A stretch of DNA of 64,000 nucleotides from Verrucomicrobiia bacterium (GCA_019634625.1 JAHCBA010000019.1:1-64000), one strand, 5' to 3'. Positions 1 to 64,000 are shown, numbered from the stretch's first letter. Notes: generated from the letters alone by a model not told the origin. Numbers and translations are program-made.

Positions 1-164
1 TGCCTCGGCAACCAGCACCGGTTGCCACCTCCCACCACCTTTCCCTCAAGGATGACCCCGCGGTTCGGCAGGATGAGCCGGCTGTACCGGATGGGCCTCT
101 CGATCTTGGCTACCAGCCTGTGAAGGAAGGAGGACCGGCTCCAAGGACCCCATGGCATCTCCAT
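1..164 (-). CDS. Partial hypothetical protein, C-terminus beyond window edge
   Basis: A reading frame on the minus strand opens at ATG 164 (a second in-frame ATG lies at 158), just after an in-frame TGA, and runs open to the left edge, so only about 54 N-terminal residues are visible. The peptide is basic and contains the stretches LVAKIERPIRYSRLILPNRG and VILEGKVVGGG. I do not recognise a family. It lies downstream of the helicase gene on the same strand, separated by a heptamer repeat. It could also be non-coding, since it is short and its 3' end is unseen. Confidence 0.3.
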   Translation of the reverse strand, partial: MEMPWGPWSRSSFLHRLVAKIERPIRYSRLILPNRGVILEGKVVGGGNRCWLPR

Positions 165-222
165 GGTCCAGCACCTTCAGAGCCGCCCTCCCCGATGCGG
201 GTGCAGTAGGCGCCCCACGACG

Positions 223-268
223 CGCCATTCGCCATTCGCCATTCGCCATTCGCCATTCCCCATTCGCC
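223..268. repeat. Heptanucleotide tandem repeat, unit CGCCATT
   Basis: Five perfect consecutive copies of the 7-bp unit CGCCATT run from 223 to 257, followed by a decayed CCCATTCGCC. It fills the space between the edge fragment and the helicase stop codon. Other period-7 tracts occur near 853, 9760, 13968, 31854 and 58542 with different units, so this belongs to a class of short tandem repeats defined by period rather than by sequence. Confidence 0.9.
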
Positions 269-299
269 CCGCCCCTCCACAAACCAGCCCGTGCCCTCA

Positions 300-3200
300 T
301 CAAAGCAGCAGTTCCTGCATCTCCTCCCAGGTCAGGGACCCCGCCAACTGTTCCTCGCCGCTGAGCACCCCTTTCAGCACCTCGCGCTTGCGCTGCTGTA
401 ATTGCAGGATCTTTTCCTCGACCGTCCCCCGAGCAATCAACTTGTAGCTGGTCACCACCCGAGCCTGCCCGATCCGGTGGGCCCGGTCCGTGGCCTGATC
501 CTCCACCGCCGGGTTCCACCACGGATCGAAGTGAATCACCGTGTCCGCCGCCGTCAGGTTCAATCCCACCCCCCCCGCCTTCAGGCTGATCAGGAACACC
601 GGGATATCCGGCGTCCCCTGAAACCGCCCCACCACCTCCCCCCGCTCCCTTGTCGATCCATCCAGGTACTCGTACCGCACCTTCTCACGCTCCAACGCCT
701 CCCGCAGCAAGGCCAACACCTTCGTGAACTGGCTGAAAACCAGCACCCGGTGCCCCCCGTCCAGCACCTCCTCCAGCAATTCCAGAAACGCCGCCATCTT
801 CCCCCCCTCCTCCCCCTCCTCCCCCTCCTCCCCCTCCTCCCCCTCCTCCCCCTCCTCCATCCTCCGCCCTCCGTCTTCAGTCCTCTGCCTTCCATCCTCC
901 GGCATCCTCCCTCCGTCCTCGTCATCCACTCCCAGCAACCGCAGGTCGCAGCAGGCCTGACGCAGACGCAGCAGCGCCGTCAGCACCACCATCCTCCCTT
1001 TCGCCAGACCCTGCGCCCCCACGGCCTCCGTCACCTCCCGTCGGGTCGCTTCCAGCAATTGCTTGTACACCGCCGCCTGCGCTTCGGTCAGTTCGCACCA
1101 CACCACCTGGTCGATCCGGGCCGGCAACTCGGGGGCCACGTCGCGCTTCAATCGTCGCAGCAGGAACGGGCGCACCCGCCGGGCCAGCCGCGACTGCGCC
1201 GCCGCATCGCGTTCGCGGACGATCGGGGCCTCGTACCGCTCCCGAAAATCCTGCGCGCCCCCCAGGTACCCGGGCATCAAGAAGTCGAAGATGCTCCACA
1301 GGTCCAGCACCGAGTTCTCCAACGGCGTCCCGGTGAGGACCAGCCGGTAACGTGACCGGATCGCCTTCACGGCCTGGGCGTTCAGGGTCTGCCGGTTCTT
1401 GATGTGCTGCGCCTCGTCCAGTACCACGGTGTCGAATTCGATTCCCCGGTACCGCTCCAGGTCCCGCCGGATCAGCGCATAGCTGGTCACCACCAGGTCG
1501 CTCTCCCCGATGCGCTCGAACCGATCCTCCCGAGCCGACCCCTCCAGCGCCAGCACCCTCAGCCACGGCGCGAACCGGCCCGCCTCCGCCACCCAGTTCG
1601 ACACCAGTGACGTCGGACAGACCACCAGGTGCACCCCCCAACCCTCGTCGCGCCCGCTCCCGCCCCGCACCCGTCCCCGCCCCAGATGCGCCAACGTCTG
1701 AAGCGTCTTCCCCAACCCCATCTCGTCCGCCAGAATTCCCCCGAATCCGTGCTGGCGCAGAAATCCCAGCCACGCCACGCCCCGTTTCTGGTACGGACGC
1801 AGCACCCCCTCGATCGGCCCCAGGGGCGGGCATTCGATCGCTACTTCGCCGGTCTGCATCCGCGCCCGTTCCCGCCACGATGCCGGGGCCTGCGGTTCCC
1901 ACCCCTGTTCGCGCAACGTCGCCTCGACGAATCCCGCCTGCGCCTGGCTCAGCCGGTACCCCCCCTCCTGCTGTCGGGGCGCCGCATCGATCAGAATCTG
2001 CTCCAATTCCTCCACCGCCCCGGTGTCCAGCACCGCCACCTTCCCATTCCCCAATCGCGTGTAACTCTGTCCGCCCCGCAACAACCGCTGCACCTCCGTC
2101 ATCGGCAATCGTTCCCCCCCGGCGCTCCCGAAGCTCACCTGCAGGTCGAACCACTGCTCCCCCGAGGGCGCGATGGAGAACCGTGGCTCGATCCGTTCGA
2201 GGTTCTTCTCCGCGCTCCGCTCCAACCGCTCGTCCAGCGTGACCTTCCACTCCCGTTCCAGCCGCCCGAATTCCCGCGCCAGAAAGGTCAGCACCGGATT
2301 CTGCCCGACCAACCGATACCGCCCCTGCCCGTCCGGCCCGGCAAACCCATGCCGCGTCAACCGCCCCAGCGCCGCCCGTTCCGCCGCCAAATCCCGCGTC
2401 CCATACCGCCGCGGATCCCCGGGGTCCGGCAGCCAGACCCCCTCGGAGGCGTCGTTCATTCCCACCGTCATCACCCGCGCCCCGTACACGCATTGAAGGT
2501 GGGCCGTCAACGACGCCAGCCCCCCCTCAAGCCGCAATTCGAATCTCGGCGCCTGGGGTGCCAGCACGAAATCCGTCACCGCAAAATCCGCCTCCACCTC
2601 CGCACCCCGTTCCAGCGCCGGCCACACCCCGCTCAGGAACGTCGGCACCTGCCCCCGCGTGTATCGCATCGGACCCGCCAGCACCCCGAGACACTCCTTC
2701 GGCAATCCCAAGGGCCGGATCGCGTCCGCCCCCACCACCCAGGCCCCCCGTTCCCCCATCACCACCGCCGGCGGACGTCCCTTCCCCCGCCAGTCCACCA
2801 CGATCTCCCCGCTTGGCTTCAGCATTGCCCGCAGCGGCGCCCGCCATGCCTCGCGCGTCACCGCCAGCGCACGGCTCTTCCCCACCGTCACCCGCGGATG
2901 CCCGACCAGCGCCTCGATCAACGTCGCGAAATCCACCCCGCCCACCTGCACCATCGACGGCGTGTCCCCACCCGACAACAACTCCGCCACCTCAATCAAC
3001 CGGAGGTCTTCCGGGGCCAGCCGGAACACCCGGTCCGGCGGCAGCGACGCCAGCGGCGTCCGCCCCCGGCTCCATGCCCCCTCGAAAAACGCCGTGCCCC
3101 GCCCACGTTCCAATCCCTCCGCCAGGTTCGGCGGCAGAATCACATGAATCTCCAACGGCTCCCCATCCTCCGCCCCCTCCGGAGCCCGACGCAGGCGCCG

Positions 3201-3572
3201 CGCGTCCTTGCTCCCCGCCCGCACCGATCCTGGCCCCGCCTCCGCCGCCGCCCGTCCTGCCGTTCCCGCCGGGCCACCCGCAGGGGCCGCCGGCTTGATC
3301 GCGTGCAATCCCACCGCCACCGAATGCGCGCACAAGGTCCCCCATTCCCGGGAAGGCCGGCACGTGCACAGGTTCTCCGCGTCGTTCTCGCGGTGGATCG
3401 TCAGGCCCGCCCGGTAACTCGTCGTCCCCGACTGCACCACCCCCCGCAACACCGGCGCCGCCCAATGCGAACTCAACACCCGGTTCTGCGCCAGAATCCC
3501 CCGCGCCTGCTGCACCACCTCCCACCCCGCCAGCCCGGCCAGCAGCTTCTCGCTCAACACAATCTCGCCCAT
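300..3572 (-). CDS. SWIM zinc-finger SNF2-family helicase
   Basis: A 1090-residue DEAD/DEAH-like helicase of the SNF2/Rad54 superfamily, expected to translocate on duplex DNA and remodel protein-DNA complexes. The N-terminus has a SWIM zinc finger at about residues 68-90 (CTC then CAH spacing). The C-terminal half carries the motor: Walker A DEMGLGKT, motif II DEAQH, TGTPLENS, and motif VI DRAHRIGQ. The C-terminal helicase lobe is interrupted by an acidic low-complexity insert (EEGEEG and EDGRQRTEDGG) encoded by a period-9 plus period-7 nucleotide repeat. The family commonly acts in transcription or repair in bacteria (RapA/HepA-like), but the exact role is not known. ATG at 3572 opens the conserved N-terminus. 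Confidence 0.93.
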   Translation of the reverse strand: MGEIVLSEKLLAGLAGWEVVQQARGILAQNRVLSSHWAAPVLRGVVQSGTTSYRAGLTIHRENDAENLCTCRPSREWGTLCAHSVAVGLHAIKPAAPAGGPAGTAGRAAAEAGPGSVRAGSKDARRLRRAPEGAEDGEPLEIHVILPPNLAEGLERGRGTAFFEGAWSRGRTPLASLPPDRVFRLAPEDLRLIEVAELLSGGDTPSMVQVGGVDFATLIEALVGHPRVTVGKSRALAVTREAWRAPLRAMLKPSGEIVVDWRGKGRPPAVVMGERGAWVVGADAIRPLGLPKECLGVLAGPMRYTRGQVPTFLSGVWPALERGAEVEADFAVTDFVLAPQAPRFELRLEGGLASLTAHLQCVYGARVMTVGMNDASEGVWLPDPGDPRRYGTRDLAAERAALGRLTRHGFAGPDGQGRYRLVGQNPVLTFLAREFGRLEREWKVTLDERLERSAEKNLERIEPRFSIAPSGEQWFDLQVSFGSAGGERLPMTEVQRLLRGGQSYTRLGNGKVAVLDTGAVEELEQILIDAAPRQQEGGYRLSQAQAGFVEATLREQGWEPQAPASWRERARMQTGEVAIECPPLGPIEGVLRPYQKRGVAWLGFLRQHGFGGILADEMGLGKTLQTLAHLGRGRVRGGSGRDEGWGVHLVVCPTSLVSNWVAEAGRFAPWLRVLALEGSAREDRFERIGESDLVVTSYALIRRDLERYRGIEFDTVVLDEAQHIKNRQTLNAQAVKAIRSRYRLVLTGTPLENSVLDLWSIFDFLMPGYLGGAQDFRERYEAPIVRERDAAAQSRLARRVRPFLLRRLKRDVAPELPARIDQVVWCELTEAQAAVYKQLLEATRREVTEAVGAQGLAKGRMVVLTALLRLRQACCDLRLLGVDDEDGGRMPEDGRQRTEDGGRRMEEGEEGEEGEEGEEGEEGGKMAAFLELLEEVLDGGHRVLVFSQFTKVLALLREALEREKVRYEYLDGSTRERGEVVGRFQGTPDIPVFLISLKAGGVGLNLTAADTVIHFDPWWNPAVEDQATDRAHRIGQARVVTSYKLIARGTVEEKILQLQQRKREVLKGVLSGEEQLAGSLTWEEMQELLL
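803..925. repeat. Short tandem repeats inside the helicase gene (period 9, then period 7)
   Basis: From 803 to about 857 a 9-bp unit of the type CCCCCTCCT is repeated about six times. From about 853 to 925 the sequence continues in 7-bp units of the type CCTCCGT, CTTCAGT, CCTCTGC, CTTCCAT. Three heptamers make 21 nt, so the encoded peptide repeats every seven residues and the reading frame is kept. The tract sits between conserved helicase motifs and has no counterpart in the usual domain. Confidence 0.85.
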
Positions 3573-3641
3573 CGGACCGCCAGTCTCCGCCGACCCCGCC
3601 CGTCCACGAAAGATCGAATTCCAGCGGCGCCTCCGCCGCGC

Positions 3642-3959
3642 TCAACTGACCGACATCAGACTCACCCGCTCGTTCCGCTCGTTCCGCGCCACGCCCTGCG
3701 CCTTGGGATCCAGCACCGGCTGATCGTCCACCAGGAACACGTACTGGTGGTGCCCATGGTGCAGAGGCACCTGCAAATGCCATGCCCCGTCCGGCCCGCG
3801 TTCCATCAAATGCACGCTGGGATCCCACCCGTTGAAGTCCCCGATCAAAGCCACCCGCTCGGCCTGCGGGGCGCGGCAGAAGAAATTGACCGGCTTCCGC
3901 ATCTTCTTCGCGGAATACCGGGGCGACGAGGAACCGTGGGTCGATTCGGGACGATGCAT
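3642..3959 (-). CDS. CBM48 / isoamylase N-terminal-like glycogen-binding protein
   Basis: A 105-residue single-domain protein. Residues about 20-95 match the carbohydrate-binding module 48 / AMPK-beta E-set fold: ALIGDFNGWDP, then a GAWHLQVPL strand and HHQYVFLVDD. Such stand-alone modules are thought to bind alpha-glucans or regulate glycogen enzymes; the target here is unknown. It has no signal peptide and no catalytic domain. It lies about 70 bp downstream of the helicase start on the same strand and may be read independently. The 200 bp upstream (3960-4162) shows nothing I can identify. Confidence 0.85.
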   Translation of the reverse strand: MHRPESTHGSSSPRYSAKKMRKPVNFFCRAPQAERVALIGDFNGWDPSVHLMERGPDGAWHLQVPLHHGHHQYVFLVDDQPVLDPKAQGVARNERNERVSLMSVS

Positions 3960-4162
3960 GGCACAACTTCAGTACGTCTCTCGACCCCGTGCGCTTACGT
4001 TTCGCCCGTTGGGCCGACCCGGTAAGAAGCAGAGCCTGAACCACGCCGCAAGCCACAATTGGCCAGTGGTCCGAAATCCGATTCGAAATGCCCCCACCCC
4101 GTCCCGCCCCAAACCCCCATACAAAGGGGCGAAGGGCCGACCTCCGCAACCCCTCACACCTG

Positions 4163-5047
4163 TCATGCCACCGGCGTCCCCGGCACCGGCGCGGTCGGAG
4201 CCGGTGGCCACGCCTCACTCAAACCCAGCGCCATCACGCTCTCCATCCCCTCCGGCACCTCCGACGGCGCCTGGTCATAGGTCAGAAACCAGCTTTCGAT
4301 ATGATCATCCAACAACCCGTCCGCCGAGGGAATGAACGCCGTCATCAGCGCCTTCTGATCGATCTCAAGGTCCTTCATGCGCTCCGCCCTCGGATGATCC
4401 CCAAGGACGAACCGGGCCCGGGCGCTCTCCAGCAGGCAGACCCCCGCCCGCCCCTCAAAGAAGATGCGCGACTTCATCAGCATCCCCCGAAACGCGCAAA
4501 AATTGGCCGCACTCATCCGCAACGGCACCAGCAGATGCGCCGGACGCTCCATCTCGATGTACGCGAACAAGGCCCCGTCCACGTCGTACTGGCTGCTCAC
4601 CGTCCGCTCCCCCACCACGAAGTTCAAACTCCCCTGCCGCTTCGGCATCCCCCAGATCCCCTTCCCGCCCTTGACCGAAATCTCCGAGGAAACCGGCAGC
4701 TCGATCACGTACTGCCCGATATCAACCCCCTTCGTCAGCCATTCCGCCGGCGAAATCGAGCCGGTGTCGGCCCCGTGGTTGCACGCAATCCCCACGCTGT
4801 ACTCGATGTACCGCCCGATCGGCGTGCTCTGGTAGTCAATGACCGTCACCACCAGCAGTCCCCGGTCCCGGAAGCGCAGCGGCGATACCTCCTTGCCGGG
4901 CATGAATCCCCGCGCCTTGTCCGCGTTGATCGGAAACAACGCCATCAGCACCGGCGACTTCGTGCATCGCACCGGGAGCGTGAACGGAATGCCATCCACC
5001 AGGGCATGCTGGCCCGACTGTTCCTGGAGCCGTTTTCGAGGATTCAT
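4163..5047 (-). CDS. Acetoacetate decarboxylase-like protein
   Basis: A 294-residue protein of the acetoacetate decarboxylase (ADC) superfamily. The central GIWGMPKRQG corresponds to the ADC loop carrying the Schiff-base lysine; the next residue, the pKa-perturbing lysine of clostridial ADC, is arginine here. ADC-like folds include true decarboxylases and related aldolase/dehydratases that use the same lysine, so the substrate cannot be assigned. No signal peptide. It follows the alpha/beta hydrolase gene by 52 bp on the same strand and is probably cotranscribed, suggesting a shared small-molecule pathway. Confidence 0.8.
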   Translation of the reverse strand: MNPRKRLQEQSGQHALVDGIPFTLPVRCTKSPVLMALFPINADKARGFMPGKEVSPLRFRDRGLLVVTVIDYQSTPIGRYIEYSVGIACNHGADTGSISPAEWLTKGVDIGQYVIELPVSSEISVKGGKGIWGMPKRQGSLNFVVGERTVSSQYDVDGALFAYIEMERPAHLLVPLRMSAANFCAFRGMLMKSRIFFEGRAGVCLLESARARFVLGDHPRAERMKDLEIDQKALMTAFIPSADGLLDDHIESWFLTYDQAPSEVPEGMESVMALGLSEAWPPAPTAPVPGTPVA

Positions 5048-5099
5048 GGGAGGTATGCGATTGGGGTCGATTGAGGGGATTCCCGCCCGGCAAACGTCG

Positions 5100-6167
5100 T
5101 CAGCAGGTCCGGTCCAATTCCTCGATCATGAGGGGATGCACATCACGCGCGGCATCCTTCCCCATGAACATGTCCAGGTGACCGTAATCCGGCACCACGT
5201 GGAGCGTGTGGTAATCCCTGCGGAACGAACTCAGGTACGCGTGGGATCGCTCCTGGCTTTCGGGTAGAAAACAACGGTTCTGCTCGCCGGAAAAAAAGGC
5301 GAACCGCGCCTCCGTGCGGGGCGGTTGCGCCGCGAAGTCCCGCGGCAGGCTGTCATGCCCCTCCACCGACACCAGGCTCCCGTGGCGCACGCACGCGGCA
5401 ATCTGCCGGAAGAACGACAGCGGCACCGCGTCGAACTCCCCCTTGAGCCATTCGTGCGTGGCCTCGTTCAGGTTCTCGTGGCGCCACAAGGCCGGCCGCC
5501 CCGCGCCATAGGTGAAGCTCACCCCCTTGCACACGCTGTTGCGGCACTCCCAATGGCTCAGATTCACGAACAATGTCACCAGCTTTGCAAACAGCGTGGG
5601 CGCCTTCACCCCCCAATGCGGATTGAGATAGTCCGTGAACGGGCCGATCGACGGCAGCAGGTACCTCAACTTCACCCCGGACCACGCCGGCACCACCGGA
5701 TGAATGGATACCGCGTTGCTCACAATCGTCGTCACCTCCGGCACCAACCCCGCCAGCGCCGACATCGCGAACCCCGTTGATCCCTGACAATGGATCACCG
5801 CCTTCAACGATGACGCCCCCGATTCCCTCAGGACCGTTCCCACCGCCGCCGGGTGGTCGTAGACCGCCGCCTGATCGAGCGTCCACGGGTTCGCCGGAAA
5901 ATCGATGCTCGCCCGCCAGTTCTCCAGCCACACGTCGTACCCGTGACGTATCAGCACGTCCACGAAGGTCGTCTCCACCGGGGCCAGAAAGATGTTCGCC
6001 CGCACCCCGGCACCATGCACCAGCAGCACCGGACCGCGGTCGGGCGGCCGTTCGCCCCGCACGTGCAGGACATTGAGTTCCCGTCCATCCCCCGTCCGGA
6101 ACGGAACCACCCGTGTCGCGTAGGGCCGCTGAGGAAAAAGCGGGGTCGTCGTTTCCGAGCTCATCAA
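5100..6167 (-). CDS. Alpha/beta hydrolase with cysteine nucleophile elbow
   Basis: A 355-residue alpha/beta-hydrolase. The oxyanion-hole strand LLVHGAGVRA is at about 48-57 and the cap region contains DVWLENWRAS. The nucleophile elbow reads VIHCQGST, placing Cys rather than Ser at the catalytic position, as in PHA synthases and in the hydrolase-like partners of GMC/cholesterol-oxidase-type enzymes. A late acidic residue and YGHLDMF supply the remaining triad candidates. It is the first gene of an apparent two-gene unit with the ADC-like protein. A start at Met2 (6164) is equally possible. Substrate unknown; a lipid or sterol-like acyl compound is an inference from family resemblance. Confidence 0.82.
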   Translation of the reverse strand: MMSSETTTPLFPQRPYATRVVPFRTGDGRELNVLHVRGERPPDRGPVLLVHGAGVRANIFLAPVETTFVDVLIRHGYDVWLENWRASIDFPANPWTLDQAAVYDHPAAVGTVLRESGASSLKAVIHCQGSTGFAMSALAGLVPEVTTIVSNAVSIHPVVPAWSGVKLRYLLPSIGPFTDYLNPHWGVKAPTLFAKLVTLFVNLSHWECRNSVCKGVSFTYGAGRPALWRHENLNEATHEWLKGEFDAVPLSFFRQIAACVRHGSLVSVEGHDSLPRDFAAQPPRTEARFAFFSGEQNRCFLPESQERSHAYLSSFRRDYHTLHVVPDYGHLDMFMGKDAARDVHPLMIEELDRTC

Positions 6168-6734
6168 ACTCCCTTCCCCCTGCCCCCCGCTGCCGCGAAC
6201 CCACGTCGACCACCGACCACCGGACTCCGACGGAACCGACGGTCATGGACGCGCTCAACGAGGATGAAGGGTTCTAGTGCCCCCCTCGAAATCCCACAAC
6301 AGAAATTCCCAATAATAATAAGACAGGTTGATTCACGTTGACCTCAGTCAACAGTCAACATGGATTGTCTGCCTCTTTGTCAACAACAGCGGATGGATGG
6401 ACTCCGGACCGGCCACCCGCCCGGTCGGCGGGTGTGACGTGCTTGATTCAACCGCAAAGACCATCCCCGCGGGTGAGGTGTCCCATGAAATCAAGCAGCG
6501 TATGCGGCCGTACCTTCCAGCACGGATCCGCGCCGCTCAAAGTTTTGCCCCTCCCGAGTTCGCGAATTCCTCCGCCACGTTCCGGAATACACGAACCTGC
6601 GGCATCGCTGTTGCCTGCACCCATCCGGTTTGCCTAGTGTCCTCTCGTCGGACGGCGCTCTGCCCGGGCCACCCCCGGCCCCGGGACGGTCTGCCGACCG
6701 GAGTCGGTTCAGGACCGAATTCCATCCCAAGACT
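6168..6734. other. Intergenic region, no gene seen
   Basis: About 570 bp between the divergent alpha/beta hydrolase and hupE genes. The left part is AT-rich and holds two inward-facing copies of the 21-bp GTCAGGC/TTGAC element; the rest has no supported ORF. I looked for a cobalamin or nickel riboswitch upstream of hupE and found no recognisable core. Confidence 0.6.
6322..6374. repeat. Two inward-facing 21-bp GTCAGGC/TTGAC elements
   Basis: A forward copy (6322-6342, GACAGGTTG...ACGTTGAC) is followed after 11 bp by a reverse copy (6354-6374, GTCAACATG...TCTGCCT). Both are exactly 21 bp and share the TTGAC end with the copies listed near 16.3, 23.6, 47.0 and 58.4 kb. A further weak reverse GTCAACAAC begins at 6379. 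Confidence 0.65.
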
Positions 6735-7346
6735 ATGAAACTCCCCTTGCTCCCCCGGACGCAGACCCGAACGGTGTGCGGGCTTCTGGCCCTGTTCATG
6801 CCCCTTGCAGCATTCGCCCATCCCGGACATACGACTCCATCCGGGTTCGCTCATGGTTTTGTTCATCCCTTTGGAGGATGGGACCACTTGCTGGCCATGC
6901 TGGCCGTTGGCTTGTGGGCCGCTCAACTCGGAGGTCGCGCCCGTTGGGCCCTGCCGGCCTGTTTCTTGGGAGTGATGGTGACCGGTGGAACATTCGCCAC
7001 CCTGGGTTGGACCCTCCCGATGGCCGAGGGCCTCGTTTTGACATCGGTCTTCGTTCTAGGTCTCCTCCTGATGACCGCGGTCCGCGCCCCGCTCTGGCTC
7101 GCTGCCAGCCTCACCGCCCTCTTCGCCATCGGTCACGGCCAAGCCCACGGCGCTGAGATGGGCGCCTCCGCCACCGGACTGGCCTACGCATCCGGATTTG
7201 TGGTCGCCACAGCAATCCTCCACGGCCTCGGCGTCGCCGTCGGGCTCGCTGCCCAGCGCGGACGCCCACTCCGGCCCGTCCCCTGGCTCCGGTTCGCTGG
7301 AGTCGCCGTGGTTCTTGCCGGAGGCGCTTTCGTCGTGGCCGGCTGA
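6735..7346 (+). CDS. hupE: HupE/UreJ-family nickel or cobalt transporter
   Basis: A 203-residue membrane protein. The start at ATG 6735 gives a clean signal peptide ending ...PLAAFAHPGHT; an upstream in-frame ATG at 6630 would only add a proline-rich non-conserved tail. Features of HupE/UreJ are visible: HPGH after the signal peptide, FVHPFGGWDHLLAMLAVGLW in the first helix, and AIGHGQAHGAE in a later helix, with about six hydrophobic segments in all. The histidines are proposed to bind Ni2+ or Co2+ during uptake or export. No hydrogenase or urease gene is nearby, so the metal and client enzyme are unknown. Confidence 0.88.
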   Translation: MKLPLLPRTQTRTVCGLLALFMPLAAFAHPGHTTPSGFAHGFVHPFGGWDHLLAMLAVGLWAAQLGGRARWALPACFLGVMVTGGTFATLGWTLPMAEGLVLTSVFVLGLLLMTAVRAPLWLAASLTALFAIGHGQAHGAEMGASATGLAYASGFVVATAILHGLGVAVGLAAQRGRPLRPVPWLRFAGVAVVLAGGAFVVAG

Positions 7347-7383
7347 TCTGCTTTCCGGCCGACCTGCCTTACCCACCCGTCCA

Positions 7384-7427
7384 CGCCCATCGCGCCAGCC
7401 CCCGCGGCCTGCGATGGGCGTTTGCAT
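7384..7427 (+). terminator. Probable intrinsic terminator after hupE
   Basis: A perfect 10-bp inverted repeat, CGCCCATCGC (7384-7393) and GCGATGGGCG (7411-7420), encloses a 17-nt loop and is followed by TTTGCATTT. It lies 38 bp after the hupE stop, between two converging genes. The T-tract is imperfect. Confidence 0.6.
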
Positions 7428-7484
7428 TTCCTGCGCCCGGTTCCCCGCCCGATTTGATCCGGCCACTCCCTACCGCCTACCTCC

Positions 7485-9659
7485 CTACCGCCTTCCCACC
7501 CTGGCATCGAACACCGCCAGTTCCCCCTCGTTGTTCCGTACCGCCAGAAACAGCCCATTGAACGCCGGCGTCGCATAACAGCGCCCGCCCACCGCCTGGA
7601 ATCGCCCGACCGGCCCCAACCCGTCCCGCGTCGCCGGCGCCAGCACGACCTCGCCCTGTCGGGTCTGGAAAATCCAGTGCCCATCCGCCAGCACAAACGT
7701 TCCCGTCGGCACCGCGTCGCTTACCCACAGCGTTTCGCCGGTCTCCGCATCCACGCAGGTGAACTCCGCCTCGCTTCGCCGCTGCTCGTTGAAAGCGAAC
7801 AACGCCCCCTCATGGACCACCGCCGTGTTGAACAACTGCGCGAATGCCCCATGGGTCCACACCGTCTCCATCGCCCCTTCACCCGGTCGCCACGCCAACA
7901 GCGCCGCCGGACCGGACCCCGTGTTGGACACCAGGATCCGTCCCCCCACCTCCACTGGCGTCAGCGCGTTGCAGAAATCCCGCGTCGTCATCGCGTGCGT
8001 CGCCACCGTCCGTCCGTCTCCGGCCGCCAGCACCTCCAATCCCTCCCCCTTGAACAGGGCCACATACGCCTCGCCCTCACGAACCACAACCCGGGCCGAA
8101 CTGTACCCCGCCTCCCCGGCCCCGCCCCGCCACACCTCCGCACCCGTTGCCAATTCCAGCGCCACCGTCGTGCCCGCCGCCCCGGATTCCCCACCCACAT
8201 CCAGGATCACCCTCCCCCCATGCACCAGGGGAGACTGCGCATAACCGTACACCGGGCGCTTGCCACCCAAATCCCCCACCAGGTGCCGGCGCCACGCCAC
8301 CGTACCCGTTGCCGCTTCCAGCACTCGAAACTCCCCCTCGCGCGACAACACCAGCACCCGCCCACCCACCACCGTCGGTGTCGCCGCCGGCCCCGATGGC
8401 ACGATCGCCATCGCATGATGGGTCGAGGCTGCCTCGAAGGTGTGCCGCCACACCTCCCGGCCGGTCGCCAGATCGAAACTGAACACGCTGTCGTTCCCAC
8501 CCCCGTCATTCCCGGTCGCATACACGCGGTTCCGAACCATCACCGGCGAGGACACCCCGATCCCAACCCGCGCCCGCCACGCCAACGGCAAGCCTTCCGC
8601 AGGCCATGCCTTCCCCCAACCCGTTGCCCGCGATCGCCCGTCGCGGTCCGGACCCCGCCACTGCGGCCAGTCCCGAACCATCACCCCCCCGATCCGCAAC
8701 GTTTCGACATCCCGCAACTGCCCCTGACCGTTCGCCCCACCCACCGCCAACAGGGTCCGCGCATCCAAGGCCACCATCCGGTGAAAAAAACGGGGCGTCG
8801 CCCATTCGCCCGCCTCCTCCCACGCCCCCCCGTCCGCCGACAATCGCCAGACTTTCCCCGACAACCCGGACACATACACCCGCCCACCCGCCACCACCGC
8901 CGCCCCACCAAACCCCCGCATCGGCGCCCGTGGCAGGCTGGGACCCTCCCGCCATGCTCCCGTTGCCACATCCAGCACATCCACCCGGCTCGAAGTGTCC
9001 TGCTCCTCCATCCCTCCCATGCAATACAACCTCCCTTCCGCCCCCACCACCGCCAGGGCCCGACGTGCAAAAGGCTGAGGTCGAACCTCCCATTCCAGTT
9101 CCCCCGCCGTCAGGTCCATCACCGCCATCTCCCGCCGGAACACCCCGCCGCTCCCCGCCCCGGACAACGTCCAGCCCCCCACCACGTACAACCGGCCGTC
9201 CAACACCCACGCATCGTGACTCGACCGCGCCTCCGGCAACGACGGCAATGCCTCCCATCGGCCCGTCCCCGGTTCAAACCGCGCCACCCGATCGAGCGAA
9301 TGCAAATCGTGCTTCTCCCCGGGTGCGTTCCGGGCCGCCATCCCCCCCACCCGGATCACCCCGCCCCGGTGCGCCACCAGCGCCGTGCCCTGCGCCGGTT
9401 CATCCCCTGCCAGTTCAACCCATTCCCCACCGGCCCGCACCGGCAATCGCCACAACGCCCCGCTCACCCCTTCCGACGAGTACTGATGCGCCGCCCCACG
9501 ATGGCCCCCAAACACATAGAGATCCTCCCCCACCATCGCCGCCCCGAAACTCGTCAGCGACTCCGGCATCTCAGGTGGAAAATCAGCGGCCCAACTCGGC
9601 ATGCCCCACACTAACCCGCACGCCGCCAGCACCGCCATCACCCCGACTTCAAACTTCAT
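7485..9659 (-). CDS. Secreted Kelch-repeat / PQQ-type double beta-propeller protein
   Basis: A 724-residue protein with an N-terminal signal peptide (ends about ...MPSWAA). ATG 9659 is preferred over GTG 9668 because a purine-rich AGAGGGGG lies about 8 bp upstream. Residues about 35-330 form a Kelch-type propeller with repeated LYVFGG, LYVVGG and LYCMGG strands. The second half opens with WPQWRGPDRDG, typical of PQQ-like propellers of the PVC group, and continues with TGREVW, TGTVAW, TGAEVW and TGETLW repeats. No enzymatic PQQ dehydrogenase residues are evident, so a binding or scaffolding role is more likely than catalysis. It converges with hupE. Confidence 0.85.
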   Translation of the reverse strand: MKFEVGVMAVLAACGLVWGMPSWAADFPPEMPESLTSFGAAMVGEDLYVFGGHRGAAHQYSSEGVSGALWRLPVRAGGEWVELAGDEPAQGTALVAHRGGVIRVGGMAARNAPGEKHDLHSLDRVARFEPGTGRWEALPSLPEARSSHDAWVLDGRLYVVGGWTLSGAGSGGVFRREMAVMDLTAGELEWEVRPQPFARRALAVVGAEGRLYCMGGMEEQDTSSRVDVLDVATGAWREGPSLPRAPMRGFGGAAVVAGGRVYVSGLSGKVWRLSADGGAWEEAGEWATPRFFHRMVALDARTLLAVGGANGQGQLRDVETLRIGGVMVRDWPQWRGPDRDGRSRATGWGKAWPAEGLPLAWRARVGIGVSSPVMVRNRVYATGNDGGGNDSVFSFDLATGREVWRHTFEAASTHHAMAIVPSGPAATPTVVGGRVLVLSREGEFRVLEAATGTVAWRRHLVGDLGGKRPVYGYAQSPLVHGGRVILDVGGESGAAGTTVALELATGAEVWRGGAGEAGYSSARVVVREGEAYVALFKGEGLEVLAAGDGRTVATHAMTTRDFCNALTPVEVGGRILVSNTGSGPAALLAWRPGEGAMETVWTHGAFAQLFNTAVVHEGALFAFNEQRRSEAEFTCVDAETGETLWVSDAVPTGTFVLADGHWIFQTRQGEVVLAPATRDGLGPVGRFQAVGGRCYATPAFNGLFLAVRNNEGELAVFDARVGRR

Positions 9660-9759
9660 TCTTTGCACCCCCCTCTTCTACCGCCCCCACCCCCACGGAA
9701 CAGTCCCGTCCTTGCCCCATCCTGTCGCCCCCTTGCCCTTTCCCACCCCTCCTCCTCCA

Positions 9760-9807
9760 ACTTCAGTCTTCCGTCTTCCGTCTTCCGTCTCCCGCCCTCC
9801 GCCTTTT
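9760..9807. repeat. Heptanucleotide tandem repeat, unit TCTTCCG
   Basis: Period-7 tract: ACTTCAG, then TCTTCCG three times, TCTCCCG, CCCTCCG. It occupies the short divergent intergenic region between the Kelch-PQQ gene and the APH-family kinase gene, where promoters for both would be expected. Confidence 0.85.
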
Positions 9808-9849
9808 TCCTTGCCCGTGCCCCGCTCGATATGGGCGCCTTGCTCCGTT

Positions 9850-10884
9850 GTGGGCACCCCCCTGGATATCGAAGACGAATCCCAACTCGTCGCCTGGCTC
9901 CGTACCCGGCACCACATCGCTCGTGATGAATCCCCACGCATCCGCATCCTCGCCGGCGGCGTCTCCAACCGGACCGTCCGAATCGATCGCCCCAATGGCG
10001 ACTCCTGGGTGCTCAAGCAGGCCCTCTCGAAATTGCGGGTCCCCGTGGACTGGTTCTGCCCGCCCGAACGGGTCCACCGCGAGGCCCTCGGCATGCGTAC
10101 CCTCGCCACGCTCGCCCCGCCCGGCGCCATCCCGCGTTTCCTCTTCGAGGACACCACCCACCATCTCATCGCCATGGAGGCCGTGCCCGAACCCCACGAC
10201 AATTGGAAAACCCTCCTCCTCGCCGCCGCCCCTGTTCCCGAACTCGTCCGCCAGTTCGGTCAGTTGCTCGGAACTCTCCATCGCAACGCCGCTGCCCAGG
10301 CCACCCCCCTCAAGGAACCCTTCGCCGACCGTACCTACTTCGAAAACCTCCGGCTCGAACCCTTCTACACCTACACCGCCACCCGCCTCCCCGACGCCGC
10401 CCCCTTCCTCCAACGTCTCGTCGCCGATACCCGCGCCCCCGGCCGCACCCTCGTCCACGGCGATTACAGCCCCAAGAACATCCTCGTCCATCAGAACCGC
10501 CTGATCCTCCTCGACCACGAGGTCATCCACTGGGGCGATCCCATGTTCGATGTCGGCTTCGCCACCGCCCATCTCCTCTGCAAAGCCCATCGCTTCGCCG
10601 TTCGCAGACTCGCCTTCGCCTCCGCCGTCACCCGCTTCTGGACCGCCTACCACCAGGCCGCCGGCAGCCGCCTCGCCAGCCCCGCCGCCGAACGCCGCGC
10701 CGTCCGCCATACCCTCGCCTGCCTCCTTGCCCGCGCCGCCGGACGATCCCAGGTCGAATACCTCTCCCCCGAGGCCAAGTCCCGCCAGTGCCGCGCCGGC
10801 GTCCGACTCCTCGCCAACCCGCCCGAATCCATGACCGCGGTCGCCCCCGCCTTCCTCGACGCGCTCCAACGCCTCTCCCGCTGA
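9850..10884 (+). CDS. Aminoglycoside phosphotransferase (APH)-family kinase
   Basis: About 344 residues of the APH/choline-kinase fold. N-lobe: RIRILAGGVSNRTVRI and SWVLKQALSKL (ATP-binding lysine). C-lobe: catalytic loop TLVHGDYSPKNIL and metal-binding LLDHEVIHWGDPMFDVGF. No ATG precedes the conserved region in frame; GTG 9850 is taken as start, with GTG 9817 and TTG 9811 possible, immediately after the heptamer repeat. The family phosphorylates small hydroxylated substrates such as sugars, choline or antibiotics; the substrate here is unknown. First gene of a tight four-gene operon with an enolase homologue, a UlaG-like hydrolase and an alpha/beta hydrolase. Confidence 0.82.
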   Translation: MGTPLDIEDESQLVAWLRTRHHIARDESPRIRILAGGVSNRTVRIDRPNGDSWVLKQALSKLRVPVDWFCPPERVHREALGMRTLATLAPPGAIPRFLFEDTTHHLIAMEAVPEPHDNWKTLLLAAAPVPELVRQFGQLLGTLHRNAAAQATPLKEPFADRTYFENLRLEPFYTYTATRLPDAAPFLQRLVADTRAPGRTLVHGDYSPKNILVHQNRLILLDHEVIHWGDPMFDVGFATAHLLCKAHRFAVRRLAFASAVTRFWTAYHQAAGSRLASPAAERRAVRHTLACLLARAAGRSQVEYLSPEAKSRQCRAGVRLLANPPESMTAVAPAFLDALQRLSR

Positions 10885-10895
10885 TTCCCATCCCC

Positions 10896-12167
10896 ATGCC
10901 CACCCTCTCCCATCTGGACGCCCTCGAAATCCTCGACAGCCGCGGCCGTCCCACTCTCGAAGTCCTCTGCCAGTTCGACTCCGGCGCCCGCGCCTCCGCC
11001 CAGGTCCCTTCCGGTGCCTCCACCGGCACCGCCGAGGCCCGCGAACTCCGCGACGCCGATCCCCACCGCCACGCCGGACTCGGCTGCCTCCGCGCCGTCG
11101 CCCACGTCACCGGCCCCATCCGCGATGCCCTCCTCCACCAGTCCTTCGAATCCCAGTCCCAACTCGACACCACCCTCCTCCGCCTCGACGGAACTCCCTC
11201 CCTCGAACGCCTCGGCGCCAATGCCGTCCTCGGTGTCTCCCTCGCCTTCGCCCGCACCCATGCCGCCGAACGCGGCCTCCCTCTCCACCGCCATTTCTCC
11301 GGCCTCCTCCCCCATACCGCCTCCCCACCACGCCTTCCCCGCCCCACCATCAATCTCTTCAGCGGCGGCAAACACGCCGGCGGCCAGATCGCCATCCAGG
11401 ATGTCCTCCTCGTCCCCCTCGCCGCCCATACCATGGCCGATGCCCTCGCCCATGCCTGCGCCGTCTTTCAAGCCGCCGCCCGCCTCGTCTCCGAACGCTA
11501 CCGCTCCCGCACCCTCGTCGCCGACGAAGGCGGACTCGCCCCGGACTTCCCCTCCACCGAAACCATGCTCGACGACGCCGTCGAAGCCATCCGCCGAACC
11601 GGACTCGTCCCCGGTCGCGACATCGCCCTCGCCGTCGATGTCGCCTCCTCCCACTTCTACCACGACCACCGCTACCACCTCGATGGCGCCGCCCTCGACA
11701 GCTCCGCCATGATCGACCGCCTCGCCGCCTGGGTGGAACGTTTCCCCATCGTCAGCCTCGAAGATGGCCTCGCCGAAGACGACTGGGACCACTGGCCGCT
11801 CCTCCTCCAGCGTCTCGGCGAAAACTGCCTCATTCTCGGCGACGACCTCCTCTGCACCCATCCCGAACGGATCCGCCGCGCCGTCGCCTCCCACGCCGCC
11901 AACGCGCTCCTCCTCAAGGTCAACCAGATCGGCACCCTCTCCGAGGCGGCCCGAGCCCTCGAACTCGCCCGCGCCGCCTCCTGGCACGTGACCATCAGCG
12001 CCCGCAGCGGCGAAACCGAGGATCACTGGCTCAGCGACCTCGCCACCGGCTGGAACGGCGACCACATCAAAATCGGCTCCATCACCCGCTCCGAACGCCT
12101 CTCCAAATACAACCGCCTCCTCGCCATCGAACACGAAACCGCCTGGCCCCTCGCGCCCGCCCCATGA
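10896..12167 (+). CDS. Enolase homologue with altered active site
   Basis: 423 residues, close to the usual enolase length (about 430), starting 11 bp after the kinase stop. Enolase landmarks are present: EILDSRGRPT, Ser42 loop SGASTG, His160 in SGGKHA, Glu211 in ADEGGLAP, Asp248 in AVDVASSHFY, Glu289 in SLEDGL, GDD at 315-317, Lys341 in LLKVNQIG, ARSGETED, and Lys392 in IKIGS. Two catalytic-region changes stand out: the near-invariant His before RSGETED is Ala369, and the usual Glu of IQEF is Asp169. The fold is certain, but ordinary 2-phosphoglycerate dehydration may be impaired or the substrate changed. I therefore give no eno symbol. The stop overlaps the next start (ATGA). Confidence 0.88.
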   Translation: MPTLSHLDALEILDSRGRPTLEVLCQFDSGARASAQVPSGASTGTAEARELRDADPHRHAGLGCLRAVAHVTGPIRDALLHQSFESQSQLDTTLLRLDGTPSLERLGANAVLGVSLAFARTHAAERGLPLHRHFSGLLPHTASPPRLPRPTINLFSGGKHAGGQIAIQDVLLVPLAAHTMADALAHACAVFQAAARLVSERYRSRTLVADEGGLAPDFPSTETMLDDAVEAIRRTGLVPGRDIALAVDVASSHFYHDHRYHLDGAALDSSAMIDRLAAWVERFPIVSLEDGLAEDDWDHWPLLLQRLGENCLILGDDLLCTHPERIRRAVASHAANALLLKVNQIGTLSEAARALELARAASWHVTISARSGETEDHWLSDLATGWNGDHIKIGSITRSERLSKYNRLLAIEHETAWPLAPAP

Positions 12168-13066
12168 TCCAGCCTCTCCTCCACGACGACGCCCTCCTCG
12201 CCGACATCGCCGCCGCCCGCGGCACCCCCGCCCCCTCCACCCGGCTCCACCTCTGGTGGCTCGGCCAGAGCGGCTACCTCCTCCAAACCCCCGGCCTCCA
12301 TCTCCTCATCGATCCCTACCTGTCGGATTCCCTCACCCGCAAATACGCCGGCACCGACAAACCCCACGTCCGCCTCTCCGCCCGCGTCGTCGATCCCGCC
12401 CGCCTCGACTTCATCGACGTCGTCACCTCCAGCCACAGCCATACCGACCATCTCGATCCCGATACCCTCCGCCCCCTCGCCGCCTCCAATCCCCTCCTCC
12501 TCCTCCTCTGCCCCCGTTCCCAACTCGCCCTCGCCCGCGAACGCAGCGGCCTCCCCGGCGATCGCCTCGTCGGCCTCGACGCCCCGCCCGCTCCCCAGTC
12601 CGAACCGGCCTTCCGTCATCCCACCCTCCCCCTCCGCATTCACGCCGTCCCCGCCGCCCACGAAACCCTCGACCGCGACGCCGACGGCCACCTCGCCTGC
12701 CTCGGCTACGTCTTCGAGTTCGGCTCGTTCCGCATCTACCACAGCGGCGACACCCTCCGCTACGACGACATGGTCGAGCGCCTCCGCCCCTTCGCCCCGG
12801 ACCTCGCCATCCTCCCCATCAATGGCCGCGCCCCGGAACGCCGCGTCGCCGGCAACCTCTCCGGACCCGAGGCCGCCCAGCTCGCCCACGACATCCGCGC
12901 CCGGCTCGTCCTCCCCTGCCACTACGACCTCTTCGACTTCAACACCGCCAGCCCCGACGCCTTCACCGACGCCTGCCGCCGCCTGAATCAGCCATTTCAA
13001 ATCCTTCAACTCGGGGAACGCCTCACCCTCCATCCCGGCCCCGGCTCCGGGTCCGCCACACCCTGA
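12164..13066 (+). CDS. UlaG-like metallo-beta-lactamase-fold hydrolase
   Basis: A 300-residue MBL-fold protein. Metal ligands are visible: SSHSHTDHLD (HxHxDH), a later histidine in PAAHE, Asp in IYHSGDT, and His in LPCHYDLF. The WWLGQSGYLLQT opening and IDPYLSDS resemble the UlaG/L-ascorbate-6-phosphate lactonase branch, which hydrolyses phosphorylated lactones, but the substrate cannot be read from sequence. Its ATG overlaps the enolase-homologue stop (ATGA), pointing to translational coupling, so it may act on a product of the preceding kinase and lyase. Confidence 0.86.
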   Translation: MIQPLLHDDALLADIAAARGTPAPSTRLHLWWLGQSGYLLQTPGLHLLIDPYLSDSLTRKYAGTDKPHVRLSARVVDPARLDFIDVVTSSHSHTDHLDPDTLRPLAASNPLLLLLCPRSQLALARERSGLPGDRLVGLDAPPAPQSEPAFRHPTLPLRIHAVPAAHETLDRDADGHLACLGYVFEFGSFRIYHSGDTLRYDDMVERLRPFAPDLAILPINGRAPERRVAGNLSGPEAAQLAHDIRARLVLPCHYDLFDFNTASPDAFTDACRRLNQPFQILQLGERLTLHPGPGSGSATP

Positions 13067-13073
13067 CCCGCCC

Positions 13074-13961
13074 ATGCCCGATCCCGTCCCGTCTCCTCCC
13101 ACTCCCGCGCCCCGTCCCCCGCGCCGTCCCCCGCCCCGCCCCATGTGGCAATCGCTCCTCCTCCTCCTCGCCATTCCCGCCGGGCTCTGGCTCTTCTTCC
13201 TCTGGTTCGAACGCGCCAACGTCTTTCAACCCACCCGCTCCTGGTCCGTCACCGGCCAGGCCCTCGGACGTCCCTGGGACGCCGTCCGGTTCTCCACCCG
13301 CGACAACGTCGAACTCAGCGGCTGGTACTTCCCCGCCGCCCCCGACGCCCCCTTCGCCGATCTCGCGGTCCTCATCAGCCACGGCAACGGTGGCAACATC
13401 AGCCATCGCCTCTCCCTCTACGCCCTCCTCCTCGACCTCGGCGTCCATGTCTTTGCCTACGACTACCGCGGCTACGGACACAGCCGCGGCTGGCCCACGG
13501 AAAACGGAACCTACCTCGACGCCGAAGCCGCCGTGGACTGGCTCGTGCAACGCGGCTTCCCCGAAAACCGCATCGTCGCCCACGGCGAAAGCCTCGGGGG
13601 CGGTGTCGCCTCCGAACTCGCCCGGCGCCGCCCCGAACTCCGCGGCCTCATCCTCCGCAGCACCTTCACCAGCATCCCCGATCTCGGCGTCGAACTCTTC
13701 CCCTTTCTCCCCGTCCGCACCCTCTCCCGCCTCCATTACGACACCCGCGCCCGGCTCCCCGAAATCCGCGTGCCCCTCCTCATCCTTCACAGCCGCTCCG
13801 ACACCCTCGTCCGCTTCCACCATGCCGAGGCCAACCTCGCCGCCGCCCGCACCCCCAAGTGGCTCCGCGAAATCCACGGCGACCACAACGATCAGCCCGA
13901 TGCCAGCCCCACCCTCTACGCCAACGCCATCACCGAATTCCTCCGCAACACCGCCCCTTGA
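13074..13961 (+). CDS. Membrane-anchored alpha/beta hydrolase (BEM46/ABHD13-like)
   Basis: A 295-residue protein beginning 7 bp after the previous stop. A proline-rich cytoplasmic tail (about 1-24) precedes one transmembrane helix (MWQSLLLLLAIPAGLWLFFL); ATG 13143 would start directly at the helix. The catalytic domain has the ISHGNGGN oxyanion strand, YDYRGYGHSRG, nucleophile VAHGESLGGG, acid in HSRSDTLV, and His in GDHND. This matches the BEM46/FrsA-like group found in many PVC genomes. Substrate unknown. Last gene of the + operon; it is followed by period-7 repeats rather than a clear terminator. Confidence 0.85.
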   Translation: MPDPVPSPPTPAPRPPRRPPPRPMWQSLLLLLAIPAGLWLFFLWFERANVFQPTRSWSVTGQALGRPWDAVRFSTRDNVELSGWYFPAAPDAPFADLAVLISHGNGGNISHRLSLYALLLDLGVHVFAYDYRGYGHSRGWPTENGTYLDAEAAVDWLVQRGFPENRIVAHGESLGGGVASELARRRPELRGLILRSTFTSIPDLGVELFPFLPVRTLSRLHYDTRARLPEIRVPLLILHSRSDTLVRFHHAEANLAAARTPKWLREIHGDHNDQPDASPTLYANAITEFLRNTAP

Positions 13962-13967
13962 GTCCCG

Positions 13968-14091
13968 AAGTCAGTAGTCAGTATTCAGTATTCAGTATTC
14001 AGTAGTTGGAAGTCGGAAGTCAGTAGTCGGAGGCCAGACCTCAACCTCAGATTTCAGGTTTCAGGCTTCAGGTCTCAGATTTCAGGCTTCC
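13968..14091. repeat. Long degenerate heptanucleotide repeat, units GTATTCA and NNTTCAG
   Basis: About 17 consecutive 7-bp units: first GTAGTCA, GTATTCA (three times), GTAGTTG, GAAGTCG, GAAGTCA, then ATTTCAG, GTTTCAG, GCTTCAG, GTCTCAG, ATTTCAG. It fills the gap between two converging genes and runs into the 3' end of the S9 peptidase gene, supplying its stop codon (14075-14077) and last few residues. Confidence 0.88.
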
Positions 14092-16033
14092 CCTTCACCA
14101 GCCGCTCCTGCAGGAACGCCGCAATCCGGCGGTAGGCGATGATCTTGTTCGACAACTTCCGGATCCCGTGGCCCTCGTCCGGGAATCGCAGATAGCGCAC
14201 CTCGCCCCCGCGCGCGCGAATCGCCGACACCCACTCGTCCGCCTCCCCCACCGGCACCCGCGGATCATTCGCCCCATGCACCACCAGCATCGGCGCCACC
14301 ACGCGATCCACCTTCCGGATCGGCGAGATCGACTCGAAAAACCGGCGGTCCTCAGGATCGTCAATGTCGCCGTACTCGATCACGTCGCTCGCCTTGAGCT
14401 GCGGCGACGCCTCCTCCAGCGCCCGAATCCAGTTCACCACCCCCACCAGATTCACCCCGGCCCGGAACCGGTCTGGAAACTCCGTCAGCGCCGCGCACGT
14501 CAGATACCCCCCGTACGATCCCCCCATCACCGCCACCCGTGACCCGTCCAGGTCCGCCCGCGTCCGCAGCCAGTCCACCGCCGCCCCAATGTCCCGCACC
14601 CCGTCCAGCCGCAGCCGCCGGTCGTCCAGACGCGTGTACCGCTTCCCGTACCCCGTCGATCCCCGGTAGTTCAGGTCGAGGATCGCAATCCCCCGCGTCA
14701 GCAGATACTGCAGCACCGGGTCAAACTCCGGACGCGACTGCGCCGTCGGCCCCCCGTGCAGATGGATCAGCACCGGGCTCCGCCCGGCCGGCGCACCACC
14801 CGGCCGGTACAAGAGCCCGAACACCGTCTCCCCATCGAAACTCGAATACCGGATCGACTCCGGCTCGACGAACGTCTCCACGCGCAACCCCGCCGTGTCC
14901 GAATGCGTCACCCTGCACGCCACCCCCCGCGGCTCCCACACCCACACGTCCCCCGGCACCCGCGGCCCCGTCACCTGCACCATCAGCACCCCGCGCCGAT
15001 GCGCCCATCGAAGCCCGTAGGTCCCGCGCGGCAACGGCGCCACCTCCAGATCCTCGCCCCGCTCCAGATCGCGCACCCGCACCCTGGAGTACCCCTCCCG
15101 CTGCACCGTCCACGCCAGGTACCGCCCGTCCTCCGACAATCCCACGTCCTCCACCTCCGCATCGGGCGACTCCACCCATTGCAGCTCATCCCCGTCCAGT
15201 CGGTGGAACGCCAATCCCGCCCAATCCCGGTCCTGGTTCGTCGCCAGATAGAATCCCTCCCCCCCGCGGCTCCATTGGATCCCCCGGTACGTGGACGCAT
15301 CGGCCGGCCGGAACACCGGGCGCAACATCCCCGTCTCCCAGTCCAGCAGCGACAGATCGTTGTCCGCCTCGCCCCGTGCCTGCGACAGCACCAGCCACCG
15401 TCCGTCCCGGCTCCAGCCCGTCGCGTACAATCCCCCGGAACCCTCATGCACCCTCCGCGGCTCCCCCGCCCGCCCATCCGCCGTCACCTCGACCGTGTAG
15501 ATGTCGAAGTCCTCCCCGTTCCGTTCGGTCGAGGCATACGCCATCCGACGCCCGTCCGGCGACCACCCGCCCCACACCCGGAAATGCTCCGAAGGCGGCA
15601 ACACCTCCCGCTCCTCGAATCCATCCGGCGAAATCAGATAAAACCCCTCCCGCTCGTTGCCGTCCCGGTCCGTCCCATAGGCAATCCAATCCCCGGCCGG
15701 ACTCCACGACTGAAAGGTCACGCTCGATTCGAGAAAGGTCAGTTGCCGCGTCGCCCCGCCCTCCACCGCCGTCACCCACAACTGCGGTTGCCCCGTCGTC
15801 GTCGTCAGGTACGACACCCAACGCCCGTCCGGTGACAGATCGGGCTGGCTCGCCCGCCGCACCTTCAGAAAGCGCGTGATGTCCGGCAGCGGATCCCCCG
15901 CCAGTGTCTGCCATGCCGGCTCCGGAACCGGCACATCCTCCGGCCCCGGCGTCAACGCCGCCTCCGCCCCTGTCCCCCATCGAAGGAACACCGCGCAACC
16001 CGCCAGCACCTTCACGCACCTAGGAATCGTCAC
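14075..16033 (-). CDS. Secreted S9-family prolyl oligopeptidase-like peptidase
   Basis: About 652 residues. GTG 16033 is chosen because AGGGAGGG lies 7 bp upstream; GTG 16057 would add eight residues. A signal-like segment (CVKVLAGCAVFL) is followed by a TolB/WD40-like propeller with repeated LSPDGRWVSY, WSPDGRRMAY and WSRDGRWLVL motifs, then the catalytic domain from about residue 400: LIHLHGGPTAQS, LDLNYRGSTGYG, nucleophile VMGGSYGGYL, acid VVHGANDPRVP, and base PDEGHGI. This is the acylaminoacyl-peptidase/DPP-IV-like branch of S9, expected to cleave oligopeptides in the periplasm. The last residues are encoded by the neighbouring heptamer repeat. Confidence 0.92.
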   Translation of the reverse strand: MTIPRCVKVLAGCAVFLRWGTGAEAALTPGPEDVPVPEPAWQTLAGDPLPDITRFLKVRRASQPDLSPDGRWVSYLTTTTGQPQLWVTAVEGGATRQLTFLESSVTFQSWSPAGDWIAYGTDRDGNEREGFYLISPDGFEEREVLPPSEHFRVWGGWSPDGRRMAYASTERNGEDFDIYTVEVTADGRAGEPRRVHEGSGGLYATGWSRDGRWLVLSQARGEADNDLSLLDWETGMLRPVFRPADASTYRGIQWSRGGEGFYLATNQDRDWAGLAFHRLDGDELQWVESPDAEVEDVGLSEDGRYLAWTVQREGYSRVRVRDLERGEDLEVAPLPRGTYGLRWAHRRGVLMVQVTGPRVPGDVWVWEPRGVACRVTHSDTAGLRVETFVEPESIRYSSFDGETVFGLLYRPGGAPAGRSPVLIHLHGGPTAQSRPEFDPVLQYLLTRGIAILDLNYRGSTGYGKRYTRLDDRRLRLDGVRDIGAAVDWLRTRADLDGSRVAVMGGSYGGYLTCAALTEFPDRFRAGVNLVGVVNWIRALEEASPQLKASDVIEYGDIDDPEDRRFFESISPIRKVDRVVAPMLVVHGANDPRVPVGEADEWVSAIRARGGEVRYLRFPDEGHGIRKLSNKIIAYRRIAAFLQERLVKGKPEI

Positions 16034-16129
16034 TACGGAACCCTCCCTCACAAGCACCTCCTTGACCTCACCCTGACAGTCACCCAGACCCCCTGTAAAG
16101 GCACCACTCGCGCCCCTGATCGCCTCCCT

Positions 16130-16286
16130 TGCATCCCGAAGTTGTGGGGAGAGGTGCCAATTTCGCGAGGCGTCGTCTCGGAGGGCCGAGCTCCACGAGG
16201 CCGCAGCGGAGTGGTGCCATGGATTGAGGACTCGCGGAGCTCGTCCCTCCGATTCGCTGCCCCCTCACCCACAACTCCGGGATGCA
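16130..16286 (-). repeat. 157-bp dispersed element with inverted termini, copy A
   Basis: Ends are TGCATCCCGAAGTTGTGGGG at the left and CACCCACAACTCCGGGATGCA at the right with one mismatch-bearing inversion, so the termini are inverted repeats of about 22 bp. Its reverse complement aligns over the full length with the copies at 36870 and 38622, including the internal GGAGGGACGAGCTC and CTGCGGCCTCGTGGA blocks. It contains no ORF conserved between copies. It lies just upstream of the S9 peptidase gene. Confidence 0.88.
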
Positions 16287-16329
16287 CCGAATCGGCGCGT
16301 AAGCGGCGAGAGTGATGACGATATAAATA

Positions 16330-16387
16330 GTCAGGCCATTTTTGCTGACCGCTACCCAGCTATATAGTCAGGCGTCTTATTGATGAC
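16330..16387 (+). repeat. Two tandem forward 21-bp GTCAGGC/TTGAC elements
   Basis: GTCAGGCC...GCTGAC (16330-16349, one base short) and GTCAGGCG...GATGAC (16367-16387) are spaced 38 bp end to end in an AT-rich patch of the 16058-16723 intergenic region. They face the reverse copy at 16475 across 87 bp. Confidence 0.7.
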
Positions 16388-16474
16388 GGCTCGTTCCAGC
16401 CCGGCACTCCACGGAAATCCCATCTCGCCACGGGTCTTCGATCCTACTTTGCCGATCCCACTAATAGAGGATCA

Positions 16475-16495
16475 GTCAATTGTATTAGGCCTGGC
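16475..16495 (-). repeat. Reverse 21-bp GTCAGGC/TTGAC element
   Basis: GTCAATTGTATTAG...CTGGC; reverse complement begins GCCAGGCC and ends CAATTGAC. It closes an inward-facing pair with the forward copies at 16330-16387. The remaining intergenic sequence up to 16723 shows no gene. Confidence 0.6.
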
Positions 16496-16723
16496 CTATT
16501 CTACTTGGTCCGGTTCTCCCCTCGATGGTCTGCACCAAACCCGCTCGCCCTCGTCCAAACCTTCCCCGAAGCGGCAGTTCGAACCCTCACGTCCCCAGAA
16601 AGCCTCATCCATCCTCAAGCCAGATCGCTCTCCAAGGATTCGGGCCCGACCTCCAAAGCCACAGTTCCGCTTGCCGGCGCCCCCCCAAAGGCCCGTAATC
16701 CTCGCCGCAACCCCTCTCCCATC

Positions 16724-17656
16724 ATGCAACGACGAGCATTTCTCCGAGCCGGAACCGTGGGCTTGGCCGGCCTCGCCCTGACCGTCCCCGCGCCCCTGCG
16801 CGCCGACGCCGCCCCGCACCCGATCGCCTGGCAGGCCCGGCGCCGTACGGAACAGCCCGACGGAACCTGGAAGATCATCGAGGAAACCGCCTCCTGGGCC
16901 CCAAGGCAGACGGCCGTGATCATCTGCGATATGTGGGACCTGCACCACTGCAAGAACGCCACCGACCGGGTCGCTGAACTGGCCCCCCACCTGAATCGCT
17001 TCGTCGTCGAAGCCCGCTCGCGCGGCGCTTTCATCATCCATGCCCCCAGCAGTTGCCTCACCCCTTACGAACACCTTCCCGCCCGGCGCCGTGCCCAGGA
17101 AGCCCCCAAGGCACCCAACCTTCCCCCCGAAATCAGCTCCTGGTGCCACCGCATTCCCGCAGAAGAAAATGGCACCTACCCCATCGACCAGTCCGACGGC
17201 GGTTGCGACACCCCCGAACCAGCCCAGACCGAATGGTCCAACTGGCTGAAAGCACAGGGCCGCAATCCCAACGCCCCGTGGCTGCGCCAGATCGATGTCA
17301 TCGAGATCCGCGACGAAGACGCCATCAGCGATTCCGGGGTCGAAATCTGGAACCTCCTCGAGCATCGCCAGCTCCCCAACGTCCTCCTCGTCGGAGTTCA
17401 CACCAACATGTGCGTCCTTGGCCGGCCCTTCGGCCTGCGTCGCATGGTCGAAAATGGCCGCCCCACCATGCTCGTGCGCGACCTCACCGACACCATGTAC
17501 AACCCGAAAAGCTGGCCCCACGTCGATCACTTCACCGGCACCGACCTCATCGTCGAGCACATCGAGAAATACGTGTGCCCCACCACCACCAGCGCCTCTC
17601 TGCTCGGCGGTCAACCGTTCCGGTTCAGGGACGACCGCCGTCCGCGCCCGACCTGA
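16724..17656 (+). CDS. Tat-exported isochorismatase-like (cysteine) hydrolase
   Basis: 310 residues from ATG 16724. The N-terminus MQRRAFLRAGTVGLAGLAL is a twin-arginine-type signal, cleaved around LRADA. The mature domain shows the isochorismatase/nicotinamidase fold: catalytic Asp in VIICDMWDLHH and nucleophile Cys in VGVHTNMCVLGRPFGLR. The family hydrolyses amides or vinyl ethers; substrate not inferable. Upstream in-frame ATGs are rejected because they extend through the repeat-bearing intergenic DNA. Its 3' end overlaps the convergent gene by 32 bp. Confidence 0.87.
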   Translation: MQRRAFLRAGTVGLAGLALTVPAPLRADAAPHPIAWQARRRTEQPDGTWKIIEETASWAPRQTAVIICDMWDLHHCKNATDRVAELAPHLNRFVVEARSRGAFIIHAPSSCLTPYEHLPARRRAQEAPKAPNLPPEISSWCHRIPAEENGTYPIDQSDGGCDTPEPAQTEWSNWLKAQGRNPNAPWLRQIDVIEIRDEDAISDSGVEIWNLLEHRQLPNVLLVGVHTNMCVLGRPFGLRRMVENGRPTMLVRDLTDTMYNPKSWPHVDHFTGTDLIVEHIEKYVCPTTTSASLLGGQPFRFRDDRRPRPT

Positions 17657-19709
17657 CCGGCACCAACCGCGACAGCCGGTCCCGGGGATGCCCGGCCAGC
17701 CAGCCGCCGTATTCCACCAGGTAAATCCCTCCCTCCCCATCCCACGCCAGAGCGGTCGGCCCCCCGGCCAGCCCGGTGACCAGGGCCACGCTCCCACTCA
17801 CTTCCCCATCCTCCGCACCGGTCCGAGCCAGCCGCACCACCCGGCGCGCGAAGTCCCCGTACACCAAACCCCGCCCCAGCTCGTCCGGCCATCCCGTCCC
17901 CGGCTCGCCCTCCAGATACGGTCCCACCACCACCCCGGCCCCACGCTCCCTCGCATAGCTGTACCAGGGCCCCATTGCGTCAGGCAGCGGACAACCCGCT
18001 CCAGATAACGTGTCGCGCCCCCGCCCGTCACAACGCGGCCAGCCGTAGTTCCCTCCCGCCTTCACCAGGTTCACCTCCTCGCGGTCCCTGGGTCGGTCAT
18101 ACCCTACATCCCCCACCAGCACCTCGCCGCGACCCCGCCGCAAGGTCAGCGAAAACGGATTCCGGAAACCGTACGCATACACCTCGGGACGCGCCCCGGC
18201 CCGACCCACGAACGGGTTGTCCCCAGGCACCCCCCCGTCCACGTTCAACCTCAGGACCTTGCCCCACAAGCTGCCCAGGTCCTGCGGCGGACTGGACGGG
18301 TCGTCGTAGAATCGCTCGGTCCACTCCGGAACCTGCTGGTCGCCCACCCCAACGTAGAGGCACCCGTCGGCACCGTTCCAAAGCAGTCCCCCGCCCTGCC
18401 CCTGCCCATGGTCCGCACTCGGCATCTCGATCAGCACCCGTTCCGACGCCAGGGGCACCCTCCATTCCCCTCCGTCCCGCACCGCTGTGAATCGCGAAAC
18501 CCGGTTCGCATGCCCCACCGGAATCATCGGGGCCCTATGGACGTAAAGGTGCCCGTTCGTCCGGAACCCGCCGTCGAACGCGAAGGAATACAGTCCCCTC
18601 TGACCGGTGGCGTTCACACCGAACTGCCCCGCCAGTCGATGCCTCCCCGTCGAAGACTCCCAGATCCACAACTGCCCCCGCCTCCCCGCAAACCACACCG
18701 CCCCGTCCGGATCCACCGCCACATGCACCGGCTCCGGAATGTCCCCCTGCACCAGCACCTCGTACCGCAACCCCGCAGCCGGACGCGCCTGTTCTGCGGC
18801 ACGACGAAGCCGGTTCGCCTCCCGCATCCCCTCCATCTCCCCTCGTATCGCCTTCACCGCCTCCCCCAGCGAGTCCCCGTACCCGGCTTCCCCGTCCGGC
18901 CCGCTGATCACCACGTACCCATCAAACCGCTGTTCATCCAGCTGACTGAGCAGCCGACGCCAGTCCAGCCGGCCGCTCCCCCATCCCACCGCCCGGGCCT
19001 GCGGGGAGATCGCGCTCAGATCGCCGACATGGACCCCCAGCAGTCGCGTCCGCAGTACCGCCAGTGCTTCATGCGGATCCACACCTGCCCGGGTCAATTC
19101 CAGGACATCCGCCACCACCCCCAGTCGCGGATCGCGCCCGCGCAGCCAGCTCATCAGTCGTGCCGGATCCGTCCCGCCCAGTCGCGACCCCGGTCCGGAC
19201 ACCGGCACGGTCGCCAGGGCCAGCCCGATGTTGTGACGACGCACCATCCGTTCCAGATGATCCAATTGATCCAACGTCGGTTCCCCCACCAGCACGCGGA
19301 TCCCCAGTTGCTCCGCCCACTCGAACAACCGCGCATTGGCCCCGGGGTTGTTGCTGAACCGCACCCGTGCCGCCACCAGGCGGACCCCCGTCGTCGCCAC
19401 CTTGAGCCGCAACGCCGCCTGCTGCGGCTCACCCATCTCCGGACCCAACCACCCTTCCGGATGCTCCCGCCCGAGCGGCCCCCCCATCCGGACCTCCAGA
19501 AGCCGCAGACCGGCCCGGTGCGTGGCCTCGATCGCCTCGATCAAACCCAGGGGTTCCCATGCCGCCGCTGAAGCGCCCAGCGCCAGCCCCCCCACCAGCA
19601 CCGACTCCGGCTGGCGCGACGCGATCCCCGCCGACCAAACCGGCCCCGCCTGCACCCACCCGACCAGGACCCCGATCGCCACCCCGCAATGTCTAAGCAC
19701 TCTCGCCAC
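17625..19709 (-). CDS. Fusion of xylose-isomerase-like TIM barrel and glucose/sorbosone dehydrogenase propeller
   Basis: About 694 residues. GTG 19709 (or 19700/19718) gives a signal peptide (VLRHCGVAIGVLVGWVQAG); an upstream start would run over the divergent methyltransferase gene. Residues about 40-290 are an AP-endonuclease-2/sugar isomerase TIM barrel: GLRLLEVRMGG, IRVLVGEPT, VADVLELTRAGVDP, LLGVHVGDLS, and DGYVVISGPDGE. Residues about 320-690 form a GSDH/PQQ-dependent propeller: QGDIPEPVHVAV, SADHGQGQGGGLLWN, LYVGVGDQQVPE, YAYGFRNPFSLT, VGDVGYDRPRDREEVNLV, and GGNYGWPRC. Both domains are exported, suggesting periplasmic sugar oxidation or a sugar sensor. The fusion is unusual. Confidence 0.87.
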   Translation of the reverse strand: MARVLRHCGVAIGVLVGWVQAGPVWSAGIASRQPESVLVGGLALGASAAAWEPLGLIEAIEATHRAGLRLLEVRMGGPLGREHPEGWLGPEMGEPQQAALRLKVATTGVRLVAARVRFSNNPGANARLFEWAEQLGIRVLVGEPTLDQLDHLERMVRRHNIGLALATVPVSGPGSRLGGTDPARLMSWLRGRDPRLGVVADVLELTRAGVDPHEALAVLRTRLLGVHVGDLSAISPQARAVGWGSGRLDWRRLLSQLDEQRFDGYVVISGPDGEAGYGDSLGEAVKAIRGEMEGMREANRLRRAAEQARPAAGLRYEVLVQGDIPEPVHVAVDPDGAVWFAGRRGQLWIWESSTGRHRLAGQFGVNATGQRGLYSFAFDGGFRTNGHLYVHRAPMIPVGHANRVSRFTAVRDGGEWRVPLASERVLIEMPSADHGQGQGGGLLWNGADGCLYVGVGDQQVPEWTERFYDDPSSPPQDLGSLWGKVLRLNVDGGVPGDNPFVGRAGARPEVYAYGFRNPFSLTLRRGRGEVLVGDVGYDRPRDREEVNLVKAGGNYGWPRCDGRGRDTLSGAGCPLPDAMGPWYSYARERGAGVVVGPYLEGEPGTGWPDELGRGLVYGDFARRVVRLARTGAEDGEVSGSVALVTGLAGGPTALAWDGEGGIYLVEYGGWLAGHPRDRLSRLVPVRSGADGGRP

Positions 19710-19769
19710 GCCACCCACCCTACCGCGAACAGTCGGGCTTTCCCGGCAATTCTTCCCTAACCTCGCCCG

Positions 19770-20381
19770 GTGGAATCCTTGTCCGCCAGTGCCTGGGAAG
19801 ACCGCTATCGATCCGGCGAAACCCCCTGGGAAAAAGGCTCCGGAGCCCCCGGGCTCATCGACTTCCTCGACCATCATCCCAGCCTCCCACGCGGCACGGT
19901 CCTAATCCCCGGCTGCGGTACCGGTCACGATGTCCGCTCCTGGGCCCGTCACGGCTTCGCCTCCACCGGCCTCGACCTCGCACCGTCCGCCATCCGCCGC
20001 TGCTGCGAAGCGCCATCCGATCCCGCCTGGCAGATTCACTACTCGGCAGGCGATTTCCTCGGCGACCAACCCTCGACCCGGTACGGCTGGGTGTTCGAAC
20101 ACACGCTCTTCTGTGCCATCCCTCCCGCTGACCGCGATCGCTACGTCCTCGCCGTCCGCCGCTGGCTCCAACCCGGCGGCCACTTCCTCGCCATTCACTA
20201 CATGCTCCGGGACGACGGTGACGGCCCCCCGTTCGGCTGCACTCAGGAGGAACTCATGGAGCGCTTCACCCCCCACTTCGAGCTCCTGCGCGGCTGGATC
20301 CCCCGCTCCTACCCGAATCGCACCGGCCTCGAACTCATGCTCTGGTGGCGCCATCGCCCCGCCCCCTCCCAACCCATCTGA
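19770..20381 (+). CDS. TPMT-family SAM-dependent methyltransferase
   Basis: A 203-residue class I methyltransferase of the thiopurine S-methyltransferase type. The start is GTG 19770. WEDRYRSGETPWEKG at the N-terminus is characteristic, motif I is VLIPGCGTGHDV, STGLDLAPSAI supplies the acidic SAM ligand, and WVFEHTLFCAIPP and HFLAIHY complete the fold. Bacterial homologues methylate thiols, halides, tellurite or small aromatic thiols; the substrate here is unknown. It is transcribed divergently from the TIM-barrel/GSDH fusion, with 60 bp between the starts, and converges with the transglutaminase-like gene. Confidence 0.87.
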   Translation: MESLSASAWEDRYRSGETPWEKGSGAPGLIDFLDHHPSLPRGTVLIPGCGTGHDVRSWARHGFASTGLDLAPSAIRRCCEAPSDPAWQIHYSAGDFLGDQPSTRYGWVFEHTLFCAIPPADRDRYVLAVRRWLQPGGHFLAIHYMLRDDGDGPPFGCTQEELMERFTPHFELLRGWIPRSYPNRTGLELMLWWRHRPAPSQPI

Positions 20382-20416
20382 TTCGCATCCCCAATCCGCC
20401 TTCTCGCGGTCCTCCG

Positions 20417-22483
20417 TCATCCCCCGCGCCTCACCCCATCCCCACCCCGCGCCAATCCCAACGCCCGCCCCAGATCGGAGGAGACGACGCGGAGCGTCTC
20501 CCGCTCGTTCTCCGCCAGCCCGCGTGGATCGAACCTCAGGCGGTCATGCAGTCCGCTCGCCGTCCACGCTCGTCCCACCTCCTCCGGCCCCCATCCCGCA
20601 CCCGCCAGCCGGTCCCGCCAGACACCCGGACGCTCGTCCGGACGCCGGGCCAACCCCCGATCCGTCAGCACGGCGTCGATGGGCAGCCACTCCGAATCCA
20701 ATCCCGGCCAGGCCGGTCGCGGACCCGAACCCGGACCCACCTCAGCCCGCAGCCGGGCGGCCCGCAACCGCCGAAACCTCCAGAGCAGCATCGCCAGCAG
20801 CGGAAGCGTGAGCCAGTGCGCCTGCCGCAACCAGGCCTTCTCCCCAAGCCACCACCACCGCTGCAATGCGAATCTGAGTTCGTGCCAGCGCCGCTGCCAA
20901 CCCGACGACCCGGACGGTTCCTCCAGGAAATCCACCGCCGGCGTCGGATCGAAATCGTGCCACGCATCGCCCATCCACACCCGCACCCACGCATGGGCCT
21001 GCACCTCCCGCACGGTGATGACGCCCCCCGCCCGCTCCGCAGGATCCAGCAGGAAACCCGTCGCGTACCGCGCCGGAATCCCGGCCGCGCGCAGCAGCAA
21101 CACCCCGGCCGTCGCAAAGTACTCGCAGTGCCCCGTCCGATGCCCGACCAGGAACCGGCCCAGCGCCGTGCCGGCCCGCGGATCGTCCGCCGGACTGTCC
21201 ACCAGATCGGTGGTGTACCGGAAATGGTCCGCAAAATGGCGACGCAGTTCGTTCAAGACCTCCGCCGCGGGACGTCCGCTCAAACCCAGTTCCTCCGCCA
21301 GCTCCGCAATCAAAGGCAGCTCCGCGGCCGGAACCTCCTCCCGATCGCCCTCCCGCGGCTCCAGCTCCACCGCCGCCGTCCTCGCATACTCCGCCCGGAA
21401 TCCCACCACCCCCGCCCGCGTGTCAGCCCGGACCGTCCCCATCGGGGTCATTTCCACGCTCTCCGCGATCAACTCCCGCAGTACGCGCGTCCCGTGCGGC
21501 AACGGCATCAGCCCTCGGGTGGAATGGCGCACCCACTCGACCTGCAAGGCCCCCGCCCGGCCCGGAGCCGGGTCCAGTATCCATTCATCCTCCAGGCCAT
21601 CCACCTTCTCGAACCCCGTCCCCGTGGCAAACCACTCCCCATGCCGCCATTCCGTGTACGTCGCCGTCCGCCACAGCGCTGGCACGGCCCGACCGCCGTC
21701 GATCCGCACCTGGAAAATGATGCGGCTCGAACCTCCAACCCGGCCCGTCCGCCCGATCGCTGTCGGCGAAACCCGGTAGGGCGCCCCCTCCCGGTACCAG
21801 CGGGTCGTCCACGCCATCAACCCGTCCTCGATCCACTGCTGCGTGACCGCCAGACCCCGGGCCACCATCCAGCCTCCCGCCGCCGCCAGCACCAGGACCA
21901 TCGCAGCGGCCCATGCCCGGTGACCCCGGGCACGCCGCGACCAGAGGAAGACGCCCAGGACACCAACGATCACCGCAAAGAACCAAGGCCGCTCCGCGCC
22001 GGCCGTGCTGGCGGAAACCAGGCTCAGGATCACCACCAGGGAGCCCGCATCGAACGGCGGCCCGTCCGGCTCAGGACGCCGACGCCATGACGGCCACGGC
22101 AGCACCGCGCTGAGCGGAATGCGCCCGCTCTCGGACCACCCCTGGGCGAGCACCGCCGGCACCGCCATCACCGGCAGCCAGCGCGCCGCGCTCCGCAGCA
22201 CATTCCCAACATCTTCCAGGCTGTAGATCAGCAACAGCCCCCCGAACGCCAGCACCCAGCACACATCCAGAGCCCGGTGAAACTCGTTCCGACCCAGAGC
22301 GAACCGATACCCTGTCCACTGCGGCGCCGCGGCCAGCAGCGCCAGCGGCACCGCCAGCGCCAACTGGCCGATCTCCCAACCCCATGCCAGCAGGGCCAGC
22401 CCGACTATCCACAGCGGCAGGTGCATGGAGCGATTTGCGGTGGACCAACCTCCCGGCTGCGCCGTTCCCGGACCGGCCCGCAC
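20417..22483 (-). CDS. Membrane transglutaminase-like protein (TgpA/DUF3488 type)
   Basis: 688 residues. The N-terminal third has about five to six hydrophobic helices (for example LWIVGLALLAWGW and VVILSLVSAS), matching the membrane part of TgpA. The periplasmic transglutaminase-like core has the catalytic triad: Cys in TGHCEYFATAGVLLLRAAGI, His in VQAHAWVRVWM, and Asp in WHDFDPTP. A further helix and a cytoplasmic DUF4129-like tail follow. GTG 22483 abuts the TGA of the upstream gene; ATG 22426, directly at the first helix, is an alternative. The family is linked to envelope integrity in Pseudomonas; the reaction is not established. Confidence 0.88.
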   Translation of the reverse strand: MRAGPGTAQPGGWSTANRSMHLPLWIVGLALLAWGWEIGQLALAVPLALLAAAPQWTGYRFALGRNEFHRALDVCWVLAFGGLLLIYSLEDVGNVLRSAARWLPVMAVPAVLAQGWSESGRIPLSAVLPWPSWRRRPEPDGPPFDAGSLVVILSLVSASTAGAERPWFFAVIVGVLGVFLWSRRARGHRAWAAAMVLVLAAAGGWMVARGLAVTQQWIEDGLMAWTTRWYREGAPYRVSPTAIGRTGRVGGSSRIIFQVRIDGGRAVPALWRTATYTEWRHGEWFATGTGFEKVDGLEDEWILDPAPGRAGALQVEWVRHSTRGLMPLPHGTRVLRELIAESVEMTPMGTVRADTRAGVVGFRAEYARTAAVELEPREGDREEVPAAELPLIAELAEELGLSGRPAAEVLNELRRHFADHFRYTTDLVDSPADDPRAGTALGRFLVGHRTGHCEYFATAGVLLLRAAGIPARYATGFLLDPAERAGGVITVREVQAHAWVRVWMGDAWHDFDPTPAVDFLEEPSGSSGWQRRWHELRFALQRWWWLGEKAWLRQAHWLTLPLLAMLLWRFRRLRAARLRAEVGPGSGPRPAWPGLDSEWLPIDAVLTDRGLARRPDERPGVWRDRLAGAGWGPEEVGRAWTASGLHDRLRFDPRGLAENERETLRVVSSDLGRALGLARGGDGVRRGG

Positions 22484-23365
22484 TCAGACGTCGCAGATCC
22501 GCACCCCCTGTGCCAGCGACCCCAGGGCATCCTCGCGCTTTGGAATGAACTCCTGCGCCACGTACCCCTTGAATCCGGTCTCCAGGATCGCCCGCATGAC
22601 CGCCGGATAGTAGATCTCCTGGCTCTCGTCGATCTCGTTCCGGCCCGGCACGCCGCCCGTGTGGTAATGCGCGATGTACGGTGCGCTCGCCCGCAATGTC
22701 CGGATCAGATCCCCCTCCATGATCTGCATGTGGTAGATGTCGTAAAGGAGCTTGAACCGTTCCGACCCCACCTGCCGGCACAGTTCCACCCCCCAGGGCG
22801 TCCGGTCGCACATGTAGTCCCGGTGATCCACCCGCGAATTCAGCAACTCCATCACCAGCACCAGATCGTGGCGCTCGGCGATGGGAAGCAACTTCTTCAA
22901 CCCCGCGGTGCACTGCTCGATCCCCTCCTCGTCCGACATCCCCGCGCGGTTCCCTGAAAAGCAGATCACATTCTTGCATCCGAGCGCCGCCACCTTCGGC
23001 GCCGCCTCCTCGAACCATTTCTGGATGCCCTCGTGGTTGGCCGCCCGGTTCAGGCCCCTCTCAATGCCCCCGGGAATGCCGCTCACCATCGAGCATTCCA
23101 GATCAAACCGCTTCGCCGTCGGGATCTCCTCCAGCCCCAGCAAGTCGATCGCCGAGATCCCCATCTCGCGCGACGCCCGACACAACTCCTCCAACGGAAT
23201 CCGCCCGTAGCACCAGCGGCAAACGGAATGGTTGATACGCCCCTTAAGCCCCCCAACCCTCTCGGCGGCAGCAACGCGACGCCCAAGATCGGCGGCAACA
23301 GCGGCGGCAGCGGCCCCCTGGGCCAGAGTGCGGAAGGCGCGACGGCGGGGAATCGGGGTCTTCAT
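22484..23365 (-). CDS. Hydroxypyruvate isomerase-like sugar isomerase with Tat signal
   Basis: About 293 residues from ATG 23365 (ATG 23371 two codons earlier is possible). MKTPIPRRRAFRTLAQGAA is a twin-arginine-type signal. The TIM-barrel core resembles Hyi: metal ligands in LVLVMELLNSRVDH, FKLLYDIYHMQIMEGD, and IAHYHTGGVPGRNEID, with KGYVAQEFIP at the end. PVC bacteria encode many exported paralogues of this kind whose substrates are mostly unknown, so the isomerase activity is inferred from fold. Its stop directly precedes the transglutaminase-like gene (TGA then GTG), suggesting cotranscription. Confidence 0.87.
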   Translation of the reverse strand: MKTPIPRRRAFRTLAQGAAAAAVAADLGRRVAAAERVGGLKGRINHSVCRWCYGRIPLEELCRASREMGISAIDLLGLEEIPTAKRFDLECSMVSGIPGGIERGLNRAANHEGIQKWFEEAAPKVAALGCKNVICFSGNRAGMSDEEGIEQCTAGLKKLLPIAERHDLVLVMELLNSRVDHRDYMCDRTPWGVELCRQVGSERFKLLYDIYHMQIMEGDLIRTLRASAPYIAHYHTGGVPGRNEIDESQEIYYPAVMRAILETGFKGYVAQEFIPKREDALGSLAQGVRICDV

Positions 23366-23575
23366 GGTCATGGCTTGCGAGGCGCCAATACAACGGCCAC
23401 CACCCCAACCCGTCAAACGCCAAGCCGCCAATCGCCTGCTCCCCGAACCATCCCGAAGCAAGAGGAGTGAATCGATGTGGATCACCCGCGCCAGGAGTGA
23501 TGGAATCCGCGCAGGAAAATTCCGTAGGGGTAGTTTCGAACCAAAGACCAAGAGACCAGTATAGCCTTGCATTAG

Positions 23576-23596
23576 GTCAGTCTCTTTAATATTGAT
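23576..23596 (+). repeat. 21-bp GTCAGGC/TTGAC element upstream of RAYT
   Basis: GTCAGTCTCTTTAATATTGA followed by T: same length and ends as the other copies. It lies 92 bp before the RAYT start, with the C-rich phrase GCACCCATCCCACGGCCCG (23631-23649) in between. Confidence 0.65.
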
Positions 23597-23688
23597 CCCC
23601 CGCCTTTACCCTGCTCACTCCATTCTTACCGCACCCATCCCACGGCCCGCATATCGCACCCTCAATCACGTCCTTCCCTCAACTACCC

Positions 23689-24669
23689 ATGAGAACCCCC
23701 CGCATCACAGCCGACCCCACCCTCCCGGCGACGTATCACTGCATGTCCCGCGTCGCCGGCCGCCTTCCCCTCCTCGACGACTCCGCCAAGCACAAGCTCC
23801 TCAACATCCTCCACCACCTCGCCCGCTTCTGTGACATCGACATCATCACCTTCTGCATGATGTCCAACCACTTCCATCTCCTCATCCGCGTCCCGCCCAA
23901 GCCCCTCCCGGACTCCATCCCGGACGACGTCATCCTCGCCAAACTCGAGGACTTCTACGGCCCAAAGGCCACCCTTCCCTCCCTCGCCCGCGCCGCCCTC
24001 AATAAGGGCCAACCCATCCCCGACGACATCCGCCAATCCGTCCTCTCCCGCATCGCCGACCTCTCCATCTTCCTCCAGGAGTTCAAACAACGCTTCTCCC
24101 GCTGGTACAACCGCCGTCATGACCGCACCGGCTACCTCTGGGGCGAACGCTTCCGCAGTGTCCTGGTGGAAGACTGTACCAGCACCCTCCGCGCCATCGC
24201 CGCCTACATCGACCTCAACCCCGTCCGCGCCGGCCTGGTCAACGATCCCAAGGACTACCGCTTCTGCGGCTACGCCGCCGCCCTCACCGGCGACAAAGTC
24301 ATCCGCCGCGGAATCATGGGATTTCTGGGGGCAACCGACTGGAGCGCGGCGTCAGCAGAATATCGCCTGGCGCTTTACGTGATTGGCGGGACGTCAGGGC
24401 GGAGCGACAAGCGTGTGCTGGACCCGGAGGCGATCCGGGCGGAACTGGCGCGGGGCGGACAACTGCCGCTGGGCCAGATCCTGCGGTTACGGATCCGGCA
24501 CATGACCGATGGGGTGTTCCTGGGATCGAAGGAGTTTGTGAACCAGATGTGGGAGCGGCACCGGGACAAGTTCGGGAAGCGACGCAAGAGCGGCGCGCGG
24601 ATCATTCGAGGCGCCCCGATCCCAGGGTTGACCGTCCTGCGCGATCTTCGGGTTGATGCGGTGGGCTAG
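23689..24669 (+). CDS. REP-associated tyrosine transposase (RAYT, Y1_Tnp/IS200-like)
   Basis: 326 residues. The N-terminal half is a Y1 HUH transposase domain: TYHCMSRVAGRLPLLDD, HUH motif MMSNHFHLLIRVP, and the region FKQRFSRWYNRRHDRTGYLW holding the candidate catalytic tyrosine, followed by AAYIDLNPVRAGLV. The C-terminal part (RLRIRHMTDGVFLGSKEFV) is a typical RAYT extension. RAYTs are single-copy domesticated transposases that act on dispersed REP-type repeats and are not flanked by inverted repeats. From about 24315 the gene switches abruptly from C-ending to G-ending codons, suggesting a composite origin. A 21-bp repeat copy lies upstream and a remnant of the same C-terminal segment occurs at 47344. 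Confidence 0.93.
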   Translation: MRTPRITADPTLPATYHCMSRVAGRLPLLDDSAKHKLLNILHHLARFCDIDIITFCMMSNHFHLLIRVPPKPLPDSIPDDVILAKLEDFYGPKATLPSLARAALNKGQPIPDDIRQSVLSRIADLSIFLQEFKQRFSRWYNRRHDRTGYLWGERFRSVLVEDCTSTLRAIAAYIDLNPVRAGLVNDPKDYRFCGYAAALTGDKVIRRGIMGFLGATDWSAASAEYRLALYVIGGTSGRSDKRVLDPEAIRAELARGGQLPLGQILRLRIRHMTDGVFLGSKEFVNQMWERHRDKFGKRRKSGARIIRGAPIPGLTVLRDLRVDAVG

Positions 24670-24738
24670 GGGCCGCATATGCGGCGGGATCGTCGGGAAT
24701 TGCGAAGCTGAAACGTGGGGGAAACGCCCATGTTGCCG

Positions 24739-25596
24739 TCAATCCTCCACTCCCTTGACTGGCTCAATCCGCACCTCGGCTGTCATCGTCTGTTCAGCCC
24801 GCCCCTTGAAGTTCCCGCGAACCGGTGCCGCATCCGCGTAATCCCGCCCGACCGCCACCTTCACGTGGTGCTCGTCCGCCATCCGGTTATTGGTCGGATC
24901 CAGTCCCATCCACCCGTGCCTCGGCAGATACACCTCGACCCACGCGTGCGACGCCAGATCTCCCCTCAACGCTGTCCCTGCCGGTACATGCAAATACCCG
25001 CTTACATACCGGGCCGGAATCCCCGTCGAACGGCACAACCCCAGCATCACGTGCGCGAAGTCCTGGCAGACCCCGCGCCGCTCTCGCAGAGCCTCCTCCA
25101 TCGTCGTCGATACCGTCGTCGATCCCGCCTCGTAAACAAACGTCTCGTGAATGTGCCCCATGATCCGCAAGGCCAATTGCCATGCATCGTCCACCCCGGA
25201 CACCAGGTCCTGCCCCACCCGCCATACCTCGACCCCCAACGACACGTACTCGCTCGGCTGTAGAAAGTCGTAACACCGCTCCAACCGCTGGCACTCGCCC
25301 AAACGCGCCACCGGAAACCAAGGCACCTCAGAATCCGCCGCCCGCGCCCGCGTCGTCACTTCCGAACAGCTCTCCAATACCAGTTCCCCGTGCGGTTCCT
25401 TCAGGTAGAAATGGTCCACCAAATTGAAATGAAAATCATGGTACCGCTCCACCTTCGCCACCGGTTCGGTAACCAGCCTGTACCCATGGCATTCCTGCCC
25501 CTCATCGGACACCGGCTGAAGCCGCACCTCATTGTAGTTCTCCGAAACCGGCTGTGAATACCGGTACCGGGTGCGATGGAGGATCTTGAGGCGCAT
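24739..25596 (-). CDS. Soluble transglutaminase-like cysteine peptidase
   Basis: 285 residues from ATG 25596 (MRLKILHRTRYRYSQPVSEN); the frame continues upstream without conservation. The N-terminal beta-domain typical of bacterial transglutaminase-like proteins is followed by the catalytic core: Cys in ERRGVCQDFAHVMLGLCRS, His in LASHAWVEVYLP, and Asp in GLDPTNNRMADEHHVKVAVG, with GRDYADAAPVRG. No signal peptide. This family often accompanies circularly permuted ATP-grasp and alpha-E proteins in amide-ligase clusters; those partners are absent here. The function is probably protease or amidase activity, not crosslinking. Confidence 0.88.
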   Translation of the reverse strand: MRLKILHRTRYRYSQPVSENYNEVRLQPVSDEGQECHGYRLVTEPVAKVERYHDFHFNLVDHFYLKEPHGELVLESCSEVTTRARAADSEVPWFPVARLGECQRLERCYDFLQPSEYVSLGVEVWRVGQDLVSGVDDAWQLALRIMGHIHETFVYEAGSTTVSTTMEEALRERRGVCQDFAHVMLGLCRSTGIPARYVSGYLHVPAGTALRGDLASHAWVEVYLPRHGWMGLDPTNNRMADEHHVKVAVGRDYADAAPVRGNFKGRAEQTMTAEVRIEPVKGVED

Positions 25597-25759
25597 TGCC
25601 AACCGAGCGGCGCAGCGTGCCGCCCCGTCCCCCCGTCCGCAAGCCGCCGTATCCCCGGATTCCGCACTGCAACCTTGGGGCAAATTTGGGAAAATTGGAT
25701 TGCCACCATCCTCCCGGAACCGTTTTCATCGCTGCCGCGGCTCTTCATCCGGCCGCCAC

Positions 25760-25834
25760 GCCTCGGTAGCTCAATGGCAGAGCAGCTGACTCTTAATCAG
25801 TTGGTTCCAGGTTCAAGTCCTGGCCGGGGCACCA
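25760..25834 (+). tRNA. tRNA-Lys (anticodon CUU)
   Basis: A complete cloverleaf: acceptor GCCTCGG pairs with CCGGGGC; D-arm GCTC..GAGC; anticodon stem GCTGA/TCAGT with loop CTCTTAA, anticodon CTT at 25792-25794; T-arm CCAGG TTCAAGT CCTGG. The 3' CCA is encoded. No other tRNA is seen in the window. Confidence 0.96.
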
Positions 25835-25980
25835 CTTCCCGGAAGTTCCAGGCGACGGCACCAATTCCGTCCCGCCGCATGCCTCCGATCCACCAGGCGT
25901 GAGGCGTAACTTGCCAAGTTCAGGCACCCCACGAAATTCGCTACACCGCACAGCCAGATTCTCGTACCCTCCCGAGACAC

Positions 25981-27027
25981 ATGACGGCCGCGTCCCAAGA
26001 GTACCGCTTCTGCTTCGGTCCCTGGAATCTCAGCGAAGGCCAGGATCCCTACGGCCCCCCGGTCCGGCAACCCCAGACCTTCGGCTGGAAACTCCAGCAA
26101 CTGAAGGACGCCGGCTTCGATGCCATGATGTTCCACGACGACGATGTCGTCCCGGACATCGATGCCAAGTCGGACATCCAGATTTCCAAGGAAGCTCGCG
26201 AAATGGGCAAGCGACTCCGGGACGCCGGTGTCGCCGCGGAAATCGTCGCCCCCAGGCTCTGGTTCAGCCCGATGACCATCGACGGCGCCTACACCAGCAA
26301 CGATCGCAAGTGCCGCCAGTACGCCATCGATCGCTCCAAGCGCTGCATCGACATCGGCAAGGCCGTCGGCACCAACCTTTTGGTCCTGTGGCTCGCCCGC
26401 GAAGGCTCCTACATCCGCGAATCCAAGAACGCCCGCAAATGCGTCGATTACCTGGTCGAGGCCATCGACGCCATGCTGGCCCACGACAAGAAGGTCCGCA
26501 TCGCCATCGAACCAAAGCCCAATGAACCGATGGACGTGGCCTACATCCCCACCATCGGCCACGCCCTCGCCCTCGCCCAACTCACCTCCGATCCCAAACG
26601 CGTCGGCTGCCTCATCGAAAGCGCCCACGCCATCCTCGCCGGCCTCGATCCCGCCGACGAAATCGACTTCGCCTGCGCCTTCGGCAAACTCTGGTCTGTC
26701 CACCTCAACGATCAGAACGGGCTCAAGTTCGACCAGGATAAACCCTTCGGCAGCGCCAATCTCCGGGTCGCCTTCAACCAGGTCCGCGCCCTCGAGCGCA
26801 ATCAGTACGCCAGGAAGGGCGCCTACGTGGCCTTCGATGTCCATCCCTTCCGAACCACCCGGCCCGAACATTGGGTCCACCATCTGGTCAACAGCAAACG
26901 CACCTTCGAAATCCTCCTCGCCAAGGCCCGCACCTTCGACGAATCCACCGCCCAGGGGCTGATCGCCGAACGTAACTACCAGGATCTCGACCAGATGGTC
27001 CTGCAACACCTGATGGGCGTCGCCTGA
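25981..27027 (+). CDS. Xylose isomerase family protein
   Basis: 348 residues with the xylose isomerase TIM-barrel signature of the shorter actinobacterial type (usually about 385-390). FCFGPWNL opens the barrel; FHDDDVVPD holds the catalytic His/Asp; VRIAIEPKPNEP carries the metal-binding Glu; WSVHLNDQNGLKFDQDKPFG holds the metal 2 ligands; and VAFDVHPFRT gives the last Asp. The enzyme interconverts aldoses and ketoses such as D-xylose/D-xylulose or glucose/fructose in the cytoplasm. No xylulokinase is adjacent, and divergence at the C-terminus leaves the preferred sugar uncertain. It is followed 47 bp later by the nitrilase-family gene on the same strand. Confidence 0.88.
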   Translation: MTAASQEYRFCFGPWNLSEGQDPYGPPVRQPQTFGWKLQQLKDAGFDAMMFHDDDVVPDIDAKSDIQISKEAREMGKRLRDAGVAAEIVAPRLWFSPMTIDGAYTSNDRKCRQYAIDRSKRCIDIGKAVGTNLLVLWLAREGSYIRESKNARKCVDYLVEAIDAMLAHDKKVRIAIEPKPNEPMDVAYIPTIGHALALAQLTSDPKRVGCLIESAHAILAGLDPADEIDFACAFGKLWSVHLNDQNGLKFDQDKPFGSANLRVAFNQVRALERNQYARKGAYVAFDVHPFRTTRPEHWVHHLVNSKRTFEILLAKARTFDESTAQGLIAERNYQDLDQMVLQHLMGVA

Positions 27028-27074
27028 GCCCCCACTCGCGCGCCGCACCGGCGTCCGTCCCCACATCCAGACTC

Positions 27075-27935
27075 ATGCCTCCGCCGGCCACCCTCCAGGT
27101 TTCCTGCGTCCAGCTCCACTGGGCCCGCTCCCTCGATCACAATCTCGACCGCACCCTCCACCATATCCGCGCCGCCGCCGCCGAGGGCAGCCGCGTTGTC
27201 CTCCTCCCCGAGGCCAACCTTACCGGATACTACTTCCCCGAGGTCATCCGCCTCTCCCCGGACGCCATCCAACGCTCTCTCGACCGAACCCGCGAAGCCG
27301 CGGCCGAAGCCGGCCTATGGGTGATTGCCGGCACCCTCCAACCCTCGCGGGACCGGCTTCTCAACCTCGCCCACGTCATCTCGCCCAAGGGAGAAATCGT
27401 CCACCAATACGCCAAGGTTCACATGGCCGGCCGTGACGAACAGCGCTACTGCCGCGGCGGCGACAAGCTGTCCCTCTTCGAGATCGACGGCATCCCCTGC
27501 ACCCTGGTGATCTGCCGCGATGGCCGGCACCCCGAACTGTACCGCCTCCCGGCCATGCTCGGCGCCAGGATCCTCTTCCATCCCTCCTGCAGTTCCGACG
27601 AGGTCGAAGCCGTGATCTGGAAACGGACCTCCGGACGCGCCCAGCAACCGGTCGGACCCAATTCCCGCATCTTCCACTGCGTCGCCAACACCGTGGGCCA
27701 GTCGCCCGACGGCCTCCAAACCTCCAGCGGCCAGTCCTTCATCCGCGAACCCAACGGCATGCCCCTCGCCGAAGCCGGCTGGTACCAGGAGGAACGCATC
27801 ACCGCGGTCCTCGACCTCGCCCGCGCCGACCGATCCTACGCCCTCGACAGCCTCAACGCCCCGCCGTTCCTCCGTCCCCACTGGGAACGCCTGCTCGAAG
27901 CCGTTCGCGAACGCGCCAACCTCACCCCGGAATAG
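27075..27935 (+). CDS. Carbon-nitrogen hydrolase (nitrilase superfamily)
   Basis: 286 residues with the Glu-Lys-Cys triad of the nitrilase superfamily: VVLLPEANLTGYYFP, QYAKVHMAGRDEQRY, and LVICRDGRHPELYRL. RDGRHPE after the cysteine differs from the usual YD.RFPE of omega-amidases, so assignment to a subfamily is not possible. It is expected to hydrolyse or ligate amide bonds in a small cytoplasmic substrate. It probably shares a transcript with the xylose isomerase-family gene upstream and converges with citrate synthase. Confidence 0.88.
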   Translation: MPPPATLQVSCVQLHWARSLDHNLDRTLHHIRAAAAEGSRVVLLPEANLTGYYFPEVIRLSPDAIQRSLDRTREAAAEAGLWVIAGTLQPSRDRLLNLAHVISPKGEIVHQYAKVHMAGRDEQRYCRGGDKLSLFEIDGIPCTLVICRDGRHPELYRLPAMLGARILFHPSCSSDEVEAVIWKRTSGRAQQPVGPNSRIFHCVANTVGQSPDGLQTSSGQSFIREPNGMPLAEAGWYQEERITAVLDLARADRSYALDSLNAPPFLRPHWERLLEAVRERANLTPE

Positions 27936-27998
27936 AAACGCATCCGGGATCGGCAAGCCCTTTCCCGAAACGCCCGTTCCCGGCTTCCACCGCTCCCC

Positions 27999-29288
27999 TC
28001 ACCCACGCTGTTCAAGGGGCACGTACTCCTGAAGCGTCGCCCCGATGTACACCTGGCGCGGCCGGTAGATCCGCGACTTGGGATCATCGAGGATCTCCTT
28101 GAAGTTGGCGATCCAGCCGGGCATCCGCCCGATGGCGAAGATCACCGTGAACATCTCCGTGGGGATGCCCAACGCACGCATGATGATGCCGCTGTAGAAA
28201 TCCACATTCGGATAGAGCCTCCGCTCCACAAAATACGAATCGCTCAGCGCCGCCTCCTCGAGCCTCTTGGCAATATCCAGAAGGGGATCGGAAATCTTCA
28301 GGGTCGCCAGCACACGGTCGCACGCCTCCTTGATGATCTTCGCCCGCGGATCGTAGTTCCGGTACACCCGGTGCCCGAAACCCATCAGGCGCTTGCCGCT
28401 GCTCTTGTCCTTGGCCTCCTCGATGAACCGGCGCCCGTCGTCGCCCCCCTGCCGGATCTGCTCCAGCATCTCGATGACCATCTGGTTCGCCCCCCCGTGC
28501 AGCGGCCCCCAGAGTGCACACACCCCCGCCGCCGCGCTCGCGAACAGGTTCGCCTCGCTCGAGGCCACCATCCGCACCGTCGCCGTCGAGCAGTTCTGCT
28601 CGTGGTCCGCATGCAGCAGGAAGATCAGGTCCAGCGCCCGCACCATCTCCGGCTTCAACTCGTACTCCCGGTACGGCTGGGAGAACATCATGTGCAGGAA
28701 GTTGGCCGTGTACTTGTACGCCGGATTCGGATAGATGATCGGCATCCCCCGCGATTTCCGGTGCGAAAAGGCCGCAATCGTCCGCACCTGCGAAATCAAC
28801 CGCGCCGCATGCACCTCGAACCGTTCCCGGTTCACCCGGCCCATCAACCCCGGATAGTAGCAACTGCTGGCGTTGATCATCGCCGACAGAATCGCCATCG
28901 GGTGCGCCTGCGCCGGGAACCCCTCGAAGTGATGCTTCATGTCCTCGTGCAGGACCGCCTCCTCGGTCAGCAAATCCGAGAACCGCCGGATCTCGTCCCG
29001 CTTGGGCAGATGCCCGTAGATCAGGAGAAATGCCGTCTCGACGAACGACGAATGCTCCGCCAACGCCTCGATCGGAATGCCCCGGTATCGCAGAATCCCC
29101 TTCTCCCCGTCGATGAACGTCACCGCGCTCCGGCACGAACCCGTGTTCCCATACCCGTCGTCCAGCGTGATGTAACCGGTCTCCTTCCGCAGCGACGCGA
29201 TATCGATGGCCCGCTCGTCCTCCGAGCCCCGGACCGTCGGGAGTTCGTACGTCCGGCCTTCGAGTTCAATTCGAGCAAGCGTGTTCAT
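27999..29288 (-). CDS. gltA: Citrate synthase (type II)
   Basis: 429 residues, full length for the hexameric type II citrate synthase. It condenses oxaloacetate and acetyl-CoA in the TCA cycle. Visible residues: first catalytic His in [18 protein letters not shown]-like segment (HADHEQN), second His in [15 protein letters not shown], and Asp in [19 protein letters not shown] is the glycine-rich active-site segment and the N-terminal beta-domain contains [17 protein letters not shown] 29288 starts the family N-terminus. It is monocistronic, with the PVC dehydrogenase gene ending 99 bp upstream of its start on the same strand. Confidence 0.96.
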
Positions 29289-29387
29289 CCTGGGTTCCAG
29301 CTTCCGCGCAGCATGCTAACCGGCACGGAAACACGCCCGCCAGCCGGTTCTCGCGCGAAACGAAAATCTCTTCCCCAACCCGCCCCC

Positions 29388-31799
29388 TCAACGCCCCAGT
29401 TGCCGCGCCGCCGCCGCCCTGAGTCGCCCATCCTCCGACCCCGCCAGACCCGCCATCCCTTCCCACGACGGACGCCGGAACGCCGCGCCCAGCCAGACCG
29501 CCTCCAACGCCGCCCGCGGATCCCGGTGCCCCCGCCGCCATGACTCCGCCGCCGACAGCACCTCGTCCGCGTTCCGGTGCCGCAACACCACCCGCGCCTG
29601 CTCCTGTTCCCATCCGTTCGCCGACAACGTCCGCTCCAGCAGCTCCACCGTGCTCAACCGGCCCAGATCCACCTCCCGCGTTGCCCGACGCGATCCCGTC
29701 GCCGCCACCCGCCAGATCCGCCCATGTTCCTTGTCCCGGCGCGGATCCCGGAAATCCACCTCGCCGTGCTGGATGATCGGATTGCTCCAGTCCGCGATGT
29801 ACAGCGCCCCGTCCGGTCCCATCCGCACGTCGATCGGCCGGAAGCTCACGTCCGTCGTCCGCAGCAGATCCGGCATCTCCACCGTCCGGAACGTCGATCC
29901 CACCTCCTGCAACCCGAACCGCACAATCCGGTGCGCCCGGAAATCGCACGTCACCAGCTGCCCCTGCCATTCCGCCGGAAACATCGGGCTCTGCAACACC
30001 TCCAACCCGCAGAACTTCGGGTAGGTCCCCGGACTGATGCTCTCCGCCTCCCGGCGCATGTTCGCATACGTGAAATAGGTCGCCCCTTCCATCGCCTGGT
30101 ACACCCCCTTGAACCCCGCCCCGTCCGTGAAGAAGTGATTCCCGTACCGATCCCAGTGGTGCCCCCACGGATTGCACGCACCCCTCGTGAACACATCAAG
30201 CTGCCACGTCTCCGGATGGAACCGCCAGATCCCCCCCGAGTTCAGCCGTCGCACCCCGTGCGGCGTTTCGATGTGCGTATGGGTGTAGATCGACTGGTTC
30301 ATGTACAGATGCCCGTCGTACCCCCACCGCAGCGTATGCAGATTGTGATGCGTGTCCTCCGTCCCGAAACTGCTCAATACAATCCTCCGCCGGTCCGCCC
30401 GCCCGTCCCCATTCCCATCCTCCAAGTGCAGCAGCTCGTGGCTCGCCCCCACATAACACCCCCCCTTCCCGTCCGGCACCACCCCGGTCGGAATCACCAA
30501 CCCCTCCGCAAACACCGTCGAGCGGTCCGCCCGCCCGTCCCCCGTCGTGTCCTCCAGCACCACCACCGCATCCTCCGCCGGTTGCCCGGGCCGGATCTGG
30601 GGGTAGATCCTCGAACTCGCCACCCACAACCGTCCCTGCGGATCCCAGTTCATCTGGATCGGCTTGAACAGTTGCGGGTTCTCCGCCCAAAGCGTCACCT
30701 CGTACCCCGGATGCACCTCGAAGTTCGGCACCCCCTGCGGCCGGAATCCCTCCGCCCCGCCATCGCCCCGCCCCGCATGCTCTCCCCCTGCCCGCGCCCG
30801 CGCCGTCCATGCCTCCACCTCGCTTCGAGTCGCCGGGTCCGGACGCCGCACATCCCGCAACGTCGCAATCCGGCCGTCCCACTCCTCCACCAGCGGCTCG
30901 AACTTCGGGATCTCCACCGCGTTCCGCCCCTGCTCGTGCTTCCGAAACCCAAACAAGTACGTCCAGTTCGCCGGCCGCCATCGGTGAAAGAACTGCTCGT
31001 TCTTGTGCCGGATCGCCTCCTCCAACAACGCCATCCCCTCCTCCCGCTCCCCCGTCACCGCCCTCCCCGTCAACGCCCGCACCATCCCCGATGCCACATA
31101 CGCATGCCCCCGCTCGTTCAGCACCACCGGCGATTCGTACCCGTTCCACGGCATCCGCGTCAGCGGACGCGACAGCCCCAGCCCGTCCACATAAACCGCC
31201 CCCCGCTCCCCAGCCAGTCCCTCCAACCCCCGCGAAACCGCCTCCAACGCCCGCGTCCGCTCCGAATCCGGTCTCTCCCCGGCCTGCTGGATCGGCCCCA
31301 CCACCACGAAACGCACCCTCCCCTCCCCCACCGCCTCCACCGTGTCCATCAGCAACCCCATCTCCCTCAGAAACCCCGCAACCCCTCCCTCCCCCCCTTC
31401 CAACGCCGCCGTCATCCCATAGCTCAACAACGCCACCGTCGGCCGGACCAGCGCCACCTGCTCCCGCACCCGCTTCAACCACTCCTCCCCCGGCTTGTTC
31501 CAGTCGAAACTCGCACGCGACCGCCCCATCGGCGTGTCCGCCGCCCAGGCCAGATTCCGAAAGACCACCCGCCGGTCCGGATACGCCGCCGTCAACCGCG
31601 CCTCAATCGATCCGTACACCCCTTCCCGCTCGAAAAACGTGTCCCCCAGGAACACCACCCGGTCCCCGTCCCGAACCTCCAACCGCTCCGCCCCAAAAGC
31701 ACCCCATGGCCCCATCCCCAACCCCACCCCAACCCACACCACAAGTCCCGCAAGTCGCCGGCTCCATGGCCCCATTCCCATCTCTCGCGCTCGGATCAT
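29388..31799 (-). CDS. SGNH/GDSL hydrolase fused to PVC-type membrane-bound dehydrogenase domain, C-terminally short
   Basis: About 803 residues from ATG 31799. A signal peptide (LAGLVVWVGVGLGMGPWGAFGA) is followed by a GDSL-like domain (VVFLGDTFFEREG, FRNLAWAADTP, LSYGMTAAL), then from about 370 the domain known as putative membrane-bound dehydrogenase (TIGR02604-like): EVTLWAENPQLFKPIQMNWD, PTGVVPDGKGGCYVG, NLHTLRWGYDGHLYMNQSIY, NPWGHHWDRYGNHFFTDG, and IDVRMGPDGALYIADWSNP. These PVC proteins normally continue with HEAT repeats and a CxxCH cytochrome domain; here the protein stops soon after HEAT-like sequence and has no haem motif. The export and oxidation role is inferred. Confidence 0.87.
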   Translation of the reverse strand: MIRAREMGMGPWSRRLAGLVVWVGVGLGMGPWGAFGAERLEVRDGDRVVFLGDTFFEREGVYGSIEARLTAAYPDRRVVFRNLAWAADTPMGRSRASFDWNKPGEEWLKRVREQVALVRPTVALLSYGMTAALEGGEGGVAGFLREMGLLMDTVEAVGEGRVRFVVVGPIQQAGERPDSERTRALEAVSRGLEGLAGERGAVYVDGLGLSRPLTRMPWNGYESPVVLNERGHAYVASGMVRALTGRAVTGEREEGMALLEEAIRHKNEQFFHRWRPANWTYLFGFRKHEQGRNAVEIPKFEPLVEEWDGRIATLRDVRRPDPATRSEVEAWTARARAGGEHAGRGDGGAEGFRPQGVPNFEVHPGYEVTLWAENPQLFKPIQMNWDPQGRLWVASSRIYPQIRPGQPAEDAVVVLEDTTGDGRADRSTVFAEGLVIPTGVVPDGKGGCYVGASHELLHLEDGNGDGRADRRRIVLSSFGTEDTHHNLHTLRWGYDGHLYMNQSIYTHTHIETPHGVRRLNSGGIWRFHPETWQLDVFTRGACNPWGHHWDRYGNHFFTDGAGFKGVYQAMEGATYFTYANMRREAESISPGTYPKFCGLEVLQSPMFPAEWQGQLVTCDFRAHRIVRFGLQEVGSTFRTVEMPDLLRTTDVSFRPIDVRMGPDGALYIADWSNPIIQHGEVDFRDPRRDKEHGRIWRVAATGSRRATREVDLGRLSTVELLERTLSANGWEQEQARVVLRHRNADEVLSAAESWRRGHRDPRAALEAVWLGAAFRRPSWEGMAGLAGSEDGRLRAAAARQLGR

Positions 31800-31853
31800 T
31801 TCCCCATCCTGCCGCCCTCCCCTCCCCAAAATCCAGCCCCACCTCCACCCTCA

Positions 31854-31905
31854 CACTCCGCCTTCCGTCCTCCACCTTCCGTCCTCCGTCCCCTGCCCCC
31901 CTCGC
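31854..31905. repeat. Degenerate heptanucleotide repeat, unit CTTCCGT/CCTCCGT
   Basis: Seven to eight consecutive 7-bp units (ACTCCGC, CTTCCGT, CCTCCAC, CTTCCGT, CCTCCGT, CCCCTGC) fill the 144-bp divergent gap between the dehydrogenase gene and hslR. Confidence 0.8.
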
Positions 31906-31942
31906 CTTGCACCCTTCCCCATCCCCCCTCAACCTCCCTCCC

Positions 31943-32329
31943 ATGCCGGACCTCCTGCGCATCGATAAGTGGCTCTGGGCCACCCGCTGCTTCAAGACCC
32001 GCTCCCAGGCTGCCGAAGCCTGCCGCAACGGACATATCCGCATCCAGGATCACCCCGCCAAACCCTCCCGCGATGTCCGCGTGGGCGATACCCTCTCCGT
32101 CCGCTCCGGCCCTCTCACCCGCACCCTCCGTATCCGCGCCCTCCCGGAACGCCGCCTCGCCGCCGCCCGTCTCCCCGAATTCCTCGAAGACCTTACCCCG
32201 CCCGAAGCCCTCGAACAGGCACGCCCCACCGCCTCCCCATCCCCCCAACGCCCCCATGGCACCGGCCGCCCCACCAAACGCGACCGCCGCCGCCTCGACC
32301 AATGGCTCACACCGCCTTCCAGCCGCTGA
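31943..32329 (+). CDS. hslR: S4-domain RNA-binding heat-shock protein Hsp15-like
   Basis: 128 residues. The N-terminal S4 domain (LRIDKWLWATRCFKTRSQAA, NGHIRIQ, DVRVGDTLSV) followed by a basic tail (RPTKRDRRRLDQW) matches Hsp15/HslR, which rescues stalled 50S subunits carrying nascent chains. ATG 31943 is the first methionine at the conserved start; the frame extends upstream only as non-conserved repeat translation. The length is close to E. coli Hsp15 (133). It is monocistronic, and the AT-rich tract begins right after its stop. Confidence 0.92.
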   Translation: MPDLLRIDKWLWATRCFKTRSQAAEACRNGHIRIQDHPAKPSRDVRVGDTLSVRSGPLTRTLRIRALPERRLAAARLPEFLEDLTPPEALEQARPTASPSPQRPHGTGRPTKRDRRRLDQWLTPPSSR

Positions 32330-33142
32330 TCCGATCCAGTGTCCGCCCAATCCAAATTGTGCAAATGCCCTACGCAAAGAGCTTATCGCAGGAGAATTTC
32401 CTAATCGCAACCCCGTAGTCCGCTGAAATCACACTTGGCACCACCGGGTTTCTACCGCAATCCCTACCTCACTTATACAAAAAGTACTCATTCCACGGTC
32501 GATCACTTTCATTCCACAATATTCACACAGCCATTTCAATTACACTCATCGATCATAAGAACGGCTTTTATTCATGACTTCATCAACTCTTAGCACTTCA
32601 ACAAGCCCAACCCGTTCCACAGGCGACGAATTCCCGCAGCAATCATCACATCCTCCACCGCTTTCCCTGCTGAATGCAACCAACTAAGGGAATAGCCTGA
32701 TTAGAGTAATCTTGAATTCCTCATTGATCCGGAATTCCTTATCGAGTACCATCAACTACGAAAATTATGGAGCTGATAATTATCATCATTCACCTGTTTA
32801 CCCAACTCGGCTTTAGCACTCCACCTTCAAGTGCCCGAGCGCATGAGGAGCTTGGCACTTCCGCCATAGCTGGAACTATCGACGATGCAAACATCGACCG
32901 CAATGGAACTGGTCGCCTCGGTGAAGTTCACTTCGTTCGATGAGATGAACCTTACAGCAGCCCACCACAAGAGATGACCTTCTATGCCAGAAGAGCACAG
33001 TAATGATTGCCCCAGGTAGGGCATATAGTTACCCATCTCTATACTGCTTGCCTGGAACAGAGCCGATATAGGCATTGCTCAATGTCTAGGTTGGAAAGTC
33101 GCGCAAATTCCGGCACAAAGAAATCTAGCCCAATCTCCAATG
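32330..33142. other. AT-rich, gene-poor tract
   Basis: About 810 bp of markedly lower GC than the flanks, without the C-rich bias of the rest of the window. The only ORF of any length (32827-33075, minus, 82 codons) has no recognisable motif or ribosome-binding site. No 21-bp or 157-bp repeat copy is visible here. The same base composition continues into the 3' half of the kinase-WD40 gene up to about 34690, so the tract looks like part of an acquired segment. Confidence 0.7.
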
Positions 33143-36100
33143 CTACGGACGGCTAACTAGTGTGCCTTGCGTGCGCCACAGGCGCACTCGGCCGTCCTCT
33201 GTTAGCGCTGCCAAAGCAGTTTCATTTGGCGAAAGGCGAAGGATTGATACCCCCTCGTCTCCTGTAGGATTATCAGCCTGATCAACCTCGAACGCTGCAA
33301 CCTCTTCAAACTCCGGAACTCGCCAAAGCACAACCCTACCATCGACGCCCCCAGAGATTAGCCGCCTCGAGTCCTTGCTGAACACCAGTGAAGAGACAAA
33401 TCTTCGATGCGAAAAGAGCTTGGCCACCCACCTAGTCTTGATGCGATCCCAGATTTTGATGCTTGAATCACCGAAAATCCCAACTGCCAACCATTTTCCA
33501 TCGGCAGATAGTGCGATTGTTTGCAGATCCTCATTTATATCACAAACATTCTCAAGCCAAGCACCAGTCCTCGCATTCCAACGCCGAATTGCACCAGCTT
33601 CCGATCCCGTCCAAAGTTCCGCTGATCCTGGCGCGAATGCGAGACCCCAAATCGCCTTAGAGTCTGATTCTTTTAAGGTAACAAGGCTTGCAGACGTCAA
33701 ATCGATAATACAAACCCGACCATCGCCCCCCGCTAGACCAACGAGCCCTTCGGCCTCCGAAACGGTCCATGAATTCACCGAGAATTCCTCTGGCGGACGT
33801 ACTTTAAGCTTGGTGAACTCTCCGCTAATCCGAGAAAATGAGAGTACAGACCAATCCATTGCAAATCCAAATATTAATTCTCCATCTCCTGAAAACGTGA
33901 TCGGCTGAAACATTCCATCAACCGGCACTTTTGCAGTCAGATCATCTGCAGAAATCAGCGCTACCCTATTCGTGCTTTCAGTTACAGCAATTAGTGCTCC
34001 CGTCGGATCAAAAGTGATATCTCCATGCACATCCGCATATGCACCGCTGTATATGTCAGGAGGCTCTGTAGAGGGGATATCGAAGATGTGGAAGTTTCCG
34101 AGATCATCTCCAGCGACTAGTCTCTTGCCATCAGGCAGCCAATCGAGGCTTATAACTGGTCTTCCTAGTCCTCTATGTGTACTCACCAACTCGCCTGAAT
34201 CAACGCTCCACACTCGCACTGCCTGATCTGCTCCAGCAGTAGCAAACAAGTCTCCCATCCAGGAGTAGGCAGCATCTTGCACCCTAGACGTATGTCCCAC
34301 TAACGGGACATTTGGTCTATTCGCCGAGTAGCTATAAATTCTCGGTGTTAGCCCTCCAATATTGACAGAAAAATGCTCAGCATCAGGAGCGGCTTTTACC
34401 CAAATAATGCGCCCATCAACGACTTTATCCCACAACACCACATTTGCCTCTAGATCCAATGAGACTAAGATTCGTTTCCGAGCTGCTCCTGCCTCTTTAA
34501 GCAGCCCAACCGCTATACGCCTTCCGTCTGGTGAAACATCGATCGCGGAAATAACAAAGTCAGGATACCGTGCGTTGATGTTGAATTGTCCGTCAACTCG
34601 TCCCGTTAGAATGTTTAAGGCAGACAGGACCAAGTCTCCTTCTCTGGAGAGCACTACGATTCTCCCATCATTCAAGTATGCCACCAACCTTTGTCCCGTC
34701 TCGACGCGGCGCTGGGTATGGGGGTGGGGGGCGTCGAGGTCTTCGAAGCGGAGGGCGCGGGTGGGTTCATCGACGACGAGATAGCCTTCGGGCGAGAAGC
34801 CGCCGAGGACCTGGACGTTTTCGAACTGGTGGGTGATCTGGCGCGTTTCGAGATCCCAGACGGCGACCCGGTTGTCGGCGAAATTGGCCGCGGCACGGCG
34901 GCCGGTGGGATCGACGACGATCTTGCGGACGGCAACGCCGTTGGTGAGGGACGGCAGGGGGGTGCCTTCGCCACGAACCTCGCGGGTGAGAATGTCCCAC
35001 TCGAGGCCGCGCAGGTCGGTCTGGCCGGGTTCCGGAATCTGACGCTGGAGCGCGGCGCGGGCGCGGCCGAGATCGCCGCTGGCCATGGCGAGCTGGGCGA
35101 CGGCGAGATCGGAGCGATAGAGAGCGCGGCGGGTGGCGTCGTTGGCACGTTCCAGGATGCCGGAGCGCCAGACGAGCAGGGCGGCAACCAGGGAGGTCAA
35201 CAGCGTGACCGTGCCGGCGGCGAGGGCGAAGGCGCGGACGCGCTTTCGCAATCCCTCGTAGAAGGCGACCGAGCGGCCCGCCTGGATGAATTCGAGTTCC
35301 CGGGCGAGCGCCTGCCCGGACTGCTGTCGCCTCGTGGGGTCCGGATGGCAGGCGCGAAGGACCAGTGCGTTGATTTCCCCGAGGAGGGCGACATCGGGTC
35401 CGTCGGGGAGGTCCGATGGAAGGCGGGGAAACTCCATCCGGTCGAGTCCGGTGGCCAGTTCGTAGAGGACCTTGCCGAGGCTGTAGATGTCGGCGGCGGG
35501 CGAACCCGCCCCCTCGGGCGGGGCATAGCCGGGCGTGCCGGCGCAGGTCATGGTGGCCTCGTTGTCGGCGACCAGTCCGACGTCCGCGAGCTTGGGCACC
35601 CGCTGGACGAAGATGATGTTGGAAGGCTTGATGTCGCGGTGGGAAAGGTTGGCCTCATGCAGGACGGCGAGGCCGCGGGCGAGTTCAAGGGTAAGCTGGA
35701 CGCATTCGGTGGCAGGCAGGCGTCCGCGCCGGGTGAACAACTCCTTCAGGGTGAGCGGAACGTAGCGGTCGGGATCGATCTCGGAGCCCGACTCGGCATC
35801 ATCGGCCGGCTCCATCACGTAGTAGAAATAACCGGCGGCCTCATTGCGCCCGACATGCAGGAGGGCGAGCTGACGCGGCCGTCCCGACACCGTCGCCTGG
35901 AAGCGGCTGATGCCCTCCAGTTCGCGCATGAACGGTCGGGCGTCCTCGAAGCGGTCGCGTCGGACGACCTTGATGACCCGGAAGACGCCGGTAACGCTCC
36001 TTGCCAGCCAGACTTCGCCATAGCTGCCCCGGCCGATGGGCTTGAGCAGGGTGTAGTCGGGGATGTCGGGCGGCGGCGGGTATGAGGCGTGGCGGCTCAC

Positions 36101-36151
36101 GCGGCGCTCAAGATTCCCGGGCGCCGCGTTGAAGGTCCCGCTCGATGGCAT
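33143..36151 (-). CDS. Membrane Ser/Thr protein kinase with WD40 propeller
   Basis: 1002 residues. Hanks-type kinase at 32-295: P-loop GRGSYGEV (40-47), Lys61 in RVIKVV, Glu77, catalytic loop HRDIKPSN (171-178), DVG instead of DFG (190-192), and APPEG (210-214). One transmembrane helix (about 308-328) separates the cytoplasmic kinase from a WD40-like domain (about 400-1000; VWDLETR, VRVWSVDSGE, IKIWDRIK, RVVLWRVPE, VRLWRTQG). The kinase presumably signals in response to the outside propeller. The gene is a compositional mosaic: codons 1 to about 487 are GC-rich and C-ending, later codons are AT-richer, with a sharp junction at about 34690. ATG 36151 overlaps the sigma-factor gene by 44 bp; GTG 36100 would avoid the overlap. 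Confidence 0.9.
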   Translation of the reverse strand: MPSSGTFNAAPGNLERRVSRHASYPPPPDIPDYTLLKPIGRGSYGEVWLARSVTGVFRVIKVVRRDRFEDARPFMRELEGISRFQATVSGRPRQLALLHVGRNEAAGYFYYVMEPADDAESGSEIDPDRYVPLTLKELFTRRGRLPATECVQLTLELARGLAVLHEANLSHRDIKPSNIIFVQRVPKLADVGLVADNEATMTCAGTPGYAPPEGAGSPAADIYSLGKVLYELATGLDRMEFPRLPSDLPDGPDVALLGEINALVLRACHPDPTRRQQSGQALARELEFIQAGRSVAFYEGLRKRVRAFALAAGTVTLLTSLVAALLVWRSGILERANDATRRALYRSDLAVAQLAMASGDLGRARAALQRQIPEPGQTDLRGLEWDILTREVRGEGTPLPSLTNGVAVRKIVVDPTGRRAAANFADNRVAVWDLETRQITHQFENVQVLGGFSPEGYLVVDEPTRALRFEDLDAPHPHTQRRVETGQRLVAYLNDGRIVVLSREGDLVLSALNILTGRVDGQFNINARYPDFVISAIDVSPDGRRIAVGLLKEAGAARKRILVSLDLEANVVLWDKVVDGRIIWVKAAPDAEHFSVNIGGLTPRIYSYSANRPNVPLVGHTSRVQDAAYSWMGDLFATAGADQAVRVWSVDSGELVSTHRGLGRPVISLDWLPDGKRLVAGDDLGNFHIFDIPSTEPPDIYSGAYADVHGDITFDPTGALIAVTESTNRVALISADDLTAKVPVDGMFQPITFSGDGELIFGFAMDWSVLSFSRISGEFTKLKVRPPEEFSVNSWTVSEAEGLVGLAGGDGRVCIIDLTSASLVTLKESDSKAIWGLAFAPGSAELWTGSEAGAIRRWNARTGAWLENVCDINEDLQTIALSADGKWLAVGIFGDSSIKIWDRIKTRWVAKLFSHRRFVSSLVFSKDSRRLISGGVDGRVVLWRVPEFEEVAAFEVDQADNPTGDEGVSILRLSPNETALAALTEDGRVRLWRTQGTLVSRP

Positions 36152-36752
36152 CGAGTTCGGCCCGCAGCATCCGGCCGACGCGATGCCGCACCACGTACAC
36201 CGAGGGCGGCAGGATGCGGAAGAACCGGGCCACCTTGGTCACCGGCCATTCCTCGACGATGAGAAGCTGAAAAATCTGGAGATCGCGCGGATTCACCTTC
36301 CGCTTCAGCCGTTCGAGGGCGACATGAATCAACTGGCGCCGGGCATCCGCCTCGAGGCTCTCCTCGATGTCGTCCGGCGCAGCGATGCGCTGGACCAACG
36401 GATCCTTGCCGGTGGTGGGATCGCCGATCGGCTCCATGACCAGTCGCCCGCGCTCCCGGATCTTGTCTTCGGTCCGCCACCGGGCGAGTTGATAGAGCCA
36501 GCGCCGGAAGGAACCGGACCGGGACGCCGGTTGGAAGCCGTGTATCGTCTCGGCGATGCGCTTGAAAACCTCCTGCGCCACCTCCTCCGCCTCGGCGTCT
36601 GTCAGGCCCCGCTTCCGCGCCAACCCCCGGACCGCTCGTTCGTAGGTCCGGTAAAACTGGTTCCAGCTCTCGGCATCATCCAAGTCCCGGAGCCGCACCA
36701 ACAGGCTGGCGCGCGTCTGAAGCGAATCGTCGCCGGTGACTGTTCGTTCCAT
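36108..36752 (-). CDS. ECF-family RNA polymerase sigma factor (PVC type)
   Basis: 214 residues. Region 2: SWNQFYRTYERAVRGLARKRG, DAEAEEVAQEVFKRI, and SFRRWLYQLARWRTEDKIR. Region 4: DLQIFQLLIVEEWPVTKVA followed by a recognition helix around PPSVYVVRHRVGRMLRAEL. Such sigma factors in Planctomycetes and Verrucomicrobia sit next to Ser/Thr kinase genes, and phosphorylation or direct contact with the kinase is thought to control them. Here the stop overlaps the kinase reading frame, so the two are translationally coupled. No anti-sigma factor gene is adjacent. Confidence 0.92.
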   Translation of the reverse strand: MERTVTGDDSLQTRASLLVRLRDLDDAESWNQFYRTYERAVRGLARKRGLTDAEAEEVAQEVFKRIAETIHGFQPASRSGSFRRWLYQLARWRTEDKIRERGRLVMEPIGDPTTGKDPLVQRIAAPDDIEESLEADARRQLIHVALERLKRKVNPRDLQIFQLLIVEEWPVTKVARFFRILPPSVYVVRHRVGRMLRAELDAIERDLQRGARES

Positions 36753-36869
36753 GGCTCGGCGTGGCTTCGGTTCGGGTTTGAGATGTCAGATCCGTCGGGT
36801 GTCCAAGCGCTTTCTGCCAGTCCCGTCCCCCGCACACAACCCCCAACTGAACCTCGGCTCGAACCCCCG

Positions 36870-37026
36870 TGCATCCCGGAGTTGTGGGTGAGGAGCCAGC
36901 CAATCGGAGGGACGAGCTCTGCGAGTCCTCATCCCAACGCTCCACACCCTTGCGGCCTCGTGGAACCCGGCCCTCCGAAGCGCCGCCTGGCGGAGTTCGC
37001 ACCTCTCCCCACAACTCCCGGATGCA
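36870..37026 (+). repeat. 157-bp dispersed element with inverted termini, copy B
   Basis: Begins TGCATCCCGGAGTTGTGGGT and ends CCCCACAACTCCCGGATGCA, giving nearly perfect inverted termini. Exactly the same length as copy A, which is in the opposite orientation. It lies between the mqnC stop and the sigma-factor start, immediately downstream of mqnC. Confidence 0.9.
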
Positions 37027-37045
37027 CCGCTCGAACCCCGACCCT

Positions 37046-38230
37046 TCACCCGGCCGGCACCAACCGGTACCAGTTGTCCCGCTGGCGGGGTTCGTAGCCG
37101 AGGTCTCGAATCAGCCGTGTCATGTCCGCCACGCCCATGCGGTGCGTCGTCCCCGCCGCGCTGACGACGTTCTCCTCGATCATGATGCTGCCCAGGTCGT
37201 TGGCACCGTAGGTCAGGGCCACCTGCCCGATCTCCTGCCCCTGCGTCACCCAGGAACTCTGTACCGACGGGACGTTGTCCAGGTAGATCCGGGCCAGGGC
37301 CTGCATCCGCAGGTACTCGTGCGCCCCCACGGTCGGCGCCTTCAGCACCGCGTTGTCCGGCTGAAAGGTCCACGCGATGAACGCCGTGAACGCCCCGCCC
37401 CGCAGCGTTCCCTGCTCCAGGGAACGACCGTAGGCCGCCGCCCGCGCCATCGGGGTGTTCCCCTCCAGGTCCAACCGCCCCAGCGACGCATCCTGCTGGG
37501 CGCGGACAACCTCAAGGTGCCGCACCCGATCCTCCAACGTCTCCACATGCCCGAACATCATCGTCGCCGTGCTCGCCAGACCGAGCCGATGGGCGGAATC
37601 CATCACGCCCATCCAGTCCGCCGTCATCGCCTTCAGGGGCGCAATCCGTTTGCGGACCGAATCCACCAGGATCTCCCCACCCCCGCCGGGAACACTTCCC
37701 AGCCCGGCGCCCACAAAGTCCGTCAGCACCCTCTCCACCGGCTCTCCGAAGAACTCCGAGAAGGCAATGAACTCGCTCGGGCTGAACCCATGGATGTTGA
37801 ACCCCGGAAACCGGTCCCGCACATGGCCGAGCAAATCCAGGTACCACTGTTTGGTGAGCTTCGGGTGATGCCCCCCCTGAAGCAGGATCTGCGTTCCCCC
37901 GAGAGCGATCGTCTCCTCGATCTTCCGATCCAGTTCCTCCAGCCCGATCACATACGAATCGGCGTCCTTCTCCGTCCGCCAGAACGCGCAGAACTTGCAA
38001 TACACATTGCAGACGTTCGTGTAGTTGACGTTGCGGTCCACAATGTAGGTGACCACCTCGTCGCCCCTGCCCCCATGCAGCCCGTGCCGCACCAGGTGCC
38101 GCCGGCGCTGCGCCAGTGCGCCGAGTTCCTCGAGGGGCAGCGTTGCCAGCGCCAACGCCTCCTCCGTCCCGATCCGGGCACCGTCCCAAACACGCTGGCT
38201 CAGGTCATCGAGCGAGATCTCTTCCGCCAC
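37046..38230 (-). CDS. mqnC: Dehypoxanthine futalosine cyclase (radical SAM)
   Basis: 394 residues. Radical SAM CxxxCxxC motif in NVCNVYCKFCAFWR; the flanking NVNYTNVCN and GGTQILLQGGHHP, GFNIHGFSPSEF, DFVGAGLGSVPGGG, and ATMMFGHVE are typical of MqnC. It performs the cyclisation step of the futalosine route to menaquinone, implying respiratory menaquinone synthesis by this pathway; other mqn genes are not in the window. It starts 21 bp after the HPr gene on the same strand, and a copy of the 157-bp element follows its stop closely. Confidence 0.94.
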   Translation of the reverse strand: MAEEISLDDLSQRVWDGARIGTEEALALATLPLEELGALAQRRRHLVRHGLHGGRGDEVVTYIVDRNVNYTNVCNVYCKFCAFWRTEKDADSYVIGLEELDRKIEETIALGGTQILLQGGHHPKLTKQWYLDLLGHVRDRFPGFNIHGFSPSEFIAFSEFFGEPVERVLTDFVGAGLGSVPGGGGEILVDSVRKRIAPLKAMTADWMGVMDSAHRLGLASTATMMFGHVETLEDRVRHLEVVRAQQDASLGRLDLEGNTPMARAAAYGRSLEQGTLRGGAFTAFIAWTFQPDNAVLKAPTVGAHEYLRMQALARIYLDNVPSVQSSWVTQGQEIGQVALTYGANDLGSIMIEENVVSAAGTTHRMGVADMTRLIRDLGYEPRQRDNWYRLVPAG

Positions 38231-38251
38231 GGCGCCGAGGATAGCAGCCCG

Positions 38252-38596
38252 CTATTCCTCGTCGAACTTTCTCACCGTCACCAACTCCTCCAGCGCCCGC
38301 AACGCATCCTGGGCATCCTCCCCGGAAGCCATCAGCCGCAACCGGCTCCCCGGCCCCGCCGCCAGCATCATCAACCCCATGATGCTCTTCCCGTTGATCC
38401 GCTCGCCGTCCTTCTCCACCAGGATCTCGCTGTGAAACCGGCTCGCAATCCGCACGAACATCGCCGCCGGGCGGGCATGGATGCCCAGACGATTGGCCAC
38501 CACAAGGTCCCGAACCGTCGTCAACGTGCTGTTGGTGCTCCGCCCTCCCATGCCGGGAGGGAGGATGTTGCGCCGCCACACTTCTTGACCAGACAA
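38252..38596 (-). CDS. HPr-family phosphocarrier protein
   Basis: 114 residues with an N-terminal extension of about 25 residues relative to the usual 85-90. The active-site His lies in ANRLGIHARPAAMFVRIA and the regulatory Ser in INGKSIMGLMMLAAGPGS, both expected for HPr/NPr. No enzyme I, EIIA or HPr kinase gene is nearby, so whether it belongs to sugar PTS or to a regulatory nitrogen-type PTS is unclear. The start is uncertain: ATG 38596, an internal ATG after PPG, or TTG in NSTLTTVRD. It is upstream of and probably cotranscribed with mqnC. Confidence 0.88.
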   Translation of the reverse strand: MSGQEVWRRNILPPGMGGRSTNSTLTTVRDLVVANRLGIHARPAAMFVRIASRFHSEILVEKDGERINGKSIMGLMMLAAGPGSRLRLMASGEDAQDALRALEELVTVRKFDEE

Positions 38597-38621
38597 AACA
38601 CGCCGCGGCCGGCAGGTCCGG

Positions 38622-38777
38622 TGCGTCCCGGAGTCATGGGTGAGGAGGGCGCGAATCGGAGGGACGAGCTCCGCGAGTCCTCAACCCAACGCTCCACACC
38701 GTTGCGGCCCCATGGAACCTGGCCCTCCGGGGCAACGCTTCGCGACGTTCACCTCTCCCTACGACTCCGGTAACCTC
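38622..38777 (+). repeat. 157-bp dispersed element with inverted termini, copy C (diverged)
   Basis: Begins TGCGTCCCGGAGTCATGGGT; internal blocks ATCGGAGGGACGAGCTCCGC and GCGGCCCCATGGAACCTGGC match copy B in the same orientation. The right terminus is degraded (CTACGACTCCGGTAACC). It lies upstream of the HPr gene. Confidence 0.82.
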
Positions 38778-38859
38778 GGCGGCATGTTCCGTGCCCACCG
38801 ATCTGCCGACGGCGAATCGTCCATTCCGTTGACACCCCCTGACCGTCCCGCGACGCCTC

Positions 38860-40455
38860 CTAGAACGTCACCTGTGCCGTGTTCGAACAGGTCAAACCCT
38901 CGCAGACCTGATACGTGTAGGAACCTCCCCCCACGGCGTTGAGGTTGTCGGTGTAGGAACCGGTGTTGGGAATGCTCCCCACCGTCACCCCGTTCCGGAT
39001 CAGCGTGACATGCGTCGCCGAAGCCCCGCTCCAGTTCAGGTCCACGCTCTGTCGCCCGCGCACCTTGTACCCCACAGCCGTCAGCGTGATGCCGCTCGGC
39101 GGGGGTGGCGCCTCCACGGTGATGTCCACCGAGGCACTCCCAGTCAGATTGCCCGAGTCCGTCACCGACGCCGTGATGGTGTGGAGGCCCGCATCGAGCG
39201 ATCGCGAAAACCCGCCGCCCGCTCCGATCTCTCCCTGAACGCTCGATGTCCACTGCAGCAACCCCGAAAGATTGCCGTCTTCAGGATCCATGGCGCTGCC
39301 CGAGAAGGTGATGATGGCGTTGTAAGCAAAGACCCCGCCGTCCCCGGGACTCTGGATTCCCACCACCGGAGGATCGTTCTCCTCTACCGGCGGATCATCG
39401 TCCCCCCCCGGATCGCACCCGGTCGTGTTGTCCACCGTCACACCGAATCGCGCCAGCACGGGCCCGATCGGATTGGCGATGGTGCTTACGGAACTGCCGG
39501 CAAACAGCAGCCCCACCGGAGAGCGGCTTTCATCCTGGGTCACAATCAGCGAGCCCGAATCCCCGCCGGCGCTGAAGGCCCCCGGCGTGATGATGATCTG
39601 GCCGACGAAGGTGGCCAGCTTCACACATCGAACCGGCCCCCGCAGTTCGTAGCAGACGTTCACCGTGGCGTTGATCCCGTCCACCGTCCCAAATGTCCTC
39701 CCGGTGGTCCGCCCATACTTCTGCACTGCCATCCCCAACGAGGCCGCCACCGGAACTGTCCCGGGCGCCCCATACCCGTCCCCCGGAGTGTGCGACCCGA
39801 CATCGGAACAGTCTGCGTACGCGATCGCCGCATCCATGACGTTGTTCGCGCCCCCGAACAGGATGGGCTCGAAGTCGAACAACCAGCCGATCCTGTCCGT
39901 CGGCCACACCCCGCCGTCGTACGGACCCGGCTGCAGCACAATGTCCCCATCGTCCAGAATCCACGGATCCCCGACGGACGCATTGTTGCTGTTGGCAAAC
40001 ACATGGTTGTTGCTCAGCGCGTACAGGTTTCCTTCGCTGTCCACCACCCGGCAGCCCAGGGTCCCCGCCGTGATCTGACGGTGTCCCGTCGAGACCCCGA
40101 TCGGCACCGGACGCGTCCAGATGTCTCGTGGCGAACTGTCCAGACGCGCCACGAACATCCCGGTCACCTCGGCCCGTACCGGCAATCCCTCGACGCGCGC
40201 AGGAATCCCGCCCACCCCGGGAAACTCCGTGAAGACCCGGATCTCAGGCTGTCCTTGAACGTCGAGTCCCACCGCCGTCCCCACCACCCCGGGCAACCGC
40301 ATCAGCGCCGGGGTGTTCCGGTTCTGTGCCTGGATCGCCGCCTGCACGGCCGCAGGATTCGCCGCCGCCGCACCGGCAAGCCCGCCCATCCACACCAGTC
40401 CGACGGCCATCCAGACAGCGATGCCGCCCCTCCAGGAAAGAAGATTCGATTTCAT
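38860..40455 (-). CDS. Secreted trypsin-like serine protease with Ig-like C-terminus
   Basis: 531 residues. Signal peptide of about 32 residues ending ...GAAAANPAAV. A chymotrypsin-fold protease domain occupies about 95-335: catalytic His in LYALSNNHVFANSNNAS, candidate Asp in NVMDAAIAYADC, and Ser in AFSAGGDSGSLIV; the arrangement resembles Nal1-like/bacterial S1-type proteases of PVC organisms. A DPGGDDDPPVEENDPP linker leads to two Ig/PKD-like domains (about 365-455 and 460-531), the last with NLNWSG-like fibronectin strands and ending in a disulphide-capable CEGLTCSN. It is expected to act outside the cell. Confidence 0.85.
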   Translation of the reverse strand: MKSNLLSWRGGIAVWMAVGLVWMGGLAGAAAANPAAVQAAIQAQNRNTPALMRLPGVVGTAVGLDVQGQPEIRVFTEFPGVGGIPARVEGLPVRAEVTGMFVARLDSSPRDIWTRPVPIGVSTGHRQITAGTLGCRVVDSEGNLYALSNNHVFANSNNASVGDPWILDDGDIVLQPGPYDGGVWPTDRIGWLFDFEPILFGGANNVMDAAIAYADCSDVGSHTPGDGYGAPGTVPVAASLGMAVQKYGRTTGRTFGTVDGINATVNVCYELRGPVRCVKLATFVGQIIITPGAFSAGGDSGSLIVTQDESRSPVGLLFAGSSVSTIANPIGPVLARFGVTVDNTTGCDPGGDDDPPVEENDPPVVGIQSPGDGGVFAYNAIITFSGSAMDPEDGNLSGLLQWTSSVQGEIGAGGGFSRSLDAGLHTITASVTDSGNLTGSASVDITVEAPPPPSGITLTAVGYKVRGRQSVDLNWSGASATHVTLIRNGVTVGSIPNTGSYTDNLNAVGGGSYTYQVCEGLTCSNTAQVTF

Positions 40456-40576
40456 AATGTTCAGGATTCGCCAACGTCAACGGCAGTGGGGCCGTGCGCA
40501 CCGTGCCTTCAGGGATGTTGGGAAAGTCCCGGGCGCCTCCCCCGAAGTCAAGTCCCCATTCTTTCACCTCTTCAAC

Positions 40577-40942
40577 TCACCTCCTGCATTGGCGACGGCA
40601 AAGCTCGACCGGATCCACCTTCAGAATCCGTGCCAGCGCCCGCTCATCCTCAGCCACGCGCGCCTCCTCCCCCGCAGCCTGGAAGATCCACTTCAAGGCC
40701 GACCGAACCCGCGCCGGTGCGTCGCCTCCCGCAAGCGAGTAATACACCCACCGCCCCTCTTTCCGCATCTGCACCAGCCCGGCCTGATGCAGCACGGCCA
40801 GATGCCGCGACACCGTGGACCCGGCGAGCCCAAGCAGTTCGATGACCTGGCACGCGCACAACTCGCCACCCCGCAACGCCAGCAACGCCCGGACCCGGCT
40901 CTCGTCCGCCAGCGCCCCGGTGATGTTCATCAATTCCCGCAT
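40577..40942 (-). CDS. ArsR-family winged-helix regulator
   Basis: 121 residues from ATG 40942 (MRELMNITGALADESRVRAL). Winged HTH: ALLALRGGELCACQVIELLG, recognition helix AGSTVSRHLAVLHQAGLV, wing RKEGRWVYYSL. The ELCACQ motif resembles the ELCVCDL metal/arsenite site in helix 3 of ArsR proteins, and a CRRQCRR tail adds two more cysteines. A longer start at 40993 would bury a palindrome that looks like its operator, so the shorter start is preferred. It follows the pstSCAB genes on the same strand where phoU is usually found, suggesting a link between arsenate or phosphate sensing and the transporter. Confidence 0.87.
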   Translation of the reverse strand: MRELMNITGALADESRVRALLALRGGELCACQVIELLGLAGSTVSRHLAVLHQAGLVQMRKEGRWVYYSLAGGDAPARVRSALKWIFQAAGEEARVAEDERALARILKVDPVELCRRQCRR

Positions 40943-40952
40943 GGCGACGCGT

Positions 40953-40972
40953 GTTTCGTCATAACGCGAAAC
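40953..40972 (-). promoter_or_regulatory. Candidate ArsR operator palindrome
   Basis: GTTTCG (40953-40958) and CGAAAC (40967-40972) form a perfect 6-bp inverted repeat around an 8-bp centre, ending 10 bp before the preferred arsR start codon. The position fits autoregulation. Binding is an inference. Confidence 0.5.
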
Positions 40973-41056
40973 AGGAAAACCCCTGTCGAACACACCGTCA
41001 ACCTCCGCCGGTCTCCCGGATCCGGCCCTCCGAGAATGCGTCGATGCACCGCGGCG

Positions 41057-41884
41057 TCAGCCGAACCGCCCGGTGACGTAGGCCTCCGTCTGCCGATGAC
41101 GCGGGTTGGAGAAGATCTGCCGCGTCTCGCCGAACTCGACCAGTCGCCCGAGGTAGAAGAAGGCGGTGCGGTCCGAGATCCGCGCCGCCTGCTGCATGTT
41201 GTGCGTCACCGCCAGGATCGTGTAGTCCCGCTTCAGGTTCAGGATGAGCTCCTCGATCCGCGCCGTGGCCAGTGGATCCAACGCCGAACAGGGCTCGTCC
41301 ATCAGCAGGATCTCCGGCTCGTTGGCGATGGCCCGTGCAATGCACAACCGCTGCTGCTGCCCGCCGGACAACTCCAGCGCGCTGGCGTGCAGACGGTCCT
41401 TGACCTCGTCCCACAACGCCGCCGCCCGCAGGCTCCGCTCGGCCACCGCATCCAGTTCCCCGCGGTCCCGTACCCCGGCCACCCGCAGGCTGTACACGAC
41501 GTTCTCGTAGATGCTCTTCGGGAAGGGGTTCGACTTCTGGAACACCATCCCGATCCGCCGTCGCAGGGCGATCACCTCGGTCCGCGGATGATACACGCTC
41601 TCGCCCCGGATCCGGATGTCGCCCCGGTGTCGCACGCCTTCGATCAGATCGTTCATCCGGTTCAGGCTTCGCAGCAGCGTGGTCTTGCCGCAGCCCGACG
41701 GCCCGATGAACGCGGTCACCTGCCGGTCCACAACCTGCAGGTCGATCCCGTGCAGAACCTGAACCGCCCCATAGAAGAAGTCGTAACTCTCGATCTCGAT
41801 GCACGGCACATCCTCCAGTCCGTGCCGGTTCAGCGCCCCGGAGCCCGGATTCTCCGGCGGGTTCGGTGGGACGGTCTCGCTCAC
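41057..41884 (-). CDS. pstB: Phosphate ABC transporter ATP-binding protein
   Basis: 275 residues, start GTG 41884. Walker [21 protein letters not shown], signature [18 protein letters not shown], Walker [17 protein letters not shown], and H-loop [14 protein letters not shown] with the PstB-specific [12 protein letters not shown] ending. It powers high-affinity phosphate import with PstS, PstC and PstA, which precede it on the same strand (20 bp after the pstA stop). Confidence 0.96.
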
Positions 41885-41903
41885 GATGGACGGTCTTTCC
41901 GGT

Positions 41904-43583
41904 TCAAAACGCGCTGCCGCGATACCTTCGCGTCAGCCGCCCGCGAATGACAATGGCGGTGAAGTTCAAAACCACCACCACCAGGATGAGCAGCAGGGTG
42001 GTGGCGAACACCATGGGCCGCGCCGCCTCCGAATCGGGCGACTGAAACCCCAGATCGTAAATGTGGAACCCGAGATGCATGAACTTCTGATCCAGATGCA
42101 CGAAGGGAAAACGCCCGCTCAACGGCAGATCGGGCGCCAGCTTCACAACGCCCACAAGCATCAGCGGCGCCACCTCCCCCGCCCCGCGCGCCATCGCCAG
42201 GATCAGCCCGGTCAGAATTCCGGGCGTCGCCGCCGGCAGCACGATCCGCTGGAGGGTCTGCCACTTCGATGCCCCGCACGCCAGCGAACCCTCCCGCGCC
42301 CCCCTCGGCACCGCCGCCAGCGCCTCTTCCGTCGCCACAATCACCACCGGCACGGTCAACAAGGCCAGCGTCAGCGACGCCCAAAGGATCCCCCCCGTCC
42401 CGAAGGTGGGTGTCGGCAGCCGGTCCGAAAACAGAAGCTGGTCGATCGTGCCGCCGGCCAGGTACACGAAGAACCCCAGTCCAAAGACTCCGAACACCAC
42501 CGAGGGCACCCCGGCCAGGTTGTTCACCGCGATCCGCACCCAGCCCACCAACGGCCCCCGCGAGGCGTACTCCCCCAGGTAAAGGGCCGCCACCACGCCA
42601 AACGGCATCACCGCCACGCTCATCAGCAGCGTCATGATGAACGTGCCGAAGATCGCCGGAAAGATCCCCCCGCCGGTGTTTGCTTCCCGCGGTTCCTCGC
42701 TGAGAAACTCCCAGGCCCGATGCAGAAACCGCGTCACACGCCCTCCGAAGTCGAGCCGGTTCGGAGCGTAGTACCCCCGCAACTGCCCCAGCTCGAGGGT
42801 CTGCTCTGATCCCGTCAGCAGCCGGTACACCAGCCGGTTCTGCCCGACCCGGTCCCGCAACTCCCGCGCCTCCGCCGCCAGCCGTTCGTACGCGTCCTCC
42901 AGGTCGCTCTGACGCTCCCGCCACCTGCGCACCTCCGCATTCTCCACGGCATCCCCCCCGTGCCGCAGCGACCACGCCGCCAGCCGACGCCGCAGCCGTT
43001 CCATCTCCCCGCTGACCGCCCCGATCTCGTCCTTTTCCAAACGCCGGATCCGTCGCCGATCCCGTTCCACCGCCTCGAGTCGGTTCTCGAGAACCTCCCA
43101 GAAGTTCGCGGCGCCAGCAGGCACGGTCTCGCCTCCGGCGCCCTCCAACCGCACCGGATACCCGAATACGGGCCCATGCGCCTGCCGTTCCCATCGCCAC
43201 ACATCGAGGGGGTGCTCCATCCGCACCACCCGGGCGCCATCCACAAAACGAAACGCCAGCCCGTACACCTCCCGGCTGCCCGTGAACACGTGCCACTCCT
43301 CCCCCGCCCCGCCCCGCCCCGTCTGCCCCGGACCCACCCTCGCCTGGCGCCGGACGATCTCCCCTCCCAGTTGCTCCATTCCCGCCGCCTCCACCGCCTC
43401 CCCGTCTTCCATCAGCGTGATCGTCACCACCCGGCGGGGCCAAAACGCCAGAACCCCCTGCACCCCCACCAGCCCCAGCAACAGCAGAATCATCGCCACC
43501 CCGGCCATCAGTCCCATGGCTGACACCCACACCCAAACTTCACCCACCGGGCTTCCCGACCTGCGTTCCACCGAGGTCTTCAT
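41904..43583 (-). CDS. pstA: Phosphate ABC transporter permease PstA with long periplasmic insert
   Basis: 559 residues, about twice the usual PstA (about 290). ATG 43583 overlaps the pstC stop (ATGA). A first transmembrane helix ([21 protein letters not shown]) is followed by about 240 residues of soluble, partly coiled-coil sequence ([48 protein letters not shown]), then the MetI-type permease core from about 300: [34 protein letters not shown], the ATPase-contact loop [20 protein letters not shown], and [16 protein letters not shown]. The enlarged form resembles PstA of some Proteobacteria; the role of the insert is unknown. Confidence 0.93.
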
Positions 43584-45841
43584 ACCAGTCGGTACCGCTC
43601 CCGCAGCCGCTGCCGCAGCAACTCCGCCACGGTGTTCATCAGGAAGGTCATCAGGAACAGGACCATCGCCCCCAGAAACAGGGTCCGGTACAGGGTTCCC
43701 CCATGCGGCGCCTCCGGCAGTTCCACCGCCAGGTTCGCCGAAAGCGCCCGCATTCCCGAAAACGGGTTCCACTCCAGGATCGGCGTGTTCCCCGTCGCCA
43801 TCACCACAATCATCGTTTCCCCCACCGCCCGGCCCAGCCCGATCATCAGCGCCGCAAAAATCCCCGCCGACGCCGTCGGCACCACGATCCTCATCGCCGT
43901 CTGCCATCGACTCGCTCCCAGCGCCAGGGAACCGCTCCACAACGTCGCCGGAACGCTCGAAAGCGCATCCTCCGCAATCGAGAAGACGATCGGAATCACG
44001 GCGAATCCCATGGCGAACCCAACCACCATCGCATTGCGCTGCTCGAACGCCGCCCCCACCGCCTCCGGCCACCAAAGCCGGAAATCGGCCAAAGCCTCGC
44101 CCGTGACCGGATCGCTCACCACAAACCACCATCGCTCGATCACCGGTCCCAAGGCCGAGCACCCCCACGCCACCCCGGCGAGTAGCGGCGCCAATACCGC
44201 AATCTCACGCCCCGAACACAGCCGCGCCCGGTATCGGGCTGGCAGGCTCTCCAGTCCCTTTCCCATCGCCACGGCCACCGCCGGAATCCCCACCAGCATC
44301 AACAGCACCGAAGGCACCCGCGTCTCCAGCAAGGGCGCGAGCCAGAATGCCGCCAGGAACCCCAGCACGACCGACGGCAGGGCGGCCATGATCTCCATCA
44401 CCGGTTTGATCGTCTGCCGCAGTCCCGGCGGCGCAAATTGCGAGGTGTACAATGCCGCCAGCAACGCGATCGGTGTCGCGAACAGCATCGCGTACAGCGT
44501 CCCCTTCGCCGTCCCCATCAACAGCGGCACCAACGACAGCTTGGGCTCGTACTCGTCCGATCCCCCCGTGGACTGCCAGACATGCCCGGACCCATCCGCC
44601 CCCTCGTACCACAACCTTCCAAACATCCCCCTCCAGCCCGCCTCCGGATGCGGATCCCTCAGCGCGTGGAGATGCAGACGATGTTCGGCATCCAGGAAGA
44701 CCAGCCGGTCATACCGCCCACCCACCCGCGCCAGCACCGGCTCGAACGGCAGCGTCGCCTCCCAACGCACCGCTTCCGTCGTGCCGTACCGAAGACTCGC
44801 CCGGTCCCCATGCCCCACCAGGAACGCCTTGTTCCGCGGGCTCGACACAACATATGCGGCGCGCCCCGCCAGCGCCGGAAAGGTCTTCGTCCAGCCGAAC
44901 TCCCGCTGCTGACGCTCGGGCTCCACGTACAAGCTGAACAACCGGTTCTCCCCGTTCCTCCCGGTCACGATCAGCGTGGCATCCCCGAACAGGAATTCCA
45001 TCGATCCAATTCCCGGGTCGGCCAGATCGCCAAAAGGCCGGAACGTCTGCCGCAACCCGAATCCCCCGCCTTCCCGCAGAAGATAGAAGACTTCGCCCTC
45101 ATCGTTCGACACCACCATCCCCTCTCCCTGCCCATCGACGAGCACCCGATCCAGCCGTCCTCGCGTCCTCGCGGAAAGGTCATGCTCCTCCTGAATCTCC
45201 ATCGTCACCTCGCCAAACAGGGTCCGCTCCTGCACCACGCTGACCGCATGCAGCTCGGTGCGACCCTCCACCTCCTTAATCGCCGCCATGAGCCTGGATT
45301 CGCCCCCGTCCCCGTACCCCAACGCCCGCACCGCAGATCCCGCCGGCCCCACCCGTCCCCATGGAGTCGCCCGCGCTGTCAGCCGCGCCTCGCGCCGTTC
45401 CCCGACCCACACCGGTTCATTGGAAAAGGTCACGACGGACCACCGCCCGTCCTCCGTGCCCACCGCCAGTTCCTGCCGCGCCGCCCGGAAATGGAGGGCC
45501 GTGATCTCTCCGCCGTCCCCCCATCCCGGATCCACTGCCTCCACGCCGCCCCCCCCGGCGAAATCCACCGACCAGATCCGACCTGTACCCTCGACCAGAA
45601 ACGGCCGCTCGCCGTTGTCGTCCAAGCCCAGCACCCGGTAGTCCCCTGGGGGCACGGAAACCGAACCCAGCGCCTCCACCCGGGCCCCGCCGAACAAAGG
45701 CAACGCCTGCCACAGGATGAACAGAAAGATCCCCAGCACGACGGTGATCACCGCCATCCCGCCCACCGGAATGAACCGGTTCATGAACCCGTCCATCCAC
45801 AAGACCGACCTCGACGCCGTCCATCGCCTCCCGGTCTTCAT
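43580..45841 (-). CDS. pstC: Phosphate ABC transporter permease PstC with propeller-like periplasmic insert
   Basis: 753 residues against about 320 for E. coli PstC. ATG 45841 overlaps the pstS stop (ATGA). One transmembrane helix near 25-50 (VGGMAVITVVLGIFLFILWQ) is followed by about 390 residues of beta-rich sequence with WD40-like repeats (GEITALHFRAARQELAVGTED, SMEFLFGDATLIVTGRNGE) and then the permease core from about 450: GTLYAMLFATPIALLAALY, IMAALPSVVLGFLAAFWLAP, contact loop GSLALGASRWQTAMRIVVPT, and GLGRAVGETMIVVMATG. The coupling loops agree with PstC, so transport is retained; the insert may bind PstS or the cell wall. Confidence 0.93.
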   Translation of the reverse strand: MKTGRRWTASRSVLWMDGFMNRFIPVGGMAVITVVLGIFLFILWQALPLFGGARVEALGSVSVPPGDYRVLGLDDNGERPFLVEGTGRIWSVDFAGGGGVEAVDPGWGDGGEITALHFRAARQELAVGTEDGRWSVVTFSNEPVWVGERREARLTARATPWGRVGPAGSAVRALGYGDGGESRLMAAIKEVEGRTELHAVSVVQERTLFGEVTMEIQEEHDLSARTRGRLDRVLVDGQGEGMVVSNDEGEVFYLLREGGGFGLRQTFRPFGDLADPGIGSMEFLFGDATLIVTGRNGENRLFSLYVEPERQQREFGWTKTFPALAGRAAYVVSSPRNKAFLVGHGDRASLRYGTTEAVRWEATLPFEPVLARVGGRYDRLVFLDAEHRLHLHALRDPHPEAGWRGMFGRLWYEGADGSGHVWQSTGGSDEYEPKLSLVPLLMGTAKGTLYAMLFATPIALLAALYTSQFAPPGLRQTIKPVMEIMAALPSVVLGFLAAFWLAPLLETRVPSVLLMLVGIPAVAVAMGKGLESLPARYRARLCSGREIAVLAPLLAGVAWGCSALGPVIERWWFVVSDPVTGEALADFRLWWPEAVGAAFEQRNAMVVGFAMGFAVIPIVFSIAEDALSSVPATLWSGSLALGASRWQTAMRIVVPTASAGIFAALMIGLGRAVGETMIVVMATGNTPILEWNPFSGMRALSANLAVELPEAPHGGTLYRTLFLGAMVLFLMTFLMNTVAELLRQRLRERYRLV

Positions 45842-46899
45842 GGCGTCAGCTTCCCCAGTTCCCCGGCCGCCACCGACGCCGGCAACGGATAGTACCCCTC
45901 CTTCACCACCGCCTCCTGCCCCTGCCGTGACTGCATGAATCGGATGAACTCCGCCGTCAGCGTGTCCATTGGCTGACCGGGACGCCGGTTGACATGCACA
46001 TGGAGAAACCGCGCCAGGGGGTACCGCCCGGAAAGACAGTTCTCCACCGTGGCCTCGTACGCCGTTGAATCCCGGCCCGACAACGCCACCGCCCGCACCC
46101 CGGACGTCCGGTAGCCGATCCCCGCATACCCGATCCCGGCCAGATCGTTGGCGATCCCCTGCACCACCGCCGAGGACCCCGGTTGCTCCTTGACCGACGC
46201 CCGGAAATCCCCGCCGCGAAGGGCCGCGTCCTTGAAGAATCCGTACGTGCCGGACGCGCTGTTCCGCCCATACAGGGACAGTCGAAGCCGCGCCCATCCG
46301 CCGCCCAGCCCCAAGTCCCCCCAACGTTCGATTGCGCCCCCGCCTGCCTTGCGCGTGCTCGAAAAGATGCTGTCCAACTGCTGCCGGCTCAACGATCCGA
46401 TCGGATTATCCCGGTGCACAAACACCGCCAGCGCATCGATCGCCACCCGGATCTCCGTCGGCCGGTAGCCGTGCCTTCGCTCGAACGCCTCCACCTCCGT
46501 CCCCTTCATCGCCCGGCTCATCGGCCCCACCTGCGCCGTCCCCTCGATCAAGGCCGGCGGCGCCGTCGAGGACCCCTTCCCCTCGATCTGGATCTTCACA
46601 TTCGGATACACCGCCTGAAACCCCTCCGCCCACAACGCCATCAGGTTGTTCAACGTGTCCGACCCGATCGACGTCAACGTCCCCGACACCCCCGCCACCC
46701 GTTCATAGTCCGGCAACGCGGGATCCAACCTCGCAGGCGGCTGGGCCTTCAGCCCCATCGTCGCCATCACAGCCACCACGACCACCCCCATCCACCCGCC
46801 CCGAACCCGGTCACGTCGAAATCCCCGCGTCCTGATCCGGACACGTTTCCTCCTCCGGTCCCAGTCCTCTCCTCGCGTCGTCATGATCCAAACCGCCAC
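45838..46899 (-). CDS. pstS: Phosphate-binding periplasmic protein
   Basis: 353 residues; ATG 46884 (MTTRGEDWD) is an equally good start. A basic N-terminus and hydrophobic helix (WMGVVVVAVMATMGL) act as an export signal, with no lipobox cysteine. The binding protein motifs are present: TLTSIGSDTLNNLMALWAEG, EGKGSSTAPPALIEGTAQVG, and RNSASGTYGFFKDAAL near the phosphate site. It delivers phosphate to PstCA. First gene of the operon; its stop overlaps the pstC start. No convincing Pho box was found in 46900-47030. Confidence 0.94.
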   Translation of the reverse strand: MAVWIMTTRGEDWDRRRKRVRIRTRGFRRDRVRGGWMGVVVVAVMATMGLKAQPPARLDPALPDYERVAGVSGTLTSIGSDTLNNLMALWAEGFQAVYPNVKIQIEGKGSSTAPPALIEGTAQVGPMSRAMKGTEVEAFERRHGYRPTEIRVAIDALAVFVHRDNPIGSLSRQQLDSIFSSTRKAGGGAIERWGDLGLGGGWARLRLSLYGRNSASGTYGFFKDAALRGGDFRASVKEQPGSSAVVQGIANDLAGIGYAGIGYRTSGVRAVALSGRDSTAYEATVENCLSGRYPLARFLHVHVNRRPGQPMDTLTAEFIRFMQSRQGQEAVVKEGYYPLPASVAAGELGKLTP

Positions 46900-47030
46900 C
46901 CGTCAGCACGCCCGCCGCACGTCACAGCCCCGCGACCGTTCCGTGACGTTCAGGTGAACCACCCCCCCCAACCAAGACCGAATGCGTACCGCCCGTTCCC
47001 CGATCGTCGGTGCCCCTCTGAGTTTACAAT

Positions 47031-47319
47031 GGCCGGCATAATATAATTGACCGGACCTCCCCAACGAGACGAGTGGCTCCTGTTATTGTTGACTCCTATT
47101 TTATACGGCCAGGCATTGTATTGTATTGTTGACGACCAGCGACACGAAATCATCCACCGCGCCTGGTCGGGATTCGTGGGATGGAGGGTGCCGGGTTGCA
47201 GGGGTTGCAGTGAAATCGCGGCGTCAATAACAGTGAGCCTGACTTTCTATTTAATTCGAGTCAACAATATTATTCCTGACTTTATTTTGCCTGGTTGCAT
47301 CAATAACAGTGAGCCTGAC
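47031..47319. repeat. Inverted array of six 21-bp GTCAGGC/TTGAC elements
   Basis: Three forward copies (47031-47051, 47073-47093, 47108-47133, the last with a TATTG duplication) and three reverse copies (47223-47243, 47260-47280, 47299-47319) face each other across an 89-bp centre. TTGAC ends are spaced 42, 40, then 37 and 39 bp. The array is strikingly AT-rich compared with the surrounding genes. The centre contains a C-rich phrase on the minus strand (47169-47195) similar to ones in the 16.4-kb array and upstream of the RAYT gene. Confidence 0.8.
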
Positions 47320-47343
47320 CTTCTATTTTATTTACTCTGGGAC

Positions 47344-47440
47344 TCGGATCTCGGGGCGTTCGGACAGATCCCGCATTTGCCGATCCGGCACATGACCGCC
47401 TGGGTGTTCCTTGGGGCGAAGGGGGTTTGGGGTTTGTGCA
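47344..47440 (+). pseudogene. Remnant of a RAYT transposase C-terminus
   Basis: Translation on the plus strand gives GQIPHLPIRHMTAWVFLGAK, which aligns with GQILRLRIRHMTDGVFLGSK of the intact RAYT (about residues 264-283). Only this C-terminal piece is recognisable; the HUH domain is absent. It lies 25 bp after the 21-bp repeat array, between it and the giant ATPase stop codon. Confidence 0.75.
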
Positions 47441-47540
47441 GCGGATCTGGAGCCGGTGTCCCCCCGTGTCCCCCCCCAGTTCGTTCTCCCAGCTTCAGCT
47501 GGCCACTGCCGCGCCCAAACTCCCTGCTCCATTCCCCCAA

Positions 47541-50500
47541 TCACTCCCCGCGCGGCACCTGGATGGTGTGCTCGCCGGGTTCGCCAGGCTCGTCCCCGGA
47601 AGCACCGGAAGGAGGTCCGGACGTCGGCTGGCTTTCGATCAACTCCCAAATCCGTCGCAGGGTCTCCTGGCTGATCCGCACTTCGCGGATGCCATCGGAC
47701 ACCCGGGCCCCGGGCGCCGCCTCGGCACCAGGGATCGGAACCTCCGCGGGTGCCGTCGCGCCTGCCGGAGCGGGCACCAACGGCAGCGACCCCGGTGCCA
47801 CAATGAAGGTCATGTTGGGCGCCACGGACACGAAAGGAGGAGGGGGTGGGGGCGGTGGGGGAGGCGGGTCCGCCGGGCGAAGCGCCTCAGGCAGCCGGGC
47901 CAGTCCGTCCCGCACCGCGTCCCGCATCCCCTCGATCCCGTCCTGAAACCCCGCCAACTGCCGCACCACCCGGCTCACCGGGTCGCCGTCCGCATCGGAC
48001 CCGAACCGCAATTGCCGCCGGAAGGTCTCACCAATGGCGCGCCACCGCTCCGCCTCCGCGGCGGTCAGCGCTCCGGTCAGTTCCCGCAGCTTGAGCAGAT
48101 TCGCCTCCGCGTCCCGGGTGAGGGTCTGCGACTCGTTGCGGTAATGCTCCTGCAGGAGGGCTTCGACCTCGGCCTCGGTCATCACCGCGGCCACCCGTTC
48201 GGCCAGGCGGTTCATGTTCCGGTACGACCCCTGCAACCGGAACGCGGGCTCGGTGCGGTACATGTCCTGCATCGCCGCCGAACGGATGTACTCCTCGTTC
48301 ACCCGCAAGACCACGTCCCGAATCCGGAAGAGGCGGCGCGCCACGGCAATCGCGTCGTTCAACTCGTCCGGCGAATGGTCCGCCTCGAAGTCCACCCCGT
48401 CACGGGTCGCGCCCGAGGCCAGCGCCAGCACTGCCAGCACGTCCCGGCGGCTCCGGGCGGCGATCCGTCCGAGCGCCGGGTTCGATGTGGCCGCGTTCTC
48501 GAGGTAACTGTCGTGGAACGCCGCCGCGTGCGCCCCCACGATGTCGCCCAGATTGTAGGTGTCGGCCCGGTTGGCCAGCATGTCCGGAATCTCGAACCGG
48601 TCCCCGCTCTCGGTATAGGGATTGCCGGCCATCACCACCACGACCTTCCGCCCGCGCAGATCGTAGGTGCGGGCCCGCCCCCGGAAGACGCCCTCGATCT
48701 TGCGCTGGGCATCGCAGAGCGAGATGAACTTCTGCAGGAACTCGGGACTGAGATGCTGGATGTCGTCGAGATAGAGCATCACGTTGTCGCCCATCTCCAG
48801 CGCAAGGTTCAGCTTCTCGAGTTCCTCGCGGGCGGCCGAGCCCGAGGCCTCGGCAGGGTCGAGCGTGACCACCCGGTGCCCGATGGCCGGCCCGTTGATC
48901 TTCATGAAGACCAGCCCGAGCCGGTTGGCCAGATACTCGATGAGCGTCGTCTTCCCGTACCCGGGCGGCGACACCACCAGCAGCAGCCCGCTCCGGTCGG
49001 TGCGCTTGGCGTCGCCGGCCACGCCGATCTGCTTGGCCAGGTTGTCCCCGATGAGCGGCAGGTACACCGAGTCGATCAGCCGGTTCCGCACGAACGAACC
49101 CATCACCCGCGGCCGGAACGATTCCAGCCGGAGCGCCTCCCGTTCCCGCTCGATCCAGGCCCTCTTCCGCGCCTGCAACCGACGGAACCGCGGCACCGCC
49201 TCCCCGGTGTGCTCCGTCAGGCGCCGCGTGAAATCCAGATAATCAAAGGTCGCCCGCCCTTCCGGCACGGTCGCATGCATCCCCGCCATCGGACCCAGCT
49301 CGCGCCGCAGGGTCACCTGCACCACCCCCGTCGCCACCGGGGTGTCCCGCAGCAGCAGCGCCGCCACCTCATCCACATGACCGCCCGATCCCGGCGCGCT
49401 TTCCCGCGCATGAGCCGCCACCCAGTCCCGGAACGCCCGGTACCGCGCCCCCAAATCCTCCGCCAGTTCCTGTCGTGCCCGGTCGAGACCGGAGCGGTAC
49501 CCATGCAACTGCAGGTGCTGGCCGAACGACCGGAACAGCGCATCCGCCTCCCCGCTGACCACGAAAGGGCCCTCTTCCTGCAACTGCCGGAACAGGTACC
49601 CCGCCGCCTCCCGCGCCAGGGTCACCGGAAACAATCCGGTGTCCTCGCAGAACCGCGCCATCCCCCCCGCCAGCTCCCCGGCGTATCCCTCCTCCGCGTC
49701 GCGATCCGCCGCGAAGGCCCGGCGCAGTCCCGCCATCGAACGCGCCCGCGCCGCCCAGCGCCGCCCTGCCTCACTGTCCCGTTCCCCCTCCCACCACACC
49801 GCCGCCAGCGCCCGTGACGCCGGACTGTACCGCAGCAGGCCCGCCTGCGAATGCACCTCCACCAGGGCTTCGAGATACCGGGCCGCGTCCGGATCGTGCA
49901 CGCCCTTCACATATCCCTCGTCGTGCCGCGGCGCCATGAACTGCTGGACCGCCTCGATCCGCTGCGCCTCGTTCCATCCCAGCGCCTCGTCAAGGCGCCC
50001 GCCTGATTCCAGTTCCCGAAACAGTCCCCAGGCCAGGTACTCCGCCCGGTACACTTGCGGCGTCTCCGACACCAGTTCCTGGTCCCAGACGTCGCGCAGC
50101 GCCTGGATTTCCGGATCGTCCACGGCCGCGAAATATCCCGTCCCCGTGAGGTGCGCGAACATCCCCTCCCCCCGCCGCACCAGCGTGAGATCCAGCTCCT
50201 GCGTGTTCACCAGGAACCGGTGCCGCCCGAGTTGCATCGCCTCCGCCCCTCCCGCGAACAGCTCCTGCCGGTCCCGAAGCTGCCGCACCGCCTCTTCCCG
50301 CAATGCCTTCAACCGCCCGTCGATCTCCTCCGCCTTCGCGGTGTCCCGCAACCCCAGCAACTGCTCCACCAGTTCCCGCACCCGGTGCGTCATCGGGTCC
50401 GAGGCAAAGTACCCGTGGATCTCGGACACCGTCGCGAACTGCCGGACCCGGTGCTCGACGGCCCGGAGAATGCGCCCGGCCGCCTCCTGCAACGCGGCGG

Positions 50501-52793
50501 CCCGCCGGTTCCGGCCCTCGACCAGCTCGATCTTCCGGGTCTCAAAGGCGTTGCTCAACGCCGTCCGCTGCTCGGTCAGTTCGAGCACGAACTCGTCCGA
50601 ATCCGCGAACCGCGCCTCCAGCTCCTCCACCTGCACCAGCAGCCGGTTCAGGTGCTCGTCGCATCGCTCCGGCGTGTCGCTCAGGTCCAGCGACTGCGCC
50701 ATCGCCTGCTGCAGCAGCCGCTTCTGCGCCGAGAATTCCGCCGCCTCCTCCGCCCCCCGCAACGCGCGCATCCGCTGCCGCAAGGCCGCCCGCACGCGGT
50801 TCAATCCGGCATACAGCCCCGAGATCCGATCGACGATCGCCGTCGCCTGGGTCGCATCGTCGATCTTCAACTGTCCCATCACCTCGAGCAGCGTCTCCAA
50901 CCCTCCGGCGATCCCCTGCACCTCGGCCTCGGTCTCCTTCGCCTCGCGCACCCGCCCGAGCTGCTCCACCGCCCCCGACAACGCCTCGATGCGTTCGGCA
51001 TAGGGTCGCAACGCCTCCTCCCCGAGCAGGAACCCCACGGTCTCCCGCGCCAGTTCCTCCGCCCGCGTGGTGACCCGTTCCTCGAGGGCCGCCAACTGCC
51101 CGGTGTCGGCGTAGCGCAGTTCCCGGGCGGCAATCAAATCCCCGCGCAGCCCGCGCAGCCCGGCAAGCCCCTCGACAAAGTATTCGATCCGCGCCGCCGC
51201 CGTGGTGGCCAACCGCTCGAACAACGCGCCGGACTCCCGTTCCAGCCGCGCAACTTCCGCCGCAGTCGCGCGCCGGATCCGGACGACCTTCTCGAACTCG
51301 GCCAGCGCCGCCGAGGCCGTCTCCCGGATCTCCCCGACCACCGACCGCAGATCGAAGGTGTCCTCCCGCCCCAGCCAGAAGTAGGCGTCCGCCATGTCGC
51401 CCGACCGCTTCACCAGGTCGAGATACAGATCGGCGTAGGTGTCCCGGCGCCCGATCAGCGTCAACAGCTCCTGCCCCTCCGCCAGCGCCCTCACCAGTTC
51501 CGGGTTCCCGATCCGCTGGAGGAACGAGTCGCCCCGCACCGGCGGCTGCCAGTCCGACGCCGCGTAGGGCGTCTGCCAGATCTGCACGACGTGATGCTTC
51601 TGCGGCGCGGGGTCGGCGCGCAGAATGGCCATCTCCCCGTTCTCGAAGGTCGAGAACCCCTGGCAGACGGTCGGCGACTCGATGCGCTGGGCGATCGCGT
51701 TGTACGACATCAGCAGGTACCGCCCGCTCTCCCGCTGATGGAACACGTACAGGTGATCCTCCCCGTTGGGCGCCGCAATCCGCCGGTCGAAATGCATGTC
51801 GCTCAACCCGGTCTCGAACCCCTTGGACTCGCCGCTCTGCAGGTAGTACCCGCCCGGGAACACGATCCCCTGATCGTCCGGCAACAGCACGCAGGCATCC
51901 CCCAAGGCATCGATACGCCGCACCTCCTGCATCCTCCGGTTGAACACGAAATGACGCCACGCCCGCTCCTGGTACGGACGCACCTTGAGCAGCAGCAGGC
52001 TCCCCACCCGCGCATAGTGGAACTCCGCGTCGTCCAGGGTCTGGTCCGCGTTCTCCACGGGCTCCGAGTAGATCCCCTCGCCCGAGGCCGTGTTGTCCTC
52101 GACCTTGATGGTGAGATCGCCGCCCACGCACTCGACGAACAGCGTGTCCTCGATCGCGATGTGCGGATGCAGCCCCGCCCGGTGCAGTTCCCGATGCGTC
52201 CGGCGCCACTCGAATTCGTGCTGCGGCGGGTACCGGTACTCGTGGTCGGACCGGTTCCCCAGATACTCGAGCCGGCCGTCCGCGCACACCCACTTGAAGG
52301 TCTTGATGTCCGACAGGCTCTTCCCGACCCGGAACACCATGAACAGGTGCGGCCCGACCCGGGAGAACCGCTTGAACACCGATTCCTTGTAGTACTTGTA
52401 GAGGTCCCGGAACTGCCCCTCGAACTCCCCGACCCGGAGCGTGTCCAGCGGCAACTCGTGGAACTGCCGGTCCCGCAGCTCGTACAATCCGAACACATCC
52501 TCGAGCTGGATCTCCGTCCGCAGCCCGAATTGCACGTTGTACCCGAACAGGAACCGCCGGTTCCCGATGGGAAACATGTCCCGCGGCACACAGTTGTTCC
52601 GCGTGGTCAGCCGTTCGGTCGCCAGCAGCGTGGTCGGGATCGACCCGAACACCTCCTGCCGCGCGGCGTTCAATCCCTCCAGCCGACGGCGCAGCTCCGC
52701 CCCCTGCCCCTCCAGCCGCTGACGCAGGATCTCATACGTCCCCCGCTCGAGAACGTCCTGCCCGTCACTCCCAGCCGTTTGCTCGGTCGCCAT
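47541..52793 (-). CDS. Giant coiled-coil AAA+ ATPase (DNA-repair-ATPase/DUF3686 type)
   Basis: 1750 residues. The N-terminal about 440 residues contain repeated beta-strand motifs (NRRFLFGYNVQFGLRTEIQL, GPHLFMVFRVGKSL, MHFDRRIAAPNGEDHLYVF), matching the DUF3686 region of proteins annotated as ATPases involved in DNA repair. Residues about 500-900 are mostly helical coiled coil. An AAA+ domain lies at about 1260-1480: Walker A VVSPPGYGKTTLIEYL, Walker B VMLYLDDIQHLS, sensor VVVMAGNPYTESG. A proline tract (eleven Pro, about residue 1640) precedes a C-terminal tail. DNA repair in the name is only an annotation; the neighbouring PspA, AAA+, OB-fold and flotillin genes point to membrane-associated work. 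Last gene of the operon. Confidence 0.87.
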   Translation of the reverse strand: MATEQTAGSDGQDVLERGTYEILRQRLEGQGAELRRRLEGLNAARQEVFGSIPTTLLATERLTTRNNCVPRDMFPIGNRRFLFGYNVQFGLRTEIQLEDVFGLYELRDRQFHELPLDTLRVGEFEGQFRDLYKYYKESVFKRFSRVGPHLFMVFRVGKSLSDIKTFKWVCADGRLEYLGNRSDHEYRYPPQHEFEWRRTHRELHRAGLHPHIAIEDTLFVECVGGDLTIKVEDNTASGEGIYSEPVENADQTLDDAEFHYARVGSLLLLKVRPYQERAWRHFVFNRRMQEVRRIDALGDACVLLPDDQGIVFPGGYYLQSGESKGFETGLSDMHFDRRIAAPNGEDHLYVFHQRESGRYLLMSYNAIAQRIESPTVCQGFSTFENGEMAILRADPAPQKHHVVQIWQTPYAASDWQPPVRGDSFLQRIGNPELVRALAEGQELLTLIGRRDTYADLYLDLVKRSGDMADAYFWLGREDTFDLRSVVGEIRETASAALAEFEKVVRIRRATAAEVARLERESGALFERLATTAAARIEYFVEGLAGLRGLRGDLIAARELRYADTGQLAALEERVTTRAEELARETVGFLLGEEALRPYAERIEALSGAVEQLGRVREAKETEAEVQGIAGGLETLLEVMGQLKIDDATQATAIVDRISGLYAGLNRVRAALRQRMRALRGAEEAAEFSAQKRLLQQAMAQSLDLSDTPERCDEHLNRLLVQVEELEARFADSDEFVLELTEQRTALSNAFETRKIELVEGRNRRAAALQEAAGRILRAVEHRVRQFATVSEIHGYFASDPMTHRVRELVEQLLGLRDTAKAEEIDGRLKALREEAVRQLRDRQELFAGGAEAMQLGRHRFLVNTQELDLTLVRRGEGMFAHLTGTGYFAAVDDPEIQALRDVWDQELVSETPQVYRAEYLAWGLFRELESGGRLDEALGWNEAQRIEAVQQFMAPRHDEGYVKGVHDPDAARYLEALVEVHSQAGLLRYSPASRALAAVWWEGERDSEAGRRWAARARSMAGLRRAFAADRDAEEGYAGELAGGMARFCEDTGLFPVTLAREAAGYLFRQLQEEGPFVVSGEADALFRSFGQHLQLHGYRSGLDRARQELAEDLGARYRAFRDWVAAHARESAPGSGGHVDEVAALLLRDTPVATGVVQVTLRRELGPMAGMHATVPEGRATFDYLDFTRRLTEHTGEAVPRFRRLQARKRAWIEREREALRLESFRPRVMGSFVRNRLIDSVYLPLIGDNLAKQIGVAGDAKRTDRSGLLLVVSPPGYGKTTLIEYLANRLGLVFMKINGPAIGHRVVTLDPAEASGSAAREELEKLNLALEMGDNVMLYLDDIQHLSPEFLQKFISLCDAQRKIEGVFRGRARTYDLRGRKVVVVMAGNPYTESGDRFEIPDMLANRADTYNLGDIVGAHAAAFHDSYLENAATSNPALGRIAARSRRDVLAVLALASGATRDGVDFEADHSPDELNDAIAVARRLFRIRDVVLRVNEEYIRSAAMQDMYRTEPAFRLQGSYRNMNRLAERVAAVMTEAEVEALLQEHYRNESQTLTRDAEANLLKLRELTGALTAAEAERWRAIGETFRRQLRFGSDADGDPVSRVVRQLAGFQDGIEGMRDAVRDGLARLPEALRPADPPPPPPPPPPPFVSVAPNMTFIVAPGSLPLVPAPAGATAPAEVPIPGAEAAPGARVSDGIREVRISQETLRRIWELIESQPTSGPPSGASGDEPGEPGEHTIQVPRGE

Positions 52794-52885
52794 CGCGCCT
52801 CAGCCCTCACACGTCCGGACCGCGACGACACCCCCGGGTGCGATCCCGGTCCGGCCGATCGCGGTCTTCTCCTCTCGCACCGCGC

Positions 52886-55015
52886 TCATGCCGGCTTGCC
52901 GGAGGTTGCACCGCCGGACGCCACCGGCCCGGAAGTGGCGGCGGCCGTCAGCGCCTCCCGCCAGTCGGTCGCCGGAAGTTCGGCGGTCCCCGCCCGTTCG
53001 ACCCGCGCCAGCAGCCGGGTCAGCAAGCCGCGCACGGACGCATCCTCGGCCCCGGCGATCAGCCGTCCGAGCAGCGCCGCCACGCTCAGGTTCTTCAGGT
53101 CCTCGGTCCGGATCCCGAACCGGTCGATGAATCCCTGCACCTGCGTCCGGAAATACTCCGGGTCGCCGTTGAAGAAGGTCTCCTTCACGTCGGCCAGGGT
53201 GCGGCTGTGATCGACCCAGCGGTCGATGGCCTTGCCCCCGGTGATGGCGCTGGTCAACCGGTCGAAGAACTGCGTCTCGCCCCCGACAATGTCCACGCGG
53301 GCATGCTTCAACGCCTCCCCCAGCACCGCGGCCTGGCTGTCGGCGATGGCCTTCCGGGCCTCGATGCCCGCCAGTTCCAGATCCCGCTGCTGGTTCAACC
53401 GCAGCTTGAACTCCTCGTGCTCGCGACCGACGCCGTCGAACTCCTTCATCGCCTCGGCCTTCCGCGTGATGCCTTCGGCCTCGGCCCCGAACTTCAACTG
53501 CATGACTTCGGCCTCGGCCGATCCCTGCTTGCGCGTCGCCTCCGCCCGCGCCTCGATGACCTGCACCTCGGCCAGTCCGACGGCCGCCGTCTCCGCACTG
53601 AGGGCCGCCGCCAGTTCCTTCCGGGCCGCCGCCTGTTTCAAGGCCGCCGCCTCCTCCGCCTCCGCCGCGATCAGCAACTCCTGGGCCCGGCGTTCCGCCG
53701 CCTCCCGCGCCGCGTCGGCCCCGCGCACCGTGACGAAGCGTTCCTGTTCCGCCCGCAGCTCGGCCGCCTTCCGCGCCGCCTCGGCCGCCTTGATGTCGCG
53801 CACCAGCGCCTCCTCGGCCAGTTGCTCGGCCGCCGTGATCGCCACCTTCTTGTCCCGGTCGGCCGTGGCGAACGCCTCGGCATCCTTGATCCGCTGCTGC
53901 TCGAGCACCACGGTCTTCTCGACCTCCAACCGCTCCCGGATGGTGTTCTGGATCGCCTTCTTCTGCGCCTCGACGACCTTCTCCTTCTCGATCTGCGCCA
54001 GGGTCACCACCCGTTCCCGCTCCGTCTGCTCGATCAGCCGGTCCTTCTCGACCCGTTCCCGCTCGACCGCGTCCGTCCGCTCCCGGTTCCGTTGCGCGAC
54101 GATGACCTGCCGGTTCTTGTTCTCCTCGGCGACCTGCACCTCCTCGTCGGTGGCGATGCGGGCCTGTTCCGACCGCAGCCGCTGTTCCTCCTGCACCTTG
54201 CGCGCCTCGGCCTCCTCGCGGGCCTTGATCGAGGCGATCTCGCGCTTCTGCTTTTCCTCCGCCTCGGCCAGTTGCCGGTTCAATTCGAGAATCGCCTCCT
54301 GCGCCTCGACGTTCTGCTTGGTGATGGTCTTCTCCCGGTCCCGGTCGATGTGGTTCGACAGCACCTTCTGCGCCGCCGTCAGTTCGGTGATCTTCTTGAT
54401 GCCCTCGGAATCGAGGATGTTGTCCGGGTTCAACAGCGCGATCGGCGTCTGTTCGAGGAAGTCGATCGCCACGTCCTCGAGCACAAACCCGTTCAGGTCG
54501 GTGCCGATGACGCTGATGATCCCCTCCTTCAGCTTCTCCCGAGAATTGTACAGGTCCACGAAGTTGAACTGCCGCCCCACGGTCTTCAGGGCCTCGGAGA
54601 ACTTCGCGTCGAACAGCTCGACCATCGACTGCTCGCTCGAGGCCCGTACGCATCCGATCGACTGCGCCACCTTCAGCACATCCGAGGGCGTCTGGTTCAC
54701 CCGCACGAAGAACGCCACCTTGATGTCCGCCCGCATGTTGTCCATGCAGATGAGGCCGTTCTTCCCCTGCCGGTCGATCTCCACCCGCTTCACCGAGATG
54801 TCCATGGTCTCCGCCCGGTGCAGGACCGGGAAGACCACGATCCCGGAGAACGACACCTTGGTCCCCCCGAAGCCGTTTCGCACCAGGGCCTTTCCCTGCT
54901 CGACCTTGCGGTAGCACCGCAGCACCAGCGCGGCGATGCCGGCCAGCACGATCAGCACCACCACGCCGCCCAGGGCCATCAGGCCTTCCATGAATCCCGC
55001 CGCCAACGTGTTCAT
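52886..55015 (-). CDS. YqiK-like flotillin (SPFH/band 7 protein)
   Basis: 709 residues. N-terminal transmembrane helix (ALGGVVVLIVLAGIAALVLR) followed by an SPFH domain (EQGKALVRNGFGGTKVSFSG, VFPVLHRAETMDISVKRVEI, DLNGFVLEDVAIDF). Residues about 240-560 are a long coiled coil rich in Glu/Ala/Arg. A C-terminal oligomerisation region contains DVKETFFNGDPEYFRTQVQGF. Flotillins form large membrane scaffolds; the YqiK type is encoded with a YqiJ OB-fold membrane protein, as here (85 bp between genes). In this operon it also sits with PspA and two AAA+ proteins. Confidence 0.93.
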   Translation of the reverse strand: MNTLAAGFMEGLMALGGVVVLIVLAGIAALVLRCYRKVEQGKALVRNGFGGTKVSFSGIVVFPVLHRAETMDISVKRVEIDRQGKNGLICMDNMRADIKVAFFVRVNQTPSDVLKVAQSIGCVRASSEQSMVELFDAKFSEALKTVGRQFNFVDLYNSREKLKEGIISVIGTDLNGFVLEDVAIDFLEQTPIALLNPDNILDSEGIKKITELTAAQKVLSNHIDRDREKTITKQNVEAQEAILELNRQLAEAEEKQKREIASIKAREEAEARKVQEEQRLRSEQARIATDEEVQVAEENKNRQVIVAQRNRERTDAVERERVEKDRLIEQTERERVVTLAQIEKEKVVEAQKKAIQNTIRERLEVEKTVVLEQQRIKDAEAFATADRDKKVAITAAEQLAEEALVRDIKAAEAARKAAELRAEQERFVTVRGADAAREAAERRAQELLIAAEAEEAAALKQAAARKELAAALSAETAAVGLAEVQVIEARAEATRKQGSAEAEVMQLKFGAEAEGITRKAEAMKEFDGVGREHEEFKLRLNQQRDLELAGIEARKAIADSQAAVLGEALKHARVDIVGGETQFFDRLTSAITGGKAIDRWVDHSRTLADVKETFFNGDPEYFRTQVQGFIDRFGIRTEDLKNLSVAALLGRLIAGAEDASVRGLLTRLLARVERAGTAELPATDWREALTAAATSGPVASGGATSGKPA

Positions 55016-55100
55016 TGCGTTCGTCTCTCCAATTCCGCCGGTTCCCGTCCCCGGGCCACTCGCCCGGCAACGATTCCCGGCCTTGTCCTCGCTCCCCCGT

Positions 55101-55721
55101 TCACAGCGTCTCCGAACTCACCCGCCGCACGTAGTACACCCCGCGCCCGGCGTCCTTGCTCACAATCAAGGCCGTGTCCCCGCGCGCCAGCCGCTCCCCC
55201 TCCAGCGGTCGCACGTTCAACACCACCGGCGACCCCTTCCGGGTCACCTGCGCCTGCCCCAGCGCCTCGGTCACCGTGCTGGTCGTGATCTCACAGGTCT
55301 GCCCGATCAGCGGCACATGCTCGTCGCCCTCCGCGCTGAGCTTCCGGAAGAACGCCGCCACCGGCCGCGACGCCACCCAGGTCAGCCCCAGGCTCAATGC
55401 CAGGTTCGGCACCAGCAGAACCAGCGCCCGTGCCAGGGAGTTTCCAGCCCAGTAATGCGTCCCGATCATCGAGAACATCCACAGGAACAGCGCCAGCAGA
55501 CTGACCACCACCATCACCGGCACCCGCCCCAGGTTGAGAAACTGGGTGATCCCCGACAGCCATCCCCCGCCCACATCGCCATTCACCTCCATCGAGCCCT
55601 CCCCTCCCTCCATGTCCAGCACCCCGACCGCCACCATCAGCCAGTACCCCACCACCCCGGCCAGCAGCACGGTGAACGGCAGGTTCGGCAGCGCGATCGC
55701 TTCTCGCAGGACTTCCATCAT
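55101..55721 (-). CDS. YqiJ-like membrane protein with OB-fold
   Basis: 206 residues. Helices at about 12-35 (LPFTVLLAGVVGYWLMVAVG), 65-90 (VPVMVVVSLLALFLWMFSMIG) and 95-120, then a cytoplasmic OB-fold/NfeD-like domain (GQTCEITTSTVTEALGQAQV, VVLNVRPLEGERLARGDTAL). This is the partner type found with YqiK flotillins, probably anchoring or capping the flotillin assembly. ATG 55721 overlaps the AAA+ gene stop (ATGA), so its translation is coupled to the gene before it. Confidence 0.88.
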   Translation of the reverse strand: MMEVLREAIALPNLPFTVLLAGVVGYWLMVAVGVLDMEGGEGSMEVNGDVGGGWLSGITQFLNLGRVPVMVVVSLLALFLWMFSMIGTHYWAGNSLARALVLLVPNLALSLGLTWVASRPVAAFFRKLSAEGDEHVPLIGQTCEITTSTVTEALGQAQVTRKGSPVVLNVRPLEGERLARGDTALIVSKDAGRGVYYVRRVSSETL

Positions 55722-57436
55722 GGGTCACCTCGACTTCCCGCCATCGCCCCGCCGCCCCCCCCGCGACCGCCTTCATGAAACCCACGAAACGCCTCGGGCA
55801 CCAACGACAAATCCGTGGCTTCCCCCACCGCCAGCCGCACCTGCCGCTCCAGCACTTCCCTCGGCACCGGCGCCTGGTGGTCCGCCACCGCCTCCCGCAG
55901 CGCTTCGCCCGCCCCCAGCTTCCGGGTCCGCCCCAGCCGGTATGCCTTTACGGCCAGCGCTTCCGCCGTCCCCGGCGTCAACCATTCCGGCACCACCGCC
56001 TCGATCTCCCGCCCGGTCGCCTCGTCCACCTCCAGCCCGCGCCGTGCCGCCAGCCCCCGCAGCAGCTCCCATCCCTCCGCGCGCGTGGCACAGGGGAACA
56101 GCGGCAGACGGACATCAATGCGACCTGGACGCTTCAAATCCACCTCGATGAGATCGGGCCGGCTGGACGCCAGCACCCAGACCACCCGACCCCGGTTCGC
56201 GGGGTTGCTCATTTCTTTCGCCATCATCGCGTACACGCGCCCGGACACCCCCGAGTCCTGCCCGCTCCCATCCCGCCGCCCCAGCGCCTGGTCCGCCTCG
56301 TCGATGAACACGTAACACCGCCCCAGCGCCGGCAGCAGACGAAAAATCCGCTCCAGGTTGCTCTCCGTGCTTCCCACCCAGCGGTCCCGGAAATTCCGGA
56401 TCTTCACCACCGGCACCCCCGCCTCCCCGGCCAGACATTCCACCAGGAAGGTCTTCCCGGTTCCCACCGGACCGCACAGCAGATACCCCATCGGCAACGC
56501 TTCGAGATCTCCGTCCCGCCACAACGCCAGATCCTGCCGCAGCCAGGCCTTCACCCCGTCCAGCCCCAGCACCGCCCCCAGATCCCGCGTCGGCGCCACG
56601 AACTCGATCAGGTCGCGGCACTCGCGTTCCACATTCGCCTTCCGCACCGCCGCCACCGCCGCCTCGTCAATCGCCTCCCCCCGATGCTCGTGCCGCCGCA
56701 ACAGCCGCTCGACCGCCCGAAAACTCATCCCCCGCAATCCCTCCGCCAGGGCCACCTCCCGCCCCGCAAACACCCGCATCGCCTGCGCATGCCCCGCCGA
56801 CGCCCGACGCAGCACCGACGTCATCTCGTCCACCCCGGGCAGCGGCACGTGCAACACCGCCACCCGCGGATTCCCCCACACCATCGGGTGCAGATCGTGG
56901 AGGTTCTCGCAGACCAGGCACGTCGCCAGCGGCAGCGCCTCGGTCAGTTCCTCCCCCGCCCACTCGCGCAACAGCAGTGCGACCGCCCCGGTCTCCGGGT
57001 GCGACCCCGCCTCCGCCGGGGCCAGCAGGTGAGCCGCCCACACCACCAACCCCACCTGGCGCCGCGCCTGACCCAGACGCGCCAGATTCGCCGCGTACCG
57101 GAAGTAATGGGTCAACCGCTCGACCGCGCCCCGCGCCGACTTCGGCCATTCGGGCGCATCCCGCAATGCCGGCCATTCCTGAAGCAACGCCCCGCCCCGC
57201 TCGACGCGCACCCCGTTCCCGACGTCGTAGCTCAGCACCACCTCGAACCCCGGCATCACGGACTCGATCAGGAACGACCTCAATGGCGCCAGCGGCCGCT
57301 CCGGACGAACCCCCGCCGGCAGCAGATCCTCCACGTTGCCGTGCAGCACGAACTGGCTGGCGGCGTGGCTCTCGTAAAGCGCCGCCATCTCCGCCGCCCA
57401 GGCCGGCCACCCTTTCGCTGTGGTTTGCGCCGACAT
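55718..57436 (-). CDS. AAA+ ATPase, Vps4/Ycf46-like
   Basis: 572 residues from ATG 57436 (GTG 57445 possible). The N-terminal about 270 residues resemble a degenerate P-loop domain as in Ycf46 (SQFVLHGNVEDLLP, VGLVVWAAHLL, ATCLVCENLHDL). The C-terminal classical AAA domain has Walker A CGPVGTGKT (321-329), pore loop RWVGSTESN (352-360, comparable to the WxGESE loop of Vps4), Walker B CYVFIDEAD (374-382), sensor 1 LASSRPD, and arginine-finger segment LKRPGRID (435-441). These features indicate a hexameric unfoldase or disassembly motor. It follows pspA by 49 bp and overlaps the OB-fold gene, so PspA is the obvious candidate substrate. Confidence 0.9.
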   Translation of the reverse strand: MSAQTTAKGWPAWAAEMAALYESHAASQFVLHGNVEDLLPAGVRPERPLAPLRSFLIESVMPGFEVVLSYDVGNGVRVERGGALLQEWPALRDAPEWPKSARGAVERLTHYFRYAANLARLGQARRQVGLVVWAAHLLAPAEAGSHPETGAVALLLREWAGEELTEALPLATCLVCENLHDLHPMVWGNPRVAVLHVPLPGVDEMTSVLRRASAGHAQAMRVFAGREVALAEGLRGMSFRAVERLLRRHEHRGEAIDEAAVAAVRKANVERECRDLIEFVAPTRDLGAVLGLDGVKAWLRQDLALWRDGDLEALPMGYLLCGPVGTGKTFLVECLAGEAGVPVVKIRNFRDRWVGSTESNLERIFRLLPALGRCYVFIDEADQALGRRDGSGQDSGVSGRVYAMMAKEMSNPANRGRVVWVLASSRPDLIEVDLKRPGRIDVRLPLFPCATRAEGWELLRGLAARRGLEVDEATGREIEAVVPEWLTPGTAEALAVKAYRLGRTRKLGAGEALREAVADHQAPVPREVLERQVRLAVGEATDLSLVPEAFRGFHEGGRGGGGGAMAGSRGDP

Positions 57437-57485
57437 CGCGGTCACCCGGCTGCGCCCCCGGTCCTGACCTCATTCACCGCCGTCC

Positions 57486-58256
57486 TCAGGCACGGCCTTC
57501 CGATTGCGGCCCCATGCGCTTTGGCGGCGGCGCATCCGGACCCGGTCCCGGTCCCGGGGCCTGGGCGGCCGGCGCTTCCAGGGCGATCCCCTCCCGCGCC
57601 GCAAAGTCCGCCAGGGCGATCTCCGCCATGGCCTTCTGCTCCCGCTCCCTCGCCTCGAGATCGCCCAGGTCCAGGGAATCCCGCGCCACCCGCGATCGGC
57701 CTGCCGCCTTCTGGCGCTCCTCCTCCACCATCTCATGCAGCCGGTTCAGCGTGTCGCCGGAACCCCCGATGCTGGTGATCATCCCAGAAGCCATTTCGCC
57801 CAACTCGGCCGTCGCCCGCTGAATCTTCAACTCATTGAGACTGCTCTTGAGCGCCTCGATCTTGGCCTTCGCCGCCTGGATCGACGCGTCCCGCGCCGTC
57901 ACCAACTGCCGGTAGGTCGTCTCCGCCTCCGCCAGTTGCGCGCGGTTCTCCGTCAATTCGCGCCCGACCGTCTGGAGCCGCAGGGCGTACTGCCCCGCCG
58001 ATTCACGGTTCCCCGCCCGCAGGTTGGCCGTCGCCTTGGCCCTCAACTCCTCGTCCTCCCGCTCCAGCTTCTTCACCTGCGCCATCAGCCGTTCGCACAT
58101 CCCCGCATGCGCCGCCAGTCCCTGGTTGTAGTTGGCAATCTGCTTCCGGAGATTCTCCTTCTCGACCTCCAGCAGCGCCTCCGGCGCGCTCTTCTCCACC
58201 CCCCCGATAAACAGGGCCACAAAACCCCGGATTACGTTCGTCAATCGCCGAAACAT
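57486..58256 (-). CDS. PspA/IM30 (ESCRT-III-like) family protein
   Basis: 256 residues from ATG 58256. The amphipathic N-terminus (MFRRLTNVIRGFVALFIGG) is followed by a long helical hairpin: NLRKQIANYNQGLAAHAGMC, KKLEREDEELRAKATANLRA, AEAETTYRQLVTARDASIQA, ending in a hinge and a fourth helix (LNRLHEMVEEERQKAAGRSR). This is the PspA/IM30/ESCRT-III layout; members polymerise on damaged or curved membranes. A proline-rich tail (PGPGPGPDAPPPK) is extra. It is the first gene of the five-gene operon, downstream of AT-rich repeat DNA. No pspF, pspB or pspC is seen nearby. Confidence 0.88.
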   Translation of the reverse strand: MFRRLTNVIRGFVALFIGGVEKSAPEALLEVEKENLRKQIANYNQGLAAHAGMCERLMAQVKKLEREDEELRAKATANLRAGNRESAGQYALRLQTVGRELTENRAQLAEAETTYRQLVTARDASIQAAKAKIEALKSSLNELKIQRATAELGEMASGMITSIGGSGDTLNRLHEMVEEERQKAAGRSRVARDSLDLGDLEAREREQKAMAEIALADFAAREGIALEAPAAQAPGPGPGPDAPPPKRMGPQSEGRA

Positions 58257-58379
58257 GGTGCGCTCCCGTGCTGATGCGTGATGGGTTGATGGGTCCTCGG
58301 TGACCGGCCTTATGCCATGCCCCGTCCCCCCGGTCCAAGCCAAAGCCGCCGCCGAAGCCGTTGCGCCTCCCTCTCTCCC

Positions 58380-58405
58380 GTGCATCCCGGCGTTGTGGGT
58401 CGAGG
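58380..58405 (+). repeat. Truncated copy of the 157-bp element (left terminus only)
   Basis: GTGCATCCCGGCGTTGTGGG and the following TCGAGG match the first 25 bp of copies A-C, then similarity stops and the sequence continues directly into a 21-bp GTCAGGC/TTGAC element. Confidence 0.75.
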
Positions 58406-58412
58406 TTAATCA

Positions 58413-58522
58413 GCCCGACACGCTATTGTTGACTCGCAGTTGCGGTTCCAGTGCCTCGCAGAATTGGTCTGGCAGTTTCTAATTGACCATTCTGTCAATA
58501 AGACTGACATATTATTGTTGAC
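58413..58522 (+). repeat. Three forward 21-bp GTCAGGC/TTGAC elements
   Basis: Copies at 58413-58433 (GCCCGACACG...TTGTTGAC), 58467-58487 (GTCTGGCAG...CTAATTGAC) and 58502-58522 (GACTGACATA...TTGTTGAC), each exactly 21 bp and in the same orientation, in AT-rich DNA upstream of the pspA operon. Confidence 0.75.
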
Positions 58523-58812
58523 ACCGCTATCCGTCTGCCCCCCACCTCTCACCTCTCACCTCACCGCCTTGTCGAAAGTCATGAGCGGCCGGATGGATCT
58601 TTGTGCGGGTGCCAAGCCGGAGCGTTTGGCCAAAGAAATTTGGACTGTCTCTTTATTTGCTTCGGGAGCGGCGGGATGGGTGGATAGAAAGTCGATTTCG
58701 ATTCGGAGAGAACCACCGCCCGGACAGCCCTCGCAGTTGGGTTCCGGCACATCACCCTCACAGGTCCCGCGTCAAGCCGCGCCCCACCCCACCCGCCACC
58801 CGCAAAGGCAGC

Positions 58813-60561
58813 TCATTCCACCTGCTCGGTCACCGCCTTCAGAATCGCCCGCTCACGCCGAGCGAGCCATTGCCCCATCGGTTCCAACGCGAAGCGGTAT
58901 CCCGTCACCGACGCCGCCGCCAGTGCCGTCGCCCCCCCCAGCGACACCACCCACCCAGGCCAACCCCACCCACGTTCAAGGACCATCCCCGCCGCTGCCG
59001 GCAGCATCAGCGGAGCGATCACCACCGGAAACATCGACGTGACCAGCAGGATCAGAAACGTCGTCAATGCGGTCATCTTGGTGGGCTTGGTCGAACCCGG
59101 CTGGAAGCGATACGGCACCAGGATCGAGGCCACGTTCCCCGCCAGACTCAAGAGGGCCCACGCCGCGACAAACAACCCCATCGCCTCCAGCCAACCGGTC
59201 CACGCCATGCCTCCCAGTCCGGTCAGCAGCCCAAGCAACACCCCCAGAACCGTCAGCGCGACGGGAGCCACGGCCAGGTTCTTCCCCAGCAGCACCCCGC
59301 TCCGCCGGGCAGGCAGCAAGACCAGCGCCCGGAATCCGTCCCGATCGAATCCGAACTGATTGAACATCACCTGCATCATCCCGAAAAACGTCAATGCCAC
59401 CGCCCCGGCCGGCATCAACGCCCGCACCGGCTCCGGCAATGCCCCTTTCGCGTTCATCGCCAAACCGCCCCCGACCACCACAAACACCACCACGTTGATC
59501 GCCAGCGCCATCTTCACCTCCGGCGCCCGAAGCATCGATCGCAGACACGCCCACGCCATCGCCGCCGTCTCCCCCGACATTCCTGGAACCCCGCGTTCCA
59601 CCCAGACCGGCCCCGCAGGTCGCCCGGACGTCGCCCCCGGTTGGCCCGCCTTTCCCTGGCCCCGCCCACGACGCCCCCGTTCCTCCCCCCGGTAGAACCG
59701 GAGCGTCGCCCCATACGCCCTCCACAACCCCAGCGCCCCAAGTCCCGTCATCCCCGCCGCCGCCCACCACGGCATGCCCATCCGCCCTTCCGCCAGCGAA
59801 CGCGCCCCCGCCGGAAGCCACAAGAACGGCACTGCCCGATGCACCCGTTCCACCATCACCGCCGCCGCCGCCCGCTGTTCCCGCAGCGCCTCCACCCGCT
59901 GCTCCCCGCTCAATCCGGCCATCCGCTCGCGGTGACCCCGCATCCACCATTGGGAGCCGAGATTCGGCACCTGGAACACCAGCACCGCGCCCACGGTCAC
60001 CATCATGATCGCCGCACGACGCTTTCGCGGATTGACCATCAACGCCGCCAGCCAGCCCCGCAGGCAGTACGTCCAGGCGGTGACCATGAAGAAGAACCCA
60101 AACACCAGCGCCAGCAGCGGCAGCATCCCCCATCCGCGCCCCAACACCAGTCCCGCCGCCAGCCCCAACGCCCCGGGAACCGCCCACGCCAGACTGAACT
60201 GCAGATGCGACGCGACATAGTTCAGCAGAAACACATCCCGCAGCGTGGCCGGCAAGTGCATCAACCGGGTCATGTCGATCGTCTCCGACCGTTGCAGTTC
60301 GGTGACCAGCCCGATGAGCCAGAGCAATAGAAATCCCGCCACCACCCCGTCCCACACCCATTGCATCGTCACCGGCTCCGCCCGCGACAGCGGCCCGTAC
60401 CCCACCACCAACCCGCCCACCGCCGCCGCCGCCCCCATGCACATGCCCAACCCCATCCCGATCGCCGTCAGCACCGCCTGGATCGTCCCACCCCGGCTCC
60501 ACTGGTTGCGGGTCAGCCGCCACCGCAGCCACAGCAGCGCCCGGAGCTGCTCCAGATTCAC
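58813..60561 (-). CDS. ABC transporter permease
   Basis: 582 residues with about twelve hydrophobic segments in two halves (for example VLTAIGMGLGMCMGAAAAVGG, FLLLWLIGLVTELQ, LALVFGFFFMVTAWTYCL; then INVVVFVVVGGGLAM and MTALTTFLILLVTSMFPVVI). The central loop (about 270-320) is charged and rich in Gly/Arg. It resembles large membrane components of ABC-2-type exporters, probably exporting a lipid, peptide or drug; the substrate is unknown. ATG 60561 overlaps the ATPase stop (ATGA), so the pair forms one transporter. Confidence 0.85.
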   Translation of the reverse strand: MNLEQLRALLWLRWRLTRNQWSRGGTIQAVLTAIGMGLGMCMGAAAAVGGLVVGYGPLSRAEPVTMQWVWDGVVAGFLLLWLIGLVTELQRSETIDMTRLMHLPATLRDVFLLNYVASHLQFSLAWAVPGALGLAAGLVLGRGWGMLPLLALVFGFFFMVTAWTYCLRGWLAALMVNPRKRRAAIMMVTVGAVLVFQVPNLGSQWWMRGHRERMAGLSGEQRVEALREQRAAAAVMVERVHRAVPFLWLPAGARSLAEGRMGMPWWAAAGMTGLGALGLWRAYGATLRFYRGEERGRRGRGQGKAGQPGATSGRPAGPVWVERGVPGMSGETAAMAWACLRSMLRAPEVKMALAINVVVFVVVGGGLAMNAKGALPEPVRALMPAGAVALTFFGMMQVMFNQFGFDRDGFRALVLLPARRSGVLLGKNLAVAPVALTVLGVLLGLLTGLGGMAWTGWLEAMGLFVAAWALLSLAGNVASILVPYRFQPGSTKPTKMTALTTFLILLVTSMFPVVIAPLMLPAAAGMVLERGWGWPGWVVSLGGATALAAASVTGYRFALEPMGQWLARRERAILKAVTEQVE

Positions 60562-61343
60562 CGTTCGTCCTCCAGCCAGCTCAGCCGCGCCGGGCTACCC
60601 GCCTCCTCCCCCACCGCCGCGATGAACCGGTCCTCCAGGCTCCCGTCGCGCCGGATCTCCTCCATGGACGCCTCGCAGGCCAGCCGCCCGGCCGCGATGA
60701 TCCCCACCCGGCTGCACAACTTCTCGACAATCTCCAGCACGTGCGAGGTCAGAAACACCGTCGCGCCCCCCTTCACAAACCGTCGCAGCGTGTCCCGCAG
60801 CATCCGCGACGACACCGCATCCACCCCTTCAAATGGCTCGTCCAGGAACAACAGGTCGGGATCCGGCAGCAAGGCCGCCGCCAACGCCAGCTTCTTCCGC
60901 ATCCCGTGCGAGTACTCCAGCGTCAGCTTCCGCTCCTCCCCCTCCAGCCCCATCACCGCCAGCAATTCCCCGCACCGCTCCCGCACCGTCGCCAGCGGCA
61001 CCCCGTACATCCGCCCGATGAACGTCAGGTACTCCCGCCCGGTGAGATTGTCGAACAACCCAAGGTTCTCCGGCACCACCCCGATCCGCCGCTTCACCTC
61101 CCGCGCCTGCTCCCCATCCGACAGATCGGCCCCCAACACCCGCATCGATCCCGACGTCGGCGCCAGCAGCCCCGTCAGCATCTTGATGGTCGTCGATTTC
61201 CCCGCCCCGTTCGGCCCGAGAAACCCGTAAAACGTCCCGGCCTCCACCCGCAACGACAACCCGTCCACCGCCCGCCGCTCCCCGAACTGCCGCGTCAGGC
61301 CCCGGGTCTCGATGGCCGCCTCGCCTCTCACCGCGTCGATCAT
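60558..61343 (-). CDS. ABC transporter ATP-binding protein (ABC-2 type)
   Basis: 261 residues from ATG 61343, which overlaps the GNAT stop (ATGA). Walker A GFLGPNGAGKSTTIKMLTGL, Q-loop region VVPENLGLF, signature LEYSHGMRKKLALAAAL (SHGM instead of SGGQ), Walker B LLFLDEPFEGVDAVS, and H-loop VFLTSHVLEIVEKL. The variant signature with YSHGMRKK is common in ABC-2/Nat-type exporter ATPases. It drives the adjacent permease. Confidence 0.93.
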   Translation of the reverse strand: MIDAVRGEAAIETRGLTRQFGERRAVDGLSLRVEAGTFYGFLGPNGAGKSTTIKMLTGLLAPTSGSMRVLGADLSDGEQAREVKRRIGVVPENLGLFDNLTGREYLTFIGRMYGVPLATVRERCGELLAVMGLEGEERKLTLEYSHGMRKKLALAAALLPDPDLLFLDEPFEGVDAVSSRMLRDTLRRFVKGGATVFLTSHVLEIVEKLCSRVGIIAAGRLACEASMEEIRRDGSLEDRFIAAVGEEAGSPARLSWLEDER

Positions 61344-61891
61344 GATTCGTTCCCTACGTGGTCGTCCCCCCTGCCGCCCGGCTCCGATGGCGGCCTCAAT
61401 CGCCCCATCACCAGCACGTCGATCAACCGCCCATCGCAAAACGCCGCCTGCCGAAGCCTCCCTTCCACCTCGAACCCGAACCGTCGGTAAAGCCGCAAGG
61501 CCCCATCGTTCCCGACGAACACATTCAACTCGACGCGGGTCAGTTGCAGCCAACGATCCGCCATATCCAGCGCAGCCTCCATCAACGCCGTCCCCACCCC
61601 CCGACCCTGCCAGTCATCCCGCACCGCCATCCCCAGCGTCGCCGCATGACGGACCCGCGGCCGATCCGGGTGCGTATGCAGGCCGAGCATCCCCACCGGT
61701 TCCCCGTCCATGCAGGCCACCAGCGGGATGAAGCCGCGTTCCGGCTGACTCAGCCGCTCCCGCCACGTCTCCACCGGAGCATACGGGATCTGCAACGTCC
61801 CCCAGATCGCCTTCGGCCCCGCGAAAATGCGCGACACCGCCTCCGCGTCCGCCACCGTCGCGTGCCGGATGGTTGGTTGGGCAGCATCCAT
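61340..61891 (-). CDS. GNAT-family N-acetyltransferase
   Basis: 183 residues of the Gcn5-related acetyltransferase fold: IRHATVADAEAVSRIFAGP at the N-terminus, LGMAVRDDWQGRGVGTALME as the acetyl-CoA pyrophosphate-binding loop, and ELNVFVGNDGALRLYRRFGF in the last part. Close to the RimI/phosphinothricin-type subgroup; the acceptor is not inferable. It lies between rimO and the ABC transporter genes, 18 bp after the rimO stop and overlapping the ATPase start, forming a four-gene unit. Confidence 0.9.
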   Translation of the reverse strand: MDAAQPTIRHATVADAEAVSRIFAGPKAIWGTLQIPYAPVETWRERLSQPERGFIPLVACMDGEPVGMLGLHTHPDRPRVRHAATLGMAVRDDWQGRGVGTALMEAALDMADRWLQLTRVELNVFVGNDGALRLYRRFGFEVEGRLRQAAFCDGRLIDVLVMGRLRPPSEPGGRGDDHVGNES

Positions 61892-61909
61892 CTCGAGGGC
61901 CCCCCTCCT

Positions 61910-63631
61910 CTACTCCGCCGCCGGCTCCGCAATCAGGTCGTAGTCCGTGTGCCCGATTACCCGCACCGTGACAAACTCCCCCACCGGCGCCGGCCGCGTC
62001 AGGTACACCCGGCCGTCGATGTCCGGCGCGTCCGCCTCACCCCGCCCCACCCAGTAGCTCCGGCGCTTCCCCGGCAACCCCTCCGTCCCCGCCTCCCGCA
62101 TCAACCCGTGCTCCCACGATTGCACCCGCGCCGCCGCCAGTGCCTCTGCCGTTGCCTTCCCCTCCACCAGCACCCGCATCTCCCGTCCCACAAACGACGC
62201 CGCAATCTCACGCGCCACCGCATGCTGCTCCGCCATCGCCCGCTCCCGGCGCCGCTGCCGGGTCCGTATTGGAACCTGGCCCGCCATACGGCCCGCCACC
62301 GTCCCGTCCTCCTTCGAATACGCAAACACCCCCATCCGCTCGAACCGCGCCTCCCGCAGGAACCCCAGCAGCGCCTCGAAATGCGCCGCCGTCTCCCCCG
62401 GAAATCCCACGATGAACGTCGTCCGCAACGCCACCCCCGGAATCCCCGCCCGCAATCGCCCGATCAAATCCCGGATGTACCCGCCGTCCGTCTCCCGCCG
62501 CATCCGCGCCAGCATGTCGTCATGGATGTGCTGCAACGGCATGTCCACATACCGTGCCACCTTCCGGCACCCCGCCATCGTCGCAATCAACCCGTCCGTC
62601 CAGTGGGCCGGATGGGTGTACAACAACCGGATCCAGAAATCCCCGGACAACCCGTCCAGCGCTTCCAGCAGGCTCCCCAACGTCGTCGCGTCCCCCCCCA
62701 TTGCCCGCGTCGCCTCCGCAAATCGGTCCGGCGACGAAATCGTCCTCCGATGGCCCGGCCGCAAGTCCATCCCGTAATACGTCGAGTCCTGCGAAATCAG
62801 GTTCAGCTCCCGCACCCCCTCGCCCACCAACCGCCGCGCCTCCTCCACAATGTCCGCCTGCGCCCGGCTCCGATGGCTCCCGCGCATCCTCGGAATAATG
62901 CAGAAACTGCACGGGTGATTGCAGCCCTCCGCGATCTTCACATACGCGAAATGCCGCGGCGTCAGCCGGAACCGCGGCGAATCCCAGCGCGGGAGGTACT
63001 TCGGACGCCGGTTCGCTTCCACCGCCAGCCCCTCCCCTGCCCCAGCCCCAGGTCTTGCCTCCGTCCCCCGCCCAGCCCCAACGCCGCCCGCCGCCCCACC
63101 CTTGCCCGGGTCCGCCTCCAAAGCCGCCAACCGCGCCTTCACCGCCCCCTTCCGCCCCACACCGCCGTCCGCCTTCCCTTTCCTCACTCCCGCCCCCGCC
63201 TGTTCCAGCCCCGCACGCCGCGCCACCGCCTCCCCGACGATCCGCCCCACCTCCTCCACCTGGTCGATCCCCATGAAGGCATCCACCTCCGGCAGCAACG
63301 ACGGCAGTTCGTCCCGGAACCGCTGCGTCAGGCAACCCGACACAATCACCGCCTGCCCCGGCCGGTGTCCCGCCCGGAACTCCGCCGATTCGAGGATCGT
63401 ATCCACGCTCTCCTCCTGCGCCGCATCGATGAAGGAACACGTGTTGACGATCAACGCATCCGCCTCGCCCGGATCATTCACCACCTCCATCCCATCCCGC
63501 AGCAGCGAACCGACCATGATCTCCGCATCCACCAGATTCTTGGCGCAGCCCAGCGAGACCATCCCCACCCGGACCGGGCGGGAACCCTTCAAGCCCGGCT
63601 CAGCCCCGGGCGGAGCACTCGATCGTCGCAT
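61910..63631 (-). CDS. rimO: Ribosomal protein S12 methylthiotransferase with low-complexity insert
   Basis: 573 residues from ATG 63631, longer than usual RimO (about 440). N-terminal MTTase domain with three cluster cysteines (VSLGCAKN, VNTCSFIDAAQEES, VSGCLTQR), radical SAM motif EGCNHPCSFCIIPRMRG, LISQDSTYYG, and a C-terminal TRAM domain (DIDGRVYLTRPAPVGEFV). It methylthiolates the conserved Asp of ribosomal protein S12. Between the first two domains is an insert of about 65 residues rich in Gly, Ala, Arg and Lys (about residues 138-205; nucleotides about 63010-63220). All catalytic motifs are intact. First gene of the rimO-GNAT-ABC unit. Confidence 0.93.
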   Translation of the reverse strand: MRRSSAPPGAEPGLKGSRPVRVGMVSLGCAKNLVDAEIMVGSLLRDGMEVVNDPGEADALIVNTCSFIDAAQEESVDTILESAEFRAGHRPGQAVIVSGCLTQRFRDELPSLLPEVDAFMGIDQVEEVGRIVGEAVARRAGLEQAGAGVRKGKADGGVGRKGAVKARLAALEADPGKGGAAGGVGAGRGTEARPGAGAGEGLAVEANRRPKYLPRWDSPRFRLTPRHFAYVKIAEGCNHPCSFCIIPRMRGSHRSRAQADIVEEARRLVGEGVRELNLISQDSTYYGMDLRPGHRRTISSPDRFAEATRAMGGDATTLGSLLEALDGLSGDFWIRLLYTHPAHWTDGLIATMAGCRKVARYVDMPLQHIHDDMLARMRRETDGGYIRDLIGRLRAGIPGVALRTTFIVGFPGETAAHFEALLGFLREARFERMGVFAYSKEDGTVAGRMAGQVPIRTRQRRRERAMAEQHAVAREIAASFVGREMRVLVEGKATAEALAAARVQSWEHGLMREAGTEGLPGKRRSYWVGRGEADAPDIDGRVYLTRPAPVGEFVTVRVIGHTDYDLIAEPAAE

Positions 63632-64000
63632 CACAGACCTCCAGCCTATCCGGCCCCCCAACCCAACCCAAGCCCGGAACCACAGCAATGGGGTCAAATC
63701 TGTATTGTCTGACAATCTGATGTCCTGAGCCTCGCGCCCCGGAGTACCGAGCTGGCTGCTGTGTCATCTCCTCGGGATCGCTTCAACCCTTTGAACGCAC
63801 CCATTTCGACCGCAGGTGGTCCCTTTTGATGTGACCGGTGACAGAAGAAGCCGGCGCCTGGAAGGCCCGCTACGCCTTGACGCTCCTGCAGTCGGAGGGC
63901 GAACCGACCCTCGCCTGGACGGGCAGGAACCCCCGGCCGTTTCCCCTGGTCCGTTGCCACCCAGGACCGGTTCGGCGCCGACAAGGGCTTCTCATCATCC
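63632..64000. other. Right-edge region, possible mobile-element remnant
   Basis: No convincing complete gene. The minus strand encodes a short peptide ending GHIKRDHLRSKWVRSKG (stop near 63793) without a start nearby, and a GTG-initiated frame (63840 onward, plus) runs off the edge with no recognised motif. The phrase GGTCCCTTTTGATGTGACCG resembles sequences seen at insertion-sequence margins, but I cannot name an element. Confidence 0.35.
63693..63713 (-). repeat. Reverse 21-bp GTCAGGC/TTGAC-like element
   Basis: GTCAAATCTGTATTGTCTGA followed by C; exactly 21 bp with GTCA/TGAC ends. Reverse complement begins GTCAGACAATA and ends GATTTGAC. It lies 61 bp upstream of rimO. Confidence 0.55.

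What the first reader, a model, noticed from the sequence alone, without database searches (positions are those of the whole stretch)
47541..58256. Five-gene PspA / AAA+ / OB-fold / flotillin / giant ATPase operon: a candidate membrane-remodelling machine
Seen: five same-strand genes with gaps of 49, overlap, 85 and 92 bp, encoding a PspA/IM30 protein, a classical AAA+ with a Vps4-like pore loop, a YqiJ-like OB-fold membrane protein, a YqiK-like flotillin and a 1750-residue coiled-coil AAA+ protein. Known: PspA/IM30 is homologous to ESCRT-III, and ESCRT-III is disassembled by the AAA+ Vps4; YqiJ and YqiK co-occur with flotillin scaffolds. Inferred: the AAA+ remodels PspA polymers on a flotillin-marked patch, with the giant ATPase as a second motor or tether, giving an ESCRT-like envelope repair device.
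Basis: partly seen in the sequence, partly recalled or inferred. Interest (0 to 1): 0.85.

Follow-up and report, generated by a model that had tools for sequence, protein, structure and literature searches.

The report
PspA–AAA+ pair joined to flotillin operon
A verrucomicrobial bacterium carries, in one operon, an ESCRT-III-like membrane polymer (PspA), a matching ATP-driven motor that probably takes the polymer apart by gripping a conserved tag on its tail, and a flotillin scaffold module, which offers a concrete bacterial counterpart to the ESCRT-III/Vps4 machine of our own cells.

Summary
The five genes are real, intact and co-oriented. They are two modules brought together. Module 1 is PspA plus a tandem AAA+ ATPase (dead D1, live D2). 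Module 2 is YqiJ, YqiK-type flotillin and a giant DUF3686 AAA+ protein. Both kinds of context, and the same operon with a CesT/Tir chaperone instead of the AAA+, were published by Ravi et al. 2024 (PMC11237479), so the operon is a new variant of a known kind. New here: (1) in 384 verrucomicrobial and 343 planctomycete genomes every genome with this AAA+ (28 and 14) has this PspA, although 18 of the 42 pairs are not adjacent; (2) PspA ends in a conserved tail motif, [K/R/G]-[T/S]-M-G-P, kept as K-x-[M/I/L]-G-(P) in remote pairs, absent from two AAA-less relatives and from a Tir-partnered PspA; across 2,497 called genes its strict form occurs only in PspA; (3) a second five-gene locus exists in Planctomycetota; (4) the giant ATPase is about six times commoner in genomes with the pair, in two phyla. 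Best reading: the AAA+ docks on the PspA tail and threads or disassembles PspA polymers, Vps4-like in action but not a Vps4; the flotillin module supplies the membrane platform. No step is shown biochemically.

The parts
57486..58256 (-). PspA/IM30 protein (256 aa), ESCRT-III superfamily; long variable tail
   Evidence: PF04012 over cut-off; only PspA of the genome; family alignment A2
57507..57521 (-). Codons for K-R-M-G-P, the conserved tail motif of this PspA, close to the C-terminus (predicted AAA+ docking tag)
   Evidence: Conserved in about 80 AAA-partnered PspAs and in remote ones; absent in AAA-less PspAs
55718..57445 (-). Tandem AAA+ ATPase, 575 aa from GTG 57445 (572 aa from ATG 57436); D1 about residues 9-285 degenerate, D2 about 286-555 active
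   Evidence: AF2 model pLDDT 85; Foldseek/VIA to Drg1, Rix7, Cdc48 tandem AAA; Walker A/B absent from D1 and present in D2 in 39/39 homologs
56450..56473 (-). D2 Walker A GPVGTGKT
   Evidence: residues 325-332, nearly all invariant in A4
56372..56380 (-). D2 pore loop W-V-G
   Evidence: W356 and G358 invariant, V357 at least 90% in 39 homologs
56291..56302 (-). D2 Walker B DEAD
   Evidence: D382, E383, A384, D385 invariant
55101..55721 (-). YqiJ/NfeD2-like membrane protein (206 aa)
   Evidence: YqiJ_N 23.1 bits at cut-off 23, 8 of 18 relatives match; hhalign to E. coli YqiJ 96.5%
52886..55015 (-). YqiK-type flotillin (709 aa): TM, SPFH, long coiled coil
   Evidence: hhalign to E. coli YqiK E 4e-41, 31% identity over 394 columns
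47541..52793 (-). Giant DUF3686/DUF7902 AAA+ protein (1750 aa), annotated elsewhere as 'DNA repair ATPase'
   Evidence: PF12458 596 bits, PF25472, AAA; 44-56% identical single-copy relatives

Best explanation
The locus encodes a bacterial membrane-remodelling apparatus built from two modules. Module 1: PspA forms ESCRT-III-like polymers on the inner membrane, and a dedicated tandem AAA+ hexamer (inactive D1 as platform or docking ring, active D2 with a W-V-G pore loop) recognises the K/R-x-M-G-P-type tag at the end of PspA's flexible tail, pulls the tail into its pore and extracts or turns over PspA subunits. It works like Vps4 on ESCRT-III but belongs to the Cdc48/Rix7-like tandem AAA class. 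Module 2: YqiJ and the YqiK-type flotillin form the membrane scaffold where this happens, and the giant DUF3686 ATPase is its partner motor. In the published version of the operon a CesT/Tir chaperone stands beside PspA where the AAA+ stands here. Shown from sequence: gene order, families, D1/D2 state, co-occurrence, tail motif. Inferred: physical docking, disassembly, joint action of the two modules, envelope repair.
For: AAA+/PspA co-occurrence: 28 of 28 AAA+ genomes have the PspA and 3 more PspA genomes lack the AAA+ among 384 (Fisher 1.6e-39); 14 of 14 AAA+ genomes have it in a planctomycete sample, while 10 giant-only genomes lack it. Adjacent or nearly so in 11/28 and 13/14, and next to each other in most named loci of other phyla. 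Tail motif: 76 of 79 AAA-linked PspA tails hold a Met, 60 of 76 followed by Gly and 53 with Pro after that; M-G seen in 62 tails vs mean 11.7, max 24 in shuffles; kept in PspAs scoring only 43-178 bits and doubled in one; 41 of 2,497 called genes carry the strict motif and all 41 are PspA. Motif kept when the two genes lie apart (L098-L104, L128-L134). D2 intact and D1 dead in 39/39. Second five-gene locus L145 in Planctomycetota. Giant in 19/28 pair genomes vs 35/356 others, and 8/14 vs 34/329. Tir-PspA-YqiJ-FLOT-GIANT in Hymenobacter with a PspA that has no tail or motif. Literature: PspA is ESCRT-III and an equivalent ATPase was called unknown (PMC8281802); an SPFH protein places PspA on the membrane in B. 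subtilis (PMC8581546).
Against: No interaction or activity data. Only two genomes found with all five genes in one run; elsewhere in the class the modules are unlinked. Enrichment of the giant may reflect genome size or relatedness: outside family f52 it is 3 of 10 (p about 0.05-0.07). Only three PspA genomes without the AAA+, one of which ends in P-P-K-R-L-Q-P, near the motif. AAA residues that change with the motif class were not found in D1. PspA itself hydrolyses ATP slowly and forms variable rods without a partner in vitro (PMC11746142).
Confidence: 0.62

Rival explanations
1. Two independent modules that happen to sit together: PspA-AAA+ is one device, YqiJ-YqiK-giant another, and their joining in two genomes is neutral.
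For: Among the class genomes read, the five-gene run occurs only in the window genome; other pair genomes carry the triad elsewhere or not at all. The triad is widespread without this PspA, also in Actinomycetota, Deinococcota and Proteobacteria.
Against: Independent joining in Planctomycetota (L145); published and here seen joining of another PspA type with the same triad (PMC11237479); about six-fold enrichment of the giant in pair genomes in two phyla.
Confidence: 0.35
2. The tail motif is a degradation or recycling tag: the AAA+ unfolds PspA for a protease or for chaperone-style recycling, so its role is control of PspA amount, not membrane work.
For: Short C-terminal tags are classic AAA+ recognition signals (general knowledge); the tag is near-terminal and the tail looks disordered.
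Against: No protease gene recurs beside the pair; the strict PspA-specific pairing resembles a dedicated remodeller; no protease-docking sequence was recognised in the AAA+ (not searched systematically).
Confidence: 0.2
3. The tail motif binds something else (membrane, flotillin, YqiJ or the giant), and the AAA+ acts elsewhere.
For: No direct evidence of tail-AAA+ binding; three PspA-only genomes are few.
Against: The motif is present also in pair genomes without the giant (9 of 28 in the class), and in split loci; 10 giant-only genomes have no such PspA.
Confidence: 0.15
4. The giant DUF3686 protein is a DNA-repair ATPase, as its Pfam and NCBI names say, and unrelated to membranes.
For: Family name only.
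Against: Nearly constant neighbour of a flotillin and often a YqiJ membrane protein across phyla; no DNA-repair gene recognised beside it in the annotated loci read.
Confidence: 0.07

Closest known systems
CesT/Tir-PspA / band-7-flotillin / YqiJ / beta-propeller-coiled-coil AAA+ operons (Ravi et al. 2024, PMC11237479)
   Same: PspA, YqiJ-type protein, TM-SPFH-flotillin and the giant AAA+ in one operon; seen here as annotated in Hymenobacter
   Different: No CesT/Tir gene; a tandem AAA+ stands beside PspA instead; PspA is of another subfamily with a tagged tail
Bacterial PspA + two-domain AAA+ with inactive N-terminal copy (same paper)
   Same: Same description of the AAA+; some relatives also have the TM helical protein and solute-binding proteins it mentions
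   Different: Here joined to the flotillin triad; the tail motif and the strict co-occurrence were not found in that main text
Eukaryotic and archaeal ESCRT-III/Vps4 (CdvB/CdvC)
   Same: ESCRT-III superfamily polymer, AAA+ with aromatic pore loop, short C-terminal motif on the polymer subunit
   Different: No MIT domain, tandem AAA with dead D1, AAA domain nearer Cdc48/FtsH, motif unlike MIM
B. subtilis PspA-YdjI-YdjG/H (PMC8581546)
   Same: SPFH protein works with PspA at the membrane
   Different: Other SPFH family, no AAA+ reported there
E. coli YqiJ-YqiK
   Same: Homologous pair of NfeD2-like protein and flotillin
   Different: E. coli lacks the giant ATPase (control)

Membership tests
PspA/IM30 (ESCRT-III superfamily) | PF04012 match above the curated cut-off | tested here: met
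   39.8 bits vs 33.9
PspA/IM30 (ESCRT-III superfamily) | polymer formation on membranes | not testable with these tools
   needs protein
Vps4/CdvC | N-terminal MIT domain | tested here: not met
   N-terminal half models as an AAA domain at pLDDT about 90 and aligns to D1 of Rix7/Cdc48
Vps4/CdvC | single AAA domain close to Vps4/CdvC in sequence | tested here: not met
   CdvC model 33.9 bits vs cut-off 650, Cdc48 67 bits; PDB profile hits led by VCP-like/Cdc48
Vps4/CdvC | aromatic pore loop and intact Walker motifs in the working AAA domain | tested here: met
   W356 and G358 invariant, Walker A/B in 39/39
Vps4/CdvC | partner ESCRT-III protein bears a C-terminal binding motif | tested here: inconclusive
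   a conserved motif exists and tracks the AAA+ but it does not look like a MIM and binding is untested
Tandem AAA+ (Cdc48/Rix7/Drg1 type) | two AAA folds in one chain | tested here: met
   VIA-align Z 18.1, 375 residues, rmsd 5.7 to Rix7 over 9-440; Foldseek E 7e-16 to Drg1
Tandem AAA+ (Cdc48/Rix7/Drg1 type) | ATP-binding motifs in D1 | tested here: not met
   0 of 39; agrees with Ravi et al. 'N-terminal copy inactive'
Ravi et al. CesT/Tir-PspA-flotillin operon | PspA + YqiJ/YuaF + flotillin + giant AAA+ | tested here: met
Ravi et al. CesT/Tir-PspA-flotillin operon | CesT/Tir chaperone gene beside pspA | tested here: not met
   PspA is followed by the AAA+; the next genes upstream are a 582-aa protein without Pfam match and an ABC ATPase
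SPFH/flotillin, YqiK type | homology to YqiK over SPFH and coiled coil | tested here: met
   hhalign E 4e-41
SPFH/flotillin, YqiK type | Pfam Band_7/Flot match of the window protein itself | tested here: not met
   none; 1 of 25 relatives matches Band_7
Giant AAA+ with beta-propeller | N-terminal beta-propeller | tested here: inconclusive
   AF2 with two sequences gave pLDDT 40, strand-rich 138-391

The most novel reading that the evidence does not exclude
Several bacterial phyla have a dedicated, ATP-driven PspA-disassembly system that parallels ESCRT-III/Vps4: a tandem AAA+ of Cdc48-like origin that independently acquired the job and reads a K-x-[M/I/L]-G-P tag on the PspA tail, sometimes mounted on a flotillin/giant-ATPase platform. 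If so, 'polymer plus tail-reading AAA+' arose separately from Vps4 and its MIM/MIT code.
Probability: 0.5. Interest if true: 0.85.

Novelty: new variant of a known kind. Interest (0 to 1): 0.7.

Why it matters
PspA and Vipp1 are ESCRT-III proteins, but which ATPase, if any, recycles them in bacteria was left open (Liu et al. 2021, PMC8281802: unclear whether PspF plays the Vps4 role or whether an equivalent exists for Vipp1). A strictly co-occurring AAA+ and a short conserved tag on PspA turn this into a direct test with a peptide, a truncation and a filament assay. If true, it shows a second solution to ESCRT-III turnover and gives a handle on what flotillin/YqiJ/giant-ATPase operons do in many phyla.

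Tried and rejected
Anti-phage defence reading: PADLOC gave only weak IetA/mad8 AAA matches, no defence genes recognised near; dropped. DNA-repair role of the giant: name only; dropped. Window AAA+ as a true Vps4: fails MIT and sequence tests. Search for AAA+ residues that change with the motif class (MGP, KEM, EKAM-end): only three D2 positions, no docking site. PspA tree without tails: the two motif-less AAA-less PspAs sit on a 1.27-long branch outside the rest, so loss versus never-had cannot be told. Giant N-terminus model failed with two sequences (pLDDT 40); the 19-row alignment A8 was not sent because most rows come from loci that the predictor's rule does not list. Distant AAA+ relatives of A1 rows 13-16 (L090-L093) have no motif-bearing PspA beside them. 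No paper in the library holds 'DUF3686', and none holds both 'DNA repair ATPase' and 'flotillin'.

Full report
What is there. On the minus strand, between an upstream ABC-type gene pair and a downstream phosphate (pst-type) transport cluster, lie five genes in the order PspA, AAA+, YqiJ-like, flotillin, giant ATPase (58256 down to 47541). Gaps of about 556 bases upstream (start of PspA to 58813) and about 640 bases downstream (46899 to 47541) set the run off. PspA is the only PF04012 protein of the genome.

The genes as families. PspA passes its Pfam cut-off. The 'classical AAA+' is more than one domain: an AlphaFold2 model (pLDDT 85) shows two AAA folds and aligns over nearly its full length to tandem AAA motors (Drg1, Rix7, Cdc48; Foldseek E 7e-16; VIA-align Z 18.1 over 375 residues at 5.7 A to Rix7). 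In 39 of 39 homologs D1 has neither Walker A nor Walker B, while D2 has both; D2 also has a W-V-G pore loop with invariant W and G. D2 alone matches Vps4 at Z 15.7 (157 residues, 2.7 A), but FtsH, Msp1 and spastin are tied with it, and by sequence it is nearer Cdc48/FtsH than CdvC. The flotillin gene has no Pfam hit of its own but its family aligns to E. coli YqiK at E 4e-41, and its neighbour to E. coli YqiJ. The giant is a DUF3686/DUF7902/AAA protein that NCBI calls 'DNA repair ATPase'.

Two modules. I fetched 40 loci of the giant from related genomes. A flotillin gene precedes the giant in all but L048, where the contig begins at the giant (in L044 the flotillin was seen only), and a YqiJ-like gene precedes the flotillin in most. 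The AAA+ was not found next to them, and a PspA only in G070 and its relative G086. PspA and the AAA+ turned out to be a separate pair elsewhere. In 384 genomes of the class, 28 have the AAA+ (641 bits or more; G023, a member of the search alignment at 648 bits, is set apart as a distant relative without the PspA) and all 28 have this PspA subfamily; three more have the PspA alone. Eleven pairs are adjacent or nearly so and 17 lie apart. In 343 planctomycete genomes 14 have the AAA+ and all 14 have the PspA, 13 of them nearby; ten genomes with the giant but not the AAA+ have no such PspA. A scan of named bacterial genomes brought pairs from Verrucomicrobiota, Planctomycetota, Acidobacteriota, Sumerlaeota, deltaproteobacterial and gamma- and alphaproteobacterial records.

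The tail motif. Aligning PspA of this subfamily showed a variable, disordered-looking tail that holds, as a rule 5 to 9 residues before the C-terminus, [K/R/G]-[T/S]-M-G-P (window: K-R-M-G-P, codons 57507-57521). Of 79 AAA-linked tails 76 contain the Met, 60 of those have Gly next and 53 Pro after that. M-G occurs in 62 tails against 11.7 expected from shuffled tails, maximum 24. In far more remote planctomycete pairs, whose PspA scores only 43-178 bits with the PspA profile, the tail still holds K-E-M-G-P, K-T-I-G-P, K-E-L-G-P, K-S-L-G-R or K-T-I-G-H, once in two copies. Across 2,497 called genes in all loci then held, the strict pattern in the last 32 residues occurs 41 times, every time in a PspA. 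The motif is kept where PspA and AAA+ genes lie apart. The two PspAs of genomes G070 and G086, which lack the AAA+, have no motif, though they sit on a long branch, so a loss cannot be claimed. A PspA that sits with a CesT/Tir chaperone (Hymenobacter) has neither tail nor motif. This is what one expects of a docking tag for the AAA+, as MIM motifs are for Vps4, but binding is inferred.

Are the modules one machine? Four facts favour it. A second, independent locus with all five genes in the same order (two small ORFs intervene) exists in a planctomycete (L145, JAJFFG010000037.1). The giant is found in 19 of 28 pair genomes against 35 of 356 others in the verrucomicrobial class, and in 8 of 14 against 34 of 329 in planctomycetes. 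A different PspA with a Tir chaperone is joined to the same triad in Hymenobacter, and Ravi et al. 2024 describe that class of operon. And an SPFH protein is known to place PspA at the membrane in B. subtilis (PMC8581546). Against it: the fused form is rare, relatedness and genome size are not controlled, and outside family f52 the enrichment is only 3 of 10 (p about 0.05 to 0.07).

What was known. Ravi et al. 2024 (PMC11237479) already report both contexts: PspA with a two-domain AAA+ whose N-terminal copy is inactive, and CesT/Tir-PspA with flotillin, YqiJ/YuaF protein and an AAA+ with coiled coil and beta-propeller, and they suggest ATP-dependent remodelling. I did not find in their main text the joining of the two, the tail motif or the strict co-occurrence; their supplement was not readable here. 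Liu et al. 2021 leave open which ATPase, if any, plays the Vps4 role for bacterial PspA/Vipp1. So this is a new variant of a known kind, with a new and easily tested mechanistic clue.

Mechanism proposed, with likelihood. PspA polymerises on stressed inner membrane (established for PspA in general). The AAA+ hexamer docks through D1 or its pore entrance on the K/R-x-M-G-P tag and D2 pulls the tail, releasing or exchanging subunits (inferred, about 0.65 to 0.7). YqiJ and flotillin define the membrane site and the giant acts on or with that scaffold (inferred, about 0.5). The overall explanation carries 0.62. Decisive tests are a tail-peptide binding assay, ATP-dependent disassembly of PspA rods with and without the tail, and co-purification of the two modules.

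Noticed in passing
L117:4986-5699, L090:4676-5617 and about 19 other loci (cluster c4): A TM-bearing, mostly helical protein often lies between or beside PspA and the AAA+, with large solute-binding-type proteins (clusters c7, c8) nearby; fits the 'Snf7 with TM' and PBPB/OmpA context of Ravi et al.
   Followed up: partly
L237 (G468 PspA): A remote PspA whose tail carries the motif twice, K-E-M-G-P ... K-E-M-G-P, about 4 kb from a diverged AAA+.
   Followed up: no
L047:1912-2661 and L095:7475-8218 (G070, G086): PspA of the same broad subfamily without tail motif, in genomes without the AAA+; in L047 convergent with the giant gene next door, in L095 some 3.5 kb from it.
   Followed up: partly
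L042:10926-11372, L068:10967-11341, L071:10932-11306: Small extra ORF of about 120-150 aa between flotillin and giant in several loci of family f52.
   Followed up: no
L039, L040, L055-L061: A diverged flotillin branch (about 42% identical to the window's) paired with the giant but without a recognised YqiJ gene; one is from the window's own genus (G003).
   Followed up: no
L219 / L223 (plasmid pQBR103): Flotillin and giant next to a YjfI-PspA-rhomboid-DUF350-DUF1190-glutathionylspermidine synthase cluster on a Pseudomonas megaplasmid: a further link between PspA operon types and the giant.
   Followed up: no
window 41057-46899: pst-type phosphate transport genes (PBP, permease, ATPase) directly downstream on the same strand.
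   Followed up: no
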